Shown piece by piece: positions 1 through 63,828 of a stretch of DNA of 63,828 bases. The notes under the pieces were generated by a model. It searched no databases and was not told the DNA's origin. It was given only the letters and a program-made list of their open reading frames with translations. The translations under genes and the position numbers were made by a program. Each line of letters begins with the position of its first letter. Positions within the stretch are counted from its first letter, which is position 1. This DNA is from Nitrospira sp. (GTDB taxonomy: Bacteria > Nitrospirota > Nitrospiria > Nitrospirales > Nitrospiraceae), in NCBI GenBank assembly GCA_016788465.1, contig JAEURV010000137.1, positions 1 through 63,828 of the forward strand, given 5' to 3'.

Positions 1-2905
1 TGCCGTTCACGGCTGTCTCCACTGAGTACGGCAGGTTTTTCAGGAAGAGGATGACAAGGTCTCGATTGTCTTCCAAGTCATCGACCAACAAGATTCGAAG
101 CGGGCGAAGATTCGTCCCAGCTTGTGAAGGAGCCTGTTCCACATGGAGCGTAGCCAGAGCTGACTGTCCCCTGATCGTGTCTCGGGCCGTGACGAGTAAG
201 CCTGCTCGCGAAACCGGTTTGATGATCTGATGCGTGATGCCGAGGTCTTGAATGAGCGTGCGGTCGGAGGGCTCTGTATACGAGATGAGGAGCAGAACAG
301 GAAGATCCTTCCCGGTCGGCATGGTCCGCACCGTCTTCACCAGTTCGAGACCATCCATGTCAGGCATGCGACGATCCACAATCATGAGCTGCACCGGTTG
401 ATTGTCGGCCTGGGCGGTCAGGAGATGGGTCACTGCGAGCGGGCCTGAAGAGACGTCGCTGACCAGTGCACCGGCTTCCGACATGATTTCACGAATGACG
501 AGGCGTGTTGGCTGGTGATCGTCCACGATGAGAATGCGCTTCCCCTTCAGGGCAAGGAGATCCTGCTTCGTCGTCAGAGTCTCAAGCGACACAGTGGGTA
601 AGGGAACCGTGAAGACAAAGGTAGAACCGGTTCCAGGAGTACTCGTCACGGAGATGTCGCCGTCCATCAGCTCCACGAGCCGTTTACAGATGCTGAGGCC
701 GAGCCCCGTGCCGCCGTATTTTCGCGTCGTGGAGCTATCGGCTTGGGAAAAGCTGTCAAATATGGAACCGAGTTTCTCCGCTGGGATGCCGATACCGGTA
801 TCCGAGACGGAAAACTGGAACCGGCCGGACTCGGTCGGTTCCACCTGAACCAGGATCTGACCTGTTTCCGTGAATTTGATTGCGTTGCCTACCAGATTTA
901 CCAGTATCTGGCGAAGCCTTGTTGGATCGCCAGAGACCACCTCCGGGAGACCTGGGCAGACCCGTACGACGTAGTCAATCTGCTTGGCATGGGCGCGCAA
1001 GGCCATCATTTCGCCGACGTTCTCCATGAGATTGCGTAGGTCGATGGGGATCGTTTCCAGCTCCAAATGTCCCGATTCAATTTTTGAGAGATCGAGGATG
1101 TCGTTGATCAAATCCAGCAAGTGATCACTGGCTCGCCTGAGACGTTGTGTGTAGTCCTGTTGTTCGGGGGTGAGCGGTGTTTCGCCGAGCAGCTGTGCCA
1201 TGCCGACGATTGAGTTCATCGGCGTTCGGATTTCATGGCTCATGGAGGCCAGGAAGGCGCTCTTCGCTTCGGTGGCCTGCCGCACTTCTTCGTTCGCCAT
1301 TTCCAGCTCGAGGTTGATACATTCCATTTGGATGGTTGCTTGCTCAAGTTGGGTGGCGGCTGCTGCACGTTCGGTGATATCGCGCAGAATGCCGGTAAAG
1401 AGACGGCCGCCCTGCAAGTGAAGCTCGCTGACGGCCAATTCAAGGGGAAAGGTGGATCCGTTTTTCCGAAGACCGGTCACCTCGCGTCCGATTCCGATAA
1501 TTTTGCGCTGTCCGCTTGCGCGGTAGTTCTCGAGGTATCCATCGTGTTCAGACTGGTAAGGCTCAGGCATGAGAATCTTGACGTTTTGCCCGATGGCCTC
1601 AGCTGCTGTATAGCCGAACATGCGCTCGGCTGCCGCGTTGAACGATTCAATGATACCGCGCTCGTTGATTGTGACGATGCCGTCTACCGCATGGGTAACG
1701 ATTGCATGCAGGCGCGCCTCCTGTTCGTGCCGCGCGATCTCCGATTCTTTCTGCGCTGTTACGTCTGTCGCGAGCTTGATGACTTTATAAGGCTTCCCAC
1801 TGGTATTGACGATTGGTTTATAAGAGGCTTGGATCCAGATCCCCTTGCCGTGCTTGGTGACTCGATGGAAAGTGCCAGCCGCAAATTCGCCTCGACGGAG
1901 CTTCTCCCAAAATGCTGTAAAGTCATCACTCTCACCGTACGCCTGATCGCACAGTAGACGATGGTGCTGGCCCACAACCTCCCCCTTGTCATATCCAGTC
2001 AATGAGAGGAAGTGCTCGTTAGCGTCGAGGATCGTGCCGTCGAGGCTGAATTCGACGACGGCATAGGTCTTGTCGATTGCTTCCATCGCATGTTTGGACT
2101 CAATGACCTCTTCGATGCTGGCGGCAATCTTGTCGGCCATTTTGTTGAAACTCTTTGCCAGCAGTCCAATGTCGTCCTGGGTATCAATACTAGACCGGGT
2201 GCCAAGATTCCCGTCTCCAATCGATTCAGCAGCCTGCAGAATATTCGTGAGTCCTTTTGAAATGCTGCGGGAAATGCTCCAACCAAGTAGAAGACCACAT
2301 CCTAATCCTCCAAGCATGAGTCCGAGCGCGATATGAGTGAGCTGTGCAGCCAACTTCGTACTGGCCTTGTACTGTTCCAGAGCGTGATCTTTCTTAATTT
2401 CGATGAGTTGTTGGATGCTGTTTGTCAGTGTGACAAGCTCCTGTGCCCCCTGCTCGCGCTGGAGTTCGGCCGAAGCATCTTTGCTATAGAGCCGACTCAG
2501 GTGGAGAATCTTTTTCCGGGTGTTATGGAACGTCTTCAATTGTCCGGCCAGTTTGGCAGAAACTTCTCGCTCCACGTCAGATAGCGAGTCGTTCTCGTAT
2601 GTGGCAACCAATCTTTGGAGTGTCTCATCGATTTGTGCAATGACTTCTTCCTGTTTGTCCATCGCGGCGGTTCCATAGGTCAGAATGTGCCAAGCGACGG
2701 CAGTGTGCATTTTAAGCGATTGTGTACGGAGGTCATACAGCCGATCATAAGAAAGCAGATGGTCTTGATAGAGGGTTTCGGCACGATTGTGGATCTGGTT
2801 GATACTTCGGATGGCAATGATACCCATCGCCACCAACAGGAGTTGCATGAGGGAAAAGGCGATGATCAGTTTTGTAAAGGTCGATTGATCTCTAAAACGC
2901 TTCAT
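1..2905 (-). CDS. Hybrid sensor histidine kinase/response regulator, C-terminus cut by window edge
   Basis: A membrane-bound hybrid kinase, 968 residues visible and no stop before position 1. In order: a first membrane helix (about 10-32), a helical sensor segment, a second membrane helix (about 190-212), HAMP (about 213-263), two PAS domains (about 268-390 and 395-510), HisKA with the phospho-acceptor motif SHEIRTPMN (His about 557), an HATPase domain (NLVGNAIKFTETG, DTGIGIP, GGTGLGLSI), a first receiver (IVDDHQPTR, Asp about 843 in IVDRRMPDMDG) and a second receiver that begins LRILLVDDLEDNR (about 934) and is cut. The ATG at 2905-2903 overlaps the TGA of the upstream kinase (ATGA), so the two are probably translationally coupled. 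It likely passes phosphate through its own receivers. The signal is unknown. Confidence 0.9.
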   Translation of the reverse strand, partial: MKRFRDQSTFTKLIIAFSLMQLLLVAMGIIAIRSINQIHNRAETLYQDHLLSYDRLYDLRTQSLKMHTAVAWHILTYGTAAMDKQEEVIAQIDETLQRLVATYENDSLSDVEREVSAKLAGQLKTFHNTRKKILHLSRLYSKDASAELQREQGAQELVTLTNSIQQLIEIKKDHALEQYKASTKLAAQLTHIALGLMLGGLGCGLLLGWSISRSISKGLTNILQAAESIGDGNLGTRSSIDTQDDIGLLAKSFNKMADKIAASIEEVIESKHAMEAIDKTYAVVEFSLDGTILDANEHFLSLTGYDKGEVVGQHHRLLCDQAYGESDDFTAFWEKLRRGEFAAGTFHRVTKHGKGIWIQASYKPIVNTSGKPYKVIKLATDVTAQKESEIARHEQEARLHAIVTHAVDGIVTINERGIIESFNAAAERMFGYTAAEAIGQNVKILMPEPYQSEHDGYLENYRASGQRKIIGIGREVTGLRKNGSTFPLELAVSELHLQGGRLFTGILRDITERAAAATQLEQATIQMECINLELEMANEEVRQATEAKSAFLASMSHEIRTPMNSIVGMAQLLGETPLTPEQQDYTQRLRRASDHLLDLINDILDLSKIESGHLELETIPIDLRNLMENVGEMMALRAHAKQIDYVVRVCPGLPEVVSGDPTRLRQILVNLVGNAIKFTETGQILVQVEPTESGRFQFSVSDTGIGIPAEKLGSIFDSFSQADSSTTRKYGGTGLGLSICKRLVELMDGDISVTSTPGTGSTFVFTVPLPTVSLETLTTKQDLLALKGKRILIVDDHQPTRLVIREIMSEAGALVSDVSSGPLAVTHLLTAQADNQPVQLMIVDRRMPDMDGLELVKTVRTMPTGKDLPVLLLISYTEPSDRTLIQDLGITHQIIKPVSRAGLLVTARDTIRGQSALATLHVEQAPSQAGTNLRPLRILLVDDLEDNRDLVILFLKNLPYSVETAVNG

Positions 2906-5900
2906 AGTTGTTCCGATCTCAGAAATCCGTCTGTCAATGACGCGGACGGGTCGAAATCTCCAGTGAGATTCGAGACTGGGTGAGCCGTCTGTGGCATGAC
3001 ATAATCCTGGATTGCTTGAATGAGAGCCTGTTTTCTAATTGGCTTGGTGAGATGTGCCGTGCAGCCGGCATCCAGGCTTTTCTTCGCCTCTTCCTTGAGC
3101 GCATGGGCGGTCAGCGCAAGAATTGGGGTGGGTGTATGGTGGTGCGCCCGTTCCCACTGACGAATCGTGCTCGTAGCCTGAAGTCCGTCCATGATTGGCA
3201 TTTGCATATCCATGAGCACAAGGTCGTATCTGCCTGTCTGAAACTTCTCGACGGCGATCTGGCCATTTTCTGCCGTCTCGATAACATGGACGCTGTTTTT
3301 GAGGTAGTGCGCCACAATCGCGCGATTATCTTCGAGATCGTCGACGACCAAAATTCTGAGCGGTGGTGCTGAGGGTCTAGTAGGTGGCTCGGTTTCTCGT
3401 TGAACGTGACCATTTGATCGCGAAGTTACTGTCTCGTTGGCGTTTGGCAAACGGAGAGTGAATTCAAACGTCGAGCCCACTCCCGGCGTGCTGGTCACTG
3501 CGAGATGGCCGTTCATCATGTTGACGAGGTGTTGGGAGATGGACAGCCCAAGGCCTGTGCCGCCGAACTTCCGCGTCGTGGTCGTATCCCCCTGCGTGAA
3601 GCTGTCAAAGATGAATGGGAGCTTGTCCGATGGAATGCCGATGCCGGTGTCCGAGACCGCAAATCGCATGCGGTCATCAGCGATCACCTCGACCGTCACC
3701 ACGACCTGTCCCTGCTCCGTGAACTTGATGGCATTCCCAACAAGATTCATCAGCACTTGTCGCAGGCGTGTCGGATCGCCGATGACGGTGGAAGGGACAT
3801 CGGGCTGTACGTGCATATCCAGCGTGAGCTGCTTGCTCTCGGCACTCACTGCCAGCAGATCGCGTACTGTAGCCATCAGCTCACGGGGGTTGAAGGGGAT
3901 CTGTTCCAACTGCAACTCGCCGGCTTCGATCTTCGAAAGGTCCAGGATGGCGTTGAGTAAGTCCATGAGATGGTCGGCGGCTCGGCTGAAGCGTTGGATA
4001 TAGTCTATCTGCTCCGGACTGAGGGAGGTCTCACGGAGCAACTCGGCCATCCCGATGATGGCGTTCAACGGTGTGCGGATCTCATGGCTCATGGAGGCCA
4101 GGAAGATGCTCTTGGCTTCGGTGGCTGCCAGGGCCTGTGTATGCGCGACGCTGAGGGCCTGGTTCTGTTGCTCCATGGTTTGTGCCGCCTGTTCCAGCTC
4201 TCTGGCAATCGCGTTGCGCTCCGTGATATCGACATGGGTACCGACCATGCGCAAGGGTTCCCCGTTCGGCGTTCGAACGATCATGGCTCGGGACAAGATG
4301 TCGACCCAATGGCCGTCCTTGTGGCGCATCTGGAATTCGGTCTTAAACCCATTGCTCTTTCCGCAGAGACAGTCATGGATGAGGGCCATGGTCCAGACCC
4401 GGTCGTCTTCGTCCACCAGTCGCTCCCAGGTGGAAAAACTATTCTCAAGTTCGTGGTCCGCGTACCCGAGCATTGCTTTCCATTGCGGCGAGAAGTACGT
4501 GACCTGAGTCTGGATGTTCCAATCCCACAGACCGTCCGAGGCGGCCTGCATGGCTAAGGCAAAGCGCTCCTCCGACCTGCGTAACCGCGTTTCTGTGGCA
4601 CGCTGCTCAGAGATATCTTCGTATATTCCAAGTACACCAATGACCTGGTTGGTTTGGTCTTTAAGCGGAACCTTCGACGTCCGTAACCAGGCGGTGTGGC
4701 CAGACGAAGTGGTTTGTGGCTCTTCAAAAGCGATCCGCGATCTCTCAGATGCGATGATTTTCGCGTCGTCAGATCGATATTGCTCAGCCTCATTTGACCA
4801 AACGAGGTCATAGTCGGTCTTGCCCAACAGCTCGCTGGGATCGCTCTTTCCTGCATCCCGTGCGAAGGCGGCGTTACAGCCAAGGTACCGTGATAACCGA
4901 TCTTTCCAGAACACGCGCACGGGGACAGTGTTGAGAACGGTTTGCAAGAGATCGCTTTTCAAGGCCAGCTGTTGGGTGCGCTCGTCGACTTGAGTCCGTA
5001 TCTGGTTCGTGGTGCCGGTGATCAGCAGCAACACGGCGCCCAGGAGGCCATCACTCAAGAGGCCTACGAGCAGCAGGCTCCAGCGTTGCCAGCTGGGAGA
5101 TGAGGCGAGGAGTGCTGTGGATGGACTGATGAATAGCCGATAATGCCTTCCCCCGAATTGCAGGTTGCGTGTGAATACCGGCGGTCGAGTCGACGATGGG
5201 AGCGTCCCGTAGATGATCGTACCCCGCTCGGTGTCCTGAAGGCTGACCGACATCTTGTCCCTCGCAGGGAGTAACATCCCAATGAATTCCTCTGTGCGTA
5301 GAACGGTCAGGACGAAGCCCGGGGCATTGGCGCCGGTTTGAATCCGTCGGATCAAGAGAATTCCTTGTTGTGTCTCTTGCTCCTGGACCAGCGTCACAGG
5401 CTCGGTGGCAATGGAGCCCTTGACCTCTCGCGCCCGTAGGATTGCCGCATGGCGGGCAGGGTTCGAGCTCAGGTCAAAGCCAAGGGCTTTCCGGTTGCCG
5501 TGGAGCGGCTCGATATAGGTGACAGGGTAATAGATGGGACGGTCCTGCGCGGGTACCATGGCACCTGCCTCATTACGCTGGGTGATCACGAACTCCGGAA
5601 CCGACTGTTTCTGGGCCGATTCGAATCTTGTGCGTCGGTCTGATGGAATCTCCGGCACCCACTCGATTGCCTGCAGCATGGGAAAACGACTCAAAGTGGG
5701 CTGCGCAAGGGCTCCAAAGGCTTCACGATTGACTAGTTCGCGTTGAGACATGGATAAGGCTACATCCAGTTGCTGAAGGGTGAACTCCTGTTCGTTAAAA
5801 TGATCCTGAATCGTCTTCGCTAGGCGGTCGGCTTGGAAGTGAAAGCTCTGCGCCATCTTCTCCGATTCGATCTGCGTGTATCCGACATAGGCCAGTATGA

Positions 5901-6699
5901 TCAGTACGAGGATCGCAGACAGAATGGACGCGACTACGACACGGCGTTCCTTCCACCGCGAGTCGGGAGTGCCGAAGAGCGCCAGCATGATCGGAAAGAC
6001 CGACACCATGCCCAATGTGTCGCCGAGTCCCCATGTCATCCATTCTGTGAGAGTTTGGTCGGACGGAACGACGCTCAGCATACCTAGGCTGGCCATGGAC
6101 AGTGATGCGCCGACGAGGCAGATGAACGGAGCGGCTAAGAGATATCCGCCGATGTGCTCGATGGTCTCAAGACCCGTTTGAGGTCCGATAGTTCGATGTA
6201 ACACAGCTCGCCCGATCCATGCCTGTAGGGCAGAGGCCAAGGCGATACAGAAGGGAGCCATAGCGGATGAAATCTGTAGGGGAGCGGTCGAGACCGAGAA
6301 GTTGAGTGTGAATGAGCCCAGCACGATCCACGGAAGCGTCGGGGATCCCCAGAGATAAGTCGCGGCGATGGCCAGGCCGGCAGGTGGAAAGATGCCTGAG
6401 GCGTACCCCGGCTGGATGGCCAGCATGAGCCCGAGTTTGCCCAGGACGATATAGGTTGCGGCCAGTACCACACCGGAGCTGATACCGAATGATGGTGTCG
6501 CCTGTTCGTTCATGGGGGGATCGTTTGGTCGATCCGCAACTCCGGCCAGCGGGGCTTGTACTCCGGGCTCATAGGCCAGACATTCTCGCGACACACAATA
6601 GGGATCGGGAAGGCCCGGCATAACGCAGATTCCAAGGGTTTGGGTTCTCACTGCGATGTGAACAAGAATTTCTCCTCTTGTCGGAGGATTTTCGGCCAT
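2902..6699 (-). CDS. MASE1-CHASE-PAS hybrid sensor histidine kinase/response regulator
   Basis: A 1265-residue hybrid kinase. The N-terminal third is a MASE1-type set of membrane helices (about 70-330), followed by a CHASE-like periplasmic sensor (about 340-540), a last membrane helix (about 555-575), two PAS/PAC domains, HisKA with SHEIRTPLN (His about 872), HATPase (NLVGNAIKFTEQG, DTGIGIP, GGTGLGLSIS) and one C-terminal receiver (VVDDLEDNR, Asp about 1164 in LMDMQMPIMDG, Lys in LTKPI). The start is uncertain. The first 62 residues do not look like MASE1, and an in-frame ATG at 6513 (MNEQATPS) directly before the first membrane helix may be the real start; neither site has a strong Shine-Dalgarno. 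Its stop overlaps the next kinase start by ATGA. Kinase and receiver are closely related in sequence to those of its neighbour, which suggests duplication with exchange of the sensor part. Confidence 0.9.
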   Translation of the reverse strand: MAENPPTRGEILVHIAVRTQTLGICVMPGLPDPYCVSRECLAYEPGVQAPLAGVADRPNDPPMNEQATPSFGISSGVVLAATYIVLGKLGLMLAIQPGYASGIFPPAGLAIAATYLWGSPTLPWIVLGSFTLNFSVSTAPLQISSAMAPFCIALASALQAWIGRAVLHRTIGPQTGLETIEHIGGYLLAAPFICLVGASLSMASLGMLSVVPSDQTLTEWMTWGLGDTLGMVSVFPIMLALFGTPDSRWKERRVVVASILSAILVLIILAYVGYTQIESEKMAQSFHFQADRLAKTIQDHFNEQEFTLQQLDVALSMSQRELVNREAFGALAQPTLSRFPMLQAIEWVPEIPSDRRTRFESAQKQSVPEFVITQRNEAGAMVPAQDRPIYYPVTYIEPLHGNRKALGFDLSSNPARHAAILRAREVKGSIATEPVTLVQEQETQQGILLIRRIQTGANAPGFVLTVLRTEEFIGMLLPARDKMSVSLQDTERGTIIYGTLPSSTRPPVFTRNLQFGGRHYRLFISPSTALLASSPSWQRWSLLLVGLLSDGLLGAVLLLITGTTNQIRTQVDERTQQLALKSDLLQTVLNTVPVRVFWKDRLSRYLGCNAAFARDAGKSDPSELLGKTDYDLVWSNEAEQYRSDDAKIIASERSRIAFEEPQTTSSGHTAWLRTSKVPLKDQTNQVIGVLGIYEDISEQRATETRLRRSEERFALAMQAASDGLWDWNIQTQVTYFSPQWKAMLGYADHELENSFSTWERLVDEDDRVWTMALIHDCLCGKSNGFKTEFQMRHKDGHWVDILSRAMIVRTPNGEPLRMVGTHVDITERNAIARELEQAAQTMEQQNQALSVAHTQALAATEAKSIFLASMSHEIRTPLNAIIGMAELLRETSLSPEQIDYIQRFSRAADHLMDLLNAILDLSKIEAGELQLEQIPFNPRELMATVRDLLAVSAESKQLTLDMHVQPDVPSTVIGDPTRLRQVLMNLVGNAIKFTEQGQVVVTVEVIADDRMRFAVSDTGIGIPSDKLPFIFDSFTQGDTTTTRKFGGTGLGLSISQHLVNMMNGHLAVTSTPGVGSTFEFTLRLPNANETVTSRSNGHVQRETEPPTRPSAPPLRILVVDDLEDNRAIVAHYLKNSVHVIETAENGQIAVEKFQTGRYDLVLMDMQMPIMDGLQATSTIRQWERAHHHTPTPILALTAHALKEEAKKSLDAGCTAHLTKPIRKQALIQAIQDYVMPQTAHPVSNLTGDFDPSASLTDGFLRSEQL

Positions 6700-6793
6700 T
6701 CTTGAGTCGATGCGGGGCCTAACATCGCGAAATTGCTCCAGTCAGCTCCGGTCAGCTCCAGTCAAGCATCCTGTCAAGAATCGATAGCAACCG

Positions 6794-6801
6794 ACCGATA
6801 A
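6794..6801 (+). promoter_or_regulatory. Possible sigma-28 (FliA-type) -10 box upstream of cheR
   Basis: ACCGATAA matches seven of eight bases of the flagellar sigma-28 -10 box GCCGATAA. A weak TCAAGAAT lies 12 bases upstream (6774-6781) where the -35 box TAAAGTTT would be. Chemotaxis genes often use this sigma factor, but the -35 match is poor, so this is only a candidate. Confidence 0.2.
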
Positions 6802-6863
6802 AGCCAAGACTTTACAGTAGTGGGTAGGAACTTGGCGCGTCGCATTCACCCAGTGGAGTAACT

Positions 6864-7682
6864 ATGGATTATGGGATTACCTCCGACGAGTTTCTCCGTT
6901 TCCGTAAGTTGATTTATGACGAAAGCGGAATCTCACTCGGCGATCAAAAGCAAACACTGTTGGCGTCTCGGCTATCCAAACGATTGCGCGATCTCGGGCT
7001 GACAACCTTCACGGAATATTATGAGCAGGTCACGGGGGATACGACCAAGGAAGAGTTCACCCGGATGTTGGACCTGATCTCGACCAACAAGACCGACTTT
7101 TTCAGAGAACCCAAGCACTTCGACTACCTGCGTGAGCGGATTCTTCCTGAGTTGGAGAAGGAGAAACGCATTCGTATTTGGTCTTCTGCTTGCTCGACCG
7201 GCGAAGAACCCTACACGATTGCCATGACGCTCTACGAAGGTGTCTCTGATCCTCAACGGTGGGACTTCAAAATTCTAGCGTCCGATCTGTCGACCCGCGT
7301 ATTGGCGAAGGCGGCGTCGGGTCTGTATGAGGCAGAGCGAGTGCGGGATATGTCGCCGGAGCTTGTGAAACGGCATTTCCTGCGTGGGCGCGGCGAGAGT
7401 GAGGGACTGTTGAAGATCAAGCCGCACCTGGCATCGATGATCCAGTTCCGACGATTGAATCTCATGGATGATCGATTTCCGATTAAGAGCCCGTTGGACC
7501 TCATTTTCTGCCGGAATGTCATGATCTATTTCGATCGCCCCACTCAGGAGCAGCTTGTCAACAAGTTCTATCGATATCTGAAGCCGGGGGGGCATCTGTT
7601 CATCGGGCATTCCGAGAGCCTGCAGTGGGTCGAGCATCCCTTCAAGGTGATGGGCCCCACCATCTATCGGAAGGAGAAGTGA
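6864..7682 (+). CDS. cheR: CheR, chemoreceptor glutamate O-methyltransferase
   Basis: Transfers methyl groups from S-adenosylmethionine to glutamates of chemoreceptors in the cytoplasm, setting adaptation. The 272-residue length is normal for the family. The N-terminal helical CheR_N domain covers about 8-60, the family motif NKTDFFRE is at 75-82, the SAM-binding SACSTGEEPYTIA is at 108-120, and LDLIFCRNVMIYF is at 211-223. A GGAG five bases before the ATG supports the start. It is first in a plus-strand run with cheD and cheB, so the whole receptor modification set is local, but cheA, cheW, cheY and receptors are not in the window. It has no CheY-like or TPR fusion. Confidence 0.96.
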   Translation: MDYGITSDEFLRFRKLIYDESGISLGDQKQTLLASRLSKRLRDLGLTTFTEYYEQVTGDTTKEEFTRMLDLISTNKTDFFREPKHFDYLRERILPELEKEKRIRIWSSACSTGEEPYTIAMTLYEGVSDPQRWDFKILASDLSTRVLAKAASGLYEAERVRDMSPELVKRHFLRGRGESEGLLKIKPHLASMIQFRRLNLMDDRFPIKSPLDLIFCRNVMIYFDRPTQEQLVNKFYRYLKPGGHLFIGHSESLQWVEHPFKVMGPTIYRKEK

Positions 7683-7690
7683 CGCGTCAT

Positions 7691-7769
7691 GTTTCACCTT
7701 TCAGGTTTCAAGTTTCAGGTTTCACGTTTCAAGTTTTCCGACAACGTGAAACTTTAAACCTGAAACTCG
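7691..7769. repeat. GTTTCA-type inverted-repeat element, copy A
   Basis: A fold-back built from short units such as GTTTCAAGTTTCAGG on the left and GAAACTTTAAACCTGAAAC on the right. The centre GTTTTCCGACAAC (7733-7745) is nearly palindromic. It fills the gap between cheR and the four-helix-bundle gene. The arms could form a long imperfect hairpin in RNA. Copies B to F lie at 8190, 8840, 10108, 13106 and 16249. Confidence 0.8.
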
Positions 7770-7790
7770 ATACATGATGGACCTACTGCG

Positions 7791-8183
7791 ATGTCGACGT
7801 TCCAGAGGTTTGAGGATATCGAGGCGTGGCGGCAGGCTAGAGTTCTATGTGCGGAGATCTATCGAGTCTCAGGTAGAGAAGCTTTCGCAAATGATTTCGC
7901 ACTTCGGGATCAGATTCGAAGGTCAAGCGCATCAATCATGTCGAATATTGCCGAGGGATTTGAGCGCAGCGGCACCGTTGAATTTATGCAATTTCTGGCA
8001 ATCGCGAAGGGGTCGGCCGGTGAAGTGCGAAGCCAGCTCTATATCGCTCTTGATCAAGGGTATGTTGAACAAGAAAACTGCGTCCGGCTTGTCGGGTTAG
8101 CCTTTGATACGGCAAAAATGATTGCAGGGCTTATGAAGTATTTGCGCAAGTCAGGAGTGAAGGGCACAAAGTACAAACCTTAG
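7791..8183 (+). CDS. Four-helix bundle protein (23S rRNA intervening-sequence family)
   Basis: A 130-residue protein of the small four-helix-bundle family first known from intervening sequences in 23S rRNA genes and related to the Avd accessory proteins of retroelements. Family marks are FEDIEAWRQAR near the N-terminus, LRDQIRRSSASIMSNIAEGF at about 43-62 and the pattern EFMQFLAIAKGSAGEVRSQL at about 68-87. The biochemical role of stand-alone copies is not established. Here it sits between cheR and cheD in the same direction, with a GTTTCA-type repeat on each side (7691-7769 and 8190-8232). That placement suggests it arrived as a small cargo unit and is not a chemotaxis component. The Shine-Dalgarno is weak. 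Confidence 0.85.
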   Translation: MSTFQRFEDIEAWRQARVLCAEIYRVSGREAFANDFALRDQIRRSSASIMSNIAEGFERSGTVEFMQFLAIAKGSAGEVRSQLYIALDQGYVEQENCVRLVGLAFDTAKMIAGLMKYLRKSGVKGTKYKP

Positions 8184-8189
8184 TCATCC

Positions 8190-8232
8190 GAGGGATTCAA
8201 ACCTGGAACTTGAAACATGAATCTTGAAACTG
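8190..8232. repeat. GTTTCA-type repeat, copy B, running into the cheD start
   Basis: Units of GGAACTTGAAAC and ATCTTGAAACTGG close to the right arms of copies A and C. Only one arm orientation is present. The repeat covers the ribosome-binding region of cheD and, if the ATG at 8217 is used, its first six codons. Confidence 0.65.
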
Positions 8233-8831
8233 GACATCAACAATTCGCGCATATCCGGCGGATGCGGGATAGCCGGTTTCCCCATGAGATTGCGGCGATT
8301 TTGCCTGGTGAGTTCTTCGTCAGCGCGACTCCCATGATCGTCTATACCGTGCTCGGGTCCTGTATCTCCGCCTGTATCCGTGACCCTCTCACGGGGGTGG
8401 GCGGTATGAATCACTTTATGTTGCCGAAGCCAAAAGATGGAGGAAACGACTCGTGGGGTGAATCGACTCGCTATGGTTCCTATGCGATGGAATCATTGAT
8501 CAATGAAATCTTGAAGTTGGGTGGTATGAAGAGCCGGCTGGAAGTGAAGTTGTTTGGGGCTGGGAAAATCTACGAAGGCAACATTGACGTCGGGGCTCGC
8601 AACGCCGAATGGGTGCTCAACTTTCTCAAGACGGAGGGACTCACGGCGGTGAAAACGGATTTGGGAGACGTCTGCCCGCGCAAGGTCTATTATTTTACGG
8701 ACTCCGGTCGTGTGCTCCTGAAGAAGATCGAGCGGTTAAAGAATAAGACCATTCTTGAGCGTGAGAACGAGTACGCCACCAAGATCCAAACGGTCGAGAA
8801 GCCGGTGGAGGAAGACGTGACGCTCTTCTGA
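8217..8831 (+). CDS. cheD: CheD, chemoreceptor glutamine deamidase
   Basis: Deamidates selected receptor glutamines to glutamate so that CheR can methylate them. It works in the cytoplasm and in some bacteria binds CheC. 204 residues. The catalytic region reads YTVLGSCISACIRDP, with nucleophile Cys49, nearby Thr44 and general base His66 in GGMNHFMLP, in the family spacing. The C-terminal third (YYFTDSGRVLLKKIERLKNK and after) is a charged tail seen in longer CheD proteins. The start is uncertain: the ATG at 8217 lies inside repeat copy B, so MNLETG is repeat-encoded, and an in-frame ATG at 8262 would give a protein starting just before the conserved FPHEIAAILPGEFF. No cheC is nearby. Confidence 0.94.
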   Translation: MNLETGHQQFAHIRRMRDSRFPHEIAAILPGEFFVSATPMIVYTVLGSCISACIRDPLTGVGGMNHFMLPKPKDGGNDSWGESTRYGSYAMESLINEILKLGGMKSRLEVKLFGAGKIYEGNIDVGARNAEWVLNFLKTEGLTAVKTDLGDVCPRKVYYFTDSGRVLLKKIERLKNKTILERENEYATKIQTVEKPVEEDVTLF

Positions 8832-8839
8832 ATGGGAGA

Positions 8840-8916
8840 GTTCCAAGTTTCAGGTGTCATGTTTCATGTTGTCCGACAACCAGAAACTTGAAACGAGAAA
8901 CCTGAAACTCCAAACG
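8840..8916. repeat. GTTTCA-type inverted-repeat element, copy C
   Basis: Left arm TTCCAAGTTTCAGG and GTTTCATG, right arm CAGAAACTTGAAAC and GAAACCTGAAACTCC. The centre GTTGTCCGACAAC (8868-8880) is a perfect palindrome around one C. It fills the cheD-cheB gap and is the best-preserved copy. Its core is almost the same as that of copy A, so the copies share descent and are not chance low-complexity sequence. Confidence 0.8.
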
Positions 8917-8927
8917 TAGGGGTGTTC

Positions 8928-9983
8928 ATGAAAAAGATCCGCGTCCTTAATGTGGATGATTCGGCGTTGATGCGCCAGGTGCTGGCATCGTTGCTCGCGA
9001 AGGATCCGGAGATCGAAGTCATCGGTTCGGCGCCTGATCCGTACGTGGCTCGTGAAAAGATCAAGACGTTGAATCCCGATGTGATCACTCTTGATGTCGA
9101 AATGCCGAGGATGGACGGCATCACATTTCTCGAAAAACTTATGCGTGGGCATCCGATGCCGGTCGTGATGGTGAGCTCCCTTACCGAAGCAGGGTGCCAG
9201 ACGACACTTCGCGCTCTGGAGCTCGGGGCGGTCGATTTTATTACCAAGCCGAAGATCGACCTCCGTGAAGGAATGGATGAAGTCGCGCAGGATCTGATCG
9301 CAAAGGTCAAGGCTGCCGCCTGTGCGAAGGTGAAGCCTGATGCGGTAGGCGCCAAGCGTGAAGTGAAACCCCTTCTGTCAGGCAGCGCCATGATCAAGAC
9401 GACCGATACGATCATTGCCATCGGGTCCTCTACTGGAGGGACGGAAGCCGTCAAAGACGTCTTGGAGGTGCTTCCTCCCAATACGCCGCCGATCTTGATC
9501 ACCCAACACATGCCTGAACGGTTTACGAAGACCTGGGCTGATCGGATGAACGGGCTCTGTCGGATCTCCGTCAAAGAGGCGGAAGATGGGGACAGTGTGT
9601 TGCCGGGACATGCCCTGGTCGCTCCCGGCGGGTATCATATGGCGTTGGAACGGAGCGGTGCTCGGTATACGGTCCGCATCAATCAGGATCCTCCGGTCAA
9701 TCGTCATCGGCCATCGGTGGACGTGCTGTTTGCCTCCGTGGCGCGGTATGCCGGCGCCAATGCCGTCGGGGTTATTTTGACCGGGATGGGGGGAGACGGG
9801 GCCAAGGAATTATTGACGATGAAGCAGGCTGGTGCATTCACGATCGCTCAAGATGAGGCGAGCTGTGTCGTGTTCGGCATGCCGAAAGAGGCGATCAAGC
9901 TCGGAGGGGTGGATAAGGTGCTCCCGCTCCAGGACATTGCGGGCGCCATCCTGGGGCATGTGGGCTACTCCAAAGCCGCGTGA
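8928..9983 (+). CDS. cheB: CheB, chemoreceptor methylesterase/glutamine deamidase response regulator
   Basis: Removes methyl groups from receptors when phosphorylated by CheA. 351 residues from the chosen ATG. The receiver domain covers about 1-120 with acidic residues Asp10-Asp11, phospho-acceptor Asp56 ([11 protein letters not shown]) and Lys108 (TKPK). The C-terminal esterase has the triad Ser168 in AIGSSTGG, His194 in TQHMPERF and Asp290 in LTGMGGDGA. An in-frame GTG two codons upstream (8922) is possible, but AGGGG at 8918-8922 fits the ATG at 8928 better. The third member of the local receptor-modification set, after cheR and cheD. Confidence 0.96.
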
Positions 9984-9999
9984 CAAAATGTGAGGTAAA

Positions 10000-10088
10000 G
10001 TGTGAAGCGAGACTCGCGAGGATAGAACATCGTGCCGTCACGCTTTTCTCGCCGGTCTCGCGTGGAAAGATCACCAATCACTTCACAC
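10000..10088. repeat. Inverted-repeat element with GTGTGAAG ends
   Basis: Perfect eight-base ends GTGTGAAG (10000-10007) and CTTCACAC (10081-10088) with inner complementary CGAGAC and GTCTCG segments. It lies in the 172-base gap between cheB and the STAS gene and resembles the CGTGAAGCG family seen at 10525 more than the GTTTCA family. It could be a transcript hairpin separating the two gene groups. Confidence 0.6.
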
Positions 10089-10107
10089 AGAGTAGATAGA
10101 ACGAGGA

Positions 10108-10132
10108 CAACCTGAAACCTGGAACTCTGAAT
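10108..10132. repeat. GTTTCA-type repeat, short copy D
   Basis: ACCTGAAACCTGGAACTCTG matches the right arm of copies A to C. It lies 14 bases before the strong GGAGG of the STAS gene. Only one arm is present. Confidence 0.5.
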
Positions 10133-10155
10133 CGGATCTAACAAAGGAGGTTGTG

Positions 10156-10506
10156 ATGGCGATGCAGACGAAAGAGCGCCCTGTCGCCAATGGCGTGGTG
10201 CTCGATTTGGCCGGAGATCTCACCTATGCCAATCGTGAGCAGTTCAAGACGGCGGTGGAGGCGATTCGGCAGAAAGGCTGTCGGCACTTGATTCTGAACA
10301 TGGCCGAGGTTCGGTTCGTCGATAGTTCCGGGCTTGGTCTACTGGCGCTGGTGTCTCAGAATTTCAAGCTCAGCCAAGCCAAAGTCAGCATGTTGAAACC
10401 TCAAAGTTATGTGCGGGAAATCATGAGCTTGGCCAATATCCAGAAGCTGATCCCGGTGTACGACAATGAACAAGATGCCTTGGCCGGACAGCAGAAGGCG
10501 GCCTAA
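10156..10506 (+). CDS. STAS-domain anti-sigma factor antagonist (SpoIIAA/RsbV-like)
   Basis: A 116-residue single STAS domain. It is expected to bind an RsbW-type kinase when unphosphorylated and to be released when phosphorylated on a serine in DSSGLG (56-61). The fold signature is complete: LDLAGDLTYANREQF, HLILNMAEVRFVDSSGLGLL and a C-terminal helix. GGAGG at 10146-10150 fits the ATG at 10156; a GTG one codon upstream is the alternative. The following phosphatase, Hpt and REC-ATPase genes supply the natural partners. No sigma factor is in the window, so the final target is unknown. Confidence 0.9.
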   Translation: MAMQTKERPVANGVVLDLAGDLTYANREQFKTAVEAIRQKGCRHLILNMAEVRFVDSSGLGLLALVSQNFKLSQAKVSMLKPQSYVREIMSLANIQKLIPVYDNEQDALAGQQKAA

Positions 10507-10524
10507 ATATGAGACGTTCAAAGG

Positions 10525-10663
10525 CCGTGAAGCGTGATGCGTGAAGCGCCGGGAAATGATGGGAATGGTGAAATGTCGGAATCCGGAACACGAGATGCTT
10601 CACGAGAGACGCTTCACGAACCACGCCTAACGAGAGACGCTTCACGAACGACGCTTGACGCAC
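10525..10663. repeat. CGTGAAGCG-type inverted-repeat element overlapping a gene start
   Basis: Left arm units CGTGAAGCGTGATGCGTGAA at 10526-10545, right arm units GATGCTTCACGAGAGACGCT, then GACGCTTCACGAACGACGCT, ending near 10663. The right arm is translated as the first 40 or so residues of the REC-PP2C phosphatase (RDASRETLHEP and RDASRTTLDAP are two repeat units in protein form). Confidence 0.75.
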
Positions 10664-11844
10664 CCGTGGCGGGCCAAACCGTGCTTGTCATCGACGACGA
10701 GCCGACGGCGCGAGTCGCGTTGGTGGCTCGACTCAAACGTCTCGGGTATCGAGTTTTGCAGGCCGACAACGGCAAAGCCGGATTGGACATACTTCGGTAC
10801 GAGCGTCCGGATCTGACGATCTTGGATTGGATGATGCCAGAGATGGACGGCCCGTCGTTCTGTGAAGTGGTTCGTCAAGACCCCGCCCTCCTGTCGAGTC
10901 AGATTCTCATGATGACGAGCAACGATCAGCCTGAGCAGATTGCGGAGGGGTTGGCCCGCGGGGCCGATGATTTTCTCAGCAAAGCCGCCAGTAAGTACGA
11001 AATCACGGCTCGTGTACAAGCCGGGATTCGTGCGGCGGCCCTGATCAGACGTCTCGAAGATGTCACGGCAGAAATTCGTCGAAAACAGGAGGCGCTCGAA
11101 CGCGAACTGCAGTCCGCTGCGCGGTACGTCGAGTCGCTGCTGCCCGCTTCGGGGAACATCGCCCCAGGAGTGCGGATGGTGTGTCTCTATCGACCGTCAC
11201 TCGGGTTAGGCGGAGATCTCTTCAATGTTGTTCCATGGAGTGACGATTTGCTGGGGCTGTATCTGCTTGATGCCTCCGGTCACGGGGTCTCACCGGCGTT
11301 GCGATCCGCCTCCTTTGCGACGTTTCTTCGCCGAGAGAGCTTGCTACGGCATGTCGGGTCGAGCGATCCCGGGGCGGTCCTGACCGAGGCCAACAAGCAT
11401 TTTCCACTCACGGAGAACGGGCACTATTTCACGATTGTGTTTGCGACGCTCGATGTTCGTTGTCATACGCTGTCGTATGCGACGGCGGGACATAGCGGGG
11501 CGTTTCTTCACCGCCATTCCGGGGAAGTCTGTCGGATGGCGAGGCCGAATCTCCCGTTGGGATTCGATCCTTCGACGGTGTACGGTACCGAGGTGCTTTC
11601 AGTGGAGCCGGGTGATCGTCTCTATGTGTTGAGTGACGGTCTTTATGAGGTGCCTGACTCCACAGGCAATCTGTGGGGGCAGGATCGTTTGGAGCAGCTC
11701 ATTCGAACGCTCGGCCATCGACCTCTGACGGAGGTGTTATCCGGTGCGGTCACCGAGGCGGTTCGATGGCTGGGACATGAGCAATTCCCCGATGATGTCG
11801 CGGTCATGGCATTGGAATTGACCGAGGCCGATACGCATGCGTGA
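10534..11844 (+). CDS. Receiver-PP2C serine phosphatase (RsbU-like)
   Basis: 436 residues. Receiver domain at about 48-165 (VIDDEPTAR, phospho-acceptor Asp98 in LDWMMPEMDG, Lys150), a helical linker, then a PP2C/SpoIIE-type phosphatase at about 212-430 with metal-binding GGDLF (226-230), DASGHG (246-251) and FPDDVAVMALE near the end. Phosphorylation of the receiver should control dephosphorylation of the upstream STAS protein. The first 44 residues are encoded by a CGTGAAGCG-type repeat and are unlikely to be part of the fold; the ATG at 10573 is another possible start. The 3-prime end overlaps the Hpt gene by eight bases. Confidence 0.9.
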   Translation: MMREAPGNDGNGEMSESGTRDASRETLHEPRLTRDASRTTLDAPVAGQTVLVIDDEPTARVALVARLKRLGYRVLQADNGKAGLDILRYERPDLTILDWMMPEMDGPSFCEVVRQDPALLSSQILMMTSNDQPEQIAEGLARGADDFLSKAASKYEITARVQAGIRAAALIRRLEDVTAEIRRKQEALERELQSAARYVESLLPASGNIAPGVRMVCLYRPSLGLGGDLFNVVPWSDDLLGLYLLDASGHGVSPALRSASFATFLRRESLLRHVGSSDPGAVLTEANKHFPLTENGHYFTIVFATLDVRCHTLSYATAGHSGAFLHRHSGEVCRMARPNLPLGFDPSTVYGTEVLSVEPGDRLYVLSDGLYEVPDSTGNLWGQDRLEQLIRTLGHRPLTEVLSGAVTEAVRWLGHEQFPDDVAVMALELTEADTHA

Positions 11845-12208
11845 TCAGGTAAATCACGAGTCTGTCTTCGACTTTGAAGAGGCGCTTGCTCGCGTCGATC
11901 AGGACCGGGAGACGTTCGTGATGATGATCGAGCTGTTTCTGGAACATGGGCCAAAAGATTTGGCTCAAGCACAGGCGGCCCTGACCGCCGGGGACGCCGT
12001 CGGTGTGGCGCGATCCAGTCATCGGCTGAAGGGCGCGATCTTACAGTTTTGTGCTCCGGCTGCTCTTGACGCCTGCAAAGCATTGGAAGAGGCTGCGAAA
12101 TCCGGAGACTTGACCCATAGCAGGGAACTCTATGCCAGGTTGGAGCAGGAGTTCCATCGCTTGCTTGCCGCCCTCCGTCCGATTCTCGACCAAGGAATGG
12201 CCGCATGA
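11837..12208 (+). CDS. Hpt phosphotransfer protein
   Basis: A 123-residue four-helix histidine phosphotransfer protein with the phospho-accepting His62 in SSHRLKGA and the usual helical pattern before and after it. It would carry phosphate between hybrid-kinase receivers and the receivers of the two neighbouring proteins. It overlaps the upstream phosphatase gene by eight bases and the downstream gene by four (ATGA), so all three are likely co-translated. The two hybrid kinases at 1-6.7 kb are possible donors; this is inference from proximity. Confidence 0.9.
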   Translation: MRDQVNHESVFDFEEALARVDQDRETFVMMIELFLEHGPKDLAQAQAALTAGDAVGVARSSHRLKGAILQFCAPAALDACKALEEAAKSGDLTHSRELYARLEQEFHRLLAALRPILDQGMAA

Positions 12209-13104
12209 ACATGTCGTTGCCCCCCGAGTGCATTTTGATTGTCGATCCCTGTCCAGATACCCGATCTCGTATCACGCACTTTGTGCAGGGAAAAGGGTTT
12301 TCGGTCATGGCTGTGCCCGACCCTCCCGCTGCAATGGCCAAGATTGAGACGGCGGTTCCCGATATCGTAATCACGGATTTGTTTCTTCCCGCTGGGGCCG
12401 GGTTAGCGTTGGTGAAAGAGCTCAAGGCCCGGCAGGAACCCTGCCCGGTGATCATCATGGGAGAGAATGCGTCGGAACGGCTGATCGTCGACGCACTGCG
12501 TGCCGGAGCCATCGACTACCTCCACAAGCCTGTGGTTCAAGACGAACTCGTTTCCGTGTTGCAGCATGCGCAGGACTTCTTGCCTTGTAACCCTTTGGAT
12601 GTCGCAGGGACTCGACAATTTGACTATACCCTGACCATTGATTCGGATCCCGCGTGCATCCCCAGCGTCATTTCATGGCTCCTCAGGATGACGGCGTCTT
12701 CGTTACCACCGGCCCAGAGAATCCATATTCAGGGTGCGCTGCAAGAATTGCTCTTCAATGCCGTTGAACATGGGAATCTCGAGATTCAGGATCAGGAAAA
12801 ACAAGAGGCGTTGGCCAACGGGTGTTATGATCAGCTGTTGGCTCAACGATTGGCGCAGGTTCGGTTCAGGGATCGGCAGGTGAGGATCCGTGTGTTTTAT
12901 GAGCGGAGTGACGATTGTCTGGAGTATCGTATCACCGACGAAGGCAAGGGATTTCCATGGCGGGCCGTGCTGATGCGCTCGCAGGATGTACGTGAGTCAG
13001 AGGGTGCGAGCGGCCGGGGGCTGTTTTTGACGAAAGCCTTTTTCCCAAGCCTCACATACAACGATCGGGGGAATGAGGTCACGATCACGGTGCCGATCGC
13101 CTAG
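12205..13104 (+). CDS. Receiver-HATPase protein (RsbW-like anti-sigma/serine kinase)
   Basis: 299 residues. An N-terminal receiver (about 8-125) has phospho-acceptor Asp58 in VITDLFLP and Lys108 in HKPV. The second half is a GHKL ATPase of the RsbW/SpoIIAB type: N-box ELLFNAVEHGN (181-191), G1 box DEGKGF (245-250), G2 box SGRGLFL (269-275). There is no HisKA domain or phospho-accepting histidine, so it is not a sensor kinase. It should phosphorylate or bind the STAS protein at 10.2 kb, with the receiver as input. An insert of about 30 residues (191-222, rich in Gln and Glu) separates the N-box and the next strand. Confidence 0.87.
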   Translation: MNMSLPPECILIVDPCPDTRSRITHFVQGKGFSVMAVPDPPAAMAKIETAVPDIVITDLFLPAGAGLALVKELKARQEPCPVIIMGENASERLIVDALRAGAIDYLHKPVVQDELVSVLQHAQDFLPCNPLDVAGTRQFDYTLTIDSDPACIPSVISWLLRMTASSLPPAQRIHIQGALQELLFNAVEHGNLEIQDQEKQEALANGCYDQLLAQRLAQVRFRDRQVRIRVFYERSDDCLEYRITDEGKGFPWRAVLMRSQDVRESEGASGRGLFLTKAFFPSLTYNDRGNEVTITVPIA

Positions 13105-13105
13105 G

Positions 13106-13161
13106 CTGAAAGTTTCAAGTTGCAAGTTCCAAGTTTTGGGCTTCTTCTTAACCCGAAACTC
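13106..13161. repeat. GTTTCA-type repeat, copy E, between convergent genes
   Basis: Units AAGTTTCAAGTTGCAAGTTC and CCGAAACTCC between the converging ends of the RsbW-like gene and gspK. Derived from the same family as copies A to C, without the CCGACAAC centre. Confidence 0.6.
13132..13160. terminator. Hairpin between convergent operons
   Basis: AGTTTTGGG (13132-13140) pairs with CCCGAAACT (13152-13160) over nine positions with one G-U pair and an 11-base loop. It sits between two converging transcription units and is made from repeat copy E. There is no clear T-run, so termination is a guess from position and shape. Confidence 0.35.
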
Positions 13162-13171
13162 CTCCATTCCC

Positions 13172-14116
13172 TCAAAGCACCCGTAGGTATTCCACCGTGC
13201 TCTCTCCCTTACTGGCATCTCGTTTCAAAATGACCAGCGAGCTCTTGGTGGTTTCATTGACGGTGATGGTCAGTCGTGCCGAAAAGTAATCCGATTTAAT
13301 GTCGTAGTCGTTCCGCAGCGTTCGTCCGATCTCTTGAAAACTGCTGATACGGTCGAGTTCGACTTTCGTCTTGAAGGGCCGTCCTTGGACGATCTCCATT
13401 GCCATGGTTTGGGTGACGCCTGGGTCCAGGGTTTGAAGTACGATGGGATCGGCCGTGTTGACGTTCATGGCCGAGCCACCCACGAGGGGGAAGACCGTAA
13501 CATAGGGTGTGATGCGCTCAATGATCTCCGGGGTAAAACCTTTGATGAGCCTCAGATCGCCCAAGCCCGAGAGAGCGCTGTTGGCGGCGCGGTAGGGAGG
13601 TCTCAGGGATTGGTAGTAGGAGCTCTCGGCGCCGGCCGGCTGAGGGGCCTCGTCCTGGTCTATCCAATCCATGAGGGCATCGACCAGGTTAGGGCTGATC
13701 CTGAGCAATTCAAACAGTCGTTTGACACGAGCGATCTTTTTCTTTTGTTCAAGTTCACCGCCTGAGGTCGATGCGAGATCGTTCAGGTTTACCTTCCCCG
13801 TCTCATCCTGAATCTGGGCTGTGAGAAACCCGTCCCCGATCGGATATTTCGTGATCGGCATGGCCCAGATATCGGTCGGACCGTCGAATTTCTGGCCGGT
13901 CATTTTTTCCCGCAGCAGATCTTGGAGCAGCACGGCTTTGGTTGCTTGGACGGCGGCCCGTGTCAGCATGGTGGCTTTATAGTCGTCGCGAAAGCCGGCG
14001 GCCGCACGGTACTCTCGTCGAGCTTCTGCATCAAATTCAAGAATGAGGGCGGTGAGGAGGGTCAGGACCAGGAGCGCAACCAGCAACGCAATACCGCGTT
14101 CATCAGCTCTTGGCAT
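13172..14116 (-). CDS. gspK: GspK, type II secretion minor pseudopilin
   Basis: The large tip pseudopilin of the type II secretion pseudopilus, 314 residues. The prepilin-type leader MPRADERG ends in Gly before a hydrophobic helix (about 9-28). As is usual in GspK, the position five residues after cleavage is not Glu. The family core follows: DETGKVNLNDL, repeated helix-hairpin segments (LVDALMDWIDQDE, LSGLGDLRLIKGFTPEIIERITPYVTVFP) and NVNTADPIVLQTL. It is the last gene of the minus-strand gsp run and overlaps gspM by 14 bases. GspK normally sits right after gspJ, so this position after gspM is a rearranged order. Confidence 0.93.
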   Translation of the reverse strand: MPRADERGIALLVALLVLTLLTALILEFDAEARREYRAAAGFRDDYKATMLTRAAVQATKAVLLQDLLREKMTGQKFDGPTDIWAMPITKYPIGDGFLTAQIQDETGKVNLNDLASTSGGELEQKKKIARVKRLFELLRISPNLVDALMDWIDQDEAPQPAGAESSYYQSLRPPYRAANSALSGLGDLRLIKGFTPEIIERITPYVTVFPLVGGSAMNVNTADPIVLQTLDPGVTQTMAMEIVQGRPFKTKVELDRISSFQEIGRTLRNDYDIKSDYFSARLTITVNETTKSSLVILKRDASKGESTVEYLRVL

Positions 14117-14651
14117 AGCTCAAGACCCGAACGGTGGCATCGAGATTGACGGGATTGTCGAATTTTGGACGGATTTGCAGGTGGCGAACCTGTAGATCGT
14201 ACGGAGCCTGATCGATTGCAGCCAGGAAAGCCAGTAACTCCGGCAGTTGGACGCCTTCCAATCGGAGATCGACGGTTGTTTCTTGATAGCCTTGTGCCGA
14301 CGATTGGACATGCGGCTGCATCCCGGTGATCCGCTCTCGTACCTGTGCGGTCGTCGCCGCCTCTTCCATGAAGGTCAGAAGAGAGAAGTGGCTCTCGGTT
14401 GCCGGCATGCGGCTCTCCACCTTGTTTAAGCGATCTCGCTTGGCCAGATAGGATTGGCCGAGCAGGGCCAATTCGGCAAGGTCCTTCTGTTTACGCATTG
14501 CCTGGCGCTCAAGGCGATCGAGGTTATCCAGCAGCGGATCGACGATCAGGATGAACACCAAGCTGAGTCCGATGACGATCCCACCGACGAGCACGAGCAT
14601 TCGTTCCCGCTTCGATATGTGGTGCCAGCGTTCTCTGAAGCCGTGCATCAT
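14103..14651 (-). CDS. gspM: GspM, type II secretion inner-membrane protein
   Basis: 182 residues. Short cytoplasmic N-terminus (HGFRERWHHISKRERM), one membrane helix (about 20-39, LVGGIVIGLSLVFILIV), a helical stretch, and a ferredoxin-like periplasmic domain ending NLDATVRVLSYAKS. GspM pairs with GspL in the assembly platform. The reading frame stays open further upstream, but that part overlaps gspL; the ATG at 14651 overlaps the gspL stop as ATGA, which fixes the start. Sequence conservation in this family is low, so the call rests on topology and position. Confidence 0.85.
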   Translation of the reverse strand: MMHGFRERWHHISKRERMLVLVGGIVIGLSLVFILIVDPLLDNLDRLERQAMRKQKDLAELALLGQSYLAKRDRLNKVESRMPATESHFSLLTFMEEAATTAQVRERITGMQPHVQSSAQGYQETTVDLRLEGVQLPELLAFLAAIDQAPYDLQVRHLQIRPKFDNPVNLDATVRVLSYAKS

Positions 14652-16237
14652 GGTTTTTGCACCGTGACGGTCATGCGAAAGACGACTTGATTGGGAGCGG
14701 CGCCCACACGGGTCTCCGTCACGGCGACTTCCGTCAACCGTGGACTGGCAGCGAAGGTCTGCTTGATGCGCTCGACCGCGTCGAAGGAGGTGGTTTCGCC
14801 CTCCATGAGAATAACCGCCCCATCCACCGTCAGCTCGCGGACTTTGATCATCGTGCCGGGCGGCAGTTGCTTGACGAATGTCGACAGGGTGAAGAGAACT
14901 TTTCCATCGGCGGAGTCGACCAGCCCGAGCGCCTTGTCGAGGACGCCGATGCGATATTTGGCTTGATCGACTTCTTCGCCAGGAGCGGCACCCGTCCCTG
15001 TTCCAAAGAGCTGCTCGTATTGACCATGGAGCGCGGCTTTCAATCGTGTGACACGTTGATCTTGCAGGAAGTAGTGAACGGAGAAATCTGCAAGTGCCAG
15101 CAGGGCGATGACCAGCCCGGCCACGGCTGCCAACCGGCGATTCTGCTTCATGGTGGCCGCATCTGGTGATGCGGCGTCCGTGACGCTCTTGAGGTCGAGC
15201 GCCAGTCCCAATGGGGAGGATTTGAACCGCCACCGCGGGCGGACAATCTTCGGGTGAATGGCCAATCCGAATGCCATGGAAAAGGCTCTCGGAGTGTCGG
15301 CGCCAAACCCCTGCCGTGGTCCGACCGGATAGAGTCCCACTTGTCGGGAGAGGTGCTCGCCGATTTCCTGCATTTTCGACCCGCCTCCGCAGATCCAGGC
15401 GTGGGTCAACCGACTTCGATCGTTTCCCTGATAGGCCTGCAGGGTAATGCGAAGCTCTCTCACGATCGGCTCCAGCAAGCCGTTCACCTGATCCACGGCA
15501 ATGGTTCGTTTGTGGCGCTCGGCATCGGCGAAACTATAGGCATGCCGGACGGCCAAGGCATGCGTCAGCTGGTTTCCGCCCCACAGAATCGTACGGAGCA
15601 TGACCGGACGTCCGCCTTCTATCAAACAGAGCGTGGTTTTCGAAGCTCCGATATCGATGATGGCCAGATCTTGCGGAACGGCAGCTCCTTCACCTTGGAG
15701 GTATTGCGTCACGGAAAAGAGGGCCATGGCATCGACGTTGATCGCCGAGGGCTCGATATCGGCTTGGGCCAAGAATCGGAGGTGTTCGGCCACTTTGTCT
15801 CTGGGCGCAGCCGTGACCAGTACCTCAGAGCCTTTGGTTTCTCGAGGCAGTCCTTCCAGCGGTAAACCGGGCGGCAAGACGAGGCTGTCGACCGCCAGGT
15901 CTTCCAACGGCATGGGGACAAGGTTCTCGACTTCAAACGGGACGACCTGTGCGAGCTTGGCCGCGTCATTGAACGGGAACGAGAGGGTGCGGACGAAGAG
16001 GTCCTGGCAGGGAATGGCCGTGACTAATCGGTCGGTGGCGTAGAGTCCGTGACGCCAGAGGAAGCCTCGCAGGGATTGGACTCGTCGAGCCGGTTCGAGA
16101 TCTTCCGGACGAGCAAACGGTAGGGGGTGCTGAAAGTAATCGATGGTTTCGCGCCCGCTCAGTCGGCGACGGAACCGGACTGCTTTCAATCCTGTTTGTC
16201 CGATATCCAACCCGACACATTCGTTGACGATCGCCAT
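14648..16237 (-). CDS. gspL: GspL, type II secretion actin-like platform protein
   Basis: 529 residues. The N-terminal cytoplasmic region has the actin/PilM-like fold (GLDIGQTGLKAVRFRRR at 9-25, IIDIGASKTTLCLIEGG near 193, WICGGGSKMQEIGEHLSRQV near 283). A membrane helix follows at about 370-388, then a periplasmic PilN-like domain ending VVFRMTVTVQKP. It links the GspE ATPase to the inner-membrane platform. The length is somewhat above the usual 400 residues because of an extended region between the actin-like part and the membrane helix. ATGA overlap with gspM downstream; a 100-base gap with a GTTTCA-type repeat separates it from gspN upstream. Confidence 0.92.
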   Translation of the reverse strand: MAIVNECVGLDIGQTGLKAVRFRRRLSGRETIDYFQHPLPFARPEDLEPARRVQSLRGFLWRHGLYATDRLVTAIPCQDLFVRTLSFPFNDAAKLAQVVPFEVENLVPMPLEDLAVDSLVLPPGLPLEGLPRETKGSEVLVTAAPRDKVAEHLRFLAQADIEPSAINVDAMALFSVTQYLQGEGAAVPQDLAIIDIGASKTTLCLIEGGRPVMLRTILWGGNQLTHALAVRHAYSFADAERHKRTIAVDQVNGLLEPIVRELRITLQAYQGNDRSRLTHAWICGGGSKMQEIGEHLSRQVGLYPVGPRQGFGADTPRAFSMAFGLAIHPKIVRPRWRFKSSPLGLALDLKSVTDAASPDAATMKQNRRLAAVAGLVIALLALADFSVHYFLQDQRVTRLKAALHGQYEQLFGTGTGAAPGEEVDQAKYRIGVLDKALGLVDSADGKVLFTLSTFVKQLPPGTMIKVRELTVDGAVILMEGETTSFDAVERIKQTFAASPRLTEVAVTETRVGAAPNQVVFRMTVTVQKP

Positions 16238-16248
16238 GAACTTACTTT

Positions 16249-16318
16249 CGTTTCATGTTTCTTGTTTCAGGTTTCCAGTTGACCGACAGCATGACACTCG
16301 AAACCAGATATCTGCAAC
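16249..16318. repeat. GTTTCA-type inverted-repeat element, copy F
   Basis: CGTTTCATGTTTCTTGTTTC on the left and ACTCGAAACCAGATATCTG on the right of a degenerate core GTTGACCGACAGC (16278-16290). It fills the only real gap inside the gsp gene run, between gspN and gspL. The core differs from that of copy C at two positions. Confidence 0.7.
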
Positions 16319-16337
16319 CGGGAATTCCCCGGGTACT

Positions 16338-17222
16338 TTACAACGCGATCCGTGCCTGTGCCAAGGTTCCCACGATCTTAATGGTGATGGGCGTTCCTAC
16401 AGGGAACGGCGGGAGGCCCAATATTGCCGCCTTTGATGCGAACCCTGGGCCAGGGATCAGTGTCACGGTGAGCGCCAGCTGACTGTTTGGAATCTGGTGC
16501 TGAAGGGTGATTTGTCCCTGGCCTTCAAAGGACCCATCCATTCCCTCGCCCTTCAACTGCGTGACGTCGCAGACCTGGTTTCGACAGGAGAGCCCGGCTG
16601 CAGCGCTGTCGAAGGTCAGGGATAGCAATTTTCCATTGCCCAGTGGAATCTGGTCGATCTCCAGGTTTCGTGCCTCTGCGATCCAGGTTCCCTCGCTCTT
16701 GAGTCCGTTGGGTGAGGACTGATTGGTATCCACGCGGTGGGAAAACTCTCCATTGAGGGTTCCACGGGTGACGTACCGGTGGATGAGTTTGGGTAACTCC
16801 ACCTGTTGGAGCTGTCCCTTGAGTGTCAGTGGACCGGCCAGGGAGAAGGAGGCTGCCGTGAGGGTGCCCTTCAGGACGCTGGCGCGAGACGTCTGTTCGC
16901 TCAGTTGAACGAGGACCTCGAGTCCCAGGGTCCCACTGAGTGCTTGTAGAACACCCAGTTTGGCCTGCACGACCGCCATCTCAACCGGATCTAGGTTCGG
17001 CTTTGAGACACTCACGTTCCGCCATTCCAGGCTCAGCGGGAATCCGATGCTCTGTCCAGCCATGCTGATGTCCAGGCCGGTGGCTCGTTTGAACTCTGCC
17101 ACCACTCGGTTTTCGAGCAGGGTATAAGGGAAGGTGGCAATCAGGCTGAGGGCCAGGATGCAGATCCCACCGATCGTCCATGCCAGAATTTCTCGCCATG
17201 CGTCAGGCCATCTGATGGTCAT
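16338..17222 (-). CDS. gspN: GspN, type II secretion protein N
   Basis: 294 residues. One N-terminal membrane helix (about 8-30) followed by a beta-rich periplasmic domain with repeated AsmA-like strands (GLDISMAGQSIGFPLSLEW, GPLTLKGQLQQVELP, GSFEGQGQITLQHQIPNSQL). GspN is an accessory inner-membrane protein found in some type II systems. The ATG at 17222 overlaps the gspJ stop as ATGA; the open frame upstream of that is gspJ in another frame. The placement of gspN between gspJ and gspL differs from the enterobacterial order, where it is last. Confidence 0.85.
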   Translation of the reverse strand: MTIRWPDAWREILAWTIGGICILALSLIATFPYTLLENRVVAEFKRATGLDISMAGQSIGFPLSLEWRNVSVSKPNLDPVEMAVVQAKLGVLQALSGTLGLEVLVQLSEQTSRASVLKGTLTAASFSLAGPLTLKGQLQQVELPKLIHRYVTRGTLNGEFSHRVDTNQSSPNGLKSEGTWIAEARNLEIDQIPLGNGKLLSLTFDSAAAGLSCRNQVCDVTQLKGEGMDGSFEGQGQITLQHQIPNSQLALTVTLIPGPGFASKAAILGLPPFPVGTPITIKIVGTLAQARIAL

Positions 17223-17854
17223 GATGTTCCAATGGTGACCCATTCCCGCACCGTCCAGGGTGCCGCATCCGGGTCGTAAAAGGTAATTTCCAGCAACACG
17301 GCTTTTGGAAGCTTGCTGGCATTGGGCCATTCGTCGAGCCAGACTCGGCTCTGCTCATCGTAGTATCGGACATTAAACGCTTGGACTCGGTCCGCAAGCT
17401 CCATTTGATCGAGCGACTCGTTGGTATCCGTCAGGGTATAGAGATTCTTTCGAACAAACCGAATCAATCGATCGCGTTCACGGGTATACACGACCCGAAC
17501 GGTATCGCCCTCCTTGGCCGTCGTCGTCACCGTCATCAACTCCTGATTCATGGCCAGGAATGCCAGTATGTCGGCCGGCTGTCCGTCGTGAGTCCCGTTC
17601 TTTCCGACCCACGGCCATGCGAGCGTCCGTTTACTGAGTGCAATTTCCTCGGCCATCAGGCGGAGAATCTTTCGGACGGTTTGCTCTCGTGTCGTGTGTT
17701 CTCTCCCTACCTCGACGGTCTGCGTCGTCGTGAGCAGTGAGGCGAAGACCATGGCTGCGATGGTTCCGAGCAGCGTCACGGCGACCAGGACTTCAACCAG
17801 GGTGAAGCCCTCTTGTGCGGGTGCCTTACGATGAGGGGCGGTTTGCAAGCACAT
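17219..17854 (-). CDS. gspJ: GspJ, type II secretion minor pseudopilin
   Basis: 211 residues from the ATG at 17854. Leader MCLQTAPHRKAPAQEG, then FTLVEVLVAVTLLGTIAAM, the type IV prepilin cleavage signal with Glu at +5. The globular part holds the GspJ pattern of paired strands (RVVYTRERDRLIRFVRKN, VQAFNVRYYDEQSRVWLDEW). GspJ forms the pseudopilus tip with GspI and GspK. It overlaps gspI by 29 bases at this start. The open frame extends further upstream, but that part is gspI read in another frame. Confidence 0.9.
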   Translation of the reverse strand: MCLQTAPHRKAPAQEGFTLVEVLVAVTLLGTIAAMVFASLLTTTQTVEVGREHTTREQTVRKILRLMAEEIALSKRTLAWPWVGKNGTHDGQPADILAFLAMNQELMTVTTTAKEGDTVRVVYTRERDRLIRFVRKNLYTLTDTNESLDQMELADRVQAFNVRYYDEQSRVWLDEWPNASKLPKAVLLEITFYDPDAAPWTVREWVTIGTS

Positions 17855-18263
17855 ACGTGCTGACCTCCACAGATTCTTCCCGTTCGCCGCGTGGCCAGGA
17901 TATCTTAAGCCGAACCTCTCGCACGAACTCCAGCGGAGTCGGAGCGATGGTGCGTTTCCATCGATAGCCGACGGCTCGTGGAACCGCTTGGAGGGCAGTT
18001 TGAGATCCGAGCGGGAGGGGCAAGAATTCCCCCACGGTTTCCCCGACGGGATACTGTCCCGCGAGTTCGATCTCAAGGAGCTTCTCTTGCGCCAATAGGG
18101 TTGCCGCAGTGAGTTCAGCGGCTCGGCTTTGGAGATCAAGGTCGAAGTTTCTCAGACCGAGCAGCACGGGAAGCGCGATGGCCAGCAATGCGATGGCCAG
18201 GAGAACTTCAAGAAGCGTGAATCCACGCTCGCTCGAGGTTGGGTGGGTCAGCACGGAGGTCAT
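17826..18263 (-). CDS. gspI: GspI, type II secretion minor pseudopilin
   Basis: 145 residues. Leader MTSVLTHPTSSERG, then FTLLEVLLAIALLAIALPVL, with the prepilin cleavage site after Gly14 and Glu at +5. The rest (AATLLAQEKLLEIELAGQYP, VGYRWKRTIAPTPLEFVREV) matches the small GspI fold. The start overlaps the gspH stop by four bases (ATGA). Confidence 0.92.
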   Translation of the reverse strand: MTSVLTHPTSSERGFTLLEVLLAIALLAIALPVLLGLRNFDLDLQSRAAELTAATLLAQEKLLEIELAGQYPVGETVGEFLPLPLGSQTALQAVPRAVGYRWKRTIAPTPLEFVREVRLKISWPRGEREESVEVSTYVLANRPSS

Positions 18264-18958
18264 TGCACCCCACTGGGGGCGAGGGGCCCTCCTCGTGCCG
18301 GTCCGCCGGCGCCTGCTTGTTGAGCACTGGCTTTCAAGAGGACTTTGACGCGGTCAGGAATGAATCGGTTTGGGGGCGGATCAAAGCGTTCGTCACTGAC
18401 CCGAATGGATCCGGTCAATGAATCAACCGCGACTCCCAAGAGATTATTTTGTTTGTCCATGAGGTACATGATGACCGGCTCGATCCGCCCGTTGGGGAAG
18501 AAGGTGACAGCGGCCCGTCCGCCCATGCGCTTGTCTTGTCCGATGGAAACTTCGGTCAACCGGATGGACTCCGGCAGCGTTCTCGGTGTTTTCCATGCAG
18601 GATCCAGCGGCAGGCGCTCTTCTTTACCCTCAATCACCATCATCCAGTAGAGCCCCTGATCCAAATCCAAGTGGAGTCTGAGAGGTTTTTGATCGGTGGC
18701 CGCTTGCCCTTGGAAGGTTCGAAGCAGTCCGACGAGTTTTCTCCCTGTAGAGCGTAGGTCTTCCTCAAAACTGATGCGGGGCAATACCACAGCGAGAACT
18801 CCACCCAGCAGAAACAAGGCGATCAGCATTTCCAGAAGCGTGAAGCCTGCCGGAGAGCATAACGCGTGACGCGGGACGCGTGACGCGTGGGGGGAAAGCC
18901 CGTTCGCCTCTCGCGCTCGTTTCGCCTGTACGCTCGATGACAAGTGACAGAGGACCAT
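18260..18958 (-). CDS. gspH: GspH, type II secretion minor pseudopilin with repeat-encoded leader
   Basis: 232 residues from the ATG at 18958, which sits eight bases after the gspG stop. The prepilin signal is SPAG then FTLLEMLIALFLLGGVLAVV, Glu at +5. The globular part has the GspH/FimT pattern (RSTGRKLVGLLRTFQGQA, FFPNGRIEPVIMYLMDKQNN). The C-terminus has an unusual Gly/Ala/Pro-rich tail (QQAGAGGPARGGPLAPS). The leader is about 38 residues, far longer than usual, because it includes a CGTGACGCG-type repeat (18862-18890) translated as SPHASRVPRHA. An even longer frame starting at 19027 would overlap gspG and is less likely. Confidence 0.88.
   Translation of the reverse strand: MVLCHLSSSVQAKRAREANGLSPHASRVPRHALCSPAGFTLLEMLIALFLLGGVLAVVLPRISFEEDLRSTGRKLVGLLRTFQGQAATDQKPLRLHLDLDQGLYWMMVIEGKEERLPLDPAWKTPRTLPESIRLTEVSIGQDKRMGGRAAVTFFPNGRIEPVIMYLMDKQNNLLGVAVDSLTGSIRVSDERFDPPPNRFIPDRVKVLLKASAQQAGAGGPARGGPLAPSGVQ
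18862..18890. repeat. CGTGACGCG-type repeat inside the gspH leader
   Basis: Three units of ACGCGTGACGCG/GGACGCGTGACGCG in a row. Same family as the repeat at 10525. It lies inside the coding sequence, in the part removed by prepilin peptidase. Confidence 0.65.
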
Positions 18959-18965
18959 TGATGGC

Positions 18966-19520
18966 CTATTCCTTGTCCAGGTTCCAATTGGTGATATCGG
19001 CGTTGACGCCCTCACCTCCGACTTCACCGTCGGTTCCGAGGGAGGTCACTTCGTAATCGATTTTTTGATCTCCTCGTTGGACCGGACTGAGATACTTGTA
19101 CGGATTTCCCCACGGATCTTCAGGCAGCTTCGGGAGATATCCGCCGATCTTCCATTTCTTGGGAATGACCCCAACCGATGGTTTTTCCACCAACGCCTTG
19201 AGGCCCTGTTCAGTGGTGGGATAGACGCCGTTATCCAGTTTGTAGAGCTGGAGCGCTCCCTCGATATTGCGGATCTGGACTTTAGCCGCTGTGCGCTTGG
19301 CATCGTCCGTTCGCCCCATGATGCGGGGAACAACCAGCGCCGCAAGAATGGCCAAAATGGCCACGACGACCATGATTTCGATGAAAGTAAACCCGCGATC
19401 ATCGACGAGGTGACGGCGAGAGGGGAGAAGGGCGAAGGGTGAAAGGTGAAGATCGGACGCCCGCTGCTTCCGCATCACCCGCAGTGTCTGCTGATCTGTG
19501 GTCTGTGCTTGTTCGCTCAT
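18966..19520 (-). CDS. gspG: GspG, type II secretion major pseudopilin
   Basis: 184 residues. Forms the shaft of the pseudopilus. Cleavage signal DDRG then FTFIEIMVVVAILAILAALV, Glu at +5, then the diagnostic GspG body: RNIEGALQLYKLDNGVYPTT, TEQGLKALVEKP, LPEDPWGNPYKYLSP and the calcium-site loop near VTSLGTDGEVGGEGVNADI with conserved Asp residues. The leader before cleavage is about 43 residues from the ATG at 19520, much longer than normal. Its middle (HLSPFALLPSRRH) is encoded by GGTGAAAGG/GGCGAAGGG-like units, so the leader has also been extended by repeat sequence. In-frame starts closer to the cleavage site cannot be excluded. Confidence 0.95.
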   Translation of the reverse strand: MSEQAQTTDQQTLRVMRKQRASDLHLSPFALLPSRRHLVDDRGFTFIEIMVVVAILAILAALVVPRIMGRTDDAKRTAAKVQIRNIEGALQLYKLDNGVYPTTEQGLKALVEKPSVGVIPKKWKIGGYLPKLPEDPWGNPYKYLSPVQRGDQKIDYEVTSLGTDGEVGGEGVNADITNWNLDKE

Positions 19521-19570
19521 CGAGTGCCTCCTAGTTCTTTCCGCTCGTCATCCATCACTGAGCCGTATCG

Positions 19571-20809
19571 TTAATGAACCATTTGACCCATTTCAAAGAT
19601 CGGGAGCAGAATCGCAACGACGATGAAAAATACGATCACGCCCATCACCAGAATCATGATGGGTTCCATCAGTGAGGTCAACCGCGTAATGACTCGTTCG
19701 ACCTCACCGTCATAGATGTGGCTCACACGACGCAACATCTCCTCCATTTCACCGCTTTTTTCTCCAACGGCAATCATGTGGGTGACGAGGGCGGGGAATT
19801 CCCCGCTTCGTTTCAAGGGGTCGGCAATGGTTTCCCCCTCGCGGATATTTTGCCTGGCGGATTCGACCGTTTCCTCCAGAACCCGATTGTTCATGACTCG
19901 TTTTGAGACATCCAAGGCATCGAGTAACTGTACGCCGCTCGCCAACATCGTGGACAAGGTGCTCGTCAGTCTGGAAATGGAGACCATCCGTGCAACGTCT
20001 CCGATCAACGGAAGTTTCAACGTCAGGCGGTCCACCACCATGCGGCCTCGTTCTGTTCGGATAAATCGACGAGCTCCGTAGAGGCCGCCGAGCAGCAGAC
20101 CGATCAGCACCATCCAATAGTCCGAAAAGAACTCGCTGGTCGACATGAGGGCAACGGTCGGCCATGGCAGGGCCTGCTTCTGCTGGGCAAAGACCTGTGT
20201 AATTTTCGGCACGACGAAGGTAATAAGGAAAAACAGGATGATCGTCCCAATGGCCAACATGATGACCGGATAGAGCATGGCATTGGTGACCTTGGTCCTG
20301 AGTGCTTGTTGCTTTTCCAAGAACTCCGCCAGTCTGAATAGGATTTGGTCCAGGGCGCCGCTCGCTTCACCCGCTCGAACCATATGGACATAAATAGCAG
20401 AAAAATCTTTCTCGTAAGTTTCCAGAACCGCGCTCAACGCTTTCCCCCCACGGACTTGCTCGCGGATGTCGGCGAGGAGGGATTTGATGGGTTTCTTTTC
20501 GGCTTGATCGACGAGCACGCCAAGGGCGTCGACCAGCGGCAAGCCGGCGACGAGCAGCGTCGCAAACTGCCTGGTGAGTAAGGCCAAATCGTTGGCCGTG
20601 AGCACCGATGATCGACCGATTGTCCGTAAGGGTTTCGTGCGACTCGTGGCCGGCGTTCGACCGGACGTCTGTCCTTGTTCGACGACATCGGTTGGGTAGA
20701 CGCCTTCTTTACGAAGTTTCAACCGCGCGACTTTGACGTTTTCGGCGTCGATGATTCCAGTCGCTGCGCCACCGTCGCTCCGGTAGCCTTGATACTGATA
20801 CACAGGCAC
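19571..20809 (-). CDS. gspF: GspF, type II secretion inner-membrane platform protein
   Basis: 412 residues, normal length. Begins MPVYQYQGYRSDGG, then two GspF domains (about 75-200 and 280-400) with three membrane helices (LYPVIMLAIGTIILFFLITF, a middle helix near WMVLIGLLLGGLYGA, and IMILVMGVIVFFIVVAILLP at the end). Family motifs RQFATLLVAGLPLVDAL and MVRAGEASGALDQ are present, repeated in the second half as STMLASGVQLLDAL and VGEKSGEMEEML. It anchors the GspE ATPase. Followed by gspG after a 50-base gap. Confidence 0.95.
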   Translation of the reverse strand: MPVYQYQGYRSDGGAATGIIDAENVKVARLKLRKEGVYPTDVVEQGQTSGRTPATSRTKPLRTIGRSSVLTANDLALLTRQFATLLVAGLPLVDALGVLVDQAEKKPIKSLLADIREQVRGGKALSAVLETYEKDFSAIYVHMVRAGEASGALDQILFRLAEFLEKQQALRTKVTNAMLYPVIMLAIGTIILFFLITFVVPKITQVFAQQKQALPWPTVALMSTSEFFSDYWMVLIGLLLGGLYGARRFIRTERGRMVVDRLTLKLPLIGDVARMVSISRLTSTLSTMLASGVQLLDALDVSKRVMNNRVLEETVESARQNIREGETIADPLKRSGEFPALVTHMIAVGEKSGEMEEMLRRVSHIYDGEVERVITRLTSLMEPIMILVMGVIVFFIVVAILLPIFEMGQMVH

Positions 20810-20810
20810 G

Positions 20811-20971
20811 TTACTGTACTCCTACGTGATGCGTCATTCGTGAATCGTATCCTGTCTTTCCACGCAGGATTTGTGGGACAGGCAAGAGAAGCGTGCCGGG
20901 CAGGATGTTTTATCTTCGTGCGTCCCGCCTGTCGCGCGTGTCGTGCTTGTCTCGCTCACGTTTCACGCCGA
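20811..20971. repeat. Repeat-rich gap between gspE and gspF
   Basis: 161 bases. Contains CGTGATGCGTCATTCGTGAA (20825-20844) and, further on, GTGCGTCCCGCCTGTCGCGC, TCGCTCACGTTTCACGCC. These are degraded CGTGAAGCG-type units in both orientations. No gene or clear promoter is visible. Confidence 0.5.
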
Positions 20972-22801
20972 CTAGTCGAGGTCGATTTCCTGTTGAGTAA
21001 TCCGCATGACTTCTTCCAGCGTGGTCTGGCCCTGGACAACTCGCTCCACACCCTCCTGTTTCAAGGTCACCATACCTTTCGCGATCGCCGCCTGTTTGAT
21101 GGCCGTCGAGTCAGCTTTGCTGCCGATGAGTCGTCGAATGTCATCGTCCAGTACCATCAACTCAAAGATCCCGGTCCGCCCGCGATAGCCGGTCTGAGAA
21201 CAGGCGGCACAACCGGCTCCCCGATACAGTGTCATTGCGGAACCAGGCGGCAAGTCGAGACGGCTCAGTTCGTCTTCACTGGCTCGATAGGGGCGTTTGC
21301 AATCAGGACAAATCCGTCTGAGCAACCGTTGGGCCAACACTGCGACCACCGATGAGGCTACGAGAAAGGGCTCAATGCCCATGTCGATGAGGCGTGTGGC
21401 GGCACTCGCAGCGTCATTTGTGTGGAGGGTCGAGAATACTAAGTGGCCGGTGAGTGACGCATGAATGGCGATCTCCGCCGTTTCGCGGTCGCGAATTTCT
21501 CCGATCATGATCACATCGGGATCCTGACGAAGAATCGACCGTAGCCCGGCGGCGAACGTCAGATTGATTTTCGGGTTGACCTGCATTTGCCCGATGCCGA
21601 GCAGCTGGTATTCGACCGGATCCTCGACGGTGATGATGTTTTTGTCCGGTGAGTTAATGTGGCTCAATGCGGCATAGAGCGTGGTCGTCTTTCCGCTTCC
21701 TGTGGGGCCGGTCACGAGTATGATCCCGTGCGCCAGCTGGATGAGCTGGTGGATGACCGTCAGACGTTCTTTGGAAAATCCCATTTCGGAGAGATTGAGC
21801 AGACGATTCTCTTTTTCCAGCAATCGCAGCACCACTCGCTCACCATGAGAGGTGGGGAGGACTGACACTCGCAGATCGACGTCCTTCCCGGCCGTTCGAA
21901 TGGCGAACCGACCGTCCTGCGGAAGGCGTTTCTCAGCAATGTTCAGGCCGGCCATGATCTTGAGCCGAGCAATAATGCTGGCTTGCAAATGTTTAGGCGG
22001 GGTCAGCACCGGGTAGAGGACGCCGTCGATTCGATAGCGGACGACCAAGCCACGCTCGAACGATTCGAAGTGGACGTCGCTGGCCCGCTGCCGAACCGCC
22101 TGAAACAGGACTGAGTTGACGAGCCGGATGATCGGAGCCTCGTCGGTCGCGTCGAGTAGGTCTTGCGGCTCGTCAAGCTCGTGGGCCAACTGGTCCAAGC
22201 TTTCGTTTGCCGCGATATCCTCCATGACTTCTTCGGCGCCCGCCGGATTCGCAATTTCATCGTAGGCGCGGTTGAGCCTCGCGAGGAGCGCGACGCTCGT
22301 GGTTAAGACCGGTGTGATGGGTTTGCCCAACAGCAAGCGAAGGTCGTCCAGTGCCACGGTTTCCAACGGATCGGTCGAGGCAGTGATGATCGCTCCGTTT
22401 TCGTCTCGCAGCGGTAAGACCCGATATCGCCGGCAAAAGGCGATGGGTACCCTCCTGATCAAGTCGTGGTCGACAGGAGTGGTGTCGAGGTGGGGAATCC
22501 AGGTCATGTCAAACTGCTGGGCCAGTGCTTCCGACACCAGTTCTTCCCGCAGGACCCGTAGGTGTAGCAGCACTTCCCCCAAGCGGCCGCCTTTCTCCTG
22601 CTGGTAGGCGAGGGCCTCCTCAAGCTTCAGCTCTGAGAGATGAAACTTCTCCCGCAGAATGTCTCCAAGGCGTGGCCGCGTCACACTGATAGTGGATTTC
22701 TGGTGCTCGTCTTGTTCAGACACGTGTTCCCTGACATCTTTACCCGTGACCAACGAACTGGGATGGGGTTTAGCTATTGAGTCTCTTACTGCCTCGCACA
22801 A
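20972..22801 (-). CDS. gspE: GspE, type II secretion assembly ATPase
   Basis: 609 residues. N-terminal MshEN-type domains (about 40-180), then the AAA+ secretion ATPase: ASDVHFE (240-246), Walker A GPTGSGKT (365-372), Asp box, Walker B DPDVIMIGEIRD (427-438), His box STLHTNDA, and a zinc-binding tetracysteine CPDC (498-501) with CAAC (531-534). It powers pseudopilus assembly from the cytoplasmic face through GspL and GspF. The first codon is TTG if the full frame is used, with AGGAAGAG upstream; an in-frame GTG at residue 27 is an alternative start. Preceded by a 218-base gap after gspC, where gspD would be in the common order. Confidence 0.95.
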   Translation of the reverse strand: MCEAVRDSIAKPHPSSLVTGKDVREHVSEQDEHQKSTISVTRPRLGDILREKFHLSELKLEEALAYQQEKGGRLGEVLLHLRVLREELVSEALAQQFDMTWIPHLDTTPVDHDLIRRVPIAFCRRYRVLPLRDENGAIITASTDPLETVALDDLRLLLGKPITPVLTTSVALLARLNRAYDEIANPAGAEEVMEDIAANESLDQLAHELDEPQDLLDATDEAPIIRLVNSVLFQAVRQRASDVHFESFERGLVVRYRIDGVLYPVLTPPKHLQASIIARLKIMAGLNIAEKRLPQDGRFAIRTAGKDVDLRVSVLPTSHGERVVLRLLEKENRLLNLSEMGFSKERLTVIHQLIQLAHGIILVTGPTGSGKTTTLYAALSHINSPDKNIITVEDPVEYQLLGIGQMQVNPKINLTFAAGLRSILRQDPDVIMIGEIRDRETAEIAIHASLTGHLVFSTLHTNDAASAATRLIDMGIEPFLVASSVVAVLAQRLLRRICPDCKRPYRASEDELSRLDLPPGSAMTLYRGAGCAACSQTGYRGRTGIFELMVLDDDIRRLIGSKADSTAIKQAAIAKGMVTLKQEGVERVVQGQTTLEEVMRITQQEIDLD

Positions 22802-23019
22802 AGATACTCTTCCTTATGAGGACCTGGCAAGGATGCGACAAAATGTTTTCGTGAAATCAAGATCTTGCAGTTCCAGAGACAGCGGGTTCCTCACAAGAAG
22901 GCTTTGGGAGCACCCCATCGCATCAGCAATGGTGGATACCATCAAAATCGGTAACGGAGGAGCGAAACAAAGATTAGGTCAAGTGGCAGCACAGGCTGGT
23001 TGTTGGCCAGGCTGACGGG

Positions 23020-23961
23020 TCAACGAAGCTCGTACGTGATGGTCGAACGCTGGTTGTTCCTGACCAGGTCGAGTTTCACGGTCTGCTCGTTTTTGAGTTG
23101 CTGAAGCAGGTTCAGCATGGTACTCGGATCTCGAATATCGACTCCATTGACCCGCTGCAACACGTCTCCGGCCTGGACCCCGATTTTTTCATAAAAACTG
23201 GCGGGTGCGATGTAATCCAGACGAAACCCATTTATCGCCCCGTTGACCGTATTCGGCACGGCTCGCGCTTGTGAGAGGAGTTTCGGCAGGTCGTTCATGG
23301 CTTGTTCCACTTCACGGCGATCCACCACTTTGCGAAGCGGCGCCGTAGGCGCGGCAGCCGTCTGGGGGGTGGGAACGGCTCCGGCAGCACCGGTCATCGC
23401 AGCCAGACCTTCCGAAATCGCCAATTCCAACAACTCTTCGACATTGCCTTGACGGACGACGATCCCGTTTCGACGGATCTCGGCAACTTCACCCAGATCG
23501 AGTATGGAGTCATGCAAGTGATATAGGGATTGTTGCTTGGATGCCAGTTCCTCGACGATGGCAAAGACGCCACGTTCATCGCCGAGTACCGTGCCGATCA
23601 AGCGAAGCCTTGCCGCGAGCCCGAGGGACGCGCGAACGACTGGGCCACCGGAGCCGCGTCGACCAGAGGATGTGAGGCCGGTTGACCCGTTCTCGGGCGC
23701 TGGGGGAAGCTGGAAGAGGCCGCTGGAACGAATATGCTCTATGGCCTGTGTCGGAGAATACGCCGTGAGCAACGACGCTCCCCCCGCCGAGGAGTTACTT
23801 CCAATCCCTATCGTCCGTTCCGGAATGACATAGAGGGCATCAGCTACAAAGGCATTGATCGTGTGCGCGACGAGCAATCCGGAGGCTCCCAGGCACAGCA
23901 ACAGGCCGACACGGCGAGCGTTTTGAGAAACTGCAGCTGCCAAGGTATTGCCTCTCCTCAC
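23020..23961 (-). CDS. gspC: GspC, type II secretion inner-membrane protein with PDZ domain
   Basis: 313 residues. One membrane helix (about 17-38), a homology region HR (about 105-170, LRLIGTVLGDERGVFAIVEE and IRRNGIVVRQG) that in known systems contacts the secretin GspD, a Pro/Ala-rich linker, and a C-terminal PDZ domain (about 235-313, ASFYEKIGVQAGDVLQRVNG). The first codon is GTG; a TTG six codons later with GAGGAG ahead of it is an alternative. It is first in the gsp run and its HR region implies that a secretin exists somewhere, though none is encoded here. Confidence 0.92.
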   Translation of the reverse strand: MRRGNTLAAAVSQNARRVGLLLCLGASGLLVAHTINAFVADALYVIPERTIGIGSNSSAGGASLLTAYSPTQAIEHIRSSGLFQLPPAPENGSTGLTSSGRRGSGGPVVRASLGLAARLRLIGTVLGDERGVFAIVEELASKQQSLYHLHDSILDLGEVAEIRRNGIVVRQGNVEELLELAISEGLAAMTGAAGAVPTPQTAAAPTAPLRKVVDRREVEQAMNDLPKLLSQARAVPNTVNGAINGFRLDYIAPASFYEKIGVQAGDVLQRVNGVDIRDPSTMLNLLQQLKNEQTVKLDLVRNNQRSTITYELR

Positions 23962-24100
23962 TACAAGAGAGCATGGTACCTGGTCCGTATGATTCGTCGC
24001 AAGATTCTTTTATTAACGATTTATTTACATGATGTGGGTAGACTAGTCGATCGAAGCCGGCAATAATCTCTCTAGCCGAATGGAGAGGAGGCTCCCCCTC

Positions 24101-26090
<1,990 letters not shown>

Positions 26091-26228
26091 TCGTTCTCCT
26101 CGTCGGGTGACTCGTCTCCCGGCGATCTCGTCTGCTGGTACGAAAATACTATAAGGTTGCTCTGAGCGTCGAGAGTGATTACCATCGCGTAAATTACGTG
26201 ACGAGATCACTGTTCAATGAGGTGTCGA

Positions 26229-27332
26229 GTGAAGCGCATTGATATTATTGCAGGGGCACGTCCCAACTTTATGAAAATCGCGCCGATCATCGAGGCGCTC
26301 AAGGCCGCTGAACCACATGGAGGATCGCTCCGGTATCGATTGATTCACACCGGTCAGCACTATGACCGGGCGATGTCAGGCAGTTTTTTTGAAGAACTTG
26401 GGATTCCTGATCCGGACATCAATCTCGAAGTGGGATCGGGAACGCAAGCCGAACAAACGGCCGGCATTATGGTCGGGTATGAGAAGGTTCTGCTGAAAGA
26501 GAAGAGCGACCTCTGCCTGGTCGTGGGCGATGTGACGTCGACCATGGCCTGTTCCATCGTTGCGCGAAAACTGGGTGTACCGGTGGCCCATGTCGAAGGC
26601 GGGATCCGGTCAGGCGATTGGACGATGCCGGAAGAGATCAACCGAGTGGTGACCGACTCGATCACCAACTGGTTTTTTACGACCAGCGACACCGCCAATG
26701 CCAATCTGAGACGTGCCGGCGTCACCGATGACCGAATCTTCTTCGTCGGCAATACGATGATCGATACGCTGCTCAAGAACCTGCCACGATTGACCCCTCC
26801 GGCTTGCTGGCAGTCGCTCAAGCTGGAACCTCAGCGCTACTTTGTCATCACGCTGCATCGGCCTGCGAACGTCGATGGAGAACAACAGTTGCTCAGGTTG
26901 TTGCACGCGATCGCAGAAGGCACACAAGGTCTGCCGGTGATCTTTCCTGTTCATCCCAGAACAGCCAAGAATTTGCGAGATGGAGGGCAGAAACTTCCGT
27001 CTCTGCACTATATCGATCCACTGGGCTACCTCGAGTTCAATCACCTCGTCAAACATGCCAAAGGCGTGATTACTGATTCCGGTGGGATTACGGAAGAGAC
27101 CACCGTGCTGGGTGTGCCTTGTCTCACGCTTCGAGACAACACGGAGCGGCCTGAGACGATCACGATCGGCACGAACGAATTGATCGGGACCGATCCGACC
27201 AAGCTTCCTCCCGCACTCAGTCGTTTGATGGCCGGACAGTGGAAAAAAGGGGCCATTCCGCCCCGCTGGGATGGGAAGGCAGCGGAGAGAATTGTGGAGC
27301 ATTTGGAGCGACTACTGAAATGCTCAAGCTGA
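26229..27332 (+). CDS. wecB: UDP-N-acetylglucosamine 2-epimerase, non-hydrolysing
   Basis: Interconverts UDP-GlcNAc and UDP-ManNAc. 367 residues from a GTG with TGAGGT five bases ahead; an in-frame ATG at 26217 lacks such a site. GT-B fold with GARPNFMKIAPI at the start, VVGDVTSTMA, HVEGGIRSGDW, PEEINRVVTD, TLHRPANVD and a C-terminal DSGGITEETTVLGVPCLTLR, the full set of family motifs. ManNAc may be a building block of the polymer, or feed a ManNAcA route not seen here. Confidence 0.93.
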   Translation: MKRIDIIAGARPNFMKIAPIIEALKAAEPHGGSLRYRLIHTGQHYDRAMSGSFFEELGIPDPDINLEVGSGTQAEQTAGIMVGYEKVLLKEKSDLCLVVGDVTSTMACSIVARKLGVPVAHVEGGIRSGDWTMPEEINRVVTDSITNWFFTTSDTANANLRRAGVTDDRIFFVGNTMIDTLLKNLPRLTPPACWQSLKLEPQRYFVITLHRPANVDGEQQLLRLLHAIAEGTQGLPVIFPVHPRTAKNLRDGGQKLPSLHYIDPLGYLEFNHLVKHAKGVITDSGGITEETTVLGVPCLTLRDNTERPETITIGTNELIGTDPTKLPPALSRLMAGQWKKGAIPPRWDGKAAERIVEHLERLLKCSS

Positions 27333-28117
27333 GCTGATAGGAATATGGATTGCTGATTTTGACCGTTCACCCTACTGTAACTTAAACCGAGCAGCTCTTC
27401 TGATTTTAGTATGCCCTCGCCGAGGGCCTGGATCGTAGAAGGCCATCCTGTAGACTGCGTAAAAAGCCACTATTCATTCGGTTCGATGAACTTTCCATAG
27501 GATTCGATAGCATCAGAACGGACGAAGTGCTTATTGAGCGTCTGGTGTTTCCCGTTCGCGCTGAGCTCTTGAATTAATTGAAATCAAACTTATTCGAGCA
27601 CGTAAAGCGAGTATTTCCGCAACCTGCCAATGGTTTCACTCCTTTCGTCATGCGAGATGGCGGTGTACGCCGATAATCTGGTGAGCTCACACAATAGGCA
27701 AGTTCCCTCTCTTGGGCGATTGGCTTCGGCACAGTCCGGATCATGGAGCTGGTTCGGGTTGACAAGAAACACTTTTTAAGTTGTCACAATTTCTGGTGGG
27801 CAATACCATCCAGAGAATCTACACGCCTCTGTCGAGCATTGGGATCAATATATTGGAGTGCACCACTCGACAAGCGGGATCCCGTGTCGCCTCCACATGA
27901 TGTGAGGCAGGATCGGGGCCAATGCGTCCTTTTCTAATTATCCGATGGGATGAGTACAGGAAGGTCCCTTCAGCTTTCGATCACTCAGTATGACGAGCTT
28001 AAGGCGTAATGATTCAATATCAAGGTAGTGAAGGGCCGAGACGCAAGTGTCGTACCGGTGCTCAATCTCGCATCGTGCGATATCACAGAGCCAGGCGATT
28101 CCACGTTCTCCAGATCC
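27333..28117. other. Long gap without a recognisable gene
   Basis: About 785 bases between the sugar-nucleotide genes and the flippase. Short open frames exist on both strands, but none has a convincing ribosome site or a family signature. Visible structure: a perfect palindrome GCCCTCGCCGAGGGC (27413-27427) with no T-run, and an inverted repeat TGACAA/TTGTCA (about 27760-27786). It may hold a promoter for the downstream genes and the remains of a lost gene. Confidence 0.5.
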
Positions 28118-29581
28118 ATGGAACCGAGTAAGGCACACTATTTGTCAGGAATAGCCCTGTCTGCCGGAGCAAATCTGGCAGGGATGGGGGCTTCATTAGT
28201 GACGATCATGGTGGCGGCCCGACTGCTGTCCAAAGATCAACTGGGAGCATTTTTCTTAGTCATGGTCGTGGTTCAGTTTGTCGCGCTCTTTAGTGACTTA
28301 GGTCTAAAGAATACTGCGATTAGAGTCTTGTCATCTTTGCCCCCGCACTCGCTGGAGTTTGCGCAGACCGCGCATTATCTTCTGACGATAACGGTGGCAA
28401 CTTCAGTTGTTGCCTGCGGGATACTTTGGGCTGTGACTCCGCTCCTGAATTCGCTGTGGGCCTACGAGAGCTTTCAAGATCATCTCATCTTTGCCGCACC
28501 GATTGCGGTCTTAACTGCCGTTCTTCAAATTGTGACGTCGATTTTGGTCGGAGGGAAGGAGTTTAAAAAGCTCTCCACGCTGAGCGCAGGGATTGAAGTT
28601 CTACGTGCGATGCTCTCTACGGGAACCTTGATGCTGGGGTGGGGAGTGAACGCGCTACTCTGGGGAATGATCATTTCTCGAATGGTTGGGATCGGGGCAA
28701 TTTGGGTGGTAAAGCCCGCTCTATTCTCGGTCAGTTTCGGACATCCGAGAAAAGGAGAGTTTTTTAAGTTCGGGGGATGGCTCTATGCAGGCTCCCTTCT
28801 CTCTGCAAGTATGGTTAGGTGCGCTGATGCGATATTGACGACCTACCTGGGCACCGCTGCGCTCGCAGTCTATTCGGCTGCGATGCAAGTACCCGCTGTC
28901 TTACAGCGGGTGTTCGAGTCTACTCGGCCGACCCTATTAGGATATCTTGCCACCCATCAAGAAGGTTCCGCTCGGCAGCAGACGGAAGCGATGCGCATGT
29001 TGGCAGCGGGGTTATCCATCGCTACGATCGTGATCATCGTGTTTTCTGGGCCATTGATGACAGCGCTGTATTCTGAGCAGTACGCCAGCGGGACATGCAT
29101 CATGCAAACGCTAAGTGTTTGGATGGCGTTTTCCCTCATTAATTACTTCTACTCCCTCATTTTGGTCGGGAGGGGACAATCCAGGGAAGCCTTCATACAA
29201 ACGGTACCTCAGCTCCTTATCATGCTCGTATGCACGAGTGTGCTTGTTCCTCGATACGAAGGCGTCGGTGCTGCGAGTGCTCTGGTCATGACCTCATTTG
29301 TGGGGAATCTCATCGCAGCAAAAATTGTTGCCGGAGAAGATCGGGAAACATGGTGGGCTCTGACGATGAACTTTATTCGAGCGGCAGTCCCGCTCCTGCT
29401 CTTTCTTGCTGTCGTGTCCCGGATGAAACTTGATTTGTTCTCGGTAATGATACTTGGTGGTGTTATGCTTGCGGTACTGATCGTGCTGAAAGTTGTAAAG
29501 ATAAGTGATTTCGCTGCCGTACGACTCATACTCTCCAGAAGAGTCCAACACGTGCCCGCACGTTCCACCACCAGTGCGTAG
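28118..29581 (+). CDS. Oligosaccharide flippase (Wzx/MATE-type polysaccharide transporter)
   Basis: 487 residues from the ATG at 28118 (MEPSKAHYLSG); a GTG at 28028 would add 30 residues that do not look like membrane protein. About 12-14 hydrophobic helices run from residue 10 to the end, with the polysaccharide-transporter start SGIALSAGANLAGMGASLVT and VAARLLSKDQLGAFFLVMVV. It likely moves lipid-linked repeat units across the inner membrane. It heads the run of glycosyltransferases and ligase that make up the assembly section. Confidence 0.88.
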   Translation: MEPSKAHYLSGIALSAGANLAGMGASLVTIMVAARLLSKDQLGAFFLVMVVVQFVALFSDLGLKNTAIRVLSSLPPHSLEFAQTAHYLLTITVATSVVACGILWAVTPLLNSLWAYESFQDHLIFAAPIAVLTAVLQIVTSILVGGKEFKKLSTLSAGIEVLRAMLSTGTLMLGWGVNALLWGMIISRMVGIGAIWVVKPALFSVSFGHPRKGEFFKFGGWLYAGSLLSASMVRCADAILTTYLGTAALAVYSAAMQVPAVLQRVFESTRPTLLGYLATHQEGSARQQTEAMRMLAAGLSIATIVIIVFSGPLMTALYSEQYASGTCIMQTLSVWMAFSLINYFYSLILVGRGQSREAFIQTVPQLLIMLVCTSVLVPRYEGVGAASALVMTSFVGNLIAAKIVAGEDRETWWALTMNFIRAAVPLLLFLAVVSRMKLDLFSVMILGGVMLAVLIVLKVVKISDFAAVRLILSRRVQHVPARSTTSA

Positions 29582-29607
29582 TCCGTCAATATCTGCGGGG
29601 TAACCGA

Positions 29608-30651
29608 ATGAGGGTCCTATTTCTGACATATCCAAGAATTGGATTAAACCGAGGCGGTTTACAGATTCAGATTGAAGAGACTGCCAGAAGCTTGTCGAAG
29701 CTTGGGCTGGACGTTGTCCAGTATGATCCTTGGAAAAATCAAGTTCCGGATGTCGATATTTGTCATGTCTTTAGTATCGACTGTTCGATGGTTGATCATG
29801 TTACGAGGGCCGTCAAATTGAAGGTGCCCGTGGTTGTGTGCCCGGTTCTCAACATTTTCAATAGTCCACCACTATTGTCGATAGTGAAGCAGAAGCTGTC
29901 GGTTCTTCCCGGGGTCTATTCCGACCTAAAGAGAGCCAAGGTTATGCTGGATGCGGCGGCGTTGGTCCTAGCCGCCAATTCCGATGAACGAGAACTCTTG
30001 ACGAAAGTCTTTAATGTCGAGCCGGCCAAATTTCGCATCATTCCCAATGGAATCAGTACGACGTTTCGAGACGGTGACCCTCAGTTATTTCAAGAGAAAT
30101 ATGGAACGAAGAATTTTGTGCTCAACGTCGCCTCAATAGAGCCGAGAAAAAATCAGCTGACATTGGTTCGAGCGATGAGAGGGCTGCCCTATACCTTGGT
30201 GTTAGTCGGGCGGGCGTCTCCGGAAAATGAACGTTATTTCAAACAAGTCAAAGCGGAAGCCGGGAGCAACGTGCAATTTGTCGGCTCGCTCCAACATGAC
30301 GATCCAATGTTGGCCTCGTGCTATCGCGCTGCAAAGTTGTTCGTCATGCCCAGCTTTTCAGAGGTTATGCCGCTCACCTTGAATGAGGCTGCCGTAGCAG
30401 GGTGTCGAATTCTTGCTTCGGATCAAGTTCCCATCGCCGAGGCCATTGCTCCATTCGTCAGGAGATTTCGTCCAAACGATGTTCAGGCCGTAACCCGTCT
30501 GATAGATGATGAGATGCGAGATCAAGCAGAGAGTGCGATACCTCAGGCCATTCGTGCAATGCCGACTTGGGATCAGGTCGGTCAAGAGCTGTTGGTTTTG
30601 TATCGTTCCTTGGTGAACTGTTCGGAGCCTGTAAGCCAGGCGGTCTGTTGA
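29608..30651 (+). CDS. Glycosyltransferase family 4 protein
   Basis: 347 residues, GT-B fold. N-terminal acceptor half with NRGGLQIQIEETARSLSKLG, C-terminal nucleotide-sugar half with VASIEPRKNQLTLVRAM and MPSFSEVMPLTLNEAAVAGC, which contains the retaining GT4 E-x7-E pattern. Sugar and linkage cannot be read from sequence. The gene lies 26 bases after the flippase and four bases before the ligase-like gene. Confidence 0.85.
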   Translation: MRVLFLTYPRIGLNRGGLQIQIEETARSLSKLGLDVVQYDPWKNQVPDVDICHVFSIDCSMVDHVTRAVKLKVPVVVCPVLNIFNSPPLLSIVKQKLSVLPGVYSDLKRAKVMLDAAALVLAANSDERELLTKVFNVEPAKFRIIPNGISTTFRDGDPQLFQEKYGTKNFVLNVASIEPRKNQLTLVRAMRGLPYTLVLVGRASPENERYFKQVKAEAGSNVQFVGSLQHDDPMLASCYRAAKLFVMPSFSEVMPLTLNEAAVAGCRILASDQVPIAEAIAPFVRRFRPNDVQAVTRLIDDEMRDQAESAIPQAIRAMPTWDQVGQELLVLYRSLVNCSEPVSQAVC

Positions 30652-30654
30652 CAG

Positions 30655-32079
30655 ATGTTGAGGCAAGGGCCGTTCACGACTGTGGCAAGCAGTTGGTCTC
30701 ATAGAGAGCCAGAGGGAGTTCCGCCGGATTCTGAGGGTTCTCTTTCTGAACGTGCAATCCAGCCTGGGTATCGGTCTCGTACTGTCAGTTGCGTTCTTGT
30801 TTTCCTAATTGGAGCCTTTGTTCAGGTTTCGATTCCCTTAACAGACCTTTATGAAATCCCAAACGTCCGAGGTGTCTTTTTTGCATTTATGGTTGCTGCG
30901 TCCATCTTTCGGTTTCTGAGTGGGCAACCCATGAATATGAGTGCACCAATTATTGTTGTGTATGCAGCATTGGTTGCGCTTTGGATGGTAGGGATCTCGT
31001 ATTCACGGGCTCCAATATATGGAGCCAATAAGACGTTTTTAGTTACCGCCTATTTTTTGATCCTGGGGATAGTGATTTACAACCTGATAGACGATCTGGT
31101 TGCAGCGAAAGCATTTATTTACGGACTAGGGGTCGGCAGTATCATTTTAGTGTGCATTGCCATGGTGGAGGTTGGAAATCCGATCGAGCTTCTTCGAACA
31201 GTCTCCCGGTTTTTCCGATTGCGGTTCGGCGAAGGGGGAAATCCTATTATGCTGGCAAGGCATCTTGCCTTGGCAGCGACTATGATTGTCACGATCCTTG
31301 CAGTGCGTCGCAAACGGATCGATGTGATTTGGGGACTCCCGTTTGGCCTGCTTGCACTCGTGTATCTCCTGGCGACTGGCTCAAAGGGACCGCTGATTGC
31401 CCTGCTTATCGCATGCGTATTTACGCCGATCCTTCTGATGCGAGGGGTCATGAAGCAATTGAGTCTTGTTGTGCTGGTGGTTGGGTGTACGTTTCTGAGT
31501 GGTGTCATGCTGATGGAGTTTCTGCCGAAGGCGTTCGTTCAAGAACGATTTATCGAGAAGGTTGAGAATCTTTCCCTTCGACTTCCGGCATACAAGATGG
31601 CTGTGAATGCAATCATAGATTCCGATCCCGTGGCCTTACTGGTTGGCCATGGCACCGGAGACTTTGGGTACCTGGAATTAAGGAAGGATGATCGAGCTTA
31701 TCCGCACAATATGCTGCTTGAAGTGCTGTACGAAAACGGTTTGGTTGGGTTTGGAATCATTGTTGTGGCGGTTGTGCTTCCAGCGATTGCAGTGATGCGT
31801 ACCAGAGGGCGGCTCTTGGCTCAAGAGCATCGTGCAATCTTGAGCGGATTGACGATCAGCTACATCGCTGCCGTCACCAATGCACAGTTCAGCGGCGACC
31901 TCGGTGCGAATCTGCTTATCGGAATGTTTGGTGCGGCCACCGTTGGCGTTGCCCGTGTCGATTCGATCGAGCGCATAGATTGTCGAACAACGAATTGTCC
32001 ATTAGATGCTCACGCCATTGGTGTTGGGTTGAACGCAAGATTTCATCGGCACGTGCGATGTCTGTCAGTGCATAACTAG
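30655..32079 (+). CDS. O-antigen ligase/polymerase-like membrane protein
   Basis: 474 residues with about 11-12 membrane helices. The signature of the Wzy_C/O-antigen ligase family is the large periplasmic loop between late helices, here RLPAYKMAVNAIIDSDPVAL, then LVGHGTGDFG, and RAYPHNMLLEVLYENGLVG, where the PHNxxLE pattern is diagnostic. It is likely the polymerase or ligase acting on the flipped repeat unit. The first 40 residues are hydrophilic, and the C-terminal 35 (IDCRTTNCPLDAHAIG onward) are also hydrophilic and not family-like. Confidence 0.85.
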   Translation: MLRQGPFTTVASSWSHREPEGVPPDSEGSLSERAIQPGYRSRTVSCVLVFLIGAFVQVSIPLTDLYEIPNVRGVFFAFMVAASIFRFLSGQPMNMSAPIIVVYAALVALWMVGISYSRAPIYGANKTFLVTAYFLILGIVIYNLIDDLVAAKAFIYGLGVGSIILVCIAMVEVGNPIELLRTVSRFFRLRFGEGGNPIMLARHLALAATMIVTILAVRRKRIDVIWGLPFGLLALVYLLATGSKGPLIALLIACVFTPILLMRGVMKQLSLVVLVVGCTFLSGVMLMEFLPKAFVQERFIEKVENLSLRLPAYKMAVNAIIDSDPVALLVGHGTGDFGYLELRKDDRAYPHNMLLEVLYENGLVGFGIIVVAVVLPAIAVMRTRGRLLAQEHRAILSGLTISYIAAVTNAQFSGDLGANLLIGMFGAATVGVARVDSIERIDCRTTNCPLDAHAIGVGLNARFHRHVRCLSVHN

Positions 32080-32089
32080 GAAGTGTCCA

Positions 32090-33283
32090 ATGCCACAAAG
32101 CAGCCCGACTATCTTGTTTTTTGTGCCTGAATGGCCAGCGCTGGGCAGTTCGATTCTACATGCTCAGGTGCTTTCGGTCGCATCCTTTCTCAATCAGCAT
32201 GGATTCGTGTGTCAGTTCGCGGGAGCGGAAACGTCGTCATCTCGTGCGCAAGAGGCCGTTGCAGCCATTGCCTCGCAATATAAAGTGCACGCCGTTGTGA
32301 AGCCGGTTCTTGCCCCTCAGGCACATGCGTGGGAGTACTGGTGTGCCTGCAAGAGAGTCTACGAACAGATACGTTCAGAAGTAGCTGATGCCGGGATCAC
32401 ACATGTTTATGCGCGCTCGTTCATCGGCTCAATGTGGGCCAGAAGGTTAGCACGCAAGCTCAATGCCGTCTCCATATTTGATGTGCGAGGTCTAGTCGGT
32501 CTGGAGAAGCAACTTCTCATTGGCCCCACGGTGAAATCCAGACTTCTTTCTTGGCTCGAATTGTATGAGGTGCGTAGAGCAGATCGATTGGGGGCGGTGT
32601 CCACGAATTTAAAGCACTACCTCAGTCGCAATGCCGATCGTGAAGACACGATCGTCATTCCGTCGTGTTTTAATGAACAAAGTTTTTATTTTGATCCGGT
32701 TGCACGGAAAGTCCTGCGAAACGCTTTTGGTCTCACTGAGGACAACATTCTCTTGTGTTACTCAGGAGGAACCGATACGTGGCAGAGGATAGGTGACCTC
32801 ATCGTCGTACTCAAAAAGGTCTGTTCAGCTGATCGCAGATGTAAGGCGCTTTTCCTGACCAATAATCGGGATGAGGTAGCGGGTCTACTTCGGGAAGCAG
32901 CCTTTCCCTCTGACCAAGCGCTCATTCATGGATGTTCTCACAAGGAAGTCCATCGGTATCTGTCGGCAGCCGACCTTGGATTCATTATGCGCCATGATAC
33001 AACGGTCAACAACGTGGCAAGCCCAGTAAAAGTTGCGGAGTATTTGGCTTGTGGGCTGCCGGTAATCTTAACACGTGGGATTGGAGATTATAGCGAGATG
33101 TTACCGGGTGCTGGAGTCGGCGTGCTCGTCGACGAGACTGTCGACATTGTTGACCAACTGCTCCACTTTATTCACAACAACAATCTTATGAAGATGAGGG
33201 ACAAGGCTGTCCAATTTGCAAGAAGTAGGCTCACGATGTCCGCCAATCTTGAGAGCTACAGGTCGCTCTATGCTGCTAGGTAG
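32090..33283 (+). CDS. Glycosyltransferase (GT4-like)
   Basis: 397 residues, GT-B architecture. The N-terminal half includes FVPEWPALGSSILHAQVLSV and the C-terminal half LCYSGGTDTWQRIGDLIVVL, then NVASPVKVAEYLACGLPVIL, the donor-binding segment of GT4 enzymes. Asp/Arg positions around VYARSFIGSMWARRLARKL are typical. It follows the ligase-like gene after ten bases, so it is probably in the same transcript. Confidence 0.82.
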   Translation: MPQSSPTILFFVPEWPALGSSILHAQVLSVASFLNQHGFVCQFAGAETSSSRAQEAVAAIASQYKVHAVVKPVLAPQAHAWEYWCACKRVYEQIRSEVADAGITHVYARSFIGSMWARRLARKLNAVSIFDVRGLVGLEKQLLIGPTVKSRLLSWLELYEVRRADRLGAVSTNLKHYLSRNADREDTIVIPSCFNEQSFYFDPVARKVLRNAFGLTEDNILLCYSGGTDTWQRIGDLIVVLKKVCSADRRCKALFLTNNRDEVAGLLREAAFPSDQALIHGCSHKEVHRYLSAADLGFIMRHDTTVNNVASPVKVAEYLACGLPVILTRGIGDYSEMLPGAGVGVLVDETVDIVDQLLHFIHNNNLMKMRDKAVQFARSRLTMSANLESYRSLYAAR

Positions 33284-33546
33284 ACGAATAGGTGGCGAAG
33301 TTGATGAACGTCGATTAGCTCTACCACCGTATGTGCTTTTCGAGTAGCACGAGTTGTCGCAGTCATGTTGTACGCGGGTTTTTGGCGAGCACAGCCTCAG
33401 GACAACAATATCCGTGACGTCTTTTACAAGAAATGCTCAGTTAATGAGGCCGTGTGTTGTGTGTCCGAGGGGCAAGACTAGCTACATGCGTGCACAAGAG
33501 CTTCAACAAGCATCGTGTCTCAATCGGTAAAAAGTCAGGATTCGCC

Positions 33547-34593
33547 ATGAACGTTTTGTTGATCGGCGCTCTTCCGCCACCAGTAGGCGGTACCACGGTA
33601 TTATTCAATCAGTTGGTGGAAGATCTGCGTGGAAGAGATGATGTCTGCATTCGTGTCATTGATATCTCTCGCCCTAAGGTTGGCGCTATCAGTAACTGCA
33701 TCCATGCACTGCGCTGTCTGATTCTTCTTCTCTGGAATGTACGATGGGCTTCAGTGCTTACATTCCACACATCGCTTAAAGGGGTCATTTCTTTTGGACC
33801 GGTCGTGCATCTCGCATCTCAGATCTTTGATCGTAAGTGGATTGTCCGGGGATTCGGTGGCGATATTGATACGTGGCATCGAAATGCCAGCGGTCTGAGA
33901 AAGCGTATGTTTGATCGTACCGTGCTGCGTGCTGACGCACTCCTGCTTGAACGTAAGGTCTCCGTCGAATACTTCCAAAGCCGATCCAATAACTCCGTGC
34001 TCTGGTATCCAAATAGCCGGCATCGGGGTAGCGATGGTACCGCTGCCGGGCATGAGAGAGCCGTCGGCCGACGCTTCGTTTTTGTAGGACATGTGAGGCC
34101 ATCGAAAGGCATCGGCGAACTCATAGAAGCTACGAAACAAATTTCAAAAACGGCAAGGATCGTGATGGATGTATACGGGCCGATGCTAGAGGGGGTTTCT
34201 GATTCATGGTTTGTAGGTTCGCCTGTACGTTATCGTGGTTCTATCGCAAACAAAGACGTCATCCAAACTCTGACTCAATACGATGTTCTGGTCCTACCGA
34301 CCTATGCCGAGATAGAAGGATACCCAGGTGTCATACTGGAAGCCTATTGCGCAGGGATCCCAGTGATTACGACGCGCTGGGGGGGAATTCCTGAGATCGT
34401 CACAACGGAGACCGGGATCCTAGTGGAACCACGTGATGTTGTGGGTCTGGCCGAAGCGATGCAAAGGTTGATTGATTCTGATCAGCTTTGTGCGAGATTA
34501 CGTGAGGGGGCGCGAGCGAAAGCTGCAGAGTTCGACGCGAAAAGATGGACACAGTACTTTGTTGATCTGTGCCAGCACGTATCGGTTGAGTGA
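33547..34593 (+). CDS. Glycosyltransferase family 4 protein
   Basis: 348 residues from the ATG at 33547 (MNVLLIGALPPPVGG), with AGGA upstream; the frame is open back to 33454 but the extra residues do not match the fold. GALPPPVGGTTVLFNQLVED is the GT4 glycine-rich start, FVGHVRPSKGIGELIEATK begins the donor domain, and PTYAEIEGYPGVILEAYCAG carries E-x7-E. A 263-base gap precedes it, without an obvious gene, so it may have its own promoter. Confidence 0.85.
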   Translation: MNVLLIGALPPPVGGTTVLFNQLVEDLRGRDDVCIRVIDISRPKVGAISNCIHALRCLILLLWNVRWASVLTFHTSLKGVISFGPVVHLASQIFDRKWIVRGFGGDIDTWHRNASGLRKRMFDRTVLRADALLLERKVSVEYFQSRSNNSVLWYPNSRHRGSDGTAAGHERAVGRRFVFVGHVRPSKGIGELIEATKQISKTARIVMDVYGPMLEGVSDSWFVGSPVRYRGSIANKDVIQTLTQYDVLVLPTYAEIEGYPGVILEAYCAGIPVITTRWGGIPEIVTTETGILVEPRDVVGLAEAMQRLIDSDQLCARLREGARAKAAEFDAKRWTQYFVDLCQHVSVE

Positions 34594-34683
34594 CACAGCC
34601 ATTGGGGGGAGGCGGACCGCAGGAATCGCCAGGCATGAGTGGTCATCACTCACGAGAGCACTGACGGAGGGAGAGAGGGTTCT

Positions 34684-36825
34684 GTGTATATATTGATAAT
34701 CGTGCTGGCAAGCGTGGTGACCGGACAGGCCGGTACGGCAGCTGCAGGACTGCTGACCGTCATGGAGTTTAGCCATCCACCCAACTACAGTCTCTGCAAA
34801 GACGAGAATGATTCTCGACAACTCACGGATGGAGAACTTGCAACGTTCCCGATCTGGATGAAGAAGGAGACGGTAGGATGGGCGGCATTTACACCAGTTG
34901 CCATACAACTCCGTGTTGCAGGAGGAAGCTCTGTGCAGTCACCGCAGGCTGGTAAGTTGCGACTCCATTCTGCGAAGGGTTTATCTGCGGGAGTGGATGT
35001 CCCCCAACAGATCAACGTGTATACCCGTGATTCCACAGATCAGTTGCGAATAGTCGGCTCCCTGACGCCAGACTCAAGCGTGCTCAAAGACAAGAATGCT
35101 CATTGGCTACAGATCGACGTCAGTGCAGCCACGGATGTGCTGATTGTCGTATTACATGCGTCTGGTGAGTTTCTGTTCTTAGACGAAGTGGAATGGCACC
35201 CCTCAGGGGGTGGGCAAATACCGGTCAAGTCGCCGGCTATGACGAGTGTACGAGCGGCGTTGGATGATAGTAAGCGTCGCACTCGAGAGACACTCATCAA
35301 TGCTGCCGAAGTCGAAGTCGAAAAAGGGGCGTTACGGTTGGAAGGCAAAACCCTGCACGCTTGGATTCAGGACCCTTGGGGTGTGATCGATCCTGGGCGT
35401 GCGCATGAGCAGAGAGCGTTGGGTGCACCCAAAGTTGAAATACGGGGTTACGCGGGCGAACGTGAGAGTGTTTGCATAGGGGTAGCCGCAGGTGAACTCG
35501 CAGTCACAGGTGGTCTGCGCGTGAAGGTGACAGGCCTTCCTCCTGCAGCCGTGAAGATCTTTGAAGTGCGACCAGTGCTCGTGGCCAATGGACGGCGAAT
35601 CTACGATCCGCTTGTTCCTCTGAACGACGATATGCAATTGAGTATGCGAGCCGGTGTGCCCAGCTATATCTGGCTGGATGTGAATTTGAGGATGCTCGGT
35701 CCGGGTTCCCATCGGCTGGAGATCAACCTTGAGGGGAATGGGCAGATGATCGCCATACCTGGAATGGCAACCGTCACGGCTTATGATGGTCGTGGTAGCA
35801 AATCCTTACATGCCGTTAATTGGGCATATCTCTCGGACATGCCTATTTTTCGTGACCGGGATAACGCCATTCAAGACTTGGTAGCCCATGGGATCAACAT
35901 GTTCGTCACCCACCCGATGGAAATTCCGGGCCTTGCTCTCGATGGGAGCTGGGATATCAGCAAAGCTGTTCGTTTTGCACGCACGGTGGATCTCGCCAAG
36001 CAACATGGGACCCTCCTGCTTTATCTGGGTTGGAATGCCTCGAAAAATCCACTTGGTTTTTCCTCAAACGAACGCAGTATCGATCCTCGAGCAAGGGAAA
36101 GGTTGCTGACATGGGTTGGGAACGTATCCACCTATCTAGCCTCGCAGGGGCTGCCACCTGAGCGCTGGGCATTGTATCCCGTTGATGAGCCAGATCGTGC
36201 TGGTCTGCAGCTTATCAAGGCCGTTGCCGAGACAGTCAAGCAGCGGAATCCATTTGTACGTGTTTACGCCAATCCAAGTGTCTATGCGAATCCGCCGATC
36301 ACCATGGATCATCTTCGAGAGATCCAGCCATGGGTGGACTTGTGGCAGCCTAATCTTCTGGCAGTGCGTGGTCAACTGGGTGAATTTTTTAAGAACCTTC
36401 AGGCGGAGTGGTGGATTTACGGGAACCCAAAGTCTCCAGCTAAGGGTAGTTCCCCCTTACACAATTATCGACTTCTTGCGTGGTGGGCCTGGCACTATGG
36501 GGCTACAGGGATTGGGTTCTGGTCATATAGCGATACGAATGGGAGTTCGGCTTGGGATGACCTTGATGGTAGTAGATCGGACTGGGCTGTTGTGTATGAG
36601 TCTGAGAGAGGGGTTGTGAGCAGCCGTCGGTGGGAAGCGTTTCGCGAAGGGGTAGAAGATCATGCACTGCTGGCCGGGTTTAGTAAGGTCGACGTGAAAC
36701 GTCTCCTGCAGATAGCAAACGAGCCCAATTTCGATCAGTGGGAGGGGGCCAATCTTGAGGCGGTACGCCGCGTGCTTCTAGACGGTTCGCTGAAACCTCT
36801 GAGTCATAGCGTTGACGGACAATGA
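34684..36825 (+). CDS. Secreted GH123/DUF4091-like protein
   Basis: 713 residues from the GTG at 34684, chosen because GGAGGGAGAGAGGG lies just ahead of it and because the resulting N-terminus is a clean signal peptide (YILIIVLASVVTGQAGTAAA). The first half is beta-rich (discoidin-like strands around VAIQLRVAGGSSVQ and WLQIDVSAATDVLIVVLHAS). The second half resembles the GH123/DUF4091 barrel: HGINMFVTHPMEIPG, an acidic pair in YPVDEPDRAG (about Asp501, Glu502), GIGFWSYSD, and the family end RRWEAFREGVEDHALLAG. It may trim a GalNAc- or other hexosamine-containing glycan in the periplasm. The exact activity is not known; assignment is by pattern only. Confidence 0.7.
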   Translation: MYILIIVLASVVTGQAGTAAAGLLTVMEFSHPPNYSLCKDENDSRQLTDGELATFPIWMKKETVGWAAFTPVAIQLRVAGGSSVQSPQAGKLRLHSAKGLSAGVDVPQQINVYTRDSTDQLRIVGSLTPDSSVLKDKNAHWLQIDVSAATDVLIVVLHASGEFLFLDEVEWHPSGGGQIPVKSPAMTSVRAALDDSKRRTRETLINAAEVEVEKGALRLEGKTLHAWIQDPWGVIDPGRAHEQRALGAPKVEIRGYAGERESVCIGVAAGELAVTGGLRVKVTGLPPAAVKIFEVRPVLVANGRRIYDPLVPLNDDMQLSMRAGVPSYIWLDVNLRMLGPGSHRLEINLEGNGQMIAIPGMATVTAYDGRGSKSLHAVNWAYLSDMPIFRDRDNAIQDLVAHGINMFVTHPMEIPGLALDGSWDISKAVRFARTVDLAKQHGTLLLYLGWNASKNPLGFSSNERSIDPRARERLLTWVGNVSTYLASQGLPPERWALYPVDEPDRAGLQLIKAVAETVKQRNPFVRVYANPSVYANPPITMDHLREIQPWVDLWQPNLLAVRGQLGEFFKNLQAEWWIYGNPKSPAKGSSPLHNYRLLAWWAWHYGATGIGFWSYSDTNGSSAWDDLDGSRSDWAVVYESERGVVSSRRWEAFREGVEDHALLAGFSKVDVKRLLQIANEPNFDQWEGANLEAVRRVLLDGSLKPLSHSVDGQ

Positions 36826-36950
36826 ACGCCGCCCCTCAACACATCGGAGATATGAGTGTTTCTAGTGCAGTGGTCGACTCAGGTCTTGCGTCTAGTGATG
36901 CGTGCACTATCGCTAGGCTTAGGCATCCACTCGAGATGAGGTGGTGACCG

Positions 36951-38534
36951 ATGAGGGCGCTGATCGAAGGTCAATGGCAAGATGGATTTCTTGACTATCA
37001 CAAAAGACCGGGTGATTGCCGGGTTCGGGTGATGGGCTGTCTCACCTTAACAAAGATTGAAGGGCTCTATTTTGTCCGAGCACCGGATGTGCGGGTGCTG
37101 TGGAATTACCTGCGGGAGATCGGCTTTCGGGATGTTATTCGAAAGATCGTCTCCAGGCGCAATGAACGATTCCGTAACAACAAGTTCTTGTCCGTCGGTT
37201 TCGGCTCAATCCTTGAGCCTGGGGACTACTCAAGTCTTGCCCCCGGACAACTTGTCCTGTTTATTGCTACTGCGCACCCGATGTGTGTCGATCGCATTAC
37301 CTTGCCTCAGTGTCTGGTACGACCTCTTGAGGCACCACCGATGAACATCGATGAAAGGGAGATTGTCCACGCTGAATCACCACAGGGATATCCAGCTAGC
37401 CTTCAGGAGTTGCTGGGATGGAGCCCATTGTCGGGAAAGCCGCTGCCAGATCTTCAACCTGCATTTGATGCTGCTCTGGACCTCCTTATGGAACCCTCAG
37501 TGTGGAAGAAGGCGCAACGATTCTCTTGGAGTACGTATGATGTGGCTTCGGAGCGAGGTGTTAGTGGAAAAGCAAGAGAACGTTACCGTAAGCAAGGGGT
37601 TCTCTTTGGATATGGGAACTACGCAAAAGTGATTGTGCTGCCCAATATTGCACCCTATGTTCAGATCGCTTGTATTCATGAGATTGATCCCTTACAGATT
37701 CCCCCTAGTCCGAAGGATGGAATCAAATGGGATACTGCCGATGATCTCCGGGCTGAAGAGCAATATGACGTTTATTTTCTTGCGGGTTTCCATCATTCAC
37801 ACGCCCCCTTAGCTGTGAAGGCGCTAAGGTCCGGTGGCTGTGCGGTGGTAGAGAAGCCACTGGCGGTTGATTCCGCTCAACTTTCAGAACTGCTCGATGC
37901 GATGACACAGAGCAGAGGATCTCTCTATTCCTGCTTTCATAAGAGATATCAAGTTTTAAACCAGCATGCACTTTCTGATATGCGACTTGGGCCAGGAGAC
38001 CCAGTATCGTATCATTCTATTGTGTACGAGGTGCCGTTACCGTCACGCCATTGGTACCGATGGCCGAACTCAAGGAGTCGGCTCGTTTCAAATGGTTGTC
38101 ATTGGATCGACCACTTCCTCTTTTTAAATAATTATTGTGAGGTTTTGAGAACTGATGTGTTCGTTGCACGAGACGGCACAATCAATTGTTCAATGGAGTT
38201 GAAGAACGGAGCGATGTTTACAATGGTGCTGACCGATCAAGGGAGTGAGCGTATTGGGGTGCAAGACTATATTGAACTTCGAGCCAACGGTGTTACCGTC
38301 CGCATGAGAAATGGGGGTATGTACGAAGCTGAGTCCAACGACCGTGTCCTGCGAGCCTTAACGATCAACAAGATGGAGAGTTACAGCCGAATGTATCGCT
38401 CCATCGGGCAAAAAATAGCGCAAGGATTACCAGGAGACTCGGTAGAATCCGTGCGGGTGTCGACGGGTGCCGTGCTCCAACTTGAGCATGAATTGAACGA
38501 AATAACTGAGAAAGATGCCGTTGTTTGGATTTGA
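36951..38534 (+). CDS. Gfo/Idh/MocA-family oxidoreductase with a long N-terminal extension
   Basis: 527 residues. From about 215 to the end it is a Gfo/Idh/MocA dehydrogenase: GVLFGYGNYAKVIVLPNIAP for the Rossmann start, FLAGFHHSHAPLAVKALRSG, VVEKPLAVDSAQLSELLDAM (301-307 is EKPLAVD) and CFHKRYQVLNQHA in place of the usual FNRRF. The first 210 residues are an additional region without a family I recognise (LYFVRAPDVRVLWNYLREIG, GDYSSLAPGQLVLFIATAHP). It probably acts with the next gene in making an unusual sugar. GAGG nine bases ahead of the ATG. Confidence 0.75.
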   Translation: MRALIEGQWQDGFLDYHKRPGDCRVRVMGCLTLTKIEGLYFVRAPDVRVLWNYLREIGFRDVIRKIVSRRNERFRNNKFLSVGFGSILEPGDYSSLAPGQLVLFIATAHPMCVDRITLPQCLVRPLEAPPMNIDEREIVHAESPQGYPASLQELLGWSPLSGKPLPDLQPAFDAALDLLMEPSVWKKAQRFSWSTYDVASERGVSGKARERYRKQGVLFGYGNYAKVIVLPNIAPYVQIACIHEIDPLQIPPSPKDGIKWDTADDLRAEEQYDVYFLAGFHHSHAPLAVKALRSGGCAVVEKPLAVDSAQLSELLDAMTQSRGSLYSCFHKRYQVLNQHALSDMRLGPGDPVSYHSIVYEVPLPSRHWYRWPNSRSRLVSNGCHWIDHFLFLNNYCEVLRTDVFVARDGTINCSMELKNGAMFTMVLTDQGSERIGVQDYIELRANGVTVRMRNGGMYEAESNDRVLRALTINKMESYSRMYRSIGQKIAQGLPGDSVESVRVSTGAVLQLEHELNEITEKDAVVWI

Positions 38535-38583
38535 GCGGTGGTCTGGCATGAGCTGATTATACTGATTATCCAGCGAGGAGGCT

Positions 38584-40716
38584 ATGAAGCAGGTCCTACA
38601 GAGTTTGAAAACAGGGGTTACGGAATTAACGGAGATTCCTAGTCCACGCTGTCATCCTGGACATCTCCTGATCCGGTCATCTTCCTCCCTGGTGTCTGCT
38701 GGAACTGAGCGCATGCTCGTCGAATTCGGCAAAGCCAACCTGCTTGACAAGGCTCGGCAGCAGCCGGAAAAAGTTCGGATGGTGCTGGATAAGGTTAAGA
38801 CTGATGGGTTGATGCCGACGCTGGAAGCCGTTCGCAACAAGTTGGATCAGCCATTGCCGATGGGCTACTGCAATGTCGGGAAGGTGCTGGAGGTTGGTCG
38901 GGGAGTGACAGGTTTTTCTGTCGGAGATCGAGTAGCGTCGAACGGCAAACATGCAGAAATCGTCTGTGTCCCTAAAAATCTCTGTGCGAAAGTCCCGGAT
39001 TGTGTGAGTGATGAAGCTGCGGCATTCACCGTTATTGGTGCGATTGGGTTGCAGGGCATCCGACTCATTCAACCCACCTTGGGTGAAGCTGTGGTGGTCA
39101 CTGGGTTGGGGCTGATCGGACTGATGACCGTTCAGCTGCTGAAAGCTCATGGATGTCGAGTTCTGGGTCTGGACTATGACACGAGTAAATTAGCTCTCGC
39201 TCAGAAGCTCGGTGCAGACACGGTTGATCTGAACCAGAGTGCTGATCCACTAGGGGCTGCGATGGCTTTTTCTCGTGGGCGTGGCGTGGATGCGGTGATC
39301 ATCACGGCCTCCACGAAGAGCAATGAGCCGGTGCATCAAGCTGCGCAAATGTGCCGAAAACGAGGACGCATTGTACTTGTCGGGGTCACAGGATTGGAAC
39401 TGTCTCGTGCAGACTTCTACGAAAAGGAACTGAGTTTTCAAGTTTCATGCTCGTACGGACCTGGGCGTTACGACAGTGCTTATGAGGACAATGGACAGGA
39501 CTATCCTATTGGCTACGTGCGCTGGACCGAACAGCGTAACTTCGAAGCGGTTCTTGACATGCTGGCGGACAACCGCCTTAAGACGGACGTGCTCGTCTCC
39601 CACCATATTCCTTTCGATCAGGCTACTACCGCATATGACATCATTTCGAGTGGCGCCCCGTCACTCGGGATTATTTTGCGGTATCCTGAGCCAGATCCAT
39701 TTTCTGACAGCCGATTGTTGAGACGAACGATCTCCCGATCAGAGGAAGTGCTCGAGGGGGATCGCTCTGCATCTACGGTGGTCGTCGGGTGCATTGGCGC
39801 GGGAAACTATGCCACTCAAGTTCTGTTGCCGGCTTTTCAGAGGACGGGAGTTGATTTTAGATTGGTCGCAAGCAGCACAGGTGTCAGCGCTGCTCACGCA
39901 GGGAGTAAGTTTGGATTTTCCGAAATCACGAGCGACGGGAGAAGTGTTATTGAGTCCCCCGACATCAACACCATCGTCATCGCGACGAGGCATGATAGCC
40001 ATGCAGCACTCGCCGGGGAAGCCTTGAAGGGGGGGAAACATGTTTTCGTTGAGAAGCCTTTGGCTCTCACGAGGGAAGAATTGGTCAAGCTTTGTGAAAA
40101 TTACGATGAATGTATTAGGCGTGAGGTATCGCCGCCTCTCCTGATGGTAGGGTTCAATCGTCGATTTGCCCCGCAAGTCCAGCGCATGAAACAGTTGCTG
40201 AATGGAGTGACGGAACCCAAGACTCTTGTCATGACGGTCAATGCTGGCCATATTCCGCGTGACCACTGGACTCAGGATCGACTGATTGGAGGAGGGCGAA
40301 TCATTGGGGAAGGTTGCCATTTTGTCGATCTACTCAGATTTCTCGCTGCTTCGCCGATTGTTGGCGTACAGGCCACATCGGCGGGCGAAGACAGTGTGAC
40401 CGCCACACTACGATTCGCGGACGGATCGATTGGCACCGTCCATTATTTCTCCAATGGCCATAAATCCTTTCCGAAGGAGCAGCTTGAGGTGTTTTGTGGT
40501 GGTAAGGTTTTGCAGTTGGATAACTTCAGAAGACTCCGTGGTTACGGCTGGTCCGGATTTCGGAAAATGGACTTATGGAGCCAGGACAAAGGTCAGAGAG
40601 CCTGCGTTGCTGCATTCGCGGACGCAATTCGTCGGGGAACGTCCTCTCCGATTCCCTGGAATGAGCTTGTAGAGGTGACCCACGTCACCTTCGACATCAT
40701 GGATGTACTCACATAG
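38584..40716 (+). CDS. Bi-domain oxidoreductase: MDR dehydrogenase fused to Gfo/Idh/MocA
   Basis: 710 residues. The first half (about 1-360) is an MDR zinc-type alcohol dehydrogenase fold with VVTGLGLIGLMTVQLLKAHG (GLGLIG at 174-179), but the usual catalytic zinc Cys/His set is not evident. The second half (about 390-705) is a Gfo/Idh/MocA domain with VGCIGAGNYATQVLLPAFQ, FVEKPLALTREELVKLCENY, VGFNRRFAPQVQRMK and GGRIIGEGCHFVDLLRFLA. Such fusions occur in exopolysaccharide loci beside heparinase-like genes. GAGGAGGCT precedes the ATG. The substrate is probably a nucleotide-linked or polymer sugar; this is inference. Confidence 0.87.
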   Translation: MKQVLQSLKTGVTELTEIPSPRCHPGHLLIRSSSSLVSAGTERMLVEFGKANLLDKARQQPEKVRMVLDKVKTDGLMPTLEAVRNKLDQPLPMGYCNVGKVLEVGRGVTGFSVGDRVASNGKHAEIVCVPKNLCAKVPDCVSDEAAAFTVIGAIGLQGIRLIQPTLGEAVVVTGLGLIGLMTVQLLKAHGCRVLGLDYDTSKLALAQKLGADTVDLNQSADPLGAAMAFSRGRGVDAVIITASTKSNEPVHQAAQMCRKRGRIVLVGVTGLELSRADFYEKELSFQVSCSYGPGRYDSAYEDNGQDYPIGYVRWTEQRNFEAVLDMLADNRLKTDVLVSHHIPFDQATTAYDIISSGAPSLGIILRYPEPDPFSDSRLLRRTISRSEEVLEGDRSASTVVVGCIGAGNYATQVLLPAFQRTGVDFRLVASSTGVSAAHAGSKFGFSEITSDGRSVIESPDINTIVIATRHDSHAALAGEALKGGKHVFVEKPLALTREELVKLCENYDECIRREVSPPLLMVGFNRRFAPQVQRMKQLLNGVTEPKTLVMTVNAGHIPRDHWTQDRLIGGGRIIGEGCHFVDLLRFLAASPIVGVQATSAGEDSVTATLRFADGSIGTVHYFSNGHKSFPKEQLEVFCGGKVLQLDNFRRLRGYGWSGFRKMDLWSQDKGQRACVAAFADAIRRGTSSPIPWNELVEVTHVTFDIMDVLT

Positions 40717-40729
40717 GTGCCTTCCCGTC

Positions 40730-42514
40730 ATGAAGCAGTTGTGCCTCTATGCCAGGACGCTCGCATATCTTCGTCCGTCACAGATCGCGTACTTTCTTCA
40801 AAGACGAATCCTTCCACAGTTTCGGTCTGTAGCCAAAACGGTTGACGCCGGAAGGCGTTCCGGCGTTTCGATGCTTCCAGGTATCTCAGTATCCAAGACC
40901 ACCGGAGACGATTGGAGTTTTTCTTTCCTGCGGCAGTCCAAGTGCATCCAGATGAAAAATACTGATTGGGCTTGCAAGGACATGCCGAAGCTCTGGCGCT
41001 ACAACTTGCATTATTTCGATTATCTACATGACTCAGCCCGTTCCTTTGAGAATAAGAGTCTTCTTGTTACCGATTGGATAGAGCGCAATCCGCCAGATGC
41101 TGAGGATGCGTGGGAGCCCTACACGGTCTCGCTCCGGATCGTGAACTGGATCAAGTTCTTCCTGTTCCGGGATGAGAGGAGCGTTGTAGAGGGAAATGAA
41201 AAACCAATCAGGCAAGAGTGGATAGACAGTCTCTATCAGCAGGCGAGGTGGTTAGAGTGCAACATTGAACATCATTTCTTGGCAAATCACTATCTCAAGA
41301 ATGGCGTGGCGCTATTGTTTGCTGGGACCTACTTCGAAGGAGCCGATGCGGATAGATGGTTGCGAAAAGGTTTGGAGATTCTGCGGGAGGAATTGCAGGA
41401 ACAGTTTCTTGCCGATGGCGGGCACTTTGAGCGAAGCCCGATGTATCACTCCATCAGTGTGGTCGACTACCTTGATGTCTTGAACCTCATGCAGCATTCA
41501 TCTGTGGCGATTGTGCGTGACGTCACCAGCGAGTTTGTTGGCAAGATAACGACGGCACTAGATTTCTTGAACGGGATCTGTCTGCCAGATGGAGATATCC
41601 CTCTTTTTAATGATTCTGCACTCGGTATTGCTCCGACTCCGTCCCAGATCTTTGAGTACGCCGAAAGGGTGATTGGATACAAGCTGGCACAGCGATCAAC
41701 CAGTCTGACGGTCAGCGCATTCTCGAAGAGCGGGTATTATGTTTGTCGCAAAGCAAGCGATATGATCATCATTGACTGTGGGTCAATTGGCCCTGACTAC
41801 AACCCAGCCCATGCCCATTGCGATACCCTCAGTTATGAGCTTGTGCTCGATGGGCGACGAGTCATTGTTGATTGCGGAGTATTTGACTATGAGCCAAGTC
41901 ATGAACGGGCGTATGCACGAAGTACGAAGGCTCATAACACGATCATCGTGGATCGTGAGGAACAGTCGGAGATATGGGGTGTATTTCGAGTGGCACGGCG
42001 GGCGAGGCCAATCCATGGTCGTATTGACAAGATAGAGAACGGGGCGATCCTGTTTGAGGGAGCTCATGACGGATACAGGAGATTGAAAGGGAAGCCGATT
42101 CATTGCAGGCGCATTTCCTATGACGAGCAGGGAAGTTGGGTCGTGACAGATGAATTGACAGGGACCGGAGTTCATCACATGGAGAGTGTCGTCCACATTC
42201 ATCCTGAGTGCTCAATCGAGCAGGCCGGAGAGGCACTCTATCGGATCGAACGGAACGGAGAGACTGTGGCAACAGTCCAGGCACTAACTCCGTGTGAGAT
42301 GCGGATTGAGCACGGATGTTATTTTCCCGAGTTTAGTTTGAGCTATAAGAATGCTGTGATAGCTTTGTCTTGTTCGGGAGTACTCCCTCTCCAGTTAACT
42401 TACCGAATCCAAAAATGGACTAGTGAAGATATCGAGACGCACCGGTATGCGAATCCTTTTCCTCTCACATTACTTTCCTCCAGAGGTGAACGCGCCCGCG
42501 ACCAGAACCTATGA
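40730..42514 (+). CDS. Heparinase II/III-family (alginate lyase-like) protein
   Basis: 594 residues from the ATG at 40730; an ATG at 40703 would overlap the previous gene by 14 bases. An alpha-toroid half (about 75-330; LPKLWRYNLHYFDYL at its start, then NHYLKNGVALLFAG) is followed by a beta-sandwich half (about 340-560) with NPAHAHCDTLSYELVLDG, the conserved His-Ala-His-x-Asp of the family. It may cleave the uronic-acid-containing polymer made by this locus. No clear signal peptide is seen, so a cytoplasmic or unusual export role is open. The 3-prime end overlaps the next gene by 68 bases. Confidence 0.83.
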   Translation: MKQLCLYARTLAYLRPSQIAYFLQRRILPQFRSVAKTVDAGRRSGVSMLPGISVSKTTGDDWSFSFLRQSKCIQMKNTDWACKDMPKLWRYNLHYFDYLHDSARSFENKSLLVTDWIERNPPDAEDAWEPYTVSLRIVNWIKFFLFRDERSVVEGNEKPIRQEWIDSLYQQARWLECNIEHHFLANHYLKNGVALLFAGTYFEGADADRWLRKGLEILREELQEQFLADGGHFERSPMYHSISVVDYLDVLNLMQHSSVAIVRDVTSEFVGKITTALDFLNGICLPDGDIPLFNDSALGIAPTPSQIFEYAERVIGYKLAQRSTSLTVSAFSKSGYYVCRKASDMIIIDCGSIGPDYNPAHAHCDTLSYELVLDGRRVIVDCGVFDYEPSHERAYARSTKAHNTIIVDREEQSEIWGVFRVARRARPIHGRIDKIENGAILFEGAHDGYRRLKGKPIHCRRISYDEQGSWVVTDELTGTGVHHMESVVHIHPECSIEQAGEALYRIERNGETVATVQALTPCEMRIEHGCYFPEFSLSYKNAVIALSCSGVLPLQLTYRIQKWTSEDIETHRYANPFPLTLLSSRGERARDQNL

Positions 42515-43709
42515 GCATTGTCGGCAATGGGTACAAGACGGGCACGATGTGACCGTCGTGACCTGTGCACCAAACCATCCTCAAGGGCGAGTCTATGACG
42601 GATACCGCAATCGGATCTGCCAACGGGAAACGAAAGATGGAATCCATGTCATCAGGATTTGGACTTTCGTGACTCCGAACGAAGGTTTTTTCAAGCGAAC
42701 GCTGAACTATATCTCGTACATGTGCTCTGCGGTTATCCTTTCTCTTTTTCTGCCGAAGGCAGATGTCGTTCTTTCTACCTCTCCACAATTCTTTAATGGT
42801 CTCGCCGGGTATTTCGTCAGCAAGCTGAGGAGGATCCCGTGGGTGCTGGAGATTCGTGACCTCTGGCCGGAATCAATCGTCGCCGTGGGGGCGATCAAGA
42901 GTCGAACTATCGTTAGGATGCTGGAATGGGTTGAGCGATTCGCTTATCGAAAAGCTGAACGAATCGTTCCTGTGACCGATTCGTTCAAAGCATACATGGT
43001 CAACAAAGGTATTGAGGCCAGCAAGATTGTTGTCGTGAAGAACGGTGTGGATCTCGCTCAATATAAGCCTGCTGACGGGGCAACGGCGCTTGCTGCAGAG
43101 CTTGGACTCGCTGGAAAGTTCGTCGTTTCTTATTTTGGGACCCATGGGATGGCCCACCATTTACAGACCATCTTGGATGCAGCCCATCAACTGCGTGACT
43201 CCAACCACATCATGTTCTTGATGGTCGGAGATGGAGCTGAACGGCAGCTGCTTGTTCGAATGCGAGACGCAATGGGGTTGAAGAACGTGATGATGCTCGA
43301 TCAGCAACCCAAAAATCGTATGCCGGAGTTCTGGGCCCTGTCAGACGTCAGTCTTGTCCTCCTCAAGAAGTCTGATTTGTTCAAAACCGTCATCCCATCA
43401 AAAATGTTTGAGAGTCTGGCTATGGAAAGGCCAATTGTTCTGGGCGTAGAGGGCGAAAGTGCTGACCTACTCCGGGCCGCTCAAGCGGGTCTATGTATTG
43501 AGCCTCAGGATGCTGGACAGTTGGCTGCTCGTGTATTGGAGCTTTCTCATGACTCAGCGCTGTGTCGGCGATTCGGTCAGAATGGAAGAAGGTTCGTAAT
43601 GGAACATTTTGACCGCGTCGTTCTGGCCAGAAAACTCACTTCCGTAGTTGAGATGGTTTGTAGAAGATCCGCTCTTTCAACTGCAGAGATGTCGATTCCT
43701 GTTCGATGA
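42447..43709 (+). CDS. Glycosyltransferase WbuB-like (GT4)
   Basis: 420 residues from the ATG at 42447 (MRILFLSHYFPPEVNAPATR); a start at 42423 would add eight residues. WVLEIRDLWPESIVAVGAIK and AERIVPVTDSFKAYM are typical of the WbuB/fucosamine-transferase group, and SKMFESLAMERPIVLG marks the donor site. WbuB-type enzymes add an N-acetylated 6-deoxyhexosamine, and the fcl/gmd/wecB genes upstream would supply related sugars; this pairing is inference. The start lies 68 bases inside the heparinase-like gene, in a different frame. Confidence 0.85.
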   Translation: MRILFLSHYFPPEVNAPATRTYEHCRQWVQDGHDVTVVTCAPNHPQGRVYDGYRNRICQRETKDGIHVIRIWTFVTPNEGFFKRTLNYISYMCSAVILSLFLPKADVVLSTSPQFFNGLAGYFVSKLRRIPWVLEIRDLWPESIVAVGAIKSRTIVRMLEWVERFAYRKAERIVPVTDSFKAYMVNKGIEASKIVVVKNGVDLAQYKPADGATALAAELGLAGKFVVSYFGTHGMAHHLQTILDAAHQLRDSNHIMFLMVGDGAERQLLVRMRDAMGLKNVMMLDQQPKNRMPEFWALSDVSLVLLKKSDLFKTVIPSKMFESLAMERPIVLGVEGESADLLRAAQAGLCIEPQDAGQLAARVLELSHDSALCRRFGQNGRRFVMEHFDRVVLARKLTSVVEMVCRRSALSTAEMSIPVR

Positions 43710-44016
43710 TGTGCTGAATGGTGTCTCTTCCCTCCAGCATGGGCTCTCTAAATTATGAACGCGCGTGATTCAACGATGACTCGAGTATTAATGAATAGTT
43801 GGGTGGCAGCCATGCGCGTGGCCCTACTACGGTCTCGCAGCAAGGCGTTGCCATTTACGTCTTCGCATGTAGTCGTTCATGGCAGCGGGGGAAAATTTTA
43901 CCGCACGATCCAGTACCGTTACATATTTGAACGCTGCTGCAGGAATGTTGACACAGATACGGCGAGTGGCAACTGTCTGCCGCCTTAGTTTTCAGAGATA
44001 TAGGAGTGTCTTGGGT
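43710..44016. other. Gap before the PEP-CTERM gene, no convincing gene
   Basis: Roughly 300 bases. One open frame (43755-43988, 77 codons) has no ribosome site and no family look. The segment GACACAGATACGGCGAGTGG (43952-43971) followed by CAACTGTC has GACA/TGTC half-sites and lies about 45-70 bases upstream of the sigma-54-type box, where an enhancer-binding activator could bind. That is speculation from spacing. Confidence 0.4.
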
Positions 44017-44032
44017 TGGCCCAGCGTTTGCT
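44017..44032 (+). promoter_or_regulatory. Sigma-54 (-24/-12) promoter of the PEP-CTERM gene
   Basis: TGGCCCAGCGTTTGCT against the sigma-54 consensus TGGCACGNNNNTTGCW: only two positions differ, and the invariant GG (44018-44019) and GC (44030-44031) are ten bases apart as required. It lies 70 bases ahead of the chosen start, leaving room for a 5-prime leader of about 60 bases. In PEP-CTERM/exosortase systems, sorted proteins are known to be under RpoN with the PrsK/PrsR two-component pair; neither of those is in this window. Confidence 0.7.
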
Positions 44033-44101
44033 AGGTCGTTCTCCATTCATCCGTGTCGCTAATCGAGTAACGATATGACAACCTTTAGCAGGAGTGGTGG
44101 T

Positions 44102-44779
44102 ATGCAGAGGATGCAACGATGGCTTAGGAGAGAATTCATTGTGCCGGCTGCGCTGATCTGTGTCTTTTCCGTCCAGACCGGTGAGGCACAGGCAGCTTTA
44201 GTGAACTATTCCTTTACTGGGACTGTCAGCAATATCAACGGAGCCCTGCTTTCGCCAACGATGAATCTGACTTCTTCGGTTTCAGGCTCATTCCAGTTTG
44301 ACAATGCCACTGCTGGGACGAGTGGTCCGCACATCGGGAATTTCCCCGGTGCTGTGACTGGCCTGATGGTTCATATTGGCGGGTATACCGCATCCTATAC
44401 GGTAGGGTCGAATGCTATTACCTTGTTTGATAATACGGGGTTTGGCGACCGGTGGCGTCTAGCCACCGATGCGACCGGTGTGGCATTGCCCAGCGGATAT
44501 TCAGCTGCACGATTCGATCTGCAGCTTGATCATGACACCGGTGGAGCATTCACAGGGACGAATCTGCAGGATCCTCCGAGCCTCGCATCTCTGACGGGGA
44601 CGAGATGGCGGCTCACCTTTTCGGATCTTACCGGTAATGAAGTAAACGTGCGTGGCGCGATCAATCAGCTGACCGCGGTGCCATTGCCGACGGCGCTGCT
44701 TCTGTTCGGCGCTGGGCTGATCTCATTAGTAGGACTGGGAGCGGGCGGATTGCGCAATCTTCGTACATCCAAGGTTTAG
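44102..44779 (+). CDS. VPLPT-CTERM (PEP-CTERM class) sorted surface protein
   Basis: 225 residues from the ATG at 44102, preceded by AGGAG at the right spacing; an ATG at 44075 lacks this. Signal peptide to about Ala31-Ala32 (GEAQA then ALVNYSF). The middle is a low-complexity beta-type domain rich in Thr, Gly, Ser and Asn, with no Cys after the signal peptide. The C-terminal sorting signal has VPLPT (193-197), a hydrophobic helix (ALLLFGAGLISLVGLG) and a basic tail (GGLRNLRTSKV). VPLPA-type signals are the known substrates of exosortase D-type enzymes, and such an enzyme is the next gene. Its own sigma-54-type promoter and terminator make it a single-gene unit. Confidence 0.88.
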   Translation: MQRMQRWLRREFIVPAALICVFSVQTGEAQAALVNYSFTGTVSNINGALLSPTMNLTSSVSGSFQFDNATAGTSGPHIGNFPGAVTGLMVHIGGYTASYTVGSNAITLFDNTGFGDRWRLATDATGVALPSGYSAARFDLQLDHDTGGAFTGTNLQDPPSLASLTGTRWRLTFSDLTGNEVNVRGAINQLTAVPLPTALLLFGAGLISLVGLGAGGLRNLRTSKV

Positions 44780-44805
44780 GTAACTTCTTCATTTCTGGTC
44801 GCGAA

Positions 44806-44846
44806 GGGCTTGGTATCTCGCCACAGGTACCAAGCCCGTTCTTTCT
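44806..44846 (+). terminator. Rho-independent-type terminator after the PEP-CTERM gene
   Basis: Perfect ten-base stem GGGCTTGGTA (44806-44815) with TACCAAGCCC (44828-44837), 12-base loop, followed by GTTCTTTCT. It closes the PEP-CTERM gene and separates it from the exosortase gene. Confidence 0.75.
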
Positions 44847-44963
44847 CCGAAATCAATCGACAGAGAGACGGTTCCGATAGACAATCAGATCTCGCCCCGC
44901 TTGTTCGGATCGGCGTCGATTGTTTGACCCATGCATCATTTGTGAGTGAGTGAATTTGCCTTT

Positions 44964-46538
44964 ATGGCCAGCACACGCGCTCTATTGGTTTCGTCAGTCG
45001 CGGTCGTCGCCTTTCTGGGCTATTTATATGCCGACAGTCTTGAGTTTCTATTCAGTCGCTGGTTCGGGAGTGATGATTATAGTCACGGAGTGTTTGTCCC
45101 GCTCATTGCAGGGTTTCTAATCTGGCAGTCTCGCCATCAGTTGTCTCACCTGCCAAGAAAGCAATCATGGTGGGGGTTGGCTGTCATCGGTCTCGGTCTC
45201 CTTGTTTATATAGTCGGTGAACTCTCTACTCTTTTTCTCGTCTTGCATATCTCTTTATGGATTGTACTGGTCGGGCTGGCTATGACTCTCGTTGGGATTT
45301 ACGGGACGAAGGTGATCGCATTTCCTCTAGGCTATCTCCTAACAGCTATTCCTCTTCCAACATTCTTTTATGCAAACTTGGCGAGTCAACTGCAATTGTG
45401 GTCCTCATCACTTGGCGTCTGGTGTTTACAGCTTGTCGGAGTCATGGCCTTCCGCGAGGGCAATGTCATTGATCTTGGTCCGGTTCAGCTTCAAGTCGTG
45501 GAGGCCTGTAGTGGGATACGATACCTGCTTCCCCTCACGTCCCTTGCGTTGCTCTGCGCCTATGTTTTTGAGGCCAAGCTGTGGAAGCGGCTCGTTCTGG
45601 TACTTTCTGCCATTCCAATCTCGGTTTTCATTAACGGGTTTCGAATCGGCATGATTGGGGTGTTGGTTGAGCTTCATGGAAAAGGTGCCGCAGAGGGGTT
45701 CTTCCATCTCTTTGAGGGATGGGTGATTTTCATGGTGAGCTTTGGGCTACTGATTCTGGAAATGGCATGGTTAGGAAGGCTTGGTACGGAAGAATCACGA
45801 AAATCGTTGCGTGAACTTGTGCAATGGCGAAATAAGGAAGGAGAGGTCGTCGCAAATGATGGGGTGAATCTACTCCCCACTCGTATCTTCTCTCCAGGAC
45901 CTGCCTATTTATGTAGTGTGGCTCTATTTGCGCCATGGGCGTTGTTTGGAACCGTGCTCATGGATCGTGAGGAGCGGCCTCCTACACGAGCGGCCTTTGT
46001 AGATTTTCCGATGGAGATCAACGGATGGCAGGGCCAGCCCTTTCCCCTGGAACAGCGGTACATCGATGTCCTTCGCTTTGATGATTATGTTCTCGCGGAT
46101 TACCGATCGGGTGCCCTGCAACAAGTGAACTTGTATGTGGCCTACTATCGTTCGCAACGAAAGGGTCAGTCAGCTCATTCCCCTCAAAGCTGCTTGCCGG
46201 GTGGCGGATGGGAAATCGCCTCACTGACCCAAGCAGAATGGCCGTCCTCGGAGTCGACCACGCAACCGCTGAGAGCCAATCGTGCCGTCATTCAGAAAGG
46301 GGATCAAAAGCAAATCGTCTTGTATTGGTTTAAACAGCGTGAGCGCAAGATCACGAGCGAGTATCTGGTCAAGTGGTATCTCTTGTGGGACGCATTTTCT
46401 CGGAAACGGACAGACGGAGCACTGGTGAGATTGGCCGCGCTCGTCCGTCCAGGTGAATCCGAAACAGCAGTCGACCAGCGGCTTCAAGGATTTGCGACGG
46501 CCGTTGAGGGTGAGCTGACGAAGTTTGTTCCGGACTGA
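44964..46538 (+). CDS. xrtD: Exosortase D-type transpeptidase fused to EpsI (XrtD)
   Basis: 524 residues from the ATG at 44964 (a GTG at 44946 is the other option). Eight or so membrane helices span about 5-270, with the exosortase triad Cys182 in VVEACSGIR, Arg227 in FINGFRIG and His248 in FHLFEGW. After that comes an EpsI-type periplasmic domain (about 325-515; VNLYVAYYRSQRKGQSAHSP and CLPGGGWEI). It is expected to cut PEP-CTERM-class proteins at the VPLP box and hand them to a surface acceptor. The one-piece exosortase-EpsI build is that of exosortase D, which recognises VPLPA signals and so fits its neighbour. The next gene starts 31 bases downstream. Confidence 0.9.
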   Translation: MASTRALLVSSVAVVAFLGYLYADSLEFLFSRWFGSDDYSHGVFVPLIAGFLIWQSRHQLSHLPRKQSWWGLAVIGLGLLVYIVGELSTLFLVLHISLWIVLVGLAMTLVGIYGTKVIAFPLGYLLTAIPLPTFFYANLASQLQLWSSSLGVWCLQLVGVMAFREGNVIDLGPVQLQVVEACSGIRYLLPLTSLALLCAYVFEAKLWKRLVLVLSAIPISVFINGFRIGMIGVLVELHGKGAAEGFFHLFEGWVIFMVSFGLLILEMAWLGRLGTEESRKSLRELVQWRNKEGEVVANDGVNLLPTRIFSPGPAYLCSVALFAPWALFGTVLMDREERPPTRAAFVDFPMEINGWQGQPFPLEQRYIDVLRFDDYVLADYRSGALQQVNLYVAYYRSQRKGQSAHSPQSCLPGGGWEIASLTQAEWPSSESTTQPLRANRAVIQKGDQKQIVLYWFKQRERKITSEYLVKWYLLWDAFSRKRTDGALVRLAALVRPGESETAVDQRLQGFATAVEGELTKFVPD

Positions 46539-46569
46539 ATACAGCAGTGGAGGATTGACAGGAGTATCT

Positions 46570-48204
46570 ATGCTGAATGAACTTTTTTTCAGCTCGATGA
46601 CCGCTCTATTGGTCTGCATGGCTCTGATTCCGCTCCTACGAATTGTGGCAGAGCGGTTTCAGATTATGGATCACCCAGGAGGCAGGAAGGTTCATGAGCA
46701 CGCGGTGCCGCGGATCGGTGGGATTGCTTTTGCCGTCGGTGCATGTGCCTCAATAGCCTGGTGGGGGCCTAAGGATGCCACGACCTTCTCGGTATTATTG
46801 GGATGCGGAATTATCGTGTGCTTCGGCGTATGGGATGACCGAGTTGATCTTGGTTACCGAACCAAAGTAGTCGGACAGCTGCTCGCGGCTCTTGCTGTCG
46901 TGTTAGGCGGAGATATCTGGTTTACCACTCTTCCCTTTATTCCTGATGCGGAAGTGCCGGCATGGGCTGGGATGTTCGTGACGGTCGTATTTCTGATCGG
47001 CGTGTCGAACGCCGTGAATCTGACAGACGGTTTAGACGGCTTGGCCGGCGGGTTGTCGTTTTTAACGCTCAGCGGGATCGCCTATCTGGCGTATCTTTCG
47101 AGCGACGTGACGGTTCTCATGCTCACGGCTCCCTTTCTTGGAGCGATCTTAGGATTTTTGCGCTACAACACCTATCCTGCACGTATTTTCATGGGGGACG
47201 GCGGCAGTCAACTCTTGGGATTCATGATGGGGGTGTTGGCCGTGTTACTGACGGATTCATCTCGCGGCCCCTTCAGCCCTAGTCTTGCACTATTTGTGCT
47301 GGGGTTGCCGTTCTTGGACACGCTTGGGGTCACGGGGCAGCGGGTGGCCGAAGGACGGTCGCCGTTTGTCGGAGATCGAGCACATATCCATCATAAACTG
47401 CTCAAAGTTGGGCTGACTCACTACGAAGCCGTGACCGTCATCTATCTGATACAGGCGGGCATGTTGATGGTGGCCTATCTGTTACGATGGCAACCCGACC
47501 GACTCATTGTGCCGCTCTATCTGGCGCTGGCGTTCTTGGTCTTGATGCTGTTTATCGCGGCGGGACGAGGACTCCTTTCCCCCCCGACCTCACAATCAGG
47601 ACACGTTCTGTCGAACGCCGCCATCACCAGATTCGTCAACGGCCCTTGGCTGACGGATGTGCCGATCCAGTTCTTGGCTGTGACCGTTCCGTTGTTCCTG
47701 ATTGGGTTGGTATTTCTTCCCTCGACGGTCCCCAATGATGTGGGCTATGTCTCGATCGCGCTGTTCGCCGTGGTGTTGATTGGCCTTTCCTGCTCGTCGC
47801 AGGTTGCTCCCTATTTCGTGCGCGGAGGTCTCTATGTTGGAACAACGTTTCTACTATATCTCTGTGAGGGATCTCGAGTCGGTCCCGTTTCTGTTGTCGC
47901 GATGGCTCACAACGCGTTCTTTATCGTCGCCGCAGTCATGGTTCTGTTGAGTCTTCGATTTAATCAACAGAGCCGATTCCAGACGACACCGCTCGACTAT
48001 TTGATGGTGTTTCTGGCAGTGACATTTCCACTTCTTCCTGAGGTCAGCGCGGATGTCTCACACTTGGGCGTTTTCGCCGCTAAACTCGTGGTGCTCTTCT
48101 TCTCTTTTGAGTTGCTCCTTCACGCATTCTCCACTCGTGTCAGACAGTTGGGACTTGTGTCGCTCTGGATTCTGTTCGGGTTGGGAATTCGGATTTTGTT
48201 GTAG
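46570..48204 (+). CDS. WecA/TagO-family undecaprenyl-phosphate sugar-1-phosphate transferase
   Basis: 544 residues from the ATG at 46570, with ACAGGAG five bases ahead. Starts polymer synthesis by loading a HexNAc-1-phosphate on undecaprenyl phosphate. Family marks: DHPGGRKVHEHAVPRIGG, catalytic Asp pair in VWDDRVDLGYRTK (89-90), NLTDGLDGLAGG (150-161), FMGDGGSQLLGF (208-218) and the HIHHKLL (272-278) carbohydrate-recognition site of the WecA group. About 11 helices make the usual core of 350 residues; another 190 residues with six or so extra helices follow (from about 355), which is not usual. It replaces the EpsB-type transferase found in many exosortase loci. Confidence 0.9.
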   Translation: MLNELFFSSMTALLVCMALIPLLRIVAERFQIMDHPGGRKVHEHAVPRIGGIAFAVGACASIAWWGPKDATTFSVLLGCGIIVCFGVWDDRVDLGYRTKVVGQLLAALAVVLGGDIWFTTLPFIPDAEVPAWAGMFVTVVFLIGVSNAVNLTDGLDGLAGGLSFLTLSGIAYLAYLSSDVTVLMLTAPFLGAILGFLRYNTYPARIFMGDGGSQLLGFMMGVLAVLLTDSSRGPFSPSLALFVLGLPFLDTLGVTGQRVAEGRSPFVGDRAHIHHKLLKVGLTHYEAVTVIYLIQAGMLMVAYLLRWQPDRLIVPLYLALAFLVLMLFIAAGRGLLSPPTSQSGHVLSNAAITRFVNGPWLTDVPIQFLAVTVPLFLIGLVFLPSTVPNDVGYVSIALFAVVLIGLSCSSQVAPYFVRGGLYVGTTFLLYLCEGSRVGPVSVVAMAHNAFFIVAAVMVLLSLRFNQQSRFQTTPLDYLMVFLAVTFPLLPEVSADVSHLGVFAAKLVVLFFSFELLLHAFSTRVRQLGLVSLWILFGLGIRILL

Positions 48205-48233
48205 AGAAGTACGTTACGTATTAACCTACAAAT

Positions 48234-50669
48234 ATGAATATTGAACGCCTGCACGATCGCCGTGGATGGATTGGCAACAGGAGTGCGATGTTCAGCATCG
48301 TTCTCGTGGTGGCCGTTATCCTGGTCGGATGCGGCGGCCCGGAGGAGCGGAAGGCGAAGTACTTCGCTCGGGCAGCCGAGTATATGGATGCCGCCAACTA
48401 TCCCAAGGCGAGGGTGGCGCTGAGGAATGTGTTGAAAATTGATCCAAAGGATGCTGAGGCGTACGTTCTTTTTGCTCGGGTCGAGGAGAAGGAAAAGAAC
48501 TGGCGCAACGCGGTACAGCTCTATCAGGAAGCGGTGCGGTTGAATCCTGGTCATACCGATGCCTTGATTACTTTGGGCAAATATTATTTAGAGGCTCGAT
48601 TAACCGACAAAGTGGTGGAAGTGGCAGAGACCGTGCTCAGGCAAGAGCCGAATCATGCTCAAGCGCAGGCCCTCAAAATTGCTTCGCAGGTGGCTGCGGA
48701 CCAGGCCGTTCCGTTGGTGATGGCTAAGGCGGAAGCGCTGGCTAGGGAATTTCCGACAGAGCCGGACGTCGCCATCCTCCTTGCGACGCTCTACGGCCAG
48801 CATCAACGATATCGCGATGCAGAGAGCACGTTGCGACATGCCCTGGAGGTGCATCCCAAAGATTTGGATCTCTTGAATAATTTGAACACGATATTGACTA
48901 AGGCCAACGATCTTGGTGGTGCGGAGGGCGTGATCCGCCGGATGATCGAGCTCGAGCCGGAGTTGCTGGATCATCGATTGAGACTCGCACGTTTCTATGT
49001 CAACCAGTCCGCTTATGATCAGGCGGAAGCCGTGCTGCGTGACGCGGTTGCACATGATCCGAACAGCGAACAGCGCAGGCTAGTGTTGGCGGAATATTTC
49101 GTCAGCAGACACGATCTGTCGTCCGCCGAGAGGGTGTTGGTGGATGCAGCGGCGCAGTTGCCCTATGCAAGCCGACTTCAGTTTGGACTGGCCGCGCTCT
49201 ATAGGCAGATGGGCCAGGAGGCTAAAGCGCGTGAGCGGTATACATCGTTGGTCCATGAATACAATGAGAAGCCGGTCGGACTGGAAGCCAAAGTAAAGTT
49301 GGCAGAGATGGACTTCCATGGCGGGAAGCAGATCGAGGCAGAACGTCAAGTACAGGACGTCCTGAAGGAGAATCCCCGCTCGATAGAAGGATTGGTTCTT
49401 GCGGGGCGAATAGCATTGACGAGAAGAAACGGGAAAGATGCAGTGCAGGCATTTCGTACGGTTCTGCACGATCAGCCGGAGTTGGCCACTGTTCACTACT
49501 TGCTTGGTCAGGCCTATCAGGTCACCGGTGATATCAATCTGGCAAAGGATAGTTTTGAGCGGGCAGTGATTTTGTATCCGGAGCAGGTGGACGCCAAACG
49601 ATCGCTGGCGCTACTGGAGAGCCGAAGTGGACGTCATCAGCAGGCCCGTGCGCGACTCGAGGATCTCTTGAAGCAGCGTCCTCATGATGTGACGGCGCTC
49701 GACATGTTGATGACGTTGAATGTAGTCATGAAAAATTGGCACGAAGCGGAGCGAACGTTGACGCGACTTCGCCAGGTATCGGTGGGCAATCAGTCGATTG
49801 CACTCTTGGCTGAGGGGCGGTTGTACGAGGCGCAGCGACGCCTGGGGGAGGCGAGTCTAGTCTATGAGCGAGCGGCGGCACTCGCTCCGAACGATCCGGA
49901 ACCATTACTCTCGCTTGTGAAGGTAGAAGTCGCGTTAGGACAGGTTGTTCGTTCACGAACAAGACTGGAATCCATCTTGGCTTCGAACAGGGATCATCCA
50001 TTCGCTCACGGGCTGCTTGGGGAGGTCTTGTCTCGTTTGCCGAAGGATGAGGGGGAGGCTGTGTTCCATTATCGGGAGGCGACTCGAGTCAATCCTAGGT
50101 GGATAGCTCCATGGCTCAACTGGGCTACGCTGTCGTTGTCCAAACAAAAGCCTGATATAGCGGTACAGATCGTCCAAGAGGCGCTCAAGGTGAACCCTGA
50201 TAGCGAGGAGTTGCACATGTTGTTGGCCTCTGCGCATTCAGAACAAGGGCAGCTCGATCCGGCCATCATGGCCTATGAGGCGACCATGCGATTGAATCCG
50301 CGAAACCTCCTGGCGGCCAATAACTTGGCTGTGTTGTTGGTCGATCATAAAGGGGATCCGGCAAGTTTACAGAAAGCGTTCAGTCTTAGCAGAGAGTTTG
50401 AGAGGGAGGCGCCTCATCCGTTGTTCATTGACACGCTCGGGTGGGTTCGACTGAAGATGGGGCAACAGGAAGAAGCGATTCGGTTGCTCAAAGACGCAGT
50501 CACCAAATCTCCAGACATGTCCATACTGAACTACCATCTTGGGATCGCATTGTTTCGGTCGGGGCAACGAGGTGAAGCCCGCACCTATCTTTCCAAAGCA
50601 CTCAAGAGTTCTGATCAGTTTGAGGGACGACGAGAGGCCGAACAGGCCCTCGCACAGTTAAGGGGGTAA
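48234..50669 (+). CDS. prsT: PrsT-like TPR lipoprotein of the exosortase/PEP-CTERM system
   Basis: 811 residues. Signal peptide with lipobox LVGC (Cys33), then about 20 tetratricopeptide units from residue 40 to the end (AVQLYQEAVRLNPGHTDALI is one unit). It matches the size and layout of the PEP-CTERM system TPR lipoprotein PrsT, probably an outer-membrane-anchored periplasmic scaffold for polymer export. The ATG at 48234 leaves a long n-region (MNIERLHDRRGWIGNRS); an ATG at residue 19 would also give a functional signal. Near the C-terminus the unit LLAANNLAVLLVDHKGDPAS is typical of the family. Confidence 0.9.
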   Translation: MNIERLHDRRGWIGNRSAMFSIVLVVAVILVGCGGPEERKAKYFARAAEYMDAANYPKARVALRNVLKIDPKDAEAYVLFARVEEKEKNWRNAVQLYQEAVRLNPGHTDALITLGKYYLEARLTDKVVEVAETVLRQEPNHAQAQALKIASQVAADQAVPLVMAKAEALAREFPTEPDVAILLATLYGQHQRYRDAESTLRHALEVHPKDLDLLNNLNTILTKANDLGGAEGVIRRMIELEPELLDHRLRLARFYVNQSAYDQAEAVLRDAVAHDPNSEQRRLVLAEYFVSRHDLSSAERVLVDAAAQLPYASRLQFGLAALYRQMGQEAKARERYTSLVHEYNEKPVGLEAKVKLAEMDFHGGKQIEAERQVQDVLKENPRSIEGLVLAGRIALTRRNGKDAVQAFRTVLHDQPELATVHYLLGQAYQVTGDINLAKDSFERAVILYPEQVDAKRSLALLESRSGRHQQARARLEDLLKQRPHDVTALDMLMTLNVVMKNWHEAERTLTRLRQVSVGNQSIALLAEGRLYEAQRRLGEASLVYERAAALAPNDPEPLLSLVKVEVALGQVVRSRTRLESILASNRDHPFAHGLLGEVLSRLPKDEGEAVFHYREATRVNPRWIAPWLNWATLSLSKQKPDIAVQIVQEALKVNPDSEELHMLLASAHSEQGQLDPAIMAYEATMRLNPRNLLAANNLAVLLVDHKGDPASLQKAFSLSREFEREAPHPLFIDTLGWVRLKMGQQEEAIRLLKDAVTKSPDMSILNYHLGIALFRSGQRGEARTYLSKALKSSDQFEGRREAEQALAQLRG

Positions 50670-50678
50670 GAAGAAACC

Positions 50679-51278
50679 ATGGTTTGTTCAGTGAGATCGA
50701 TGCTGAGGGCAGGACTAATGATGGGGGTGATGATGGCGGCGGCGACTGTTCATGCCGGAGATGCGGTGCCCGCCTCTCTGGTATCGCAGCTTGAGCCGGG
50801 ATACCGACTGGGGGCGGAGGATGTCTTGCTGGTGTCAGTTTGGAAGGACGAGCAGTTGACGCGAGAGGTCGTCGTTCGACCGGACGGCATGTTTTCGTTT
50901 CCCCTTGTCGGCGATATCCAGGCAGAGAATCAGACCGTCGAGGACATCCGCGGAGATCTGGTGAGACGCTTGACGAAGTACATACCGAATCCCAATGTGT
51001 CCGTGGCCGTGACGAAGGTGGCCAGCTATAAGGTGTATGTCGTTGGGCGTGTCAACAAACCGGGTGAATATGTCACCGGTCATTACACGGATGTGCTTCA
51101 GGCTCTCAGCCTTGCTGGGGGACTCACTCCCTTTGCCGGAGAGAACGATATTAAGGTAATGCGTCGTGTGAGGGGAGAACAGCAGGCTATTCCCTTCCGC
51201 TACGGAGATATTCGAAAGGGAAGAGACTTGGAGCAGAATATTGTTCTCCAGCGTGGTGACGTCGTCATGGTGCCCTAA
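50679..51278 (+). CDS. Polysaccharide export protein (Wza/EpsE-like, short form)
   Basis: 199 residues. Signal peptide to about residue 26 (ATVHA), then a polysaccharide-export domain (GYRLGAEDVLLVSVWKDEQL, VVVRPDGMFSFPLVGDIQAE) and an SLBB domain (YKVYVVGRVNKPGEYVTGHY, VLQALSLAGGLTPFA). It is the small form without the C-terminal helix that forms the outer-membrane pore of Wza, and has no lipobox Cys, as in the export proteins of exosortase-type loci. Nine bases after the TPR gene. Confidence 0.9.
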   Translation: MVCSVRSMLRAGLMMGVMMAAATVHAGDAVPASLVSQLEPGYRLGAEDVLLVSVWKDEQLTREVVVRPDGMFSFPLVGDIQAENQTVEDIRGDLVRRLTKYIPNPNVSVAVTKVASYKVYVVGRVNKPGEYVTGHYTDVLQALSLAGGLTPFAGENDIKVMRRVRGEQQAIPFRYGDIRKGRDLEQNIVLQRGDVVMVP

Positions 51279-51281
51279 CCA

Positions 51282-52511
51282 ATGCATGGGAGTTATGAGT
51301 GTGTTGGGGACCGTGATCACCGTCGATATGTCAAAGGCATCGGGAGGTTCATGGTGCTGCTTGGGCTCTGCGGATTCGGGATGGCAGATCGGAGCGAGGC
51401 AGCAGAATGGTCCCTGTCTCCATCAATCGGGGCGAAGGGGGTTTATAACAGTAACCTACTATTGACACCGTTACCCCATCACGACACCTATGGGTATTGG
51501 ATCACGCCGGCGACGGAAATTGCTGGCAAGACCGAACGCCTGGACGTTAGCAGCAGGTTGGCTGCGGACATTGTCGGATATTTCGGGGGCGAGGACCGGC
51601 AGTTTACTAACGTCTTTGCTCCCTTGTCGATGCGCTATCGAACGGAAAAGGATCTCTTGGGATTCAACGGAGGATTCACCCGGGACAATACGTTGCTTGG
51701 TGAATTACAGGCAACCGGAGTTGTTCTGCAGTTCGCCCAGCGTAATCAGTGGACTTTCAATCCGACCTGGACAAGAACGGTGACGGAAAAGTTATCGGTT
51801 CAATCCAGCGTACAGTTGTCGGACACGACCTATGAAACTGCCAGGTTGGCCGACCATCGAGTGGTGGGTGGATCGGGTGGATTGCAATATCAGTTGACGG
51901 AGCGAGACCAGGTTCAACTGTCCGGATCCTATACGGATTTCCGCACCACGGACTCACTGCTCCCATTTCGGGCGAACTTTCCAGGCATCAATATGAGTCT
52001 TACCCATGCGTTTGATGAATCGCTGACGGGAACTGTCTATGGCGGACCCAGGTTTTTGTCCTCAACGACGCAGACCCCCATCAGCTCCATTGATGCTGAT
52101 GAGACCGTCTGGTTGGCGGGGGGCAGTATGATGAAAAAGTATGAGCGGGCTTCGATGCAAGTCACGTTTGCTCGAGATCTGACTCCCAGTGGATTTGGAC
52201 TCTTGATTCAAACTAATCGAGGTGAGGTCTCCGGCACCTATGACGTCTCAGAGACTCTGACATGCGGGCTGAATGTGGTGGGAATGCTTACGACCGGAAA
52301 GGCAGGCACGGCCATAGGCGGGACCTTTCCAGAGAGTCGGTATGTCAGTGTGACGCCGAAGTTGACGTGGCGGTTTCTCGAATGGTGGCTCGCGGAGATA
52401 TCGTATATGTATCGATGGCGTGATACCGACAACGCCCTCAGCACGGCTGAATCGCATGGAACGACATTCATGGTGACCTATTCCCCATCGCGTTTCTCGT
52501 TCTCTCAATAA
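51282..52511 (+). CDS. PEP-CTERM system-associated outer-membrane beta-barrel protein
   Basis: 409 residues. Signal sequence around RFMVLLGLCGFGMADRSEA, then a long series of alternating beta-strands (LSPSIGAKGVYNSNLLLTPL at the start, then repeated patterns such as VQLSGSYTDFRTTDSLLPF) ending in an aromatic residue plus Q (FSFSQ). It resembles the hypothetical outer-membrane protein found next to export and chain-length genes in exosortase loci, and may provide the outer-membrane channel that the short export protein lacks. An in-frame ATG at 51351 with GGGAGG ahead is another start, but the resulting n-region would lack positive charge. Confidence 0.8.
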   Translation: MHGSYECVGDRDHRRYVKGIGRFMVLLGLCGFGMADRSEAAEWSLSPSIGAKGVYNSNLLLTPLPHHDTYGYWITPATEIAGKTERLDVSSRLAADIVGYFGGEDRQFTNVFAPLSMRYRTEKDLLGFNGGFTRDNTLLGELQATGVVLQFAQRNQWTFNPTWTRTVTEKLSVQSSVQLSDTTYETARLADHRVVGGSGGLQYQLTERDQVQLSGSYTDFRTTDSLLPFRANFPGINMSLTHAFDESLTGTVYGGPRFLSSTTQTPISSIDADETVWLAGGSMMKKYERASMQVTFARDLTPSGFGLLIQTNRGEVSGTYDVSETLTCGLNVVGMLTTGKAGTAIGGTFPESRYVSVTPKLTWRFLEWWLAEISYMYRWRDTDNALSTAESHGTTFMVTYSPSRFSFSQ

Positions 52512-52515
52512 GGCT

Positions 52516-54288
52516 ATGGCACAGTTACAAGGATCTGGACAGCATTCTGAGCGAGCCATGGGTGTGAGTGACTACGTCAAGGCCTTTCATCGGCGTCGTA
52601 AGCTGATCCTCCTGACCAGTCTTGGTCTGGTGACGGTCTCCTTGGTGCTGGCGTTTCTGTGGCCGCCGACGTACAAATCCACGGCCACGATCCTGATCGA
52701 GGAGCAGGAGATCCCATCGGATCTCGTCCGATCAACCATTACGAGTTATGCCGACCAGCGGATTGAGACCATCAAGCAGCAAGTGATGAGTCGGACGACG
52801 CTCTGGAAAGTAGTCGAGCAGTTTGATTTGTACCAGGACCTGCGCAAAAACAACCCGGCTGAAGAGATTGTCAAGCGATTCATCAAGGATATCGAGGTTG
52901 AGGTGATCAGCGCGGATGTCGTGGATAAGCGTACGCAGCATGCCACCAAGGCCACCATTGCCTTTACGGTGTCGTATCAGAACCGAACTCCCGAATTGGC
53001 TCAGAAGGTAGCCAATGAGCTGACAAGCCTGTTCCTGGGAGAGAACTTGAAGAGCCGTGAACGACAAGCGCAAGAGGCTACCTCGTTTCTCCAGCAGGAA
53101 GCGGAAAACCTGGCACGTCATATCAAAGAAATCGATGAACGAATCGCATCATTCAAGCACCGAGCTAAAGGGGCGCTTCCTGAGCTGATGCCGTTGAATC
53201 AGCAACTCTTTAATCAAGCCGAGCGTGAATCGATGGAGGTCGATCAGCAGATTCGAAGTCTGGAAGAACGCAAGACATATCTCGAAGGGGAATTGGCAAC
53301 TGTGAAGCCAAATACGCCAATCTTATCCGTGACCGGGGAACGGATCTTAGATTCGACCGAACGATTGCGGGCTTTGCGGGCCGAGTATGCCGGCGCCAAC
53401 GCGAATTTATCGTCTGAGCATCCCGACATCCTGAAGATGAAACAGGAAATCGAAGCGTTGGAGAGGGAGGCCGGGGAGTCATCTGATGCCGACGAAGCTT
53501 CCAAGCGGCTTACTGAGGCACGTACGGCCTTAGCAGCTGACTCGGAACGATTAGGGGCCGAGCATCCGGACGTGGTACAGGCTCGTAGAAAAGTCACCGG
53601 CCTCGAACAGGAAGTACATCGACTCGGAAGCATGCCCAGGAAGGTTGTAAATCAGCGACCTGAGAATCCGGCCTATATCAATCTGCAGGCCCAGTTGAAC
53701 TCCGTGACGTCTTCGCTGGAGGCGCTCCGCAATACCCGCACTGACATCAAACGACGACTACAGGGGTATGCGACACGCCTGGAACGGGGGCCTGAGATTG
53801 AGCCGGAATATTTGGTGCTGATGCGAGACCGAGATACCTCCGGGCAAAAGTATCAAGAAATTCGCTCCAGATTGTTGGAAGCAAAGGTCTCTGAAGGATT
53901 GGAGGTTCAGCGAAAAGGCGAACGCTTTTCGCTCATTGATCCGCCGAGTCTTCCAGAGAAGCCGTATAAACCCAATCGATTTGCCATCGTTCTTCTTGGA
54001 TTCCTTCTTGCCGTGGGTGGAGGAGTTGGCGTGGGAGCCGCTGCCGAGTCACTTGACCGTTCCATACGGACGCCCGACCAGCTGGTGGCGCTGACGCAGC
54101 AGTTCCCTCTCGCGGTGATTCCGTTCATGCCAAATGAAGAAGACCTGTCCCACGTCAAGCTCAAGCGGAGGGTCGTGCAAACGGCGGGAGTTGGTGTTGT
54201 CGCAACGGCTATCGTGTTGGTGCACGTCTTTGTGACCCCATTGGATGTCCTGTGGTTTTCTGCATTGAGACGTTTTGGAGTGGAGTGA
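52516..54288 (+). CDS. Polysaccharide chain-length determinant (Wzz family, exosortase-locus type)
   Basis: 590 residues. First membrane helix about 29-50, then a long periplasmic domain with coiled coils (about 180-330; QAQEATSFLQQEAENLARHI) and a second helix near 485-507 (FAIVLLGFLLAVGGGVGVGA) after the Pro-rich PPSLPEKPYKPNR that marks the Wzz end. A third hydrophobic stretch lies near 555-575. The long coiled-coil form is that of the subfamily seen in PEP-CTERM loci. Tyrosine kinase activity is on the next gene, which overlaps by none when started at 54303. Confidence 0.88.
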   Translation: MAQLQGSGQHSERAMGVSDYVKAFHRRRKLILLTSLGLVTVSLVLAFLWPPTYKSTATILIEEQEIPSDLVRSTITSYADQRIETIKQQVMSRTTLWKVVEQFDLYQDLRKNNPAEEIVKRFIKDIEVEVISADVVDKRTQHATKATIAFTVSYQNRTPELAQKVANELTSLFLGENLKSRERQAQEATSFLQQEAENLARHIKEIDERIASFKHRAKGALPELMPLNQQLFNQAERESMEVDQQIRSLEERKTYLEGELATVKPNTPILSVTGERILDSTERLRALRAEYAGANANLSSEHPDILKMKQEIEALEREAGESSDADEASKRLTEARTALAADSERLGAEHPDVVQARRKVTGLEQEVHRLGSMPRKVVNQRPENPAYINLQAQLNSVTSSLEALRNTRTDIKRRLQGYATRLERGPEIEPEYLVLMRDRDTSGQKYQEIRSRLLEAKVSEGLEVQRKGERFSLIDPPSLPEKPYKPNRFAIVLLGFLLAVGGGVGVGAAAESLDRSIRTPDQLVALTQQFPLAVIPFMPNEEDLSHVKLKRRVVQTAGVGVVATAIVLVHVFVTPLDVLWFSALRRFGVE

Positions 54289-54302
54289 CCCAGAAGGCTA
54301 CT

Positions 54303-55130
54303 ATGGATCGTATTCGTGCCGCACTTGAGCTGTACAAAGACTTCAGAGGGTCCTCCACCCGCGGGGAACACTCCGGGCGAACGACGACGCAGTCGGTGCC
54401 GCCCCCGATTACATATACTCGAACAAGATCGTTGAGTATTCCACACACGGTTTTGCGCGGGCATCGCGTGATGGCCGCACACAAGAAGGGGCCGTTCGTC
54501 GACGCGTACAAAATTCTTCGAACCCAAGTCACCCAAAGGCTTCGGGAAAACGGATGGAATGTCGTCGGCGTGACGAGTCCCGGGTACGGAGAAGGGAAGA
54601 CTCTGACGGCCGTCAATTTAGCGGTCAGTCTGGCAATGGAAACAACACAGACTGTGCTCTTGGTGGATTCGGATCTTCAGGATCCTACGGTGCATCAGGT
54701 CTTTGGTGTGAAGGACTGTCTCGGGTTGGCCGACTACTTGCTTGATGATCAGCCTGTTGAAGACTTGCTGTTGCACCCTGGGATTGGGCGCTTTGTTTTG
54801 TTGCCTGGAGGTCGTGCGATATCAAACTCCACTGAAATCTTGACCTCACCTAAGATGGTGGCGCTCGTGGAAGAGCTGAAGCATCGCTATCCCTCGCGAG
54901 TCGTCATATTTGATCTCCCTCCATTGCTGCATACGGCGGATGTCTTGGCGTTCTCTCCGTACACGGACGCACTTCTCATGGTCGTTGAGGAAGGAAAGAC
55001 GACGGGTGAGGAGTTGCAGCGCGCTCTATCCTTGGTCAAGAACTCACGTCCGGTCTTAGGAACGGTGCTGAACAAGGCAGGAAGATCGTCCTTGACCCTG
55101 GCGGATATGAAGGCCATGTTGGCCCCCTAG
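54303..55130 (+). CDS. Tyrosine autokinase (CapB/BY-kinase, exosortase-associated)
   Basis: 275 residues from the ATG at 54303 (MDRIRAALELYKD); a frame open from 54252 would overlap the Wzz gene. Walker A SPGYGEGKTLTAVNLA, Walker A-prime VLLVDSDLQDPTVHQVFG, Walker B RVVIFDLPPLL: a complete BY-kinase core. The C-terminal tyrosine cluster that is autophosphorylated in CapB/Wzc is absent, as the protein ends RSSLTLADMKAMLAP. The activity would regulate chain length together with the Wzz-type protein. Confidence 0.88.
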   Translation: MDRIRAALELYKDFRGSSTRGEHSGRTTTQSVPPPITYTRTRSLSIPHTVLRGHRVMAAHKKGPFVDAYKILRTQVTQRLRENGWNVVGVTSPGYGEGKTLTAVNLAVSLAMETTQTVLLVDSDLQDPTVHQVFGVKDCLGLADYLLDDQPVEDLLLHPGIGRFVLLPGGRAISNSTEILTSPKMVALVEELKHRYPSRVVIFDLPPLLHTADVLAFSPYTDALLMVVEEGKTTGEELQRALSLVKNSRPVLGTVLNKAGRSSLTLADMKAMLAP

Positions 55131-55161
55131 GCCGCACCGTTGTATCTAGAACAGTGGATCT

Positions 55162-56568
55162 ATGTACGAAACTTTCTATCGATTCAAAGCCAAACCGTTC
55201 GCACTTCTACCAGACAGCAGTTTTCTTTATGAGGGTGCAGAGCATCAGGCCGCCTATAGTCTGTTGGAATATGGCATTCTGAGTGAAGCGCCATTCATGG
55301 TCCTCACCGGCGATCCCGGTGTCGGGAAGACCTCCCTTCTTCAGAAACTCATCGCCGAGCATGGTAGCCGGCACAAAATTGGGTTGGTGACCAATGCGCG
55401 GTACGATATCGAGCAACTCTTGCCATGGATTCTCTTGTCTCTTGGGTTAAGCACCAAACGGCTCGACCCTATCGAAGCGTATCACCTATTCTCAGAGTTT
55501 CTCTCTCACGAATCGAAACGGGCACGACGAGTTATTCTGGTCATTGACGAAGCCCAAAGCCTGGGTGCGGAGCTGCTTGAAGAGTTGCGTTTGTTGTCGA
55601 ACATGAACGATGGGAGGACTTTAAAGTTACAGATCATTCTCTCGGGTCAACCTGATCTCTATACGCTGCTGCAACGGATCGATATGACTCAATTCGCGCA
55701 ACGAATTGTCGTGGACTATCATCTTAAACCACTGTCCGAAGCGGATACGCTCAATTGTATTCGCCATCGACTGCAGGTTGCGGGCGGGCATCCATCGCTT
55801 TTTACCGATCAGGCCTGCGCGCTTGTCCATCGATTGAGCCAAGGGAATCCACGTCTGATTAACCAGGTTGCAGATATTGCTTTGACTTATGGATATGCCG
55901 AGCAGGCCAGAACCATCACTGCACAGTTAGTTGCTCAGGCCGCTCTCGACCGGATCAAAGGGAGAATCCTTCCGCTCGCTGCGACGGAAGAATTGGTTGT
56001 GCTTGCATCTTCTCCGGAAGAGATCTCCGCACAGCAAGGTTCCAGTCGGACTCGCTCATCAGACCTTGCCATCGATGAACCGTCTGAAGCCCCGTCGATT
56101 CGTTCTCCGGAAGAGGATTATGAACGGGGGATGGTCTTAAAAGAAGAAGAACGGATGAAAGAGGCCGTGGAACTCTTTCATGCCGCTGCCAGGGACAAGT
56201 CCTTGTGGTTTAAGGCCTATGCTCAGGTCGGATATTGTTACGTCATGATGCGGGAACCTCAGGCGGCGATTCAAGCCTTTTGCACGGCGCTGGATGATGC
56301 CACGGCACCGCCGAACGAGGTGATGGATGTTCTCTACTGTTTGGGGCGCAGTCTTGAATCCGTCGGAAAGGCTGATCAGGCGAGAGAGGTGTATGAGAGA
56401 ATCGATCACTCTACCCCATCCTTTAGAGATGTCCCCAATCGCCTGAAACAACTAGCCATGTCCCCACATTCATCAAGGAAGAGCGCTGAACCATTCGGCG
56501 CACGGCATGCATGGGTCAGCGGGATGATTGACAACGTTCAACGATTTTTCATAGGCACTCAGAAGTGA
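55162..56568 (+). CDS. Exosortase-locus AAA ATPase (ExeA-like) fused to a TPR domain
   Basis: 468 residues. N-terminal ExeA/TniB-like AAA domain: YRFKAKPFALLPDSSFLYEG, Walker A GDPGVGKT (50-57), Walker B VILVIDEA (124-131), then the C-terminal ATPase lid to about 275 (LVHRLSQGNPRLINQVADIA). Residues 310-455 add tetratricopeptide units (EDYERGMVLKEEERMKEAVE). The ATPase alone is a standard member of PEP-CTERM loci; the TPR fusion is extra. It may energise or gate export complexes from the cytoplasm. Confidence 0.88.
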   Translation: MYETFYRFKAKPFALLPDSSFLYEGAEHQAAYSLLEYGILSEAPFMVLTGDPGVGKTSLLQKLIAEHGSRHKIGLVTNARYDIEQLLPWILLSLGLSTKRLDPIEAYHLFSEFLSHESKRARRVILVIDEAQSLGAELLEELRLLSNMNDGRTLKLQIILSGQPDLYTLLQRIDMTQFAQRIVVDYHLKPLSEADTLNCIRHRLQVAGGHPSLFTDQACALVHRLSQGNPRLINQVADIALTYGYAEQARTITAQLVAQAALDRIKGRILPLAATEELVVLASSPEEISAQQGSSRTRSSDLAIDEPSEAPSIRSPEEDYERGMVLKEEERMKEAVELFHAAARDKSLWFKAYAQVGYCYVMMREPQAAIQAFCTALDDATAPPNEVMDVLYCLGRSLESVGKADQAREVYERIDHSTPSFRDVPNRLKQLAMSPHSSRKSAEPFGARHAWVSGMIDNVQRFFIGTQK

Positions 56569-56607
56569 CTCCTCTCCACAATTCAGCGCGGATCCCTGAA
56601 GGCTCCC

Positions 56608-57036
56608 ATGGCTGATTCATCACCGGACATCTCCGAACCGTCCGTTACTCCTGTGGAACGCTATGAGCGAGGAATGGCGCTGAAACATGCAGGACTGCAT
56701 AAGGCTGCAATCGACCAGTTTGAAATGGCCGCCGTCGAAGTGTCATTGGCCCTGAAGTCCTATGCACAGATCGGACTGTGTTATAAGCTGGCGGGTCGCT
56801 ACGAGGAGGCCGTCCCAGCGTTTCAAAAGGCATTGAAGGTGACTGCGGCCTCGTCAAGGGAAACTGTTCAGATTCTCTACGTGCTCGGCCGCACGCTGGA
56901 GTCCTTGGGGCGTATTGCGGAAACACTCGAGGCCTATCGTTGGATCCGGCGGGAAGATCCGGACTATCGAGATGTCACAGAGAGGATTGAGCGGCTCAGC
57001 TCCCGTCGCTCAACGCTCGGCACAAAAAAGATTTAG
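56608..57036 (+). CDS. TPR-repeat protein paralogous to the ATPase C-terminus
   Basis: 142 residues of tetratricopeptide repeats without signal peptide. It aligns with the C-terminal 140 residues of the preceding ATPase: RYERGMALKHAGLHKAAIDQ versus DYERGMVLKEEERMKEAVEL, and LYVLGRTLESLGRIAETLEA versus LYCLGRSLESVGKADQAREV. It looks like a local duplication of that domain as a separate gene, 39 bases downstream. Function unknown beyond a likely protein-binding role. The Shine-Dalgarno is not clear. Confidence 0.75.
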   Translation: MADSSPDISEPSVTPVERYERGMALKHAGLHKAAIDQFEMAAVEVSLALKSYAQIGLCYKLAGRYEEAVPAFQKALKVTAASSRETVQILYVLGRTLESLGRIAETLEAYRWIRREDPDYRDVTERIERLSSRRSTLGTKKI

Positions 57037-57231
57037 GCGGAGGACTTGTTTGCGGTCAGGGAGGAATCTCTCTTCCATCCGCTCGGAAGCAATCCCTACA
57101 CAGAGTACTCCTTGCTATCTGTCCAGTTCCTACGGCTGAGATTTTCAACATTGTGCATGCGCAACGATTACTTCTGAGGTGGATGGCGAACGTCTCGCCA
57201 GCTCAGGTCCCTGACAAGGAGAGAAACAACG

Positions 57232-57756
57232 ATGGAGTGTATTCTGTTTCGTCATGGCATTGCCATAGAACCAGAGGAATGGGAGGGAACGGAGGACTGT
57301 CGCCCGCTGACGGACAAGGGAAAGAAGCGGGTCGGACAGGCGGCTCAAGGATTGGCGGTGCTCGGTTGTGAGCCAACGCATCTGTTTACGAGTCCCTTTG
57401 TTCGGGCTTATGAGACGGCAAGGCTTGTGCGTGCGGCGGTCTGTCCGACCCTAAAGTTGGAGACCAGAGATGAGTTGGCGGCGGGAACAAAACCAGATCA
57501 ACTCATGGGGCTTCTTCGCACACTCCCCTCCGACGGAGTTGTCCTGTGTGTCGGGCATGAACCCTTGCTGGGCGAGGTCGCGAGTTTATTCCTCTGTGGA
57601 AAAGTGCTTCCAAATTTCCGACTTAAGAAAGCCGGAGCAGTCAGTCTCGAACTATCGGAAGGCATCACACCCGGACAAGCGTGGTTACGCTGGTGGCTCC
57701 AGCCAGGACAGTTGCGGGCGATTGGCAAGCGTGCATCCAGTAAGGAAAAAGAATGA
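57232..57756 (+). CDS. sixA: SixA-type phosphohistidine phosphatase
   Basis: 174 residues, a short histidine-phosphatase fold. Catalytic His8 in FRHGIA and His109 in CVGHEPLL, with FTSPFVRAYETARL for substrate binding. SixA removes phosphate from histidine in Hpt-type or phosphotransferase proteins. ACAAGGAGAG precedes the ATG. It may belong to the polyphosphate-metabolism surroundings of the ppx gene on the other strand; the two converge. Confidence 0.88.
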   Translation: MECILFRHGIAIEPEEWEGTEDCRPLTDKGKKRVGQAAQGLAVLGCEPTHLFTSPFVRAYETARLVRAAVCPTLKLETRDELAAGTKPDQLMGLLRTLPSDGVVLCVGHEPLLGEVASLFLCGKVLPNFRLKKAGAVSLELSEGITPGQAWLRWWLQPGQLRAIGKRASSKEKE

Positions 57757-57829
57757 CTGGGCTTAGGAACAAGCTGTTTCGTTCGTGACGGTAGACAGAG
57801 GGTTCTGGAGTATTGGAAACCCTATCTCC

Positions 57830-57994
57830 TTAACTGGTCATGGGTCTACGAGAAGAAAATCTTATTGCAATTGAGGTGAGCCACTCATGGAGCAATCGTA
57901 GTTGGGTGCTCTCCCCGCATCCATCAATGTGCTCGACGATAATCAGTTTCTCTGGATATGGGTAGGGGGCGTTAGGATCGGACGCGAATCGGTC
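57830..57994 (-). pseudogene. Decayed thymidylate-kinase-like gene fragment
   Basis: Read on the minus strand right after ppx, one frame gives YPYPEKLIIVEHIDGCGEST and then QLRLLHEWLTSI before a stop at 57830. Thymidylate kinases read LIIVEGIDGSGKSTQL at this point. Three changes destroy the P-loop: Gly to His, Ser to Cys and the essential Lys to Glu (57905-57922). An ATG overlaps the ppx stop as ATGA but is out of frame with this segment, so a frameshift also exists. The remaining 500 or more bases of such a gene are missing, replaced by unrelated sequence and sixA. Assignment is by motif only. Confidence 0.6.
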
Positions 57995-59546
57995 ATGCGT
58001 GTTCCGGTTGCAGCGCTATGCCGGAGAATTGCACGCGCCGGCGGAACACTTGTTCGAAGAGATCAGCTCGGCTTTTAGCGGCCCATAGTTCCATTTCGGC
58101 GTCTCCTGTGAGATGTACCTCAATGGTGATCTGCTTTCCAAACTTCACCTGCAGCCGTTGAATCAGGGAAAAATGGGTTCGGTCGAGTCCATCCGCGATG
58201 CGCAACAGCGCTGCAAGGATCTTGACGATTCGTTGTAGTCGAGGCGGCAATCCGTCGAACTCTTCGTGTTTGAGTGTCGGTAAGGCTCGTCGGTGATACC
58301 GGGTGACATTGGCAACCACATCGATTTCTTCGGCCGTGAGTCCCCCAAGATCGCTATGCTTGATGAGATAGTAGGCGTGCTTGTGGTGTTGTCTGGGATT
58401 GATGTGGTACCCGACGTCGTGCAGGATGGCGGCGTATTCAAGCCAGGTGCGCTCTTGATCGCCTAAGTGATGCTCTCGTCTGGTCTGATCGAATAACTGC
58501 AACGCCAAGCAAGCGACATGCAGCGAATGGCTCTCTGGGGCATGGCAGCGCCGAGCAAGGCCGATCACGTTCCGGCGGCGAACGTCGGGGAAGTCCTGTT
58601 CGGCCTTTAACCCTTCACGATGGCGGACGATAAAGTCATAGATGACTCCCTCTCGAATAGCCTTATCACAGAGTGTAATCTCTTGAAGACCGGAGAGTTC
58701 GAGAAGGCATCTCAGGACGACGGTCGTGGGCAGCAGGGTGTCGACGCGTTTGGGGTCAAGCCCTGGAATCGCCAGACGGTCCTTTACCGATGAACGGCCC
58801 AACTCAGCTTCCAAACTTCGGATATGTTTCAATGGAACGGTTGCCAGATTGTGTTGCGGCAGCGGTCGACCTGTTTGGCGAAGATGTACGACCTCGCCCA
58901 CATTGCCGGCCATGCCCGAGGTGGCGACGAGGGAATGAAACTTCTTCGTCTTAAAGGATCCAAGGGCGTCCCTAAGGTGGGTGGTCACGACGGTTTCGAG
59001 CGCACGCATCATCGACTCCGACGGCGGAGTCTTAGGGAGGCACTGTTCGGTGAGTCGGATCGCCCCCAGCTTGAGGCTGGTGCCGTGCATCAGGCCGTCT
59101 CGATTCCCCACGATCAACTCGACGGAGCCGCCACCGATATCAACGACTAATGTCGGTCCGTCCGGGAGGGCGATACTGTGCTTGACGCCGAGAAAGATCA
59201 GGCGAGCTTCCTCCACTCCGCTGATCACACGGACTCGTAGTCCGATCTGTTCAAGGATCATCGCAATAAACTCACCACCGTTTTGGGCTTCACGCACTGC
59301 GCTGGTCGCCACGGCCGTGATGCGATCAAATCCCTTGTTATGAGCCAATGTGACCAAGGTCCTGAGCACGGTCATCGCTCGAGCCATGGATTCGTCGGAA
59401 AGGCGTTTGGTGGCGAACACACCGTTGCCCAACCTGGTGATGTCTTTGAACCGATCTAGAATCTTAAAGCTGGCATCAGGCAGAATCTCCGCCAGCACCA
59501 TATGAATGGAGTTGGTTCCGATATCGATGACAGCCAGTTTGGACAT
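57993..59546 (-). CDS. ppx: Ppx/GppA exopolyphosphatase with HD domain
   Basis: 517 residues. Hydrolyses terminal phosphate from polyphosphate and/or pppGpp in the cytoplasm. Actin-like ASKHA half (IDIGTNSIHMVLAEI at 6-20, VVDIGGGSVELIVG near 139, ATSGMAGNVGEVV) followed by an HD-type region (about 315-480) with ILHDVGYHINPRQHHKHAYY. Length and order are those of the long PPX/GppA proteins. AGGTAGGG lies just ahead of the ATG at 59546. The decayed kinase fragment directly follows it. Confidence 0.93.
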   Translation of the reverse strand: MSKLAVIDIGTNSIHMVLAEILPDASFKILDRFKDITRLGNGVFATKRLSDESMARAMTVLRTLVTLAHNKGFDRITAVATSAVREAQNGGEFIAMILEQIGLRVRVISGVEEARLIFLGVKHSIALPDGPTLVVDIGGGSVELIVGNRDGLMHGTSLKLGAIRLTEQCLPKTPPSESMMRALETVVTTHLRDALGSFKTKKFHSLVATSGMAGNVGEVVHLRQTGRPLPQHNLATVPLKHIRSLEAELGRSSVKDRLAIPGLDPKRVDTLLPTTVVLRCLLELSGLQEITLCDKAIREGVIYDFIVRHREGLKAEQDFPDVRRRNVIGLARRCHAPESHSLHVACLALQLFDQTRREHHLGDQERTWLEYAAILHDVGYHINPRQHHKHAYYLIKHSDLGGLTAEEIDVVANVTRYHRRALPTLKHEEFDGLPPRLQRIVKILAALLRIADGLDRTHFSLIQRLQVKFGKQITIEVHLTGDAEMELWAAKSRADLFEQVFRRRVQFSGIALQPEHA

Positions 59547-59676
59547 GACCCTACCTTCTAACGGCAGCGCGTACGGACCTTAATGAACAACCAGGGACCT
59601 GTCAAGAAGTTGAGCGTGAACACTGTGTAATACGTACGGGAGAAGGGATAGGCACGGATCTATCCATTCCGATGTC

Positions 59677-60243
59677 CTATTGGACGACCAAGTGAACACT
59701 CCGATTCTTCTGCCGGCATTCGCTGCTGTGTTCGAAGCAGAGCGGACGGTCCTTCCCATAGCTGGTCGTTGAGATGTCTATGGAGACACCGAGTCGTCGA
59801 AGAGAGGACTTGACGTTTCTTGCTCGACGCTCGCCCAGTACGAGATTGTAGGCAGATGTGCCGATGTCATCGCCCCGTCCCTCCAAGATGAGAAGCGTAA
59901 TATTGTCGTGCTGCAGCTGTTTTGCATTGGATTCCAAGACGCGCAGGGCGTCCCCTTGGATGGCCTCTTGATCAAAGTCGAACAAGATGTCGGTCAATAT
60001 CCCGGGATCCAGGCCAGTGGCGGTTCGGGCGGTCAATTCGGATTGCATCGCAGGACTGGTACGTGAGCCGGTAAGGTGCGCCTCATTCGGAGGGATTTCC
60101 TTAAGCGCTGGTTCAGCGATTCGTTCCTCTTGCCCGCCAAGGTCTTGTCCGATGAGGGAACCAGATCGTGAGGAGCATCCATGAAACAGAAGCACAGTCA
60201 GGCCGAAGAGGCCAAAGAGCGTCACGCTGCGTACCGGTATCAT
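59677..60243 (-). CDS. OmpA-family (Pal-like) lipoprotein
   Basis: 188 residues. Signal with Cys23 in LLFHGCSSRSG, an imperfect lipobox (Phe and His at -3 and -2). The C-terminal OmpA domain (about 80-188) begins TDILFDFDQEAIQGDALRVL, then LLILEGRGDDIGTSAYNLVL and GERRARNVKSSLRRLGV; the peptidoglycan-binding Asp and Arg of the family are present (Asp in GRGDD, Arg in ERRAR). It is related to Pal but ends with a short Cys-containing tail (CFEHSSECRQKNRSVH). Upstream of ppx on the same strand with a 130-base gap. Confidence 0.85.
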   Translation of the reverse strand: MIPVRSVTLFGLFGLTVLLFHGCSSRSGSLIGQDLGGQEERIAEPALKEIPPNEAHLTGSRTSPAMQSELTARTATGLDPGILTDILFDFDQEAIQGDALRVLESNAKQLQHDNITLLILEGRGDDIGTSAYNLVLGERRARNVKSSLRRLGVSIDISTTSYGKDRPLCFEHSSECRQKNRSVHLVVQ

Positions 60244-60276
60244 AGGTCTGCCTCTAATTGAAGGGCATGCGAACCG

Positions 60277-63200
60277 TTACTTGAGGAGTGTCTGGGCTCT
60301 TTCATAGATCGGCTGAGTTTCGCTGACTGCTGTCCAGTTCAAGATTGCCAAAGAATCCTCAACATACTTCGGCGTTCGCATGCCGTTTAAGACGCAGGTG
60401 ACTCCGGGTGTGCTGCGGAGGATCCAGCACATCTGCTGGGAGAGAGAAGCGGTGCGGTGCGCGTCCGGTAAGAGAGGTCTGATCGCCTGTGCGATTCGTT
60501 CGGTCTGTGCCCGACTTCGAAGGGTTGCCTCATGCCTGAATGTACGCAGAAGAGCTAGGATCTCGGGAATGTACCGTTGCCGCCACTGCTCCCACTGTTC
60601 AGCGGTGGTTCCAGAGAGCTGTCGCGAAAGCAGCTGGAGGACGTGATTCACCTGCGGGGCAATCATATGGTGTTCGATCTGCTCCCAATGTTCGAGTCCC
60701 TGAATCTGCGGCAGGATGCGGCGCAGTTCTCCGGACCAATTGAAATAGTCGCTTGGCGCTGTCTCGGTTCCGGTCGATGGGATATTCGGCGCAAGAGAGG
60801 TCCGGTATTCTTGTTCAAGTGCCTCGACGATGTTGAGTTGCCGATCTCGGTCGATCGAGCAGTCTTCAACCGGCAATTCCGCGAGGCGAATCATCTTGTT
60901 GCGCCCGACCATAGCGTTCAGCGGTCGATTGACCAGCACTGCGATATTGTGCTGGCGGGCGTATTCGAGAACCGTTTGCGTGCGGGTTGGACCTGAGTTG
61001 ACGGTTACAGCAGGCCCCGATTCAAAGAGATTCATCGGGCATTGTAAGACCTGAAAATGATGGGTGGAGGACCCGACGGAGCGTGCGGCTGTTTCAGCTG
61101 CGTGCACCATGAGCGAGAGGGATGTCCCTTCTGGGTCATCAGTGGGCGATGCGATGGTGTTCGAGGATACACCATAATATTGGAGGCGTCCAGCCGCCAC
61201 CTGCGTTTCAAAATAGGCAAAGGCTCGCTGAAGGCGGTCGTAGAAATCGGTACGCAGCTTCTCCAGACTTGCTATATCGCGATGCCGAGCTTCCAAGAGA
61301 AAATACTCCGGGTTATGGAGCAGACAGACGTCGAGCGTCGTAAGAGCCAGACGATCCAAGGATAACGTCAGTTGGTCCGCCAGGAATTCTGGATGCAGGC
61401 AATGCCAGATGCCGTCCCCGTATTTCACCATGTCAGGGTAGGGGTGCCCGGCCTTTTCCTTCGCTTCGGCAATCTTCAGATTCTGTCCCTGTATGTACCC
61501 GATTTTGGAAATCACGATGATTTCATTACGCTGAATATCGCCGGACGCGACAAGCTCCGCCAGCACGGATCCCACCAGCCGCTCACTGTCTCCGTCCATG
61601 TAGTTCGTGGAGGTGTCGATGAGGTTGCACGCTGTTCGTAAGGCCTGTGTGAGTGCGGCGCGATGCTCAGCATGCTGGGTGTCCACTCGATAGGTGCCGA
61701 ATCCGATTCGTGTCGTGGTCAAGCCTGTTGTCCCGAGCGGCGTGAAGCCCTGTGCGAGGCCGGACTGTCCGCTTCGGGACAGCATACGGGATGCGTAAGT
61801 CGCCGTACCCTGTGCGGTTGCCTGTCCCGAGAGTCGGATGCCGCTCAGCAGTCTCGGTTCGTTCTGCAGATTCACGGAGGTGGATTGATCACTTTGCAGG
61901 GCCTCTGCCACGAGATGCGGATCCGTGATCGGCTGTCGGCAGGTGTAATTCCGGCAAATGTAGAGGGTAGCCATACCGGAAACGGGCGGCCTATTTTTTA
62001 GGAGAGGGAGTGATGACGGCGTCGACGGCGAGCCTGCCGCAATGATGCGGTTGGGTACATAACATTGGGCCACGGCTTGTTGAAGTGGCTCAAGCGCTTC
62101 CTGCTGAGCAGCACTGATGAAAGCCAGTTCCACCGGACCTTCGGTCAAAAAGTCCACGACCGCAAGGCTCTTGGCAAATGCACGGGGATAGCGAGTCATC
62201 TGCCGGCCGTAGGCGCGTACCGCGGCGGTCGCCGCGCGGCGCCAGTCGTCTCGATCAAAGTGAAAGGACAGTCGAGCGAGGGCTGACGCTGCAACCGCAT
62301 TGGCGCTCGGCGTCGCACCGTCTGTGCCTTCGCGGTGACGCAGGATGAGCGATTCGTGCTGTTTCGCCGTGGTAAAGAACCCGCCCTGTTCCTCGTCCTG
62401 AAAGTCTGCCGTCAGGTGATCGGCCAATCGTGCGGCGGCATGGAGATAGGATTCAGCGGCACCGGCTTCGTACAGATCTACCAGACCTTCGGCGAGGTAG
62501 GCATAGTCTTCCAGATAGGCGTCGAGATGCGCGCGACCGGCTCGTGAGGTGCGGAATAAGCGTCCATCAGGTTTGGCATGGTATCGCAGCAAGTAGTCGG
62601 CAGTCTGCCTGGCGTGCTGGAGGTATCGGATCTCACCAAAGACTCGTGCGGCTTCCGCCATGGCCGAGAGCATCATGCCGTTCCATGAGGTGATGATCTT
62701 GTCGTCCAGTGCCGGGGGGATGCGCCGTCGCCTGGCTTCATACAGCAGAGGTTTTATCCGTGAGGCGCTGCCCAGGATTTCGTCTGGTGTAAGTTGGAGG
62801 TGGTTTGCCACTTCCGCGATGGGCCGGAGGCGATTGGGGATGCTGGTGTGCTCCCAATTGCCTGATTCCGTGATGTCGTAGAGTGCACAGAATCGCCGCG
62901 TGTCTTGGTCGTTGCCGAGCGCTTCCCGGACTTGGGCCGGAGTCCAGACGAAGAACTTGCCCTCCACGCCTTCTGAGTCGGCGTCGGTAGAGGAGTAGAA
63001 TCCGCCTTCAGGACCGGTCATCTCACGGCAGATATAGTCGAGTACGTCGGTCGCCACCTCGCGATAGAGCCGCGTCTTGGTGACCTGATAGGCTTCGATA
63101 TACACGCGTGCCAGCAGCGCATTGTCGTAGAGCATTTTCTCGAAATGGGGGACGAGCCATCGGGCGTCCGTCGAGTAGCGTGCGAAACCGCCGCCGATAT

Positions 63201-63828
63201 GGTCGTAAATCCCACCGGCCGCCATCATATCGAGCGTCTTGGTGACCATCGTAAGCGTCTGGGCATCTCCAGATCGTCGATAGCTACGAAGCAACAGCGA
63301 CAATCCCATGGCGGGGGGAAACTTAGGCGCCGTTCCGAATCCACCATGGGTTTCATCGAACTCGTCCCTAAATTGGATGACCGCCTCTTCCAAGACCGAT
63401 TCACTGATCGAGACAGGGGAGAAGCGTTGCCGCGAGCTTTGTAACTGGGTGGTCAGTTCATTGGCCTGCTCCCGGACTTCTGAAGGGCGTGTCTCCCAAT
63501 AGTCGGCAATCTTTTGTAAGACGGAGCCGAAACCGGGTCGCCCCCAACGGTCTTCAGGAGGAAAATATGTGCCGGCAAAAAATGGTTGCTGCTCCGGTGT
63601 CAGGAAGACGGTCATGGGCCAACCGCCTTGGCCATGATTCATGGCGACTGTGGCGGCCATATAGATCTCATCGAGATCAGGCCGCTCCTCTCGATCGACC
63701 TTGATACAGATGAACCAGCGATTCATGAGTTCTGCAATGGCCTGGTTCTCAAACGATTCCCGTTCCATGACATGGCACCAGTGGCAGGCGGAATATCCGA
63801 TGGAGAGGAGAATAGGACGGTTCTTTTC
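60277..63828 (-). CDS. DUF255 thioredoxin-like protein fused to an aldo-keto reductase, N-terminus cut by window edge
   Basis: At least 1183 residues are visible, with no start inside the window; the frame continues past 63828. The N-terminal part (about 61780-63828) is a DUF255/YyaL-type protein: GYSACHWCHVMERESF with the CxxC thioredoxin-like site, VDREERPDLDEIYM, GQGGWPMTVFLTPEQQPFFA, then the (alpha/alpha) barrel half (FPPAMGLSLLLRSY, SWNGMMLSAMAEAARVFGEI). The C-terminal part (60277 to about 61740) is an aldo-keto reductase: LGTTGLTTTRIGFGTYRV, IDTSTNYMDGDSERLVG with catalytic Asp and Tyr, VISKIGYI with Lys, and LLHNPEYFLLEA with His. DUF255 proteins are normally about 680 residues and stand alone. 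The two halves are joined by a spacer without stop. The function of neither half is established here; the fusion suggests linked redox chemistry. Confidence 0.88.
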   Translation of the reverse strand, partial: EKNRPILLSIGYSACHWCHVMERESFENQAIAELMNRWFICIKVDREERPDLDEIYMAATVAMNHGQGGWPMTVFLTPEQQPFFAGTYFPPEDRWGRPGFGSVLQKIADYWETRPSEVREQANELTTQLQSSRQRFSPVSISESVLEEAVIQFRDEFDETHGGFGTAPKFPPAMGLSLLLRSYRRSGDAQTLTMVTKTLDMMAAGGIYDHIGGGFARYSTDARWLVPHFEKMLYDNALLARVYIEAYQVTKTRLYREVATDVLDYICREMTGPEGGFYSSTDADSEGVEGKFFVWTPAQVREALGNDQDTRRFCALYDITESGNWEHTSIPNRLRPIAEVANHLQLTPDEILGSASRIKPLLYEARRRRIPPALDDKIITSWNGMMLSAMAEAARVFGEIRYLQHARQTADYLLRYHAKPDGRLFRTSRAGRAHLDAYLEDYAYLAEGLVDLYEAGAAESYLHAAARLADHLTADFQDEEQGGFFTTAKQHESLILRHREGTDGATPSANAVAASALARLSFHFDRDDWRRAATAAVRAYGRQMTRYPRAFAKSLAVVDFLTEGPVELAFISAAQQEALEPLQQAVAQCYVPNRIIAAGSPSTPSSLPLLKNRPPVSGMATLYICRNYTCRQPITDPHLVAEALQSDQSTSVNLQNEPRLLSGIRLSGQATAQGTATYASRMLSRSGQSGLAQGFTPLGTTGLTTTRIGFGTYRVDTQHAEHRAALTQALRTACNLIDTSTNYMDGDSERLVGSVLAELVASGDIQRNEIIVISKIGYIQGQNLKIAEAKEKAGHPYPDMVKYGDGIWHCLHPEFLADQLTLSLDRLALTTLDVCLLHNPEYFLLEARHRDIASLEKLRTDFYDRLQRAFAYFETQVAAGRLQYYGVSSNTIASPTDDPEGTSLSLMVHAAETAARSVGSSTHHFQVLQCPMNLFESGPAVTVNSGPTRTQTVLEYARQHNIAVLVNRPLNAMVGRNKMIRLAELPVEDCSIDRDRQLNIVEALEQEYRTSLAPNIPSTGTETAPSDYFNWSGELRRILPQIQGLEHWEQIEHHMIAPQVNHVLQLLSRQLSGTTAEQWEQWRQRYIPEILALLRTFRHEATLRSRAQTERIAQAIRPLLPDAHRTASLSQQMCWILRSTPGVTCVLNGMRTPKYVEDSLAILNWTAVSETQPIYERAQTLLK

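Follow-up and report, generated by a model that had tools for sequence, protein, structure and literature searches.

Where does a phosphorelay signal enter a partner switch in which both enzymes acting on one STAS protein have a receiver? The question is raised by four genes of the window, the whole 63,828-nucleotide stretch of Nitrospira sp. DNA that was analysed. The initial annotation had described them as a STAS, REC-PP2C, Hpt and REC-RsbW set, and this description was borne out: every domain scored well over its Pfam cut-off and the coordinates fit (Table 1). By Pfam, the kinase and the phosphatase were each found to have a receiver fold, with the Hpt between them, as had also been claimed. 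The STAS gene starts at ATG 10156, preceded by AAAGGAGG, and the phosphatase gene has an alternative start, GTG 10534, besides ATG 10573. The phosphatase gene (end 11844) overlaps the Hpt gene (start 11837) by eight bases, and the Hpt gene (end 12208) overlaps the kinase gene (start 12205) by four. A promoter-like site was looked for in the module region and not found, so the operon status is based on these overlaps and on conservation. CheR, CheD and CheB are encoded upstream of the STAS gene, and the order CheR-CheD-CheB-STAS(-STAS)-PP2C-Hpt-kinase was entire in 48 of 62 genus loci (G049 counted twice), which excludes a chance arrangement. Nine of the 14 incomplete runs were cut by a contig end, as judged from locus coordinates; in the other five (L044, L083, L086, L087, L094) CheR or the whole of CheRDB was missing. 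On this sequence evidence the four genes were confirmed as real, and their reading as a partner-switching set next to chemotaxis genes was supported.

Table 1. Genes of the module and of the surrounding run, with positions in the window.
Feature	Position	Strand	Matches and remarks
Hybrid histidine kinase, MASE1-CHASE-PAS-PAS-HisKA-HATPase-REC	2902..6699	-	Pfam; candidate input
CheR methyltransferase, first gene of the conserved run	6864..7682	+	PF01739 7e-65
CheD deamidase	8217..8831	+	PF03975 5.3e-27
CheB methylesterase, REC + CheB domain	8922..9983	+	PF01339 7.8e-67
STAS protein, anti-sigma-factor-antagonist type	10156..10506	+	PF01740 E 6e-19; TIGR00377 (NCBIfam) above cut-off
REC-PP2C (SpoIIE-type) phosphatase	10573..11844	+	PF00072 6.1e-25, PF07228 2.8e-36
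Stand-alone Hpt phosphotransfer protein	11837..12208	+	PF01627 6.2e-13
REC-RsbW-type serine kinase	12205..13104	+	PF00072 1.2e-22, PF13581 (HATPase_c_2) 2.1e-15

The STAS protein has the phospho-serine motif VDSSG, with D57-S58 kept in 97/97 aligned rows, and is expected to be the substrate of both the kinase and the phosphatase. The Hpt has the motif SHRLKGA, which includes His62; H62, K65 and G66 were present in all 64 aligned rows. Its gene was located between the PP2C and kinase genes in the genus loci read and in 20/20 loci from the family's other genera. At one of these (L223) a hybrid kinase gene is added inside the operon, immediately 5' of the Hpt gene, and in L066, from another family, the Hpt is the C-terminal domain of the kinase itself. 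Both arrangements agree with the proposal that hybrid kinases are the likely input. The hybrid kinase at 2902-6699 had no Hpt match of its own in Pfam. It was divergent upstream of CheR in at least 5/62 genus loci, a lower bound, as loci were read only a few kb upstream. It was the one hybrid kinase of its genome compared with the L223 kinase, and the two were 40% identical over 555 aa. Two more short frames with an Hpt, on C48 and C12, mean that other phosphate carriers exist in the same genome.

A canonical receiver has two acidic residues, an acceptor Asp, a Thr/Ser and a Lys. The phosphatase receiver in the window was canonical (D41 D42 D85 T115 K137, numbered from ATG 10573), as it was in 79/79 family loci, and the four aspartates of the PP2C domain were kept in 65-66 of 66 aligned rows. 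The kinase receiver in the window was degenerate (D14 P15 D58 G86 K108), having neither a second acidic residue nor the switch threonine. The full set was found in 0/81 family loci, so the earlier proposal of an Hpt able to feed both was not supported. Within the genus the second acidic residue was missing in 62/62 and the switch Thr/Ser in 53/62; the pocket residues lost vary by lineage, mostly DP.A.K in the genus and AD.TQ in another genus. The acceptor Asp was retained in 78/81 family members and the Lys in 70/81, so weak or unusual phosphorylation of the kinase receiver would still be possible; in three receivers (L032, L034, L039) the Asp is naturally replaced by Glu. Outside the family, kinase-type receivers were canonical in 60/64 (55/59 named loci, drawn from the best 80 of a longer scan, plus L066-L070, with L139 counted once). 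Left out of the receiver counts were surplus or damaged copies (L056, L065, L100, L101), three phosphatases (those of L057 and L062, truncated at a contig end, and that of L090, absent from its contig), the kinase receiver of L223, which is incomplete, and loci repeating genomes already counted (L001-L030, L119, L122, L124-L136, L138).

Constraint followed the same pattern. By a simple pairwise estimate among nine chosen close orthologs, the phosphatase receiver was the most constrained of the four domains (mean identity 94%, median dN/dS 0.04), followed by the PP2C domain (85%, 0.10), the RsbW-type kinase domain (81%, 0.13) and, as the weakest, the kinase receiver (74%, 0.19). The ATP-binding motifs of the kinase were intact in the window, and E181, N185, H189, D245, G247 and G249 were kept in 79-81 of 82 rows. 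Its AlphaFold model (mean pLDDT 86, pTM 0.67) had complete REC and kinase folds. Since the kinase receiver has lost key residues in all family relatives examined, the data suggest that signals enter the switch only via the phosphatase.

The sequence shows the components, how well they are conserved, the contrast between the two receivers and the order of the genes. From these a partner switch with a single live phosphorelay input can be proposed, in which the phosphotransfer, kinase and phosphatase steps, the sign of each and the output are predictions; the scheme is put forward with moderate confidence. A hybrid histidine kinase without an Hpt, probably the one beside CheR and perhaps others, would give phosphate to the stand-alone Hpt, which would in turn phosphorylate the intact receiver on REC-PP2C. 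Phosphorylation of that receiver would switch the phosphatase, which would dephosphorylate the STAS protein. The REC-RsbW protein would rephosphorylate it at a rate not governed by the phosphorelay, because its receiver is now a pseudo-receiver, perhaps retained for folding, dimerisation or docking. The STAS protein in its unphosphorylated form would then bind a partner; the RsbW kinase itself, the FlgM/FliA (sigma-28) pair or both are the likeliest candidates, and binding to the pair would connect the chemotaxis locus with flagellar gene expression. Nitrospira are nitrite oxidisers with little genetics, and under this scheme their flagellar gene expression would be tied to sensing and chemotaxis in a concrete and testable way. 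The module is also a natural test of the role of a pseudo-receiver on an RsbW-type kinase.

Among known systems, the module is best read as working like HptB-HsbR-HsbA of P. aeruginosa (PA3345-PA3347), with the enzyme split and a pseudo-receiver added. In the published text available, that system comprises a stand-alone Hpt, a REC-PP2C with an RsbW-type kinase domain and a STAS protein (PMC5085249, PMC2904497), is fed by hybrid sensor kinases, has an FlgM/FliA output and adjoins cheR/cheW-like and flagellar genes (PMC5085249, PMC2904497, PMC6482189). The likeness lies in the stand-alone Hpt encoded with STAS and REC-PP2C genes, in a nearby cheR and in a STAS protein with a predicted phosphorylatable serine. 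However, HsbR combines both enzymes in one polypeptide that has one receiver; in Nitrospira the kinase and the phosphatase are two proteins, the kinase with its own degenerate receiver, CheD and CheB belong to the run, and none of the nine genes scanned is a GGDEF gene. The statement that usual Rsb modules lack an Hpt held for the Bacillus module, as far as the available text goes (PMC3999984), but not for HptB-HsbR-HsbA (PMC2904497, PMC5085249). Rhodobacter RbaV-RbaW-RbaY and Bacillus cereus RsbV-RsbW-RsbY likewise combine a STAS protein, an RsbW kinase and a PP2C phosphatase, with a REC on RbaY, but the same text mentions neither a receiver on RsbW or RbaW nor an Hpt in the set (PMC3999984). 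In Vibrio fischeri SypE-SypA, too, the two enzymes acting on one STAS protein are under receiver control; SypE, however, unites them in a three-domain protein with a single receiver in the middle, and the available text mentions no Hpt (PMC12826045, PMC3999984). LvrC (Leptospira) and TciR (Vogesella) share with the Nitrospira kinase an N-terminal REC followed by an RsbW-type Bergerat domain, an architecture whose first functional reports are very recent (PMC12826045, PMC13269768). LvrC (9qih) was also the best structural and sequence match of the kinase in the PDB, where the molecule is named SenB. LvrB phosphorylates the LvrC receiver, which is described as canonical (PMC13269768), unlike the family's kinase receivers; the word STAS is absent from the text available of that paper. 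The TciR host is said to have no RsbV homolog, and the TciR paper, in the part available, includes Nitrospira in a taxon list (PMC12826045). Among the open-licence literature matches listed, none reported this module in Nitrospira or a two-receiver set of this kind, split and with an Hpt.

The cognate sigma gene found with rsbV-rsbW in Rsb/SigB modules has no counterpart here: as initially claimed, no sigma factor was present among the nine genes at 2902-13104 (Pfam). In another family of the order, the related fliA-PP2C-RsbW runs do include fliA. Where one contig carried both fliA and a full-length kinase gene, fliA was located 33-85 kb upstream on the same strand in every case (23/23 genomes; G024 taken as circular). 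Among 69 genomes, the module and FliA were both found in 61, the module only in three, FliA only in one and neither in four (Fisher p 0.0002, kinship not corrected for). In the window's own genome, FlgM and FliA are both on another contig, C139. From this genome context the output is probably directed to sigma-28 and flagella; the suggestion that the output may not be transcription may still hold, with G021 as counter-evidence to the flagellar reading. There, no FliG, no FlgM and no FliA above cut-off was found, and an intact Hpt, an intact kinase and a near-complete PP2C are kept at the start of contig C16; flagella are therefore not the entire output in G021, and a strict one-to-one link between module and flagella was rejected. 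In G005, G011 and G020, whose assemblies are incomplete, the module, FliA and FliG were present and FlgM was unmatched. The module is missing from G066, perhaps through a gap in the assembly, since contig C178 stops within CheB (L120).

An output other than sigma-28, with the STAS protein acting on chemotaxis proteins or a c-di-GMP enzyme, is a possible though unlikely alternative. SiaC and HsbA of Pseudomonas are described in this way in the text available (PMC9239204, PMC5085249). The persistence of the module in G021, the adjacency of CheR-CheD-CheB in 48/62 loci and a GGDEF cyclase gene immediately 3' of CheRDB-STAS-PP2C-kinase in L182 favour it, but there is no cyclase gene among the nine genes at 2902-13104 (Pfam), and the fliA-PP2C-RsbW runs point to sigma-28. 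Names given by eye are those of the MCP and CheW in L182, of an MCP-like protein and CheY in L107, and of all type II secretion genes except 20972-22801.

A pseudo-receiver locked in an active-like form, which would simply keep the kinase permanently on or permanently dimeric, is a rather doubtful reading. The natural Asp-to-Glu replacements would fit such a lock, a PhoB D10A/D53E mutant is titled constitutively active in the PDB (2jb9), and the LvrC receiver touches the other subunit's kinase domain (PMC13269768, partial text); however, 78/81 members have Asp and not Glu at this position.

Gene order and trees suggest how the preferred one-input arrangement may have arisen. Another family of the order has CheR-CheD-CheB-STAS followed by a hybrid kinase ending in an Hpt and a kinase with an intact receiver; separately, it has fliA followed by a REC-PP2C from the same clade as the module's phosphatase. 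The family's kinase was sister to the CheRDB-linked kinase of that family (quick tree, SH-aLRT 89). Hybrid-kinase C-termini of L067, L068, L070 and L139 scored 63-82 bits against the module's Hpt profile, and the module Hpts clustered with the kinase-borne Hpts of the other family (support 93/82) in a moderate tree whose same group holds one other kinase Hpt of the window's own genome. In L223 the order is PP2C, hybrid kinase, separate Hpt, kinase. A PP2C gene follows fliA in 16/21 outside-family loci of the order, which were chosen and not evenly drawn (3 from kinase hits, 18 from a fliA list; the L230 PP2C is a short end-of-contig frame). The module phosphatase grouped with it in a tree with long branches that samples mostly PP2Cs near RsbW homologs, and the family's own PP2Cs formed one group with a support of only 73. 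The locus-search models included some loci from the order's other families (e.g. L102, L103, L107, L109). Because possible gene-order intermediates survive and, in all family loci read, one receiver of the pair departs from the canonical set, the module would be a readable case of a phosphorelay input changing its entry point within a partner switch. A bolder reading, in which the input shifted from kinase to phosphatase as the Hpt split off the hybrid kinase, a fliA-type REC-PP2C joined, and the pseudo-receiver takes no phosphate yet docks the Hpt, is improbable; unphosphorylated Hpt would then hold the kinase and phosphorylated Hpt run the phosphatase, so that one carrier would set both enzymes oppositely without phosphorylating both.

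The weakest reading, two live inputs with the Hpt phosphorylating both receivers and driving kinase and phosphatase oppositely, would be possible in principle, since adjacent enzymes with two intact receivers occur in L103, L109, L164, L197, L202 and most fliA-linked pairs, and the family's kinase receivers mostly keep Asp and Lys, but it is very improbable and was rejected as the best reading on the residue counts, to which the Asp-to-Glu replacements and the low constraint on the kinase receiver add. A rule of one live receiver per pair was also rejected, being contradicted by the same five loci and by most fliA-linked pairs. Single dead receivers were observed on the kinase side in Kiloniella (L193) and on the phosphatase side in a gammaproteobacterium (L182), and acidic residues were missing from the phosphatase receiver in L227, L234 and L237, three loci from a single genus that are linked to fliA.

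The window is a single contig (C268) from a Nitrospira-type bacterium, whose genome amounts to 3.7 Mb in 380 contigs; among the best matches listed, the closest named loci are from Nitrospira. It contains a partner-switching set encoding a STAS protein, a REC-PP2C phosphatase, a stand-alone Hpt protein and a REC-RsbW-type kinase, preceded by chemotaxis genes (see table). Overlaps of 8 bases between REC-PP2C and Hpt and of 4 bases between Hpt and the kinase suggest that the three genes are translationally coupled. The true start codon of REC-PP2C (10534, 10573 or later) is uncertain because its frame opens with a repeat of the ACGCTTCACGA type, present at 10526-10664 as four imperfect copies in 14-base steps. 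All three occurrences of ACGCTTCACG in the window fall within this stretch, compared to 0.11 expected. The 23S-rRNA-intervening-sequence-type gene was matched in some relatives (e.g. loci L042, L081 and L082) and had no match in others.

Features of the window in and around the partner-switching module
Feature	Position	Strand	Remark
Hybrid kinase	2902-6699	divergent to the CheR-to-kinase run	
CheR	6864-7682	+	
23S-IVP (23S-rRNA-intervening-sequence-type) protein	7791-8183	+	between CheR and CheD
CheD	8217-8831	+	
CheB	8922-9983	+	
STAS	10156-10506	+	
REC-PP2C	10573-11844	+	
Hpt	11837-12208	+	
REC-RsbW-type kinase	12205-13104	+	
Type II secretion-like genes	from 13172 on	-	named by eye
T2SSE	20972-22801	-	Pfam

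A search for the kinase covered 116 related genomes. The run CheR-CheD-CheB-STAS(-STAS)-PP2C-Hpt-kinase was complete in 48 of 62 loci of the genus; nine of the other 14 were cut by contig ends, and five (L044, L083, L086, L087 and L094) lacked CheR or the whole CheRDB group beside the module. An extra STAS gene, not present in the window, preceded the first one in about half of the genus loci. STAS, PP2C, Hpt and kinase genes were found together in all 20 loci from other genera of the family (a hybrid kinase intervenes in L223), with strong CheR, CheD and CheB matches ahead of them in 11. The single-contig genome G061 carries MotB, CheA, CheW and MCP genes upstream of the run on the same strand.

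CheY-type receivers are characterized by two acidic residues, an acceptor Asp, a Thr/Ser and a Lys. By this residue count, the phosphatase receiver was canonical in 59/59 genus loci and in 20/20 loci of other family genera, and the kinase receiver in 0/62 and 0/19, respectively. In the kinase receiver of the genus, the acidic pair was mostly D-P or D-S, and Ala or Gly usually occupied the Thr position; another genus had instead lost the first Asp and the Lys. The acceptor Asp was kept in 78 of 81 family loci and replaced by Glu in three. Outside the family, kinase-type receivers were canonical in L066-L070 (5/5) and in 55 of 59 named loci, L139 included, which form part of the best 80 matches listed; the exceptions were L148, L154, L187 and L193. 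Of the domains compared across nine close orthologs, the phosphatase receiver was the most conserved (94% identity, dN/dS 0.04). The kinase receiver was the least conserved, at 74% identity and a dN/dS of 0.19, yet is still under purifying selection. An AlphaFold model of the kinase showed complete receiver and kinase folds (mean pLDDT 86, pTM 0.67), and LvrC (entry 9qih) was the best PDB match in both structure and profile searches.

Two related arrangements were found in another family of the order. The first, CheR-CheD-CheB-STAS-hybrid kinase-REC-RsbW, has an intact kinase receiver; CheR, CheD and CheB were all present in L066 and L070, and in L067, L068 and L139 CheB and CheR matched more weakly and CheD had no match. 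The hybrid kinase of L066 carries an Hpt domain at its C-terminus (residues 928-1008), and the hybrid-kinase C-termini of L067, L068, L070 and L139 resemble the module Hpt (63-82 bits). In the second, REC-PP2C follows flhF-flhG-fliA. This order was seen in 16 of the 21 fliA loci examined that lie outside the family, and 12 of the 21 have both REC-PP2C and REC-RsbW; in L233, fliA is followed by a kinase and an Hpt. In these fliA-linked runs, all 12 kinase receivers and 12 of 15 phosphatase receivers read were canonical. L227, L234 and L237, all from one genus, have lost acidic residues of the phosphatase receiver (DT or NN), a mirror image of what is seen in Nitrospira. Where the kinase receiver was read (L234 and L237), it was canonical. 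The flhF-flhG-fliA-[REC-PP2C]-[REC-RsbW] runs (L107:2950-8885, L103, L109, L225, L231-L238) could be a sigma-28 partner switch whose sigma factor is encoded alongside it; L107 additionally carries STAS genes, an MCP-like protein and CheY. No REC-PP2C or REC-RsbW genes lie behind flhF-flhG-fliA in the window's own genome (L117).

In the trees, the kinase of the family was sister to that of the first arrangement, and its phosphatase grouped with the PP2C of the fliA arrangement, with a long-branch caveat. The stand-alone Hpt grouped with kinase-borne Hpts (support 93/82), one from a kinase of the own genome among them. L223, from another genus of the family, has the order STAS-PP2C-hybrid kinase-separate Hpt-kinase with a degenerate kinase receiver. 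From these gene orders and trees we infer that the Hpt may have detached from a hybrid kinase, that a fliA-type phosphatase joined, and that the kinase receiver then lost its function.

Phosphatase/kinase pairs with both receivers intact also occur in other lineages. In the Kiloniella locus L193 the phosphatase receiver is intact, and the kinase, on the opposite strand, has a degenerate receiver. L182, from a gammaproteobacterial MAG, has CheR-CheD-CheB-STAS-PP2C-kinase-GGDEF behind MCP and CheW genes (the latter two named by eye), no gene between phosphatase and kinase, a degenerate phosphatase receiver and an intact kinase receiver. Its GGDEF diguanylate cyclase (9906-11645) suggests a c-di-GMP output for this branch. 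STAS genes within chemosensory clusters were noted earlier, in excerpts of PMC9239204.

In the proposed working of the module, the signal would pass from a hybrid kinase via Hpt and the phosphatase receiver to STAS, and the REC-RsbW-type kinase would no longer be set by the phosphorelay. This relay parallels the HptB-HsbR-HsbA partner switch of Pseudomonas aeruginosa. According to excerpts of the respective reports, the receiver of PA3346/HsbR is bound by HptB, and PA3347/HsbA by the PP2C domain (PMC2904497); the phosphatase is activated by phospho-HptB, HsbA binds FlgM once dephosphorylated, and cheR-like and cheW-like genes and flgM adjoin this gene set (PMC5085249; PMC6482189). In 23/23 genomes in which one contig holds both fliA and a full-length kinase, fliA was located upstream on the same strand, and FliA, FlgM and FliG of the own genome are all on C139. 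Among 69 genus genomes, 61 had module and FliA, four had neither, three the module only (G015, G021, G047) and one FliA only (G066), with partial matches in G014, G047 and G053 taken as present. In G014 the phosphatase has an in-frame stop and the kinase match stops after the receiver; FliA is present, with no FliG or FlgM match. G021 speaks against a flagellar output: it has no FliG, no FlgM and no FliA above cut-off, but retains a PP2C-Hpt-kinase set where a contig begins, along with a broken copy. Of its three kinase copies (L056, L065, L119), one adjoins an intact Hpt and PP2C, and another a broken phosphatase. Also on the opposing side, no FlgM match was found in G005, G011 and G020, all of which have the module, FliA and FliG.

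The open-licence literature searched yielded no paper on an HsbR-like system that is split and has a pseudo-receiver on its kinase. In excerpts of the 2025 TciR paper, the authors state that they knew of no earlier functional characterization of a REC-RsbW protein, and name Nitrospira among taxa with TciR-like proteins (PMC12826045); LvrC followed in 2026 (PMC13269768, likewise in excerpt).

A second partner-switching locus of the own genome (L249, contig C116) has a STAS gene adjoining a 944-residue frame that matches STAS and HATPase_c_2, and C116 also gave a PP2C-model match (L116). At 60277-63768 the window holds a 1163-residue frame with an N-terminal DUF255/Thioredox_DsbH region and an aldo/keto reductase at residues 687-950, a seemingly unusual combination.
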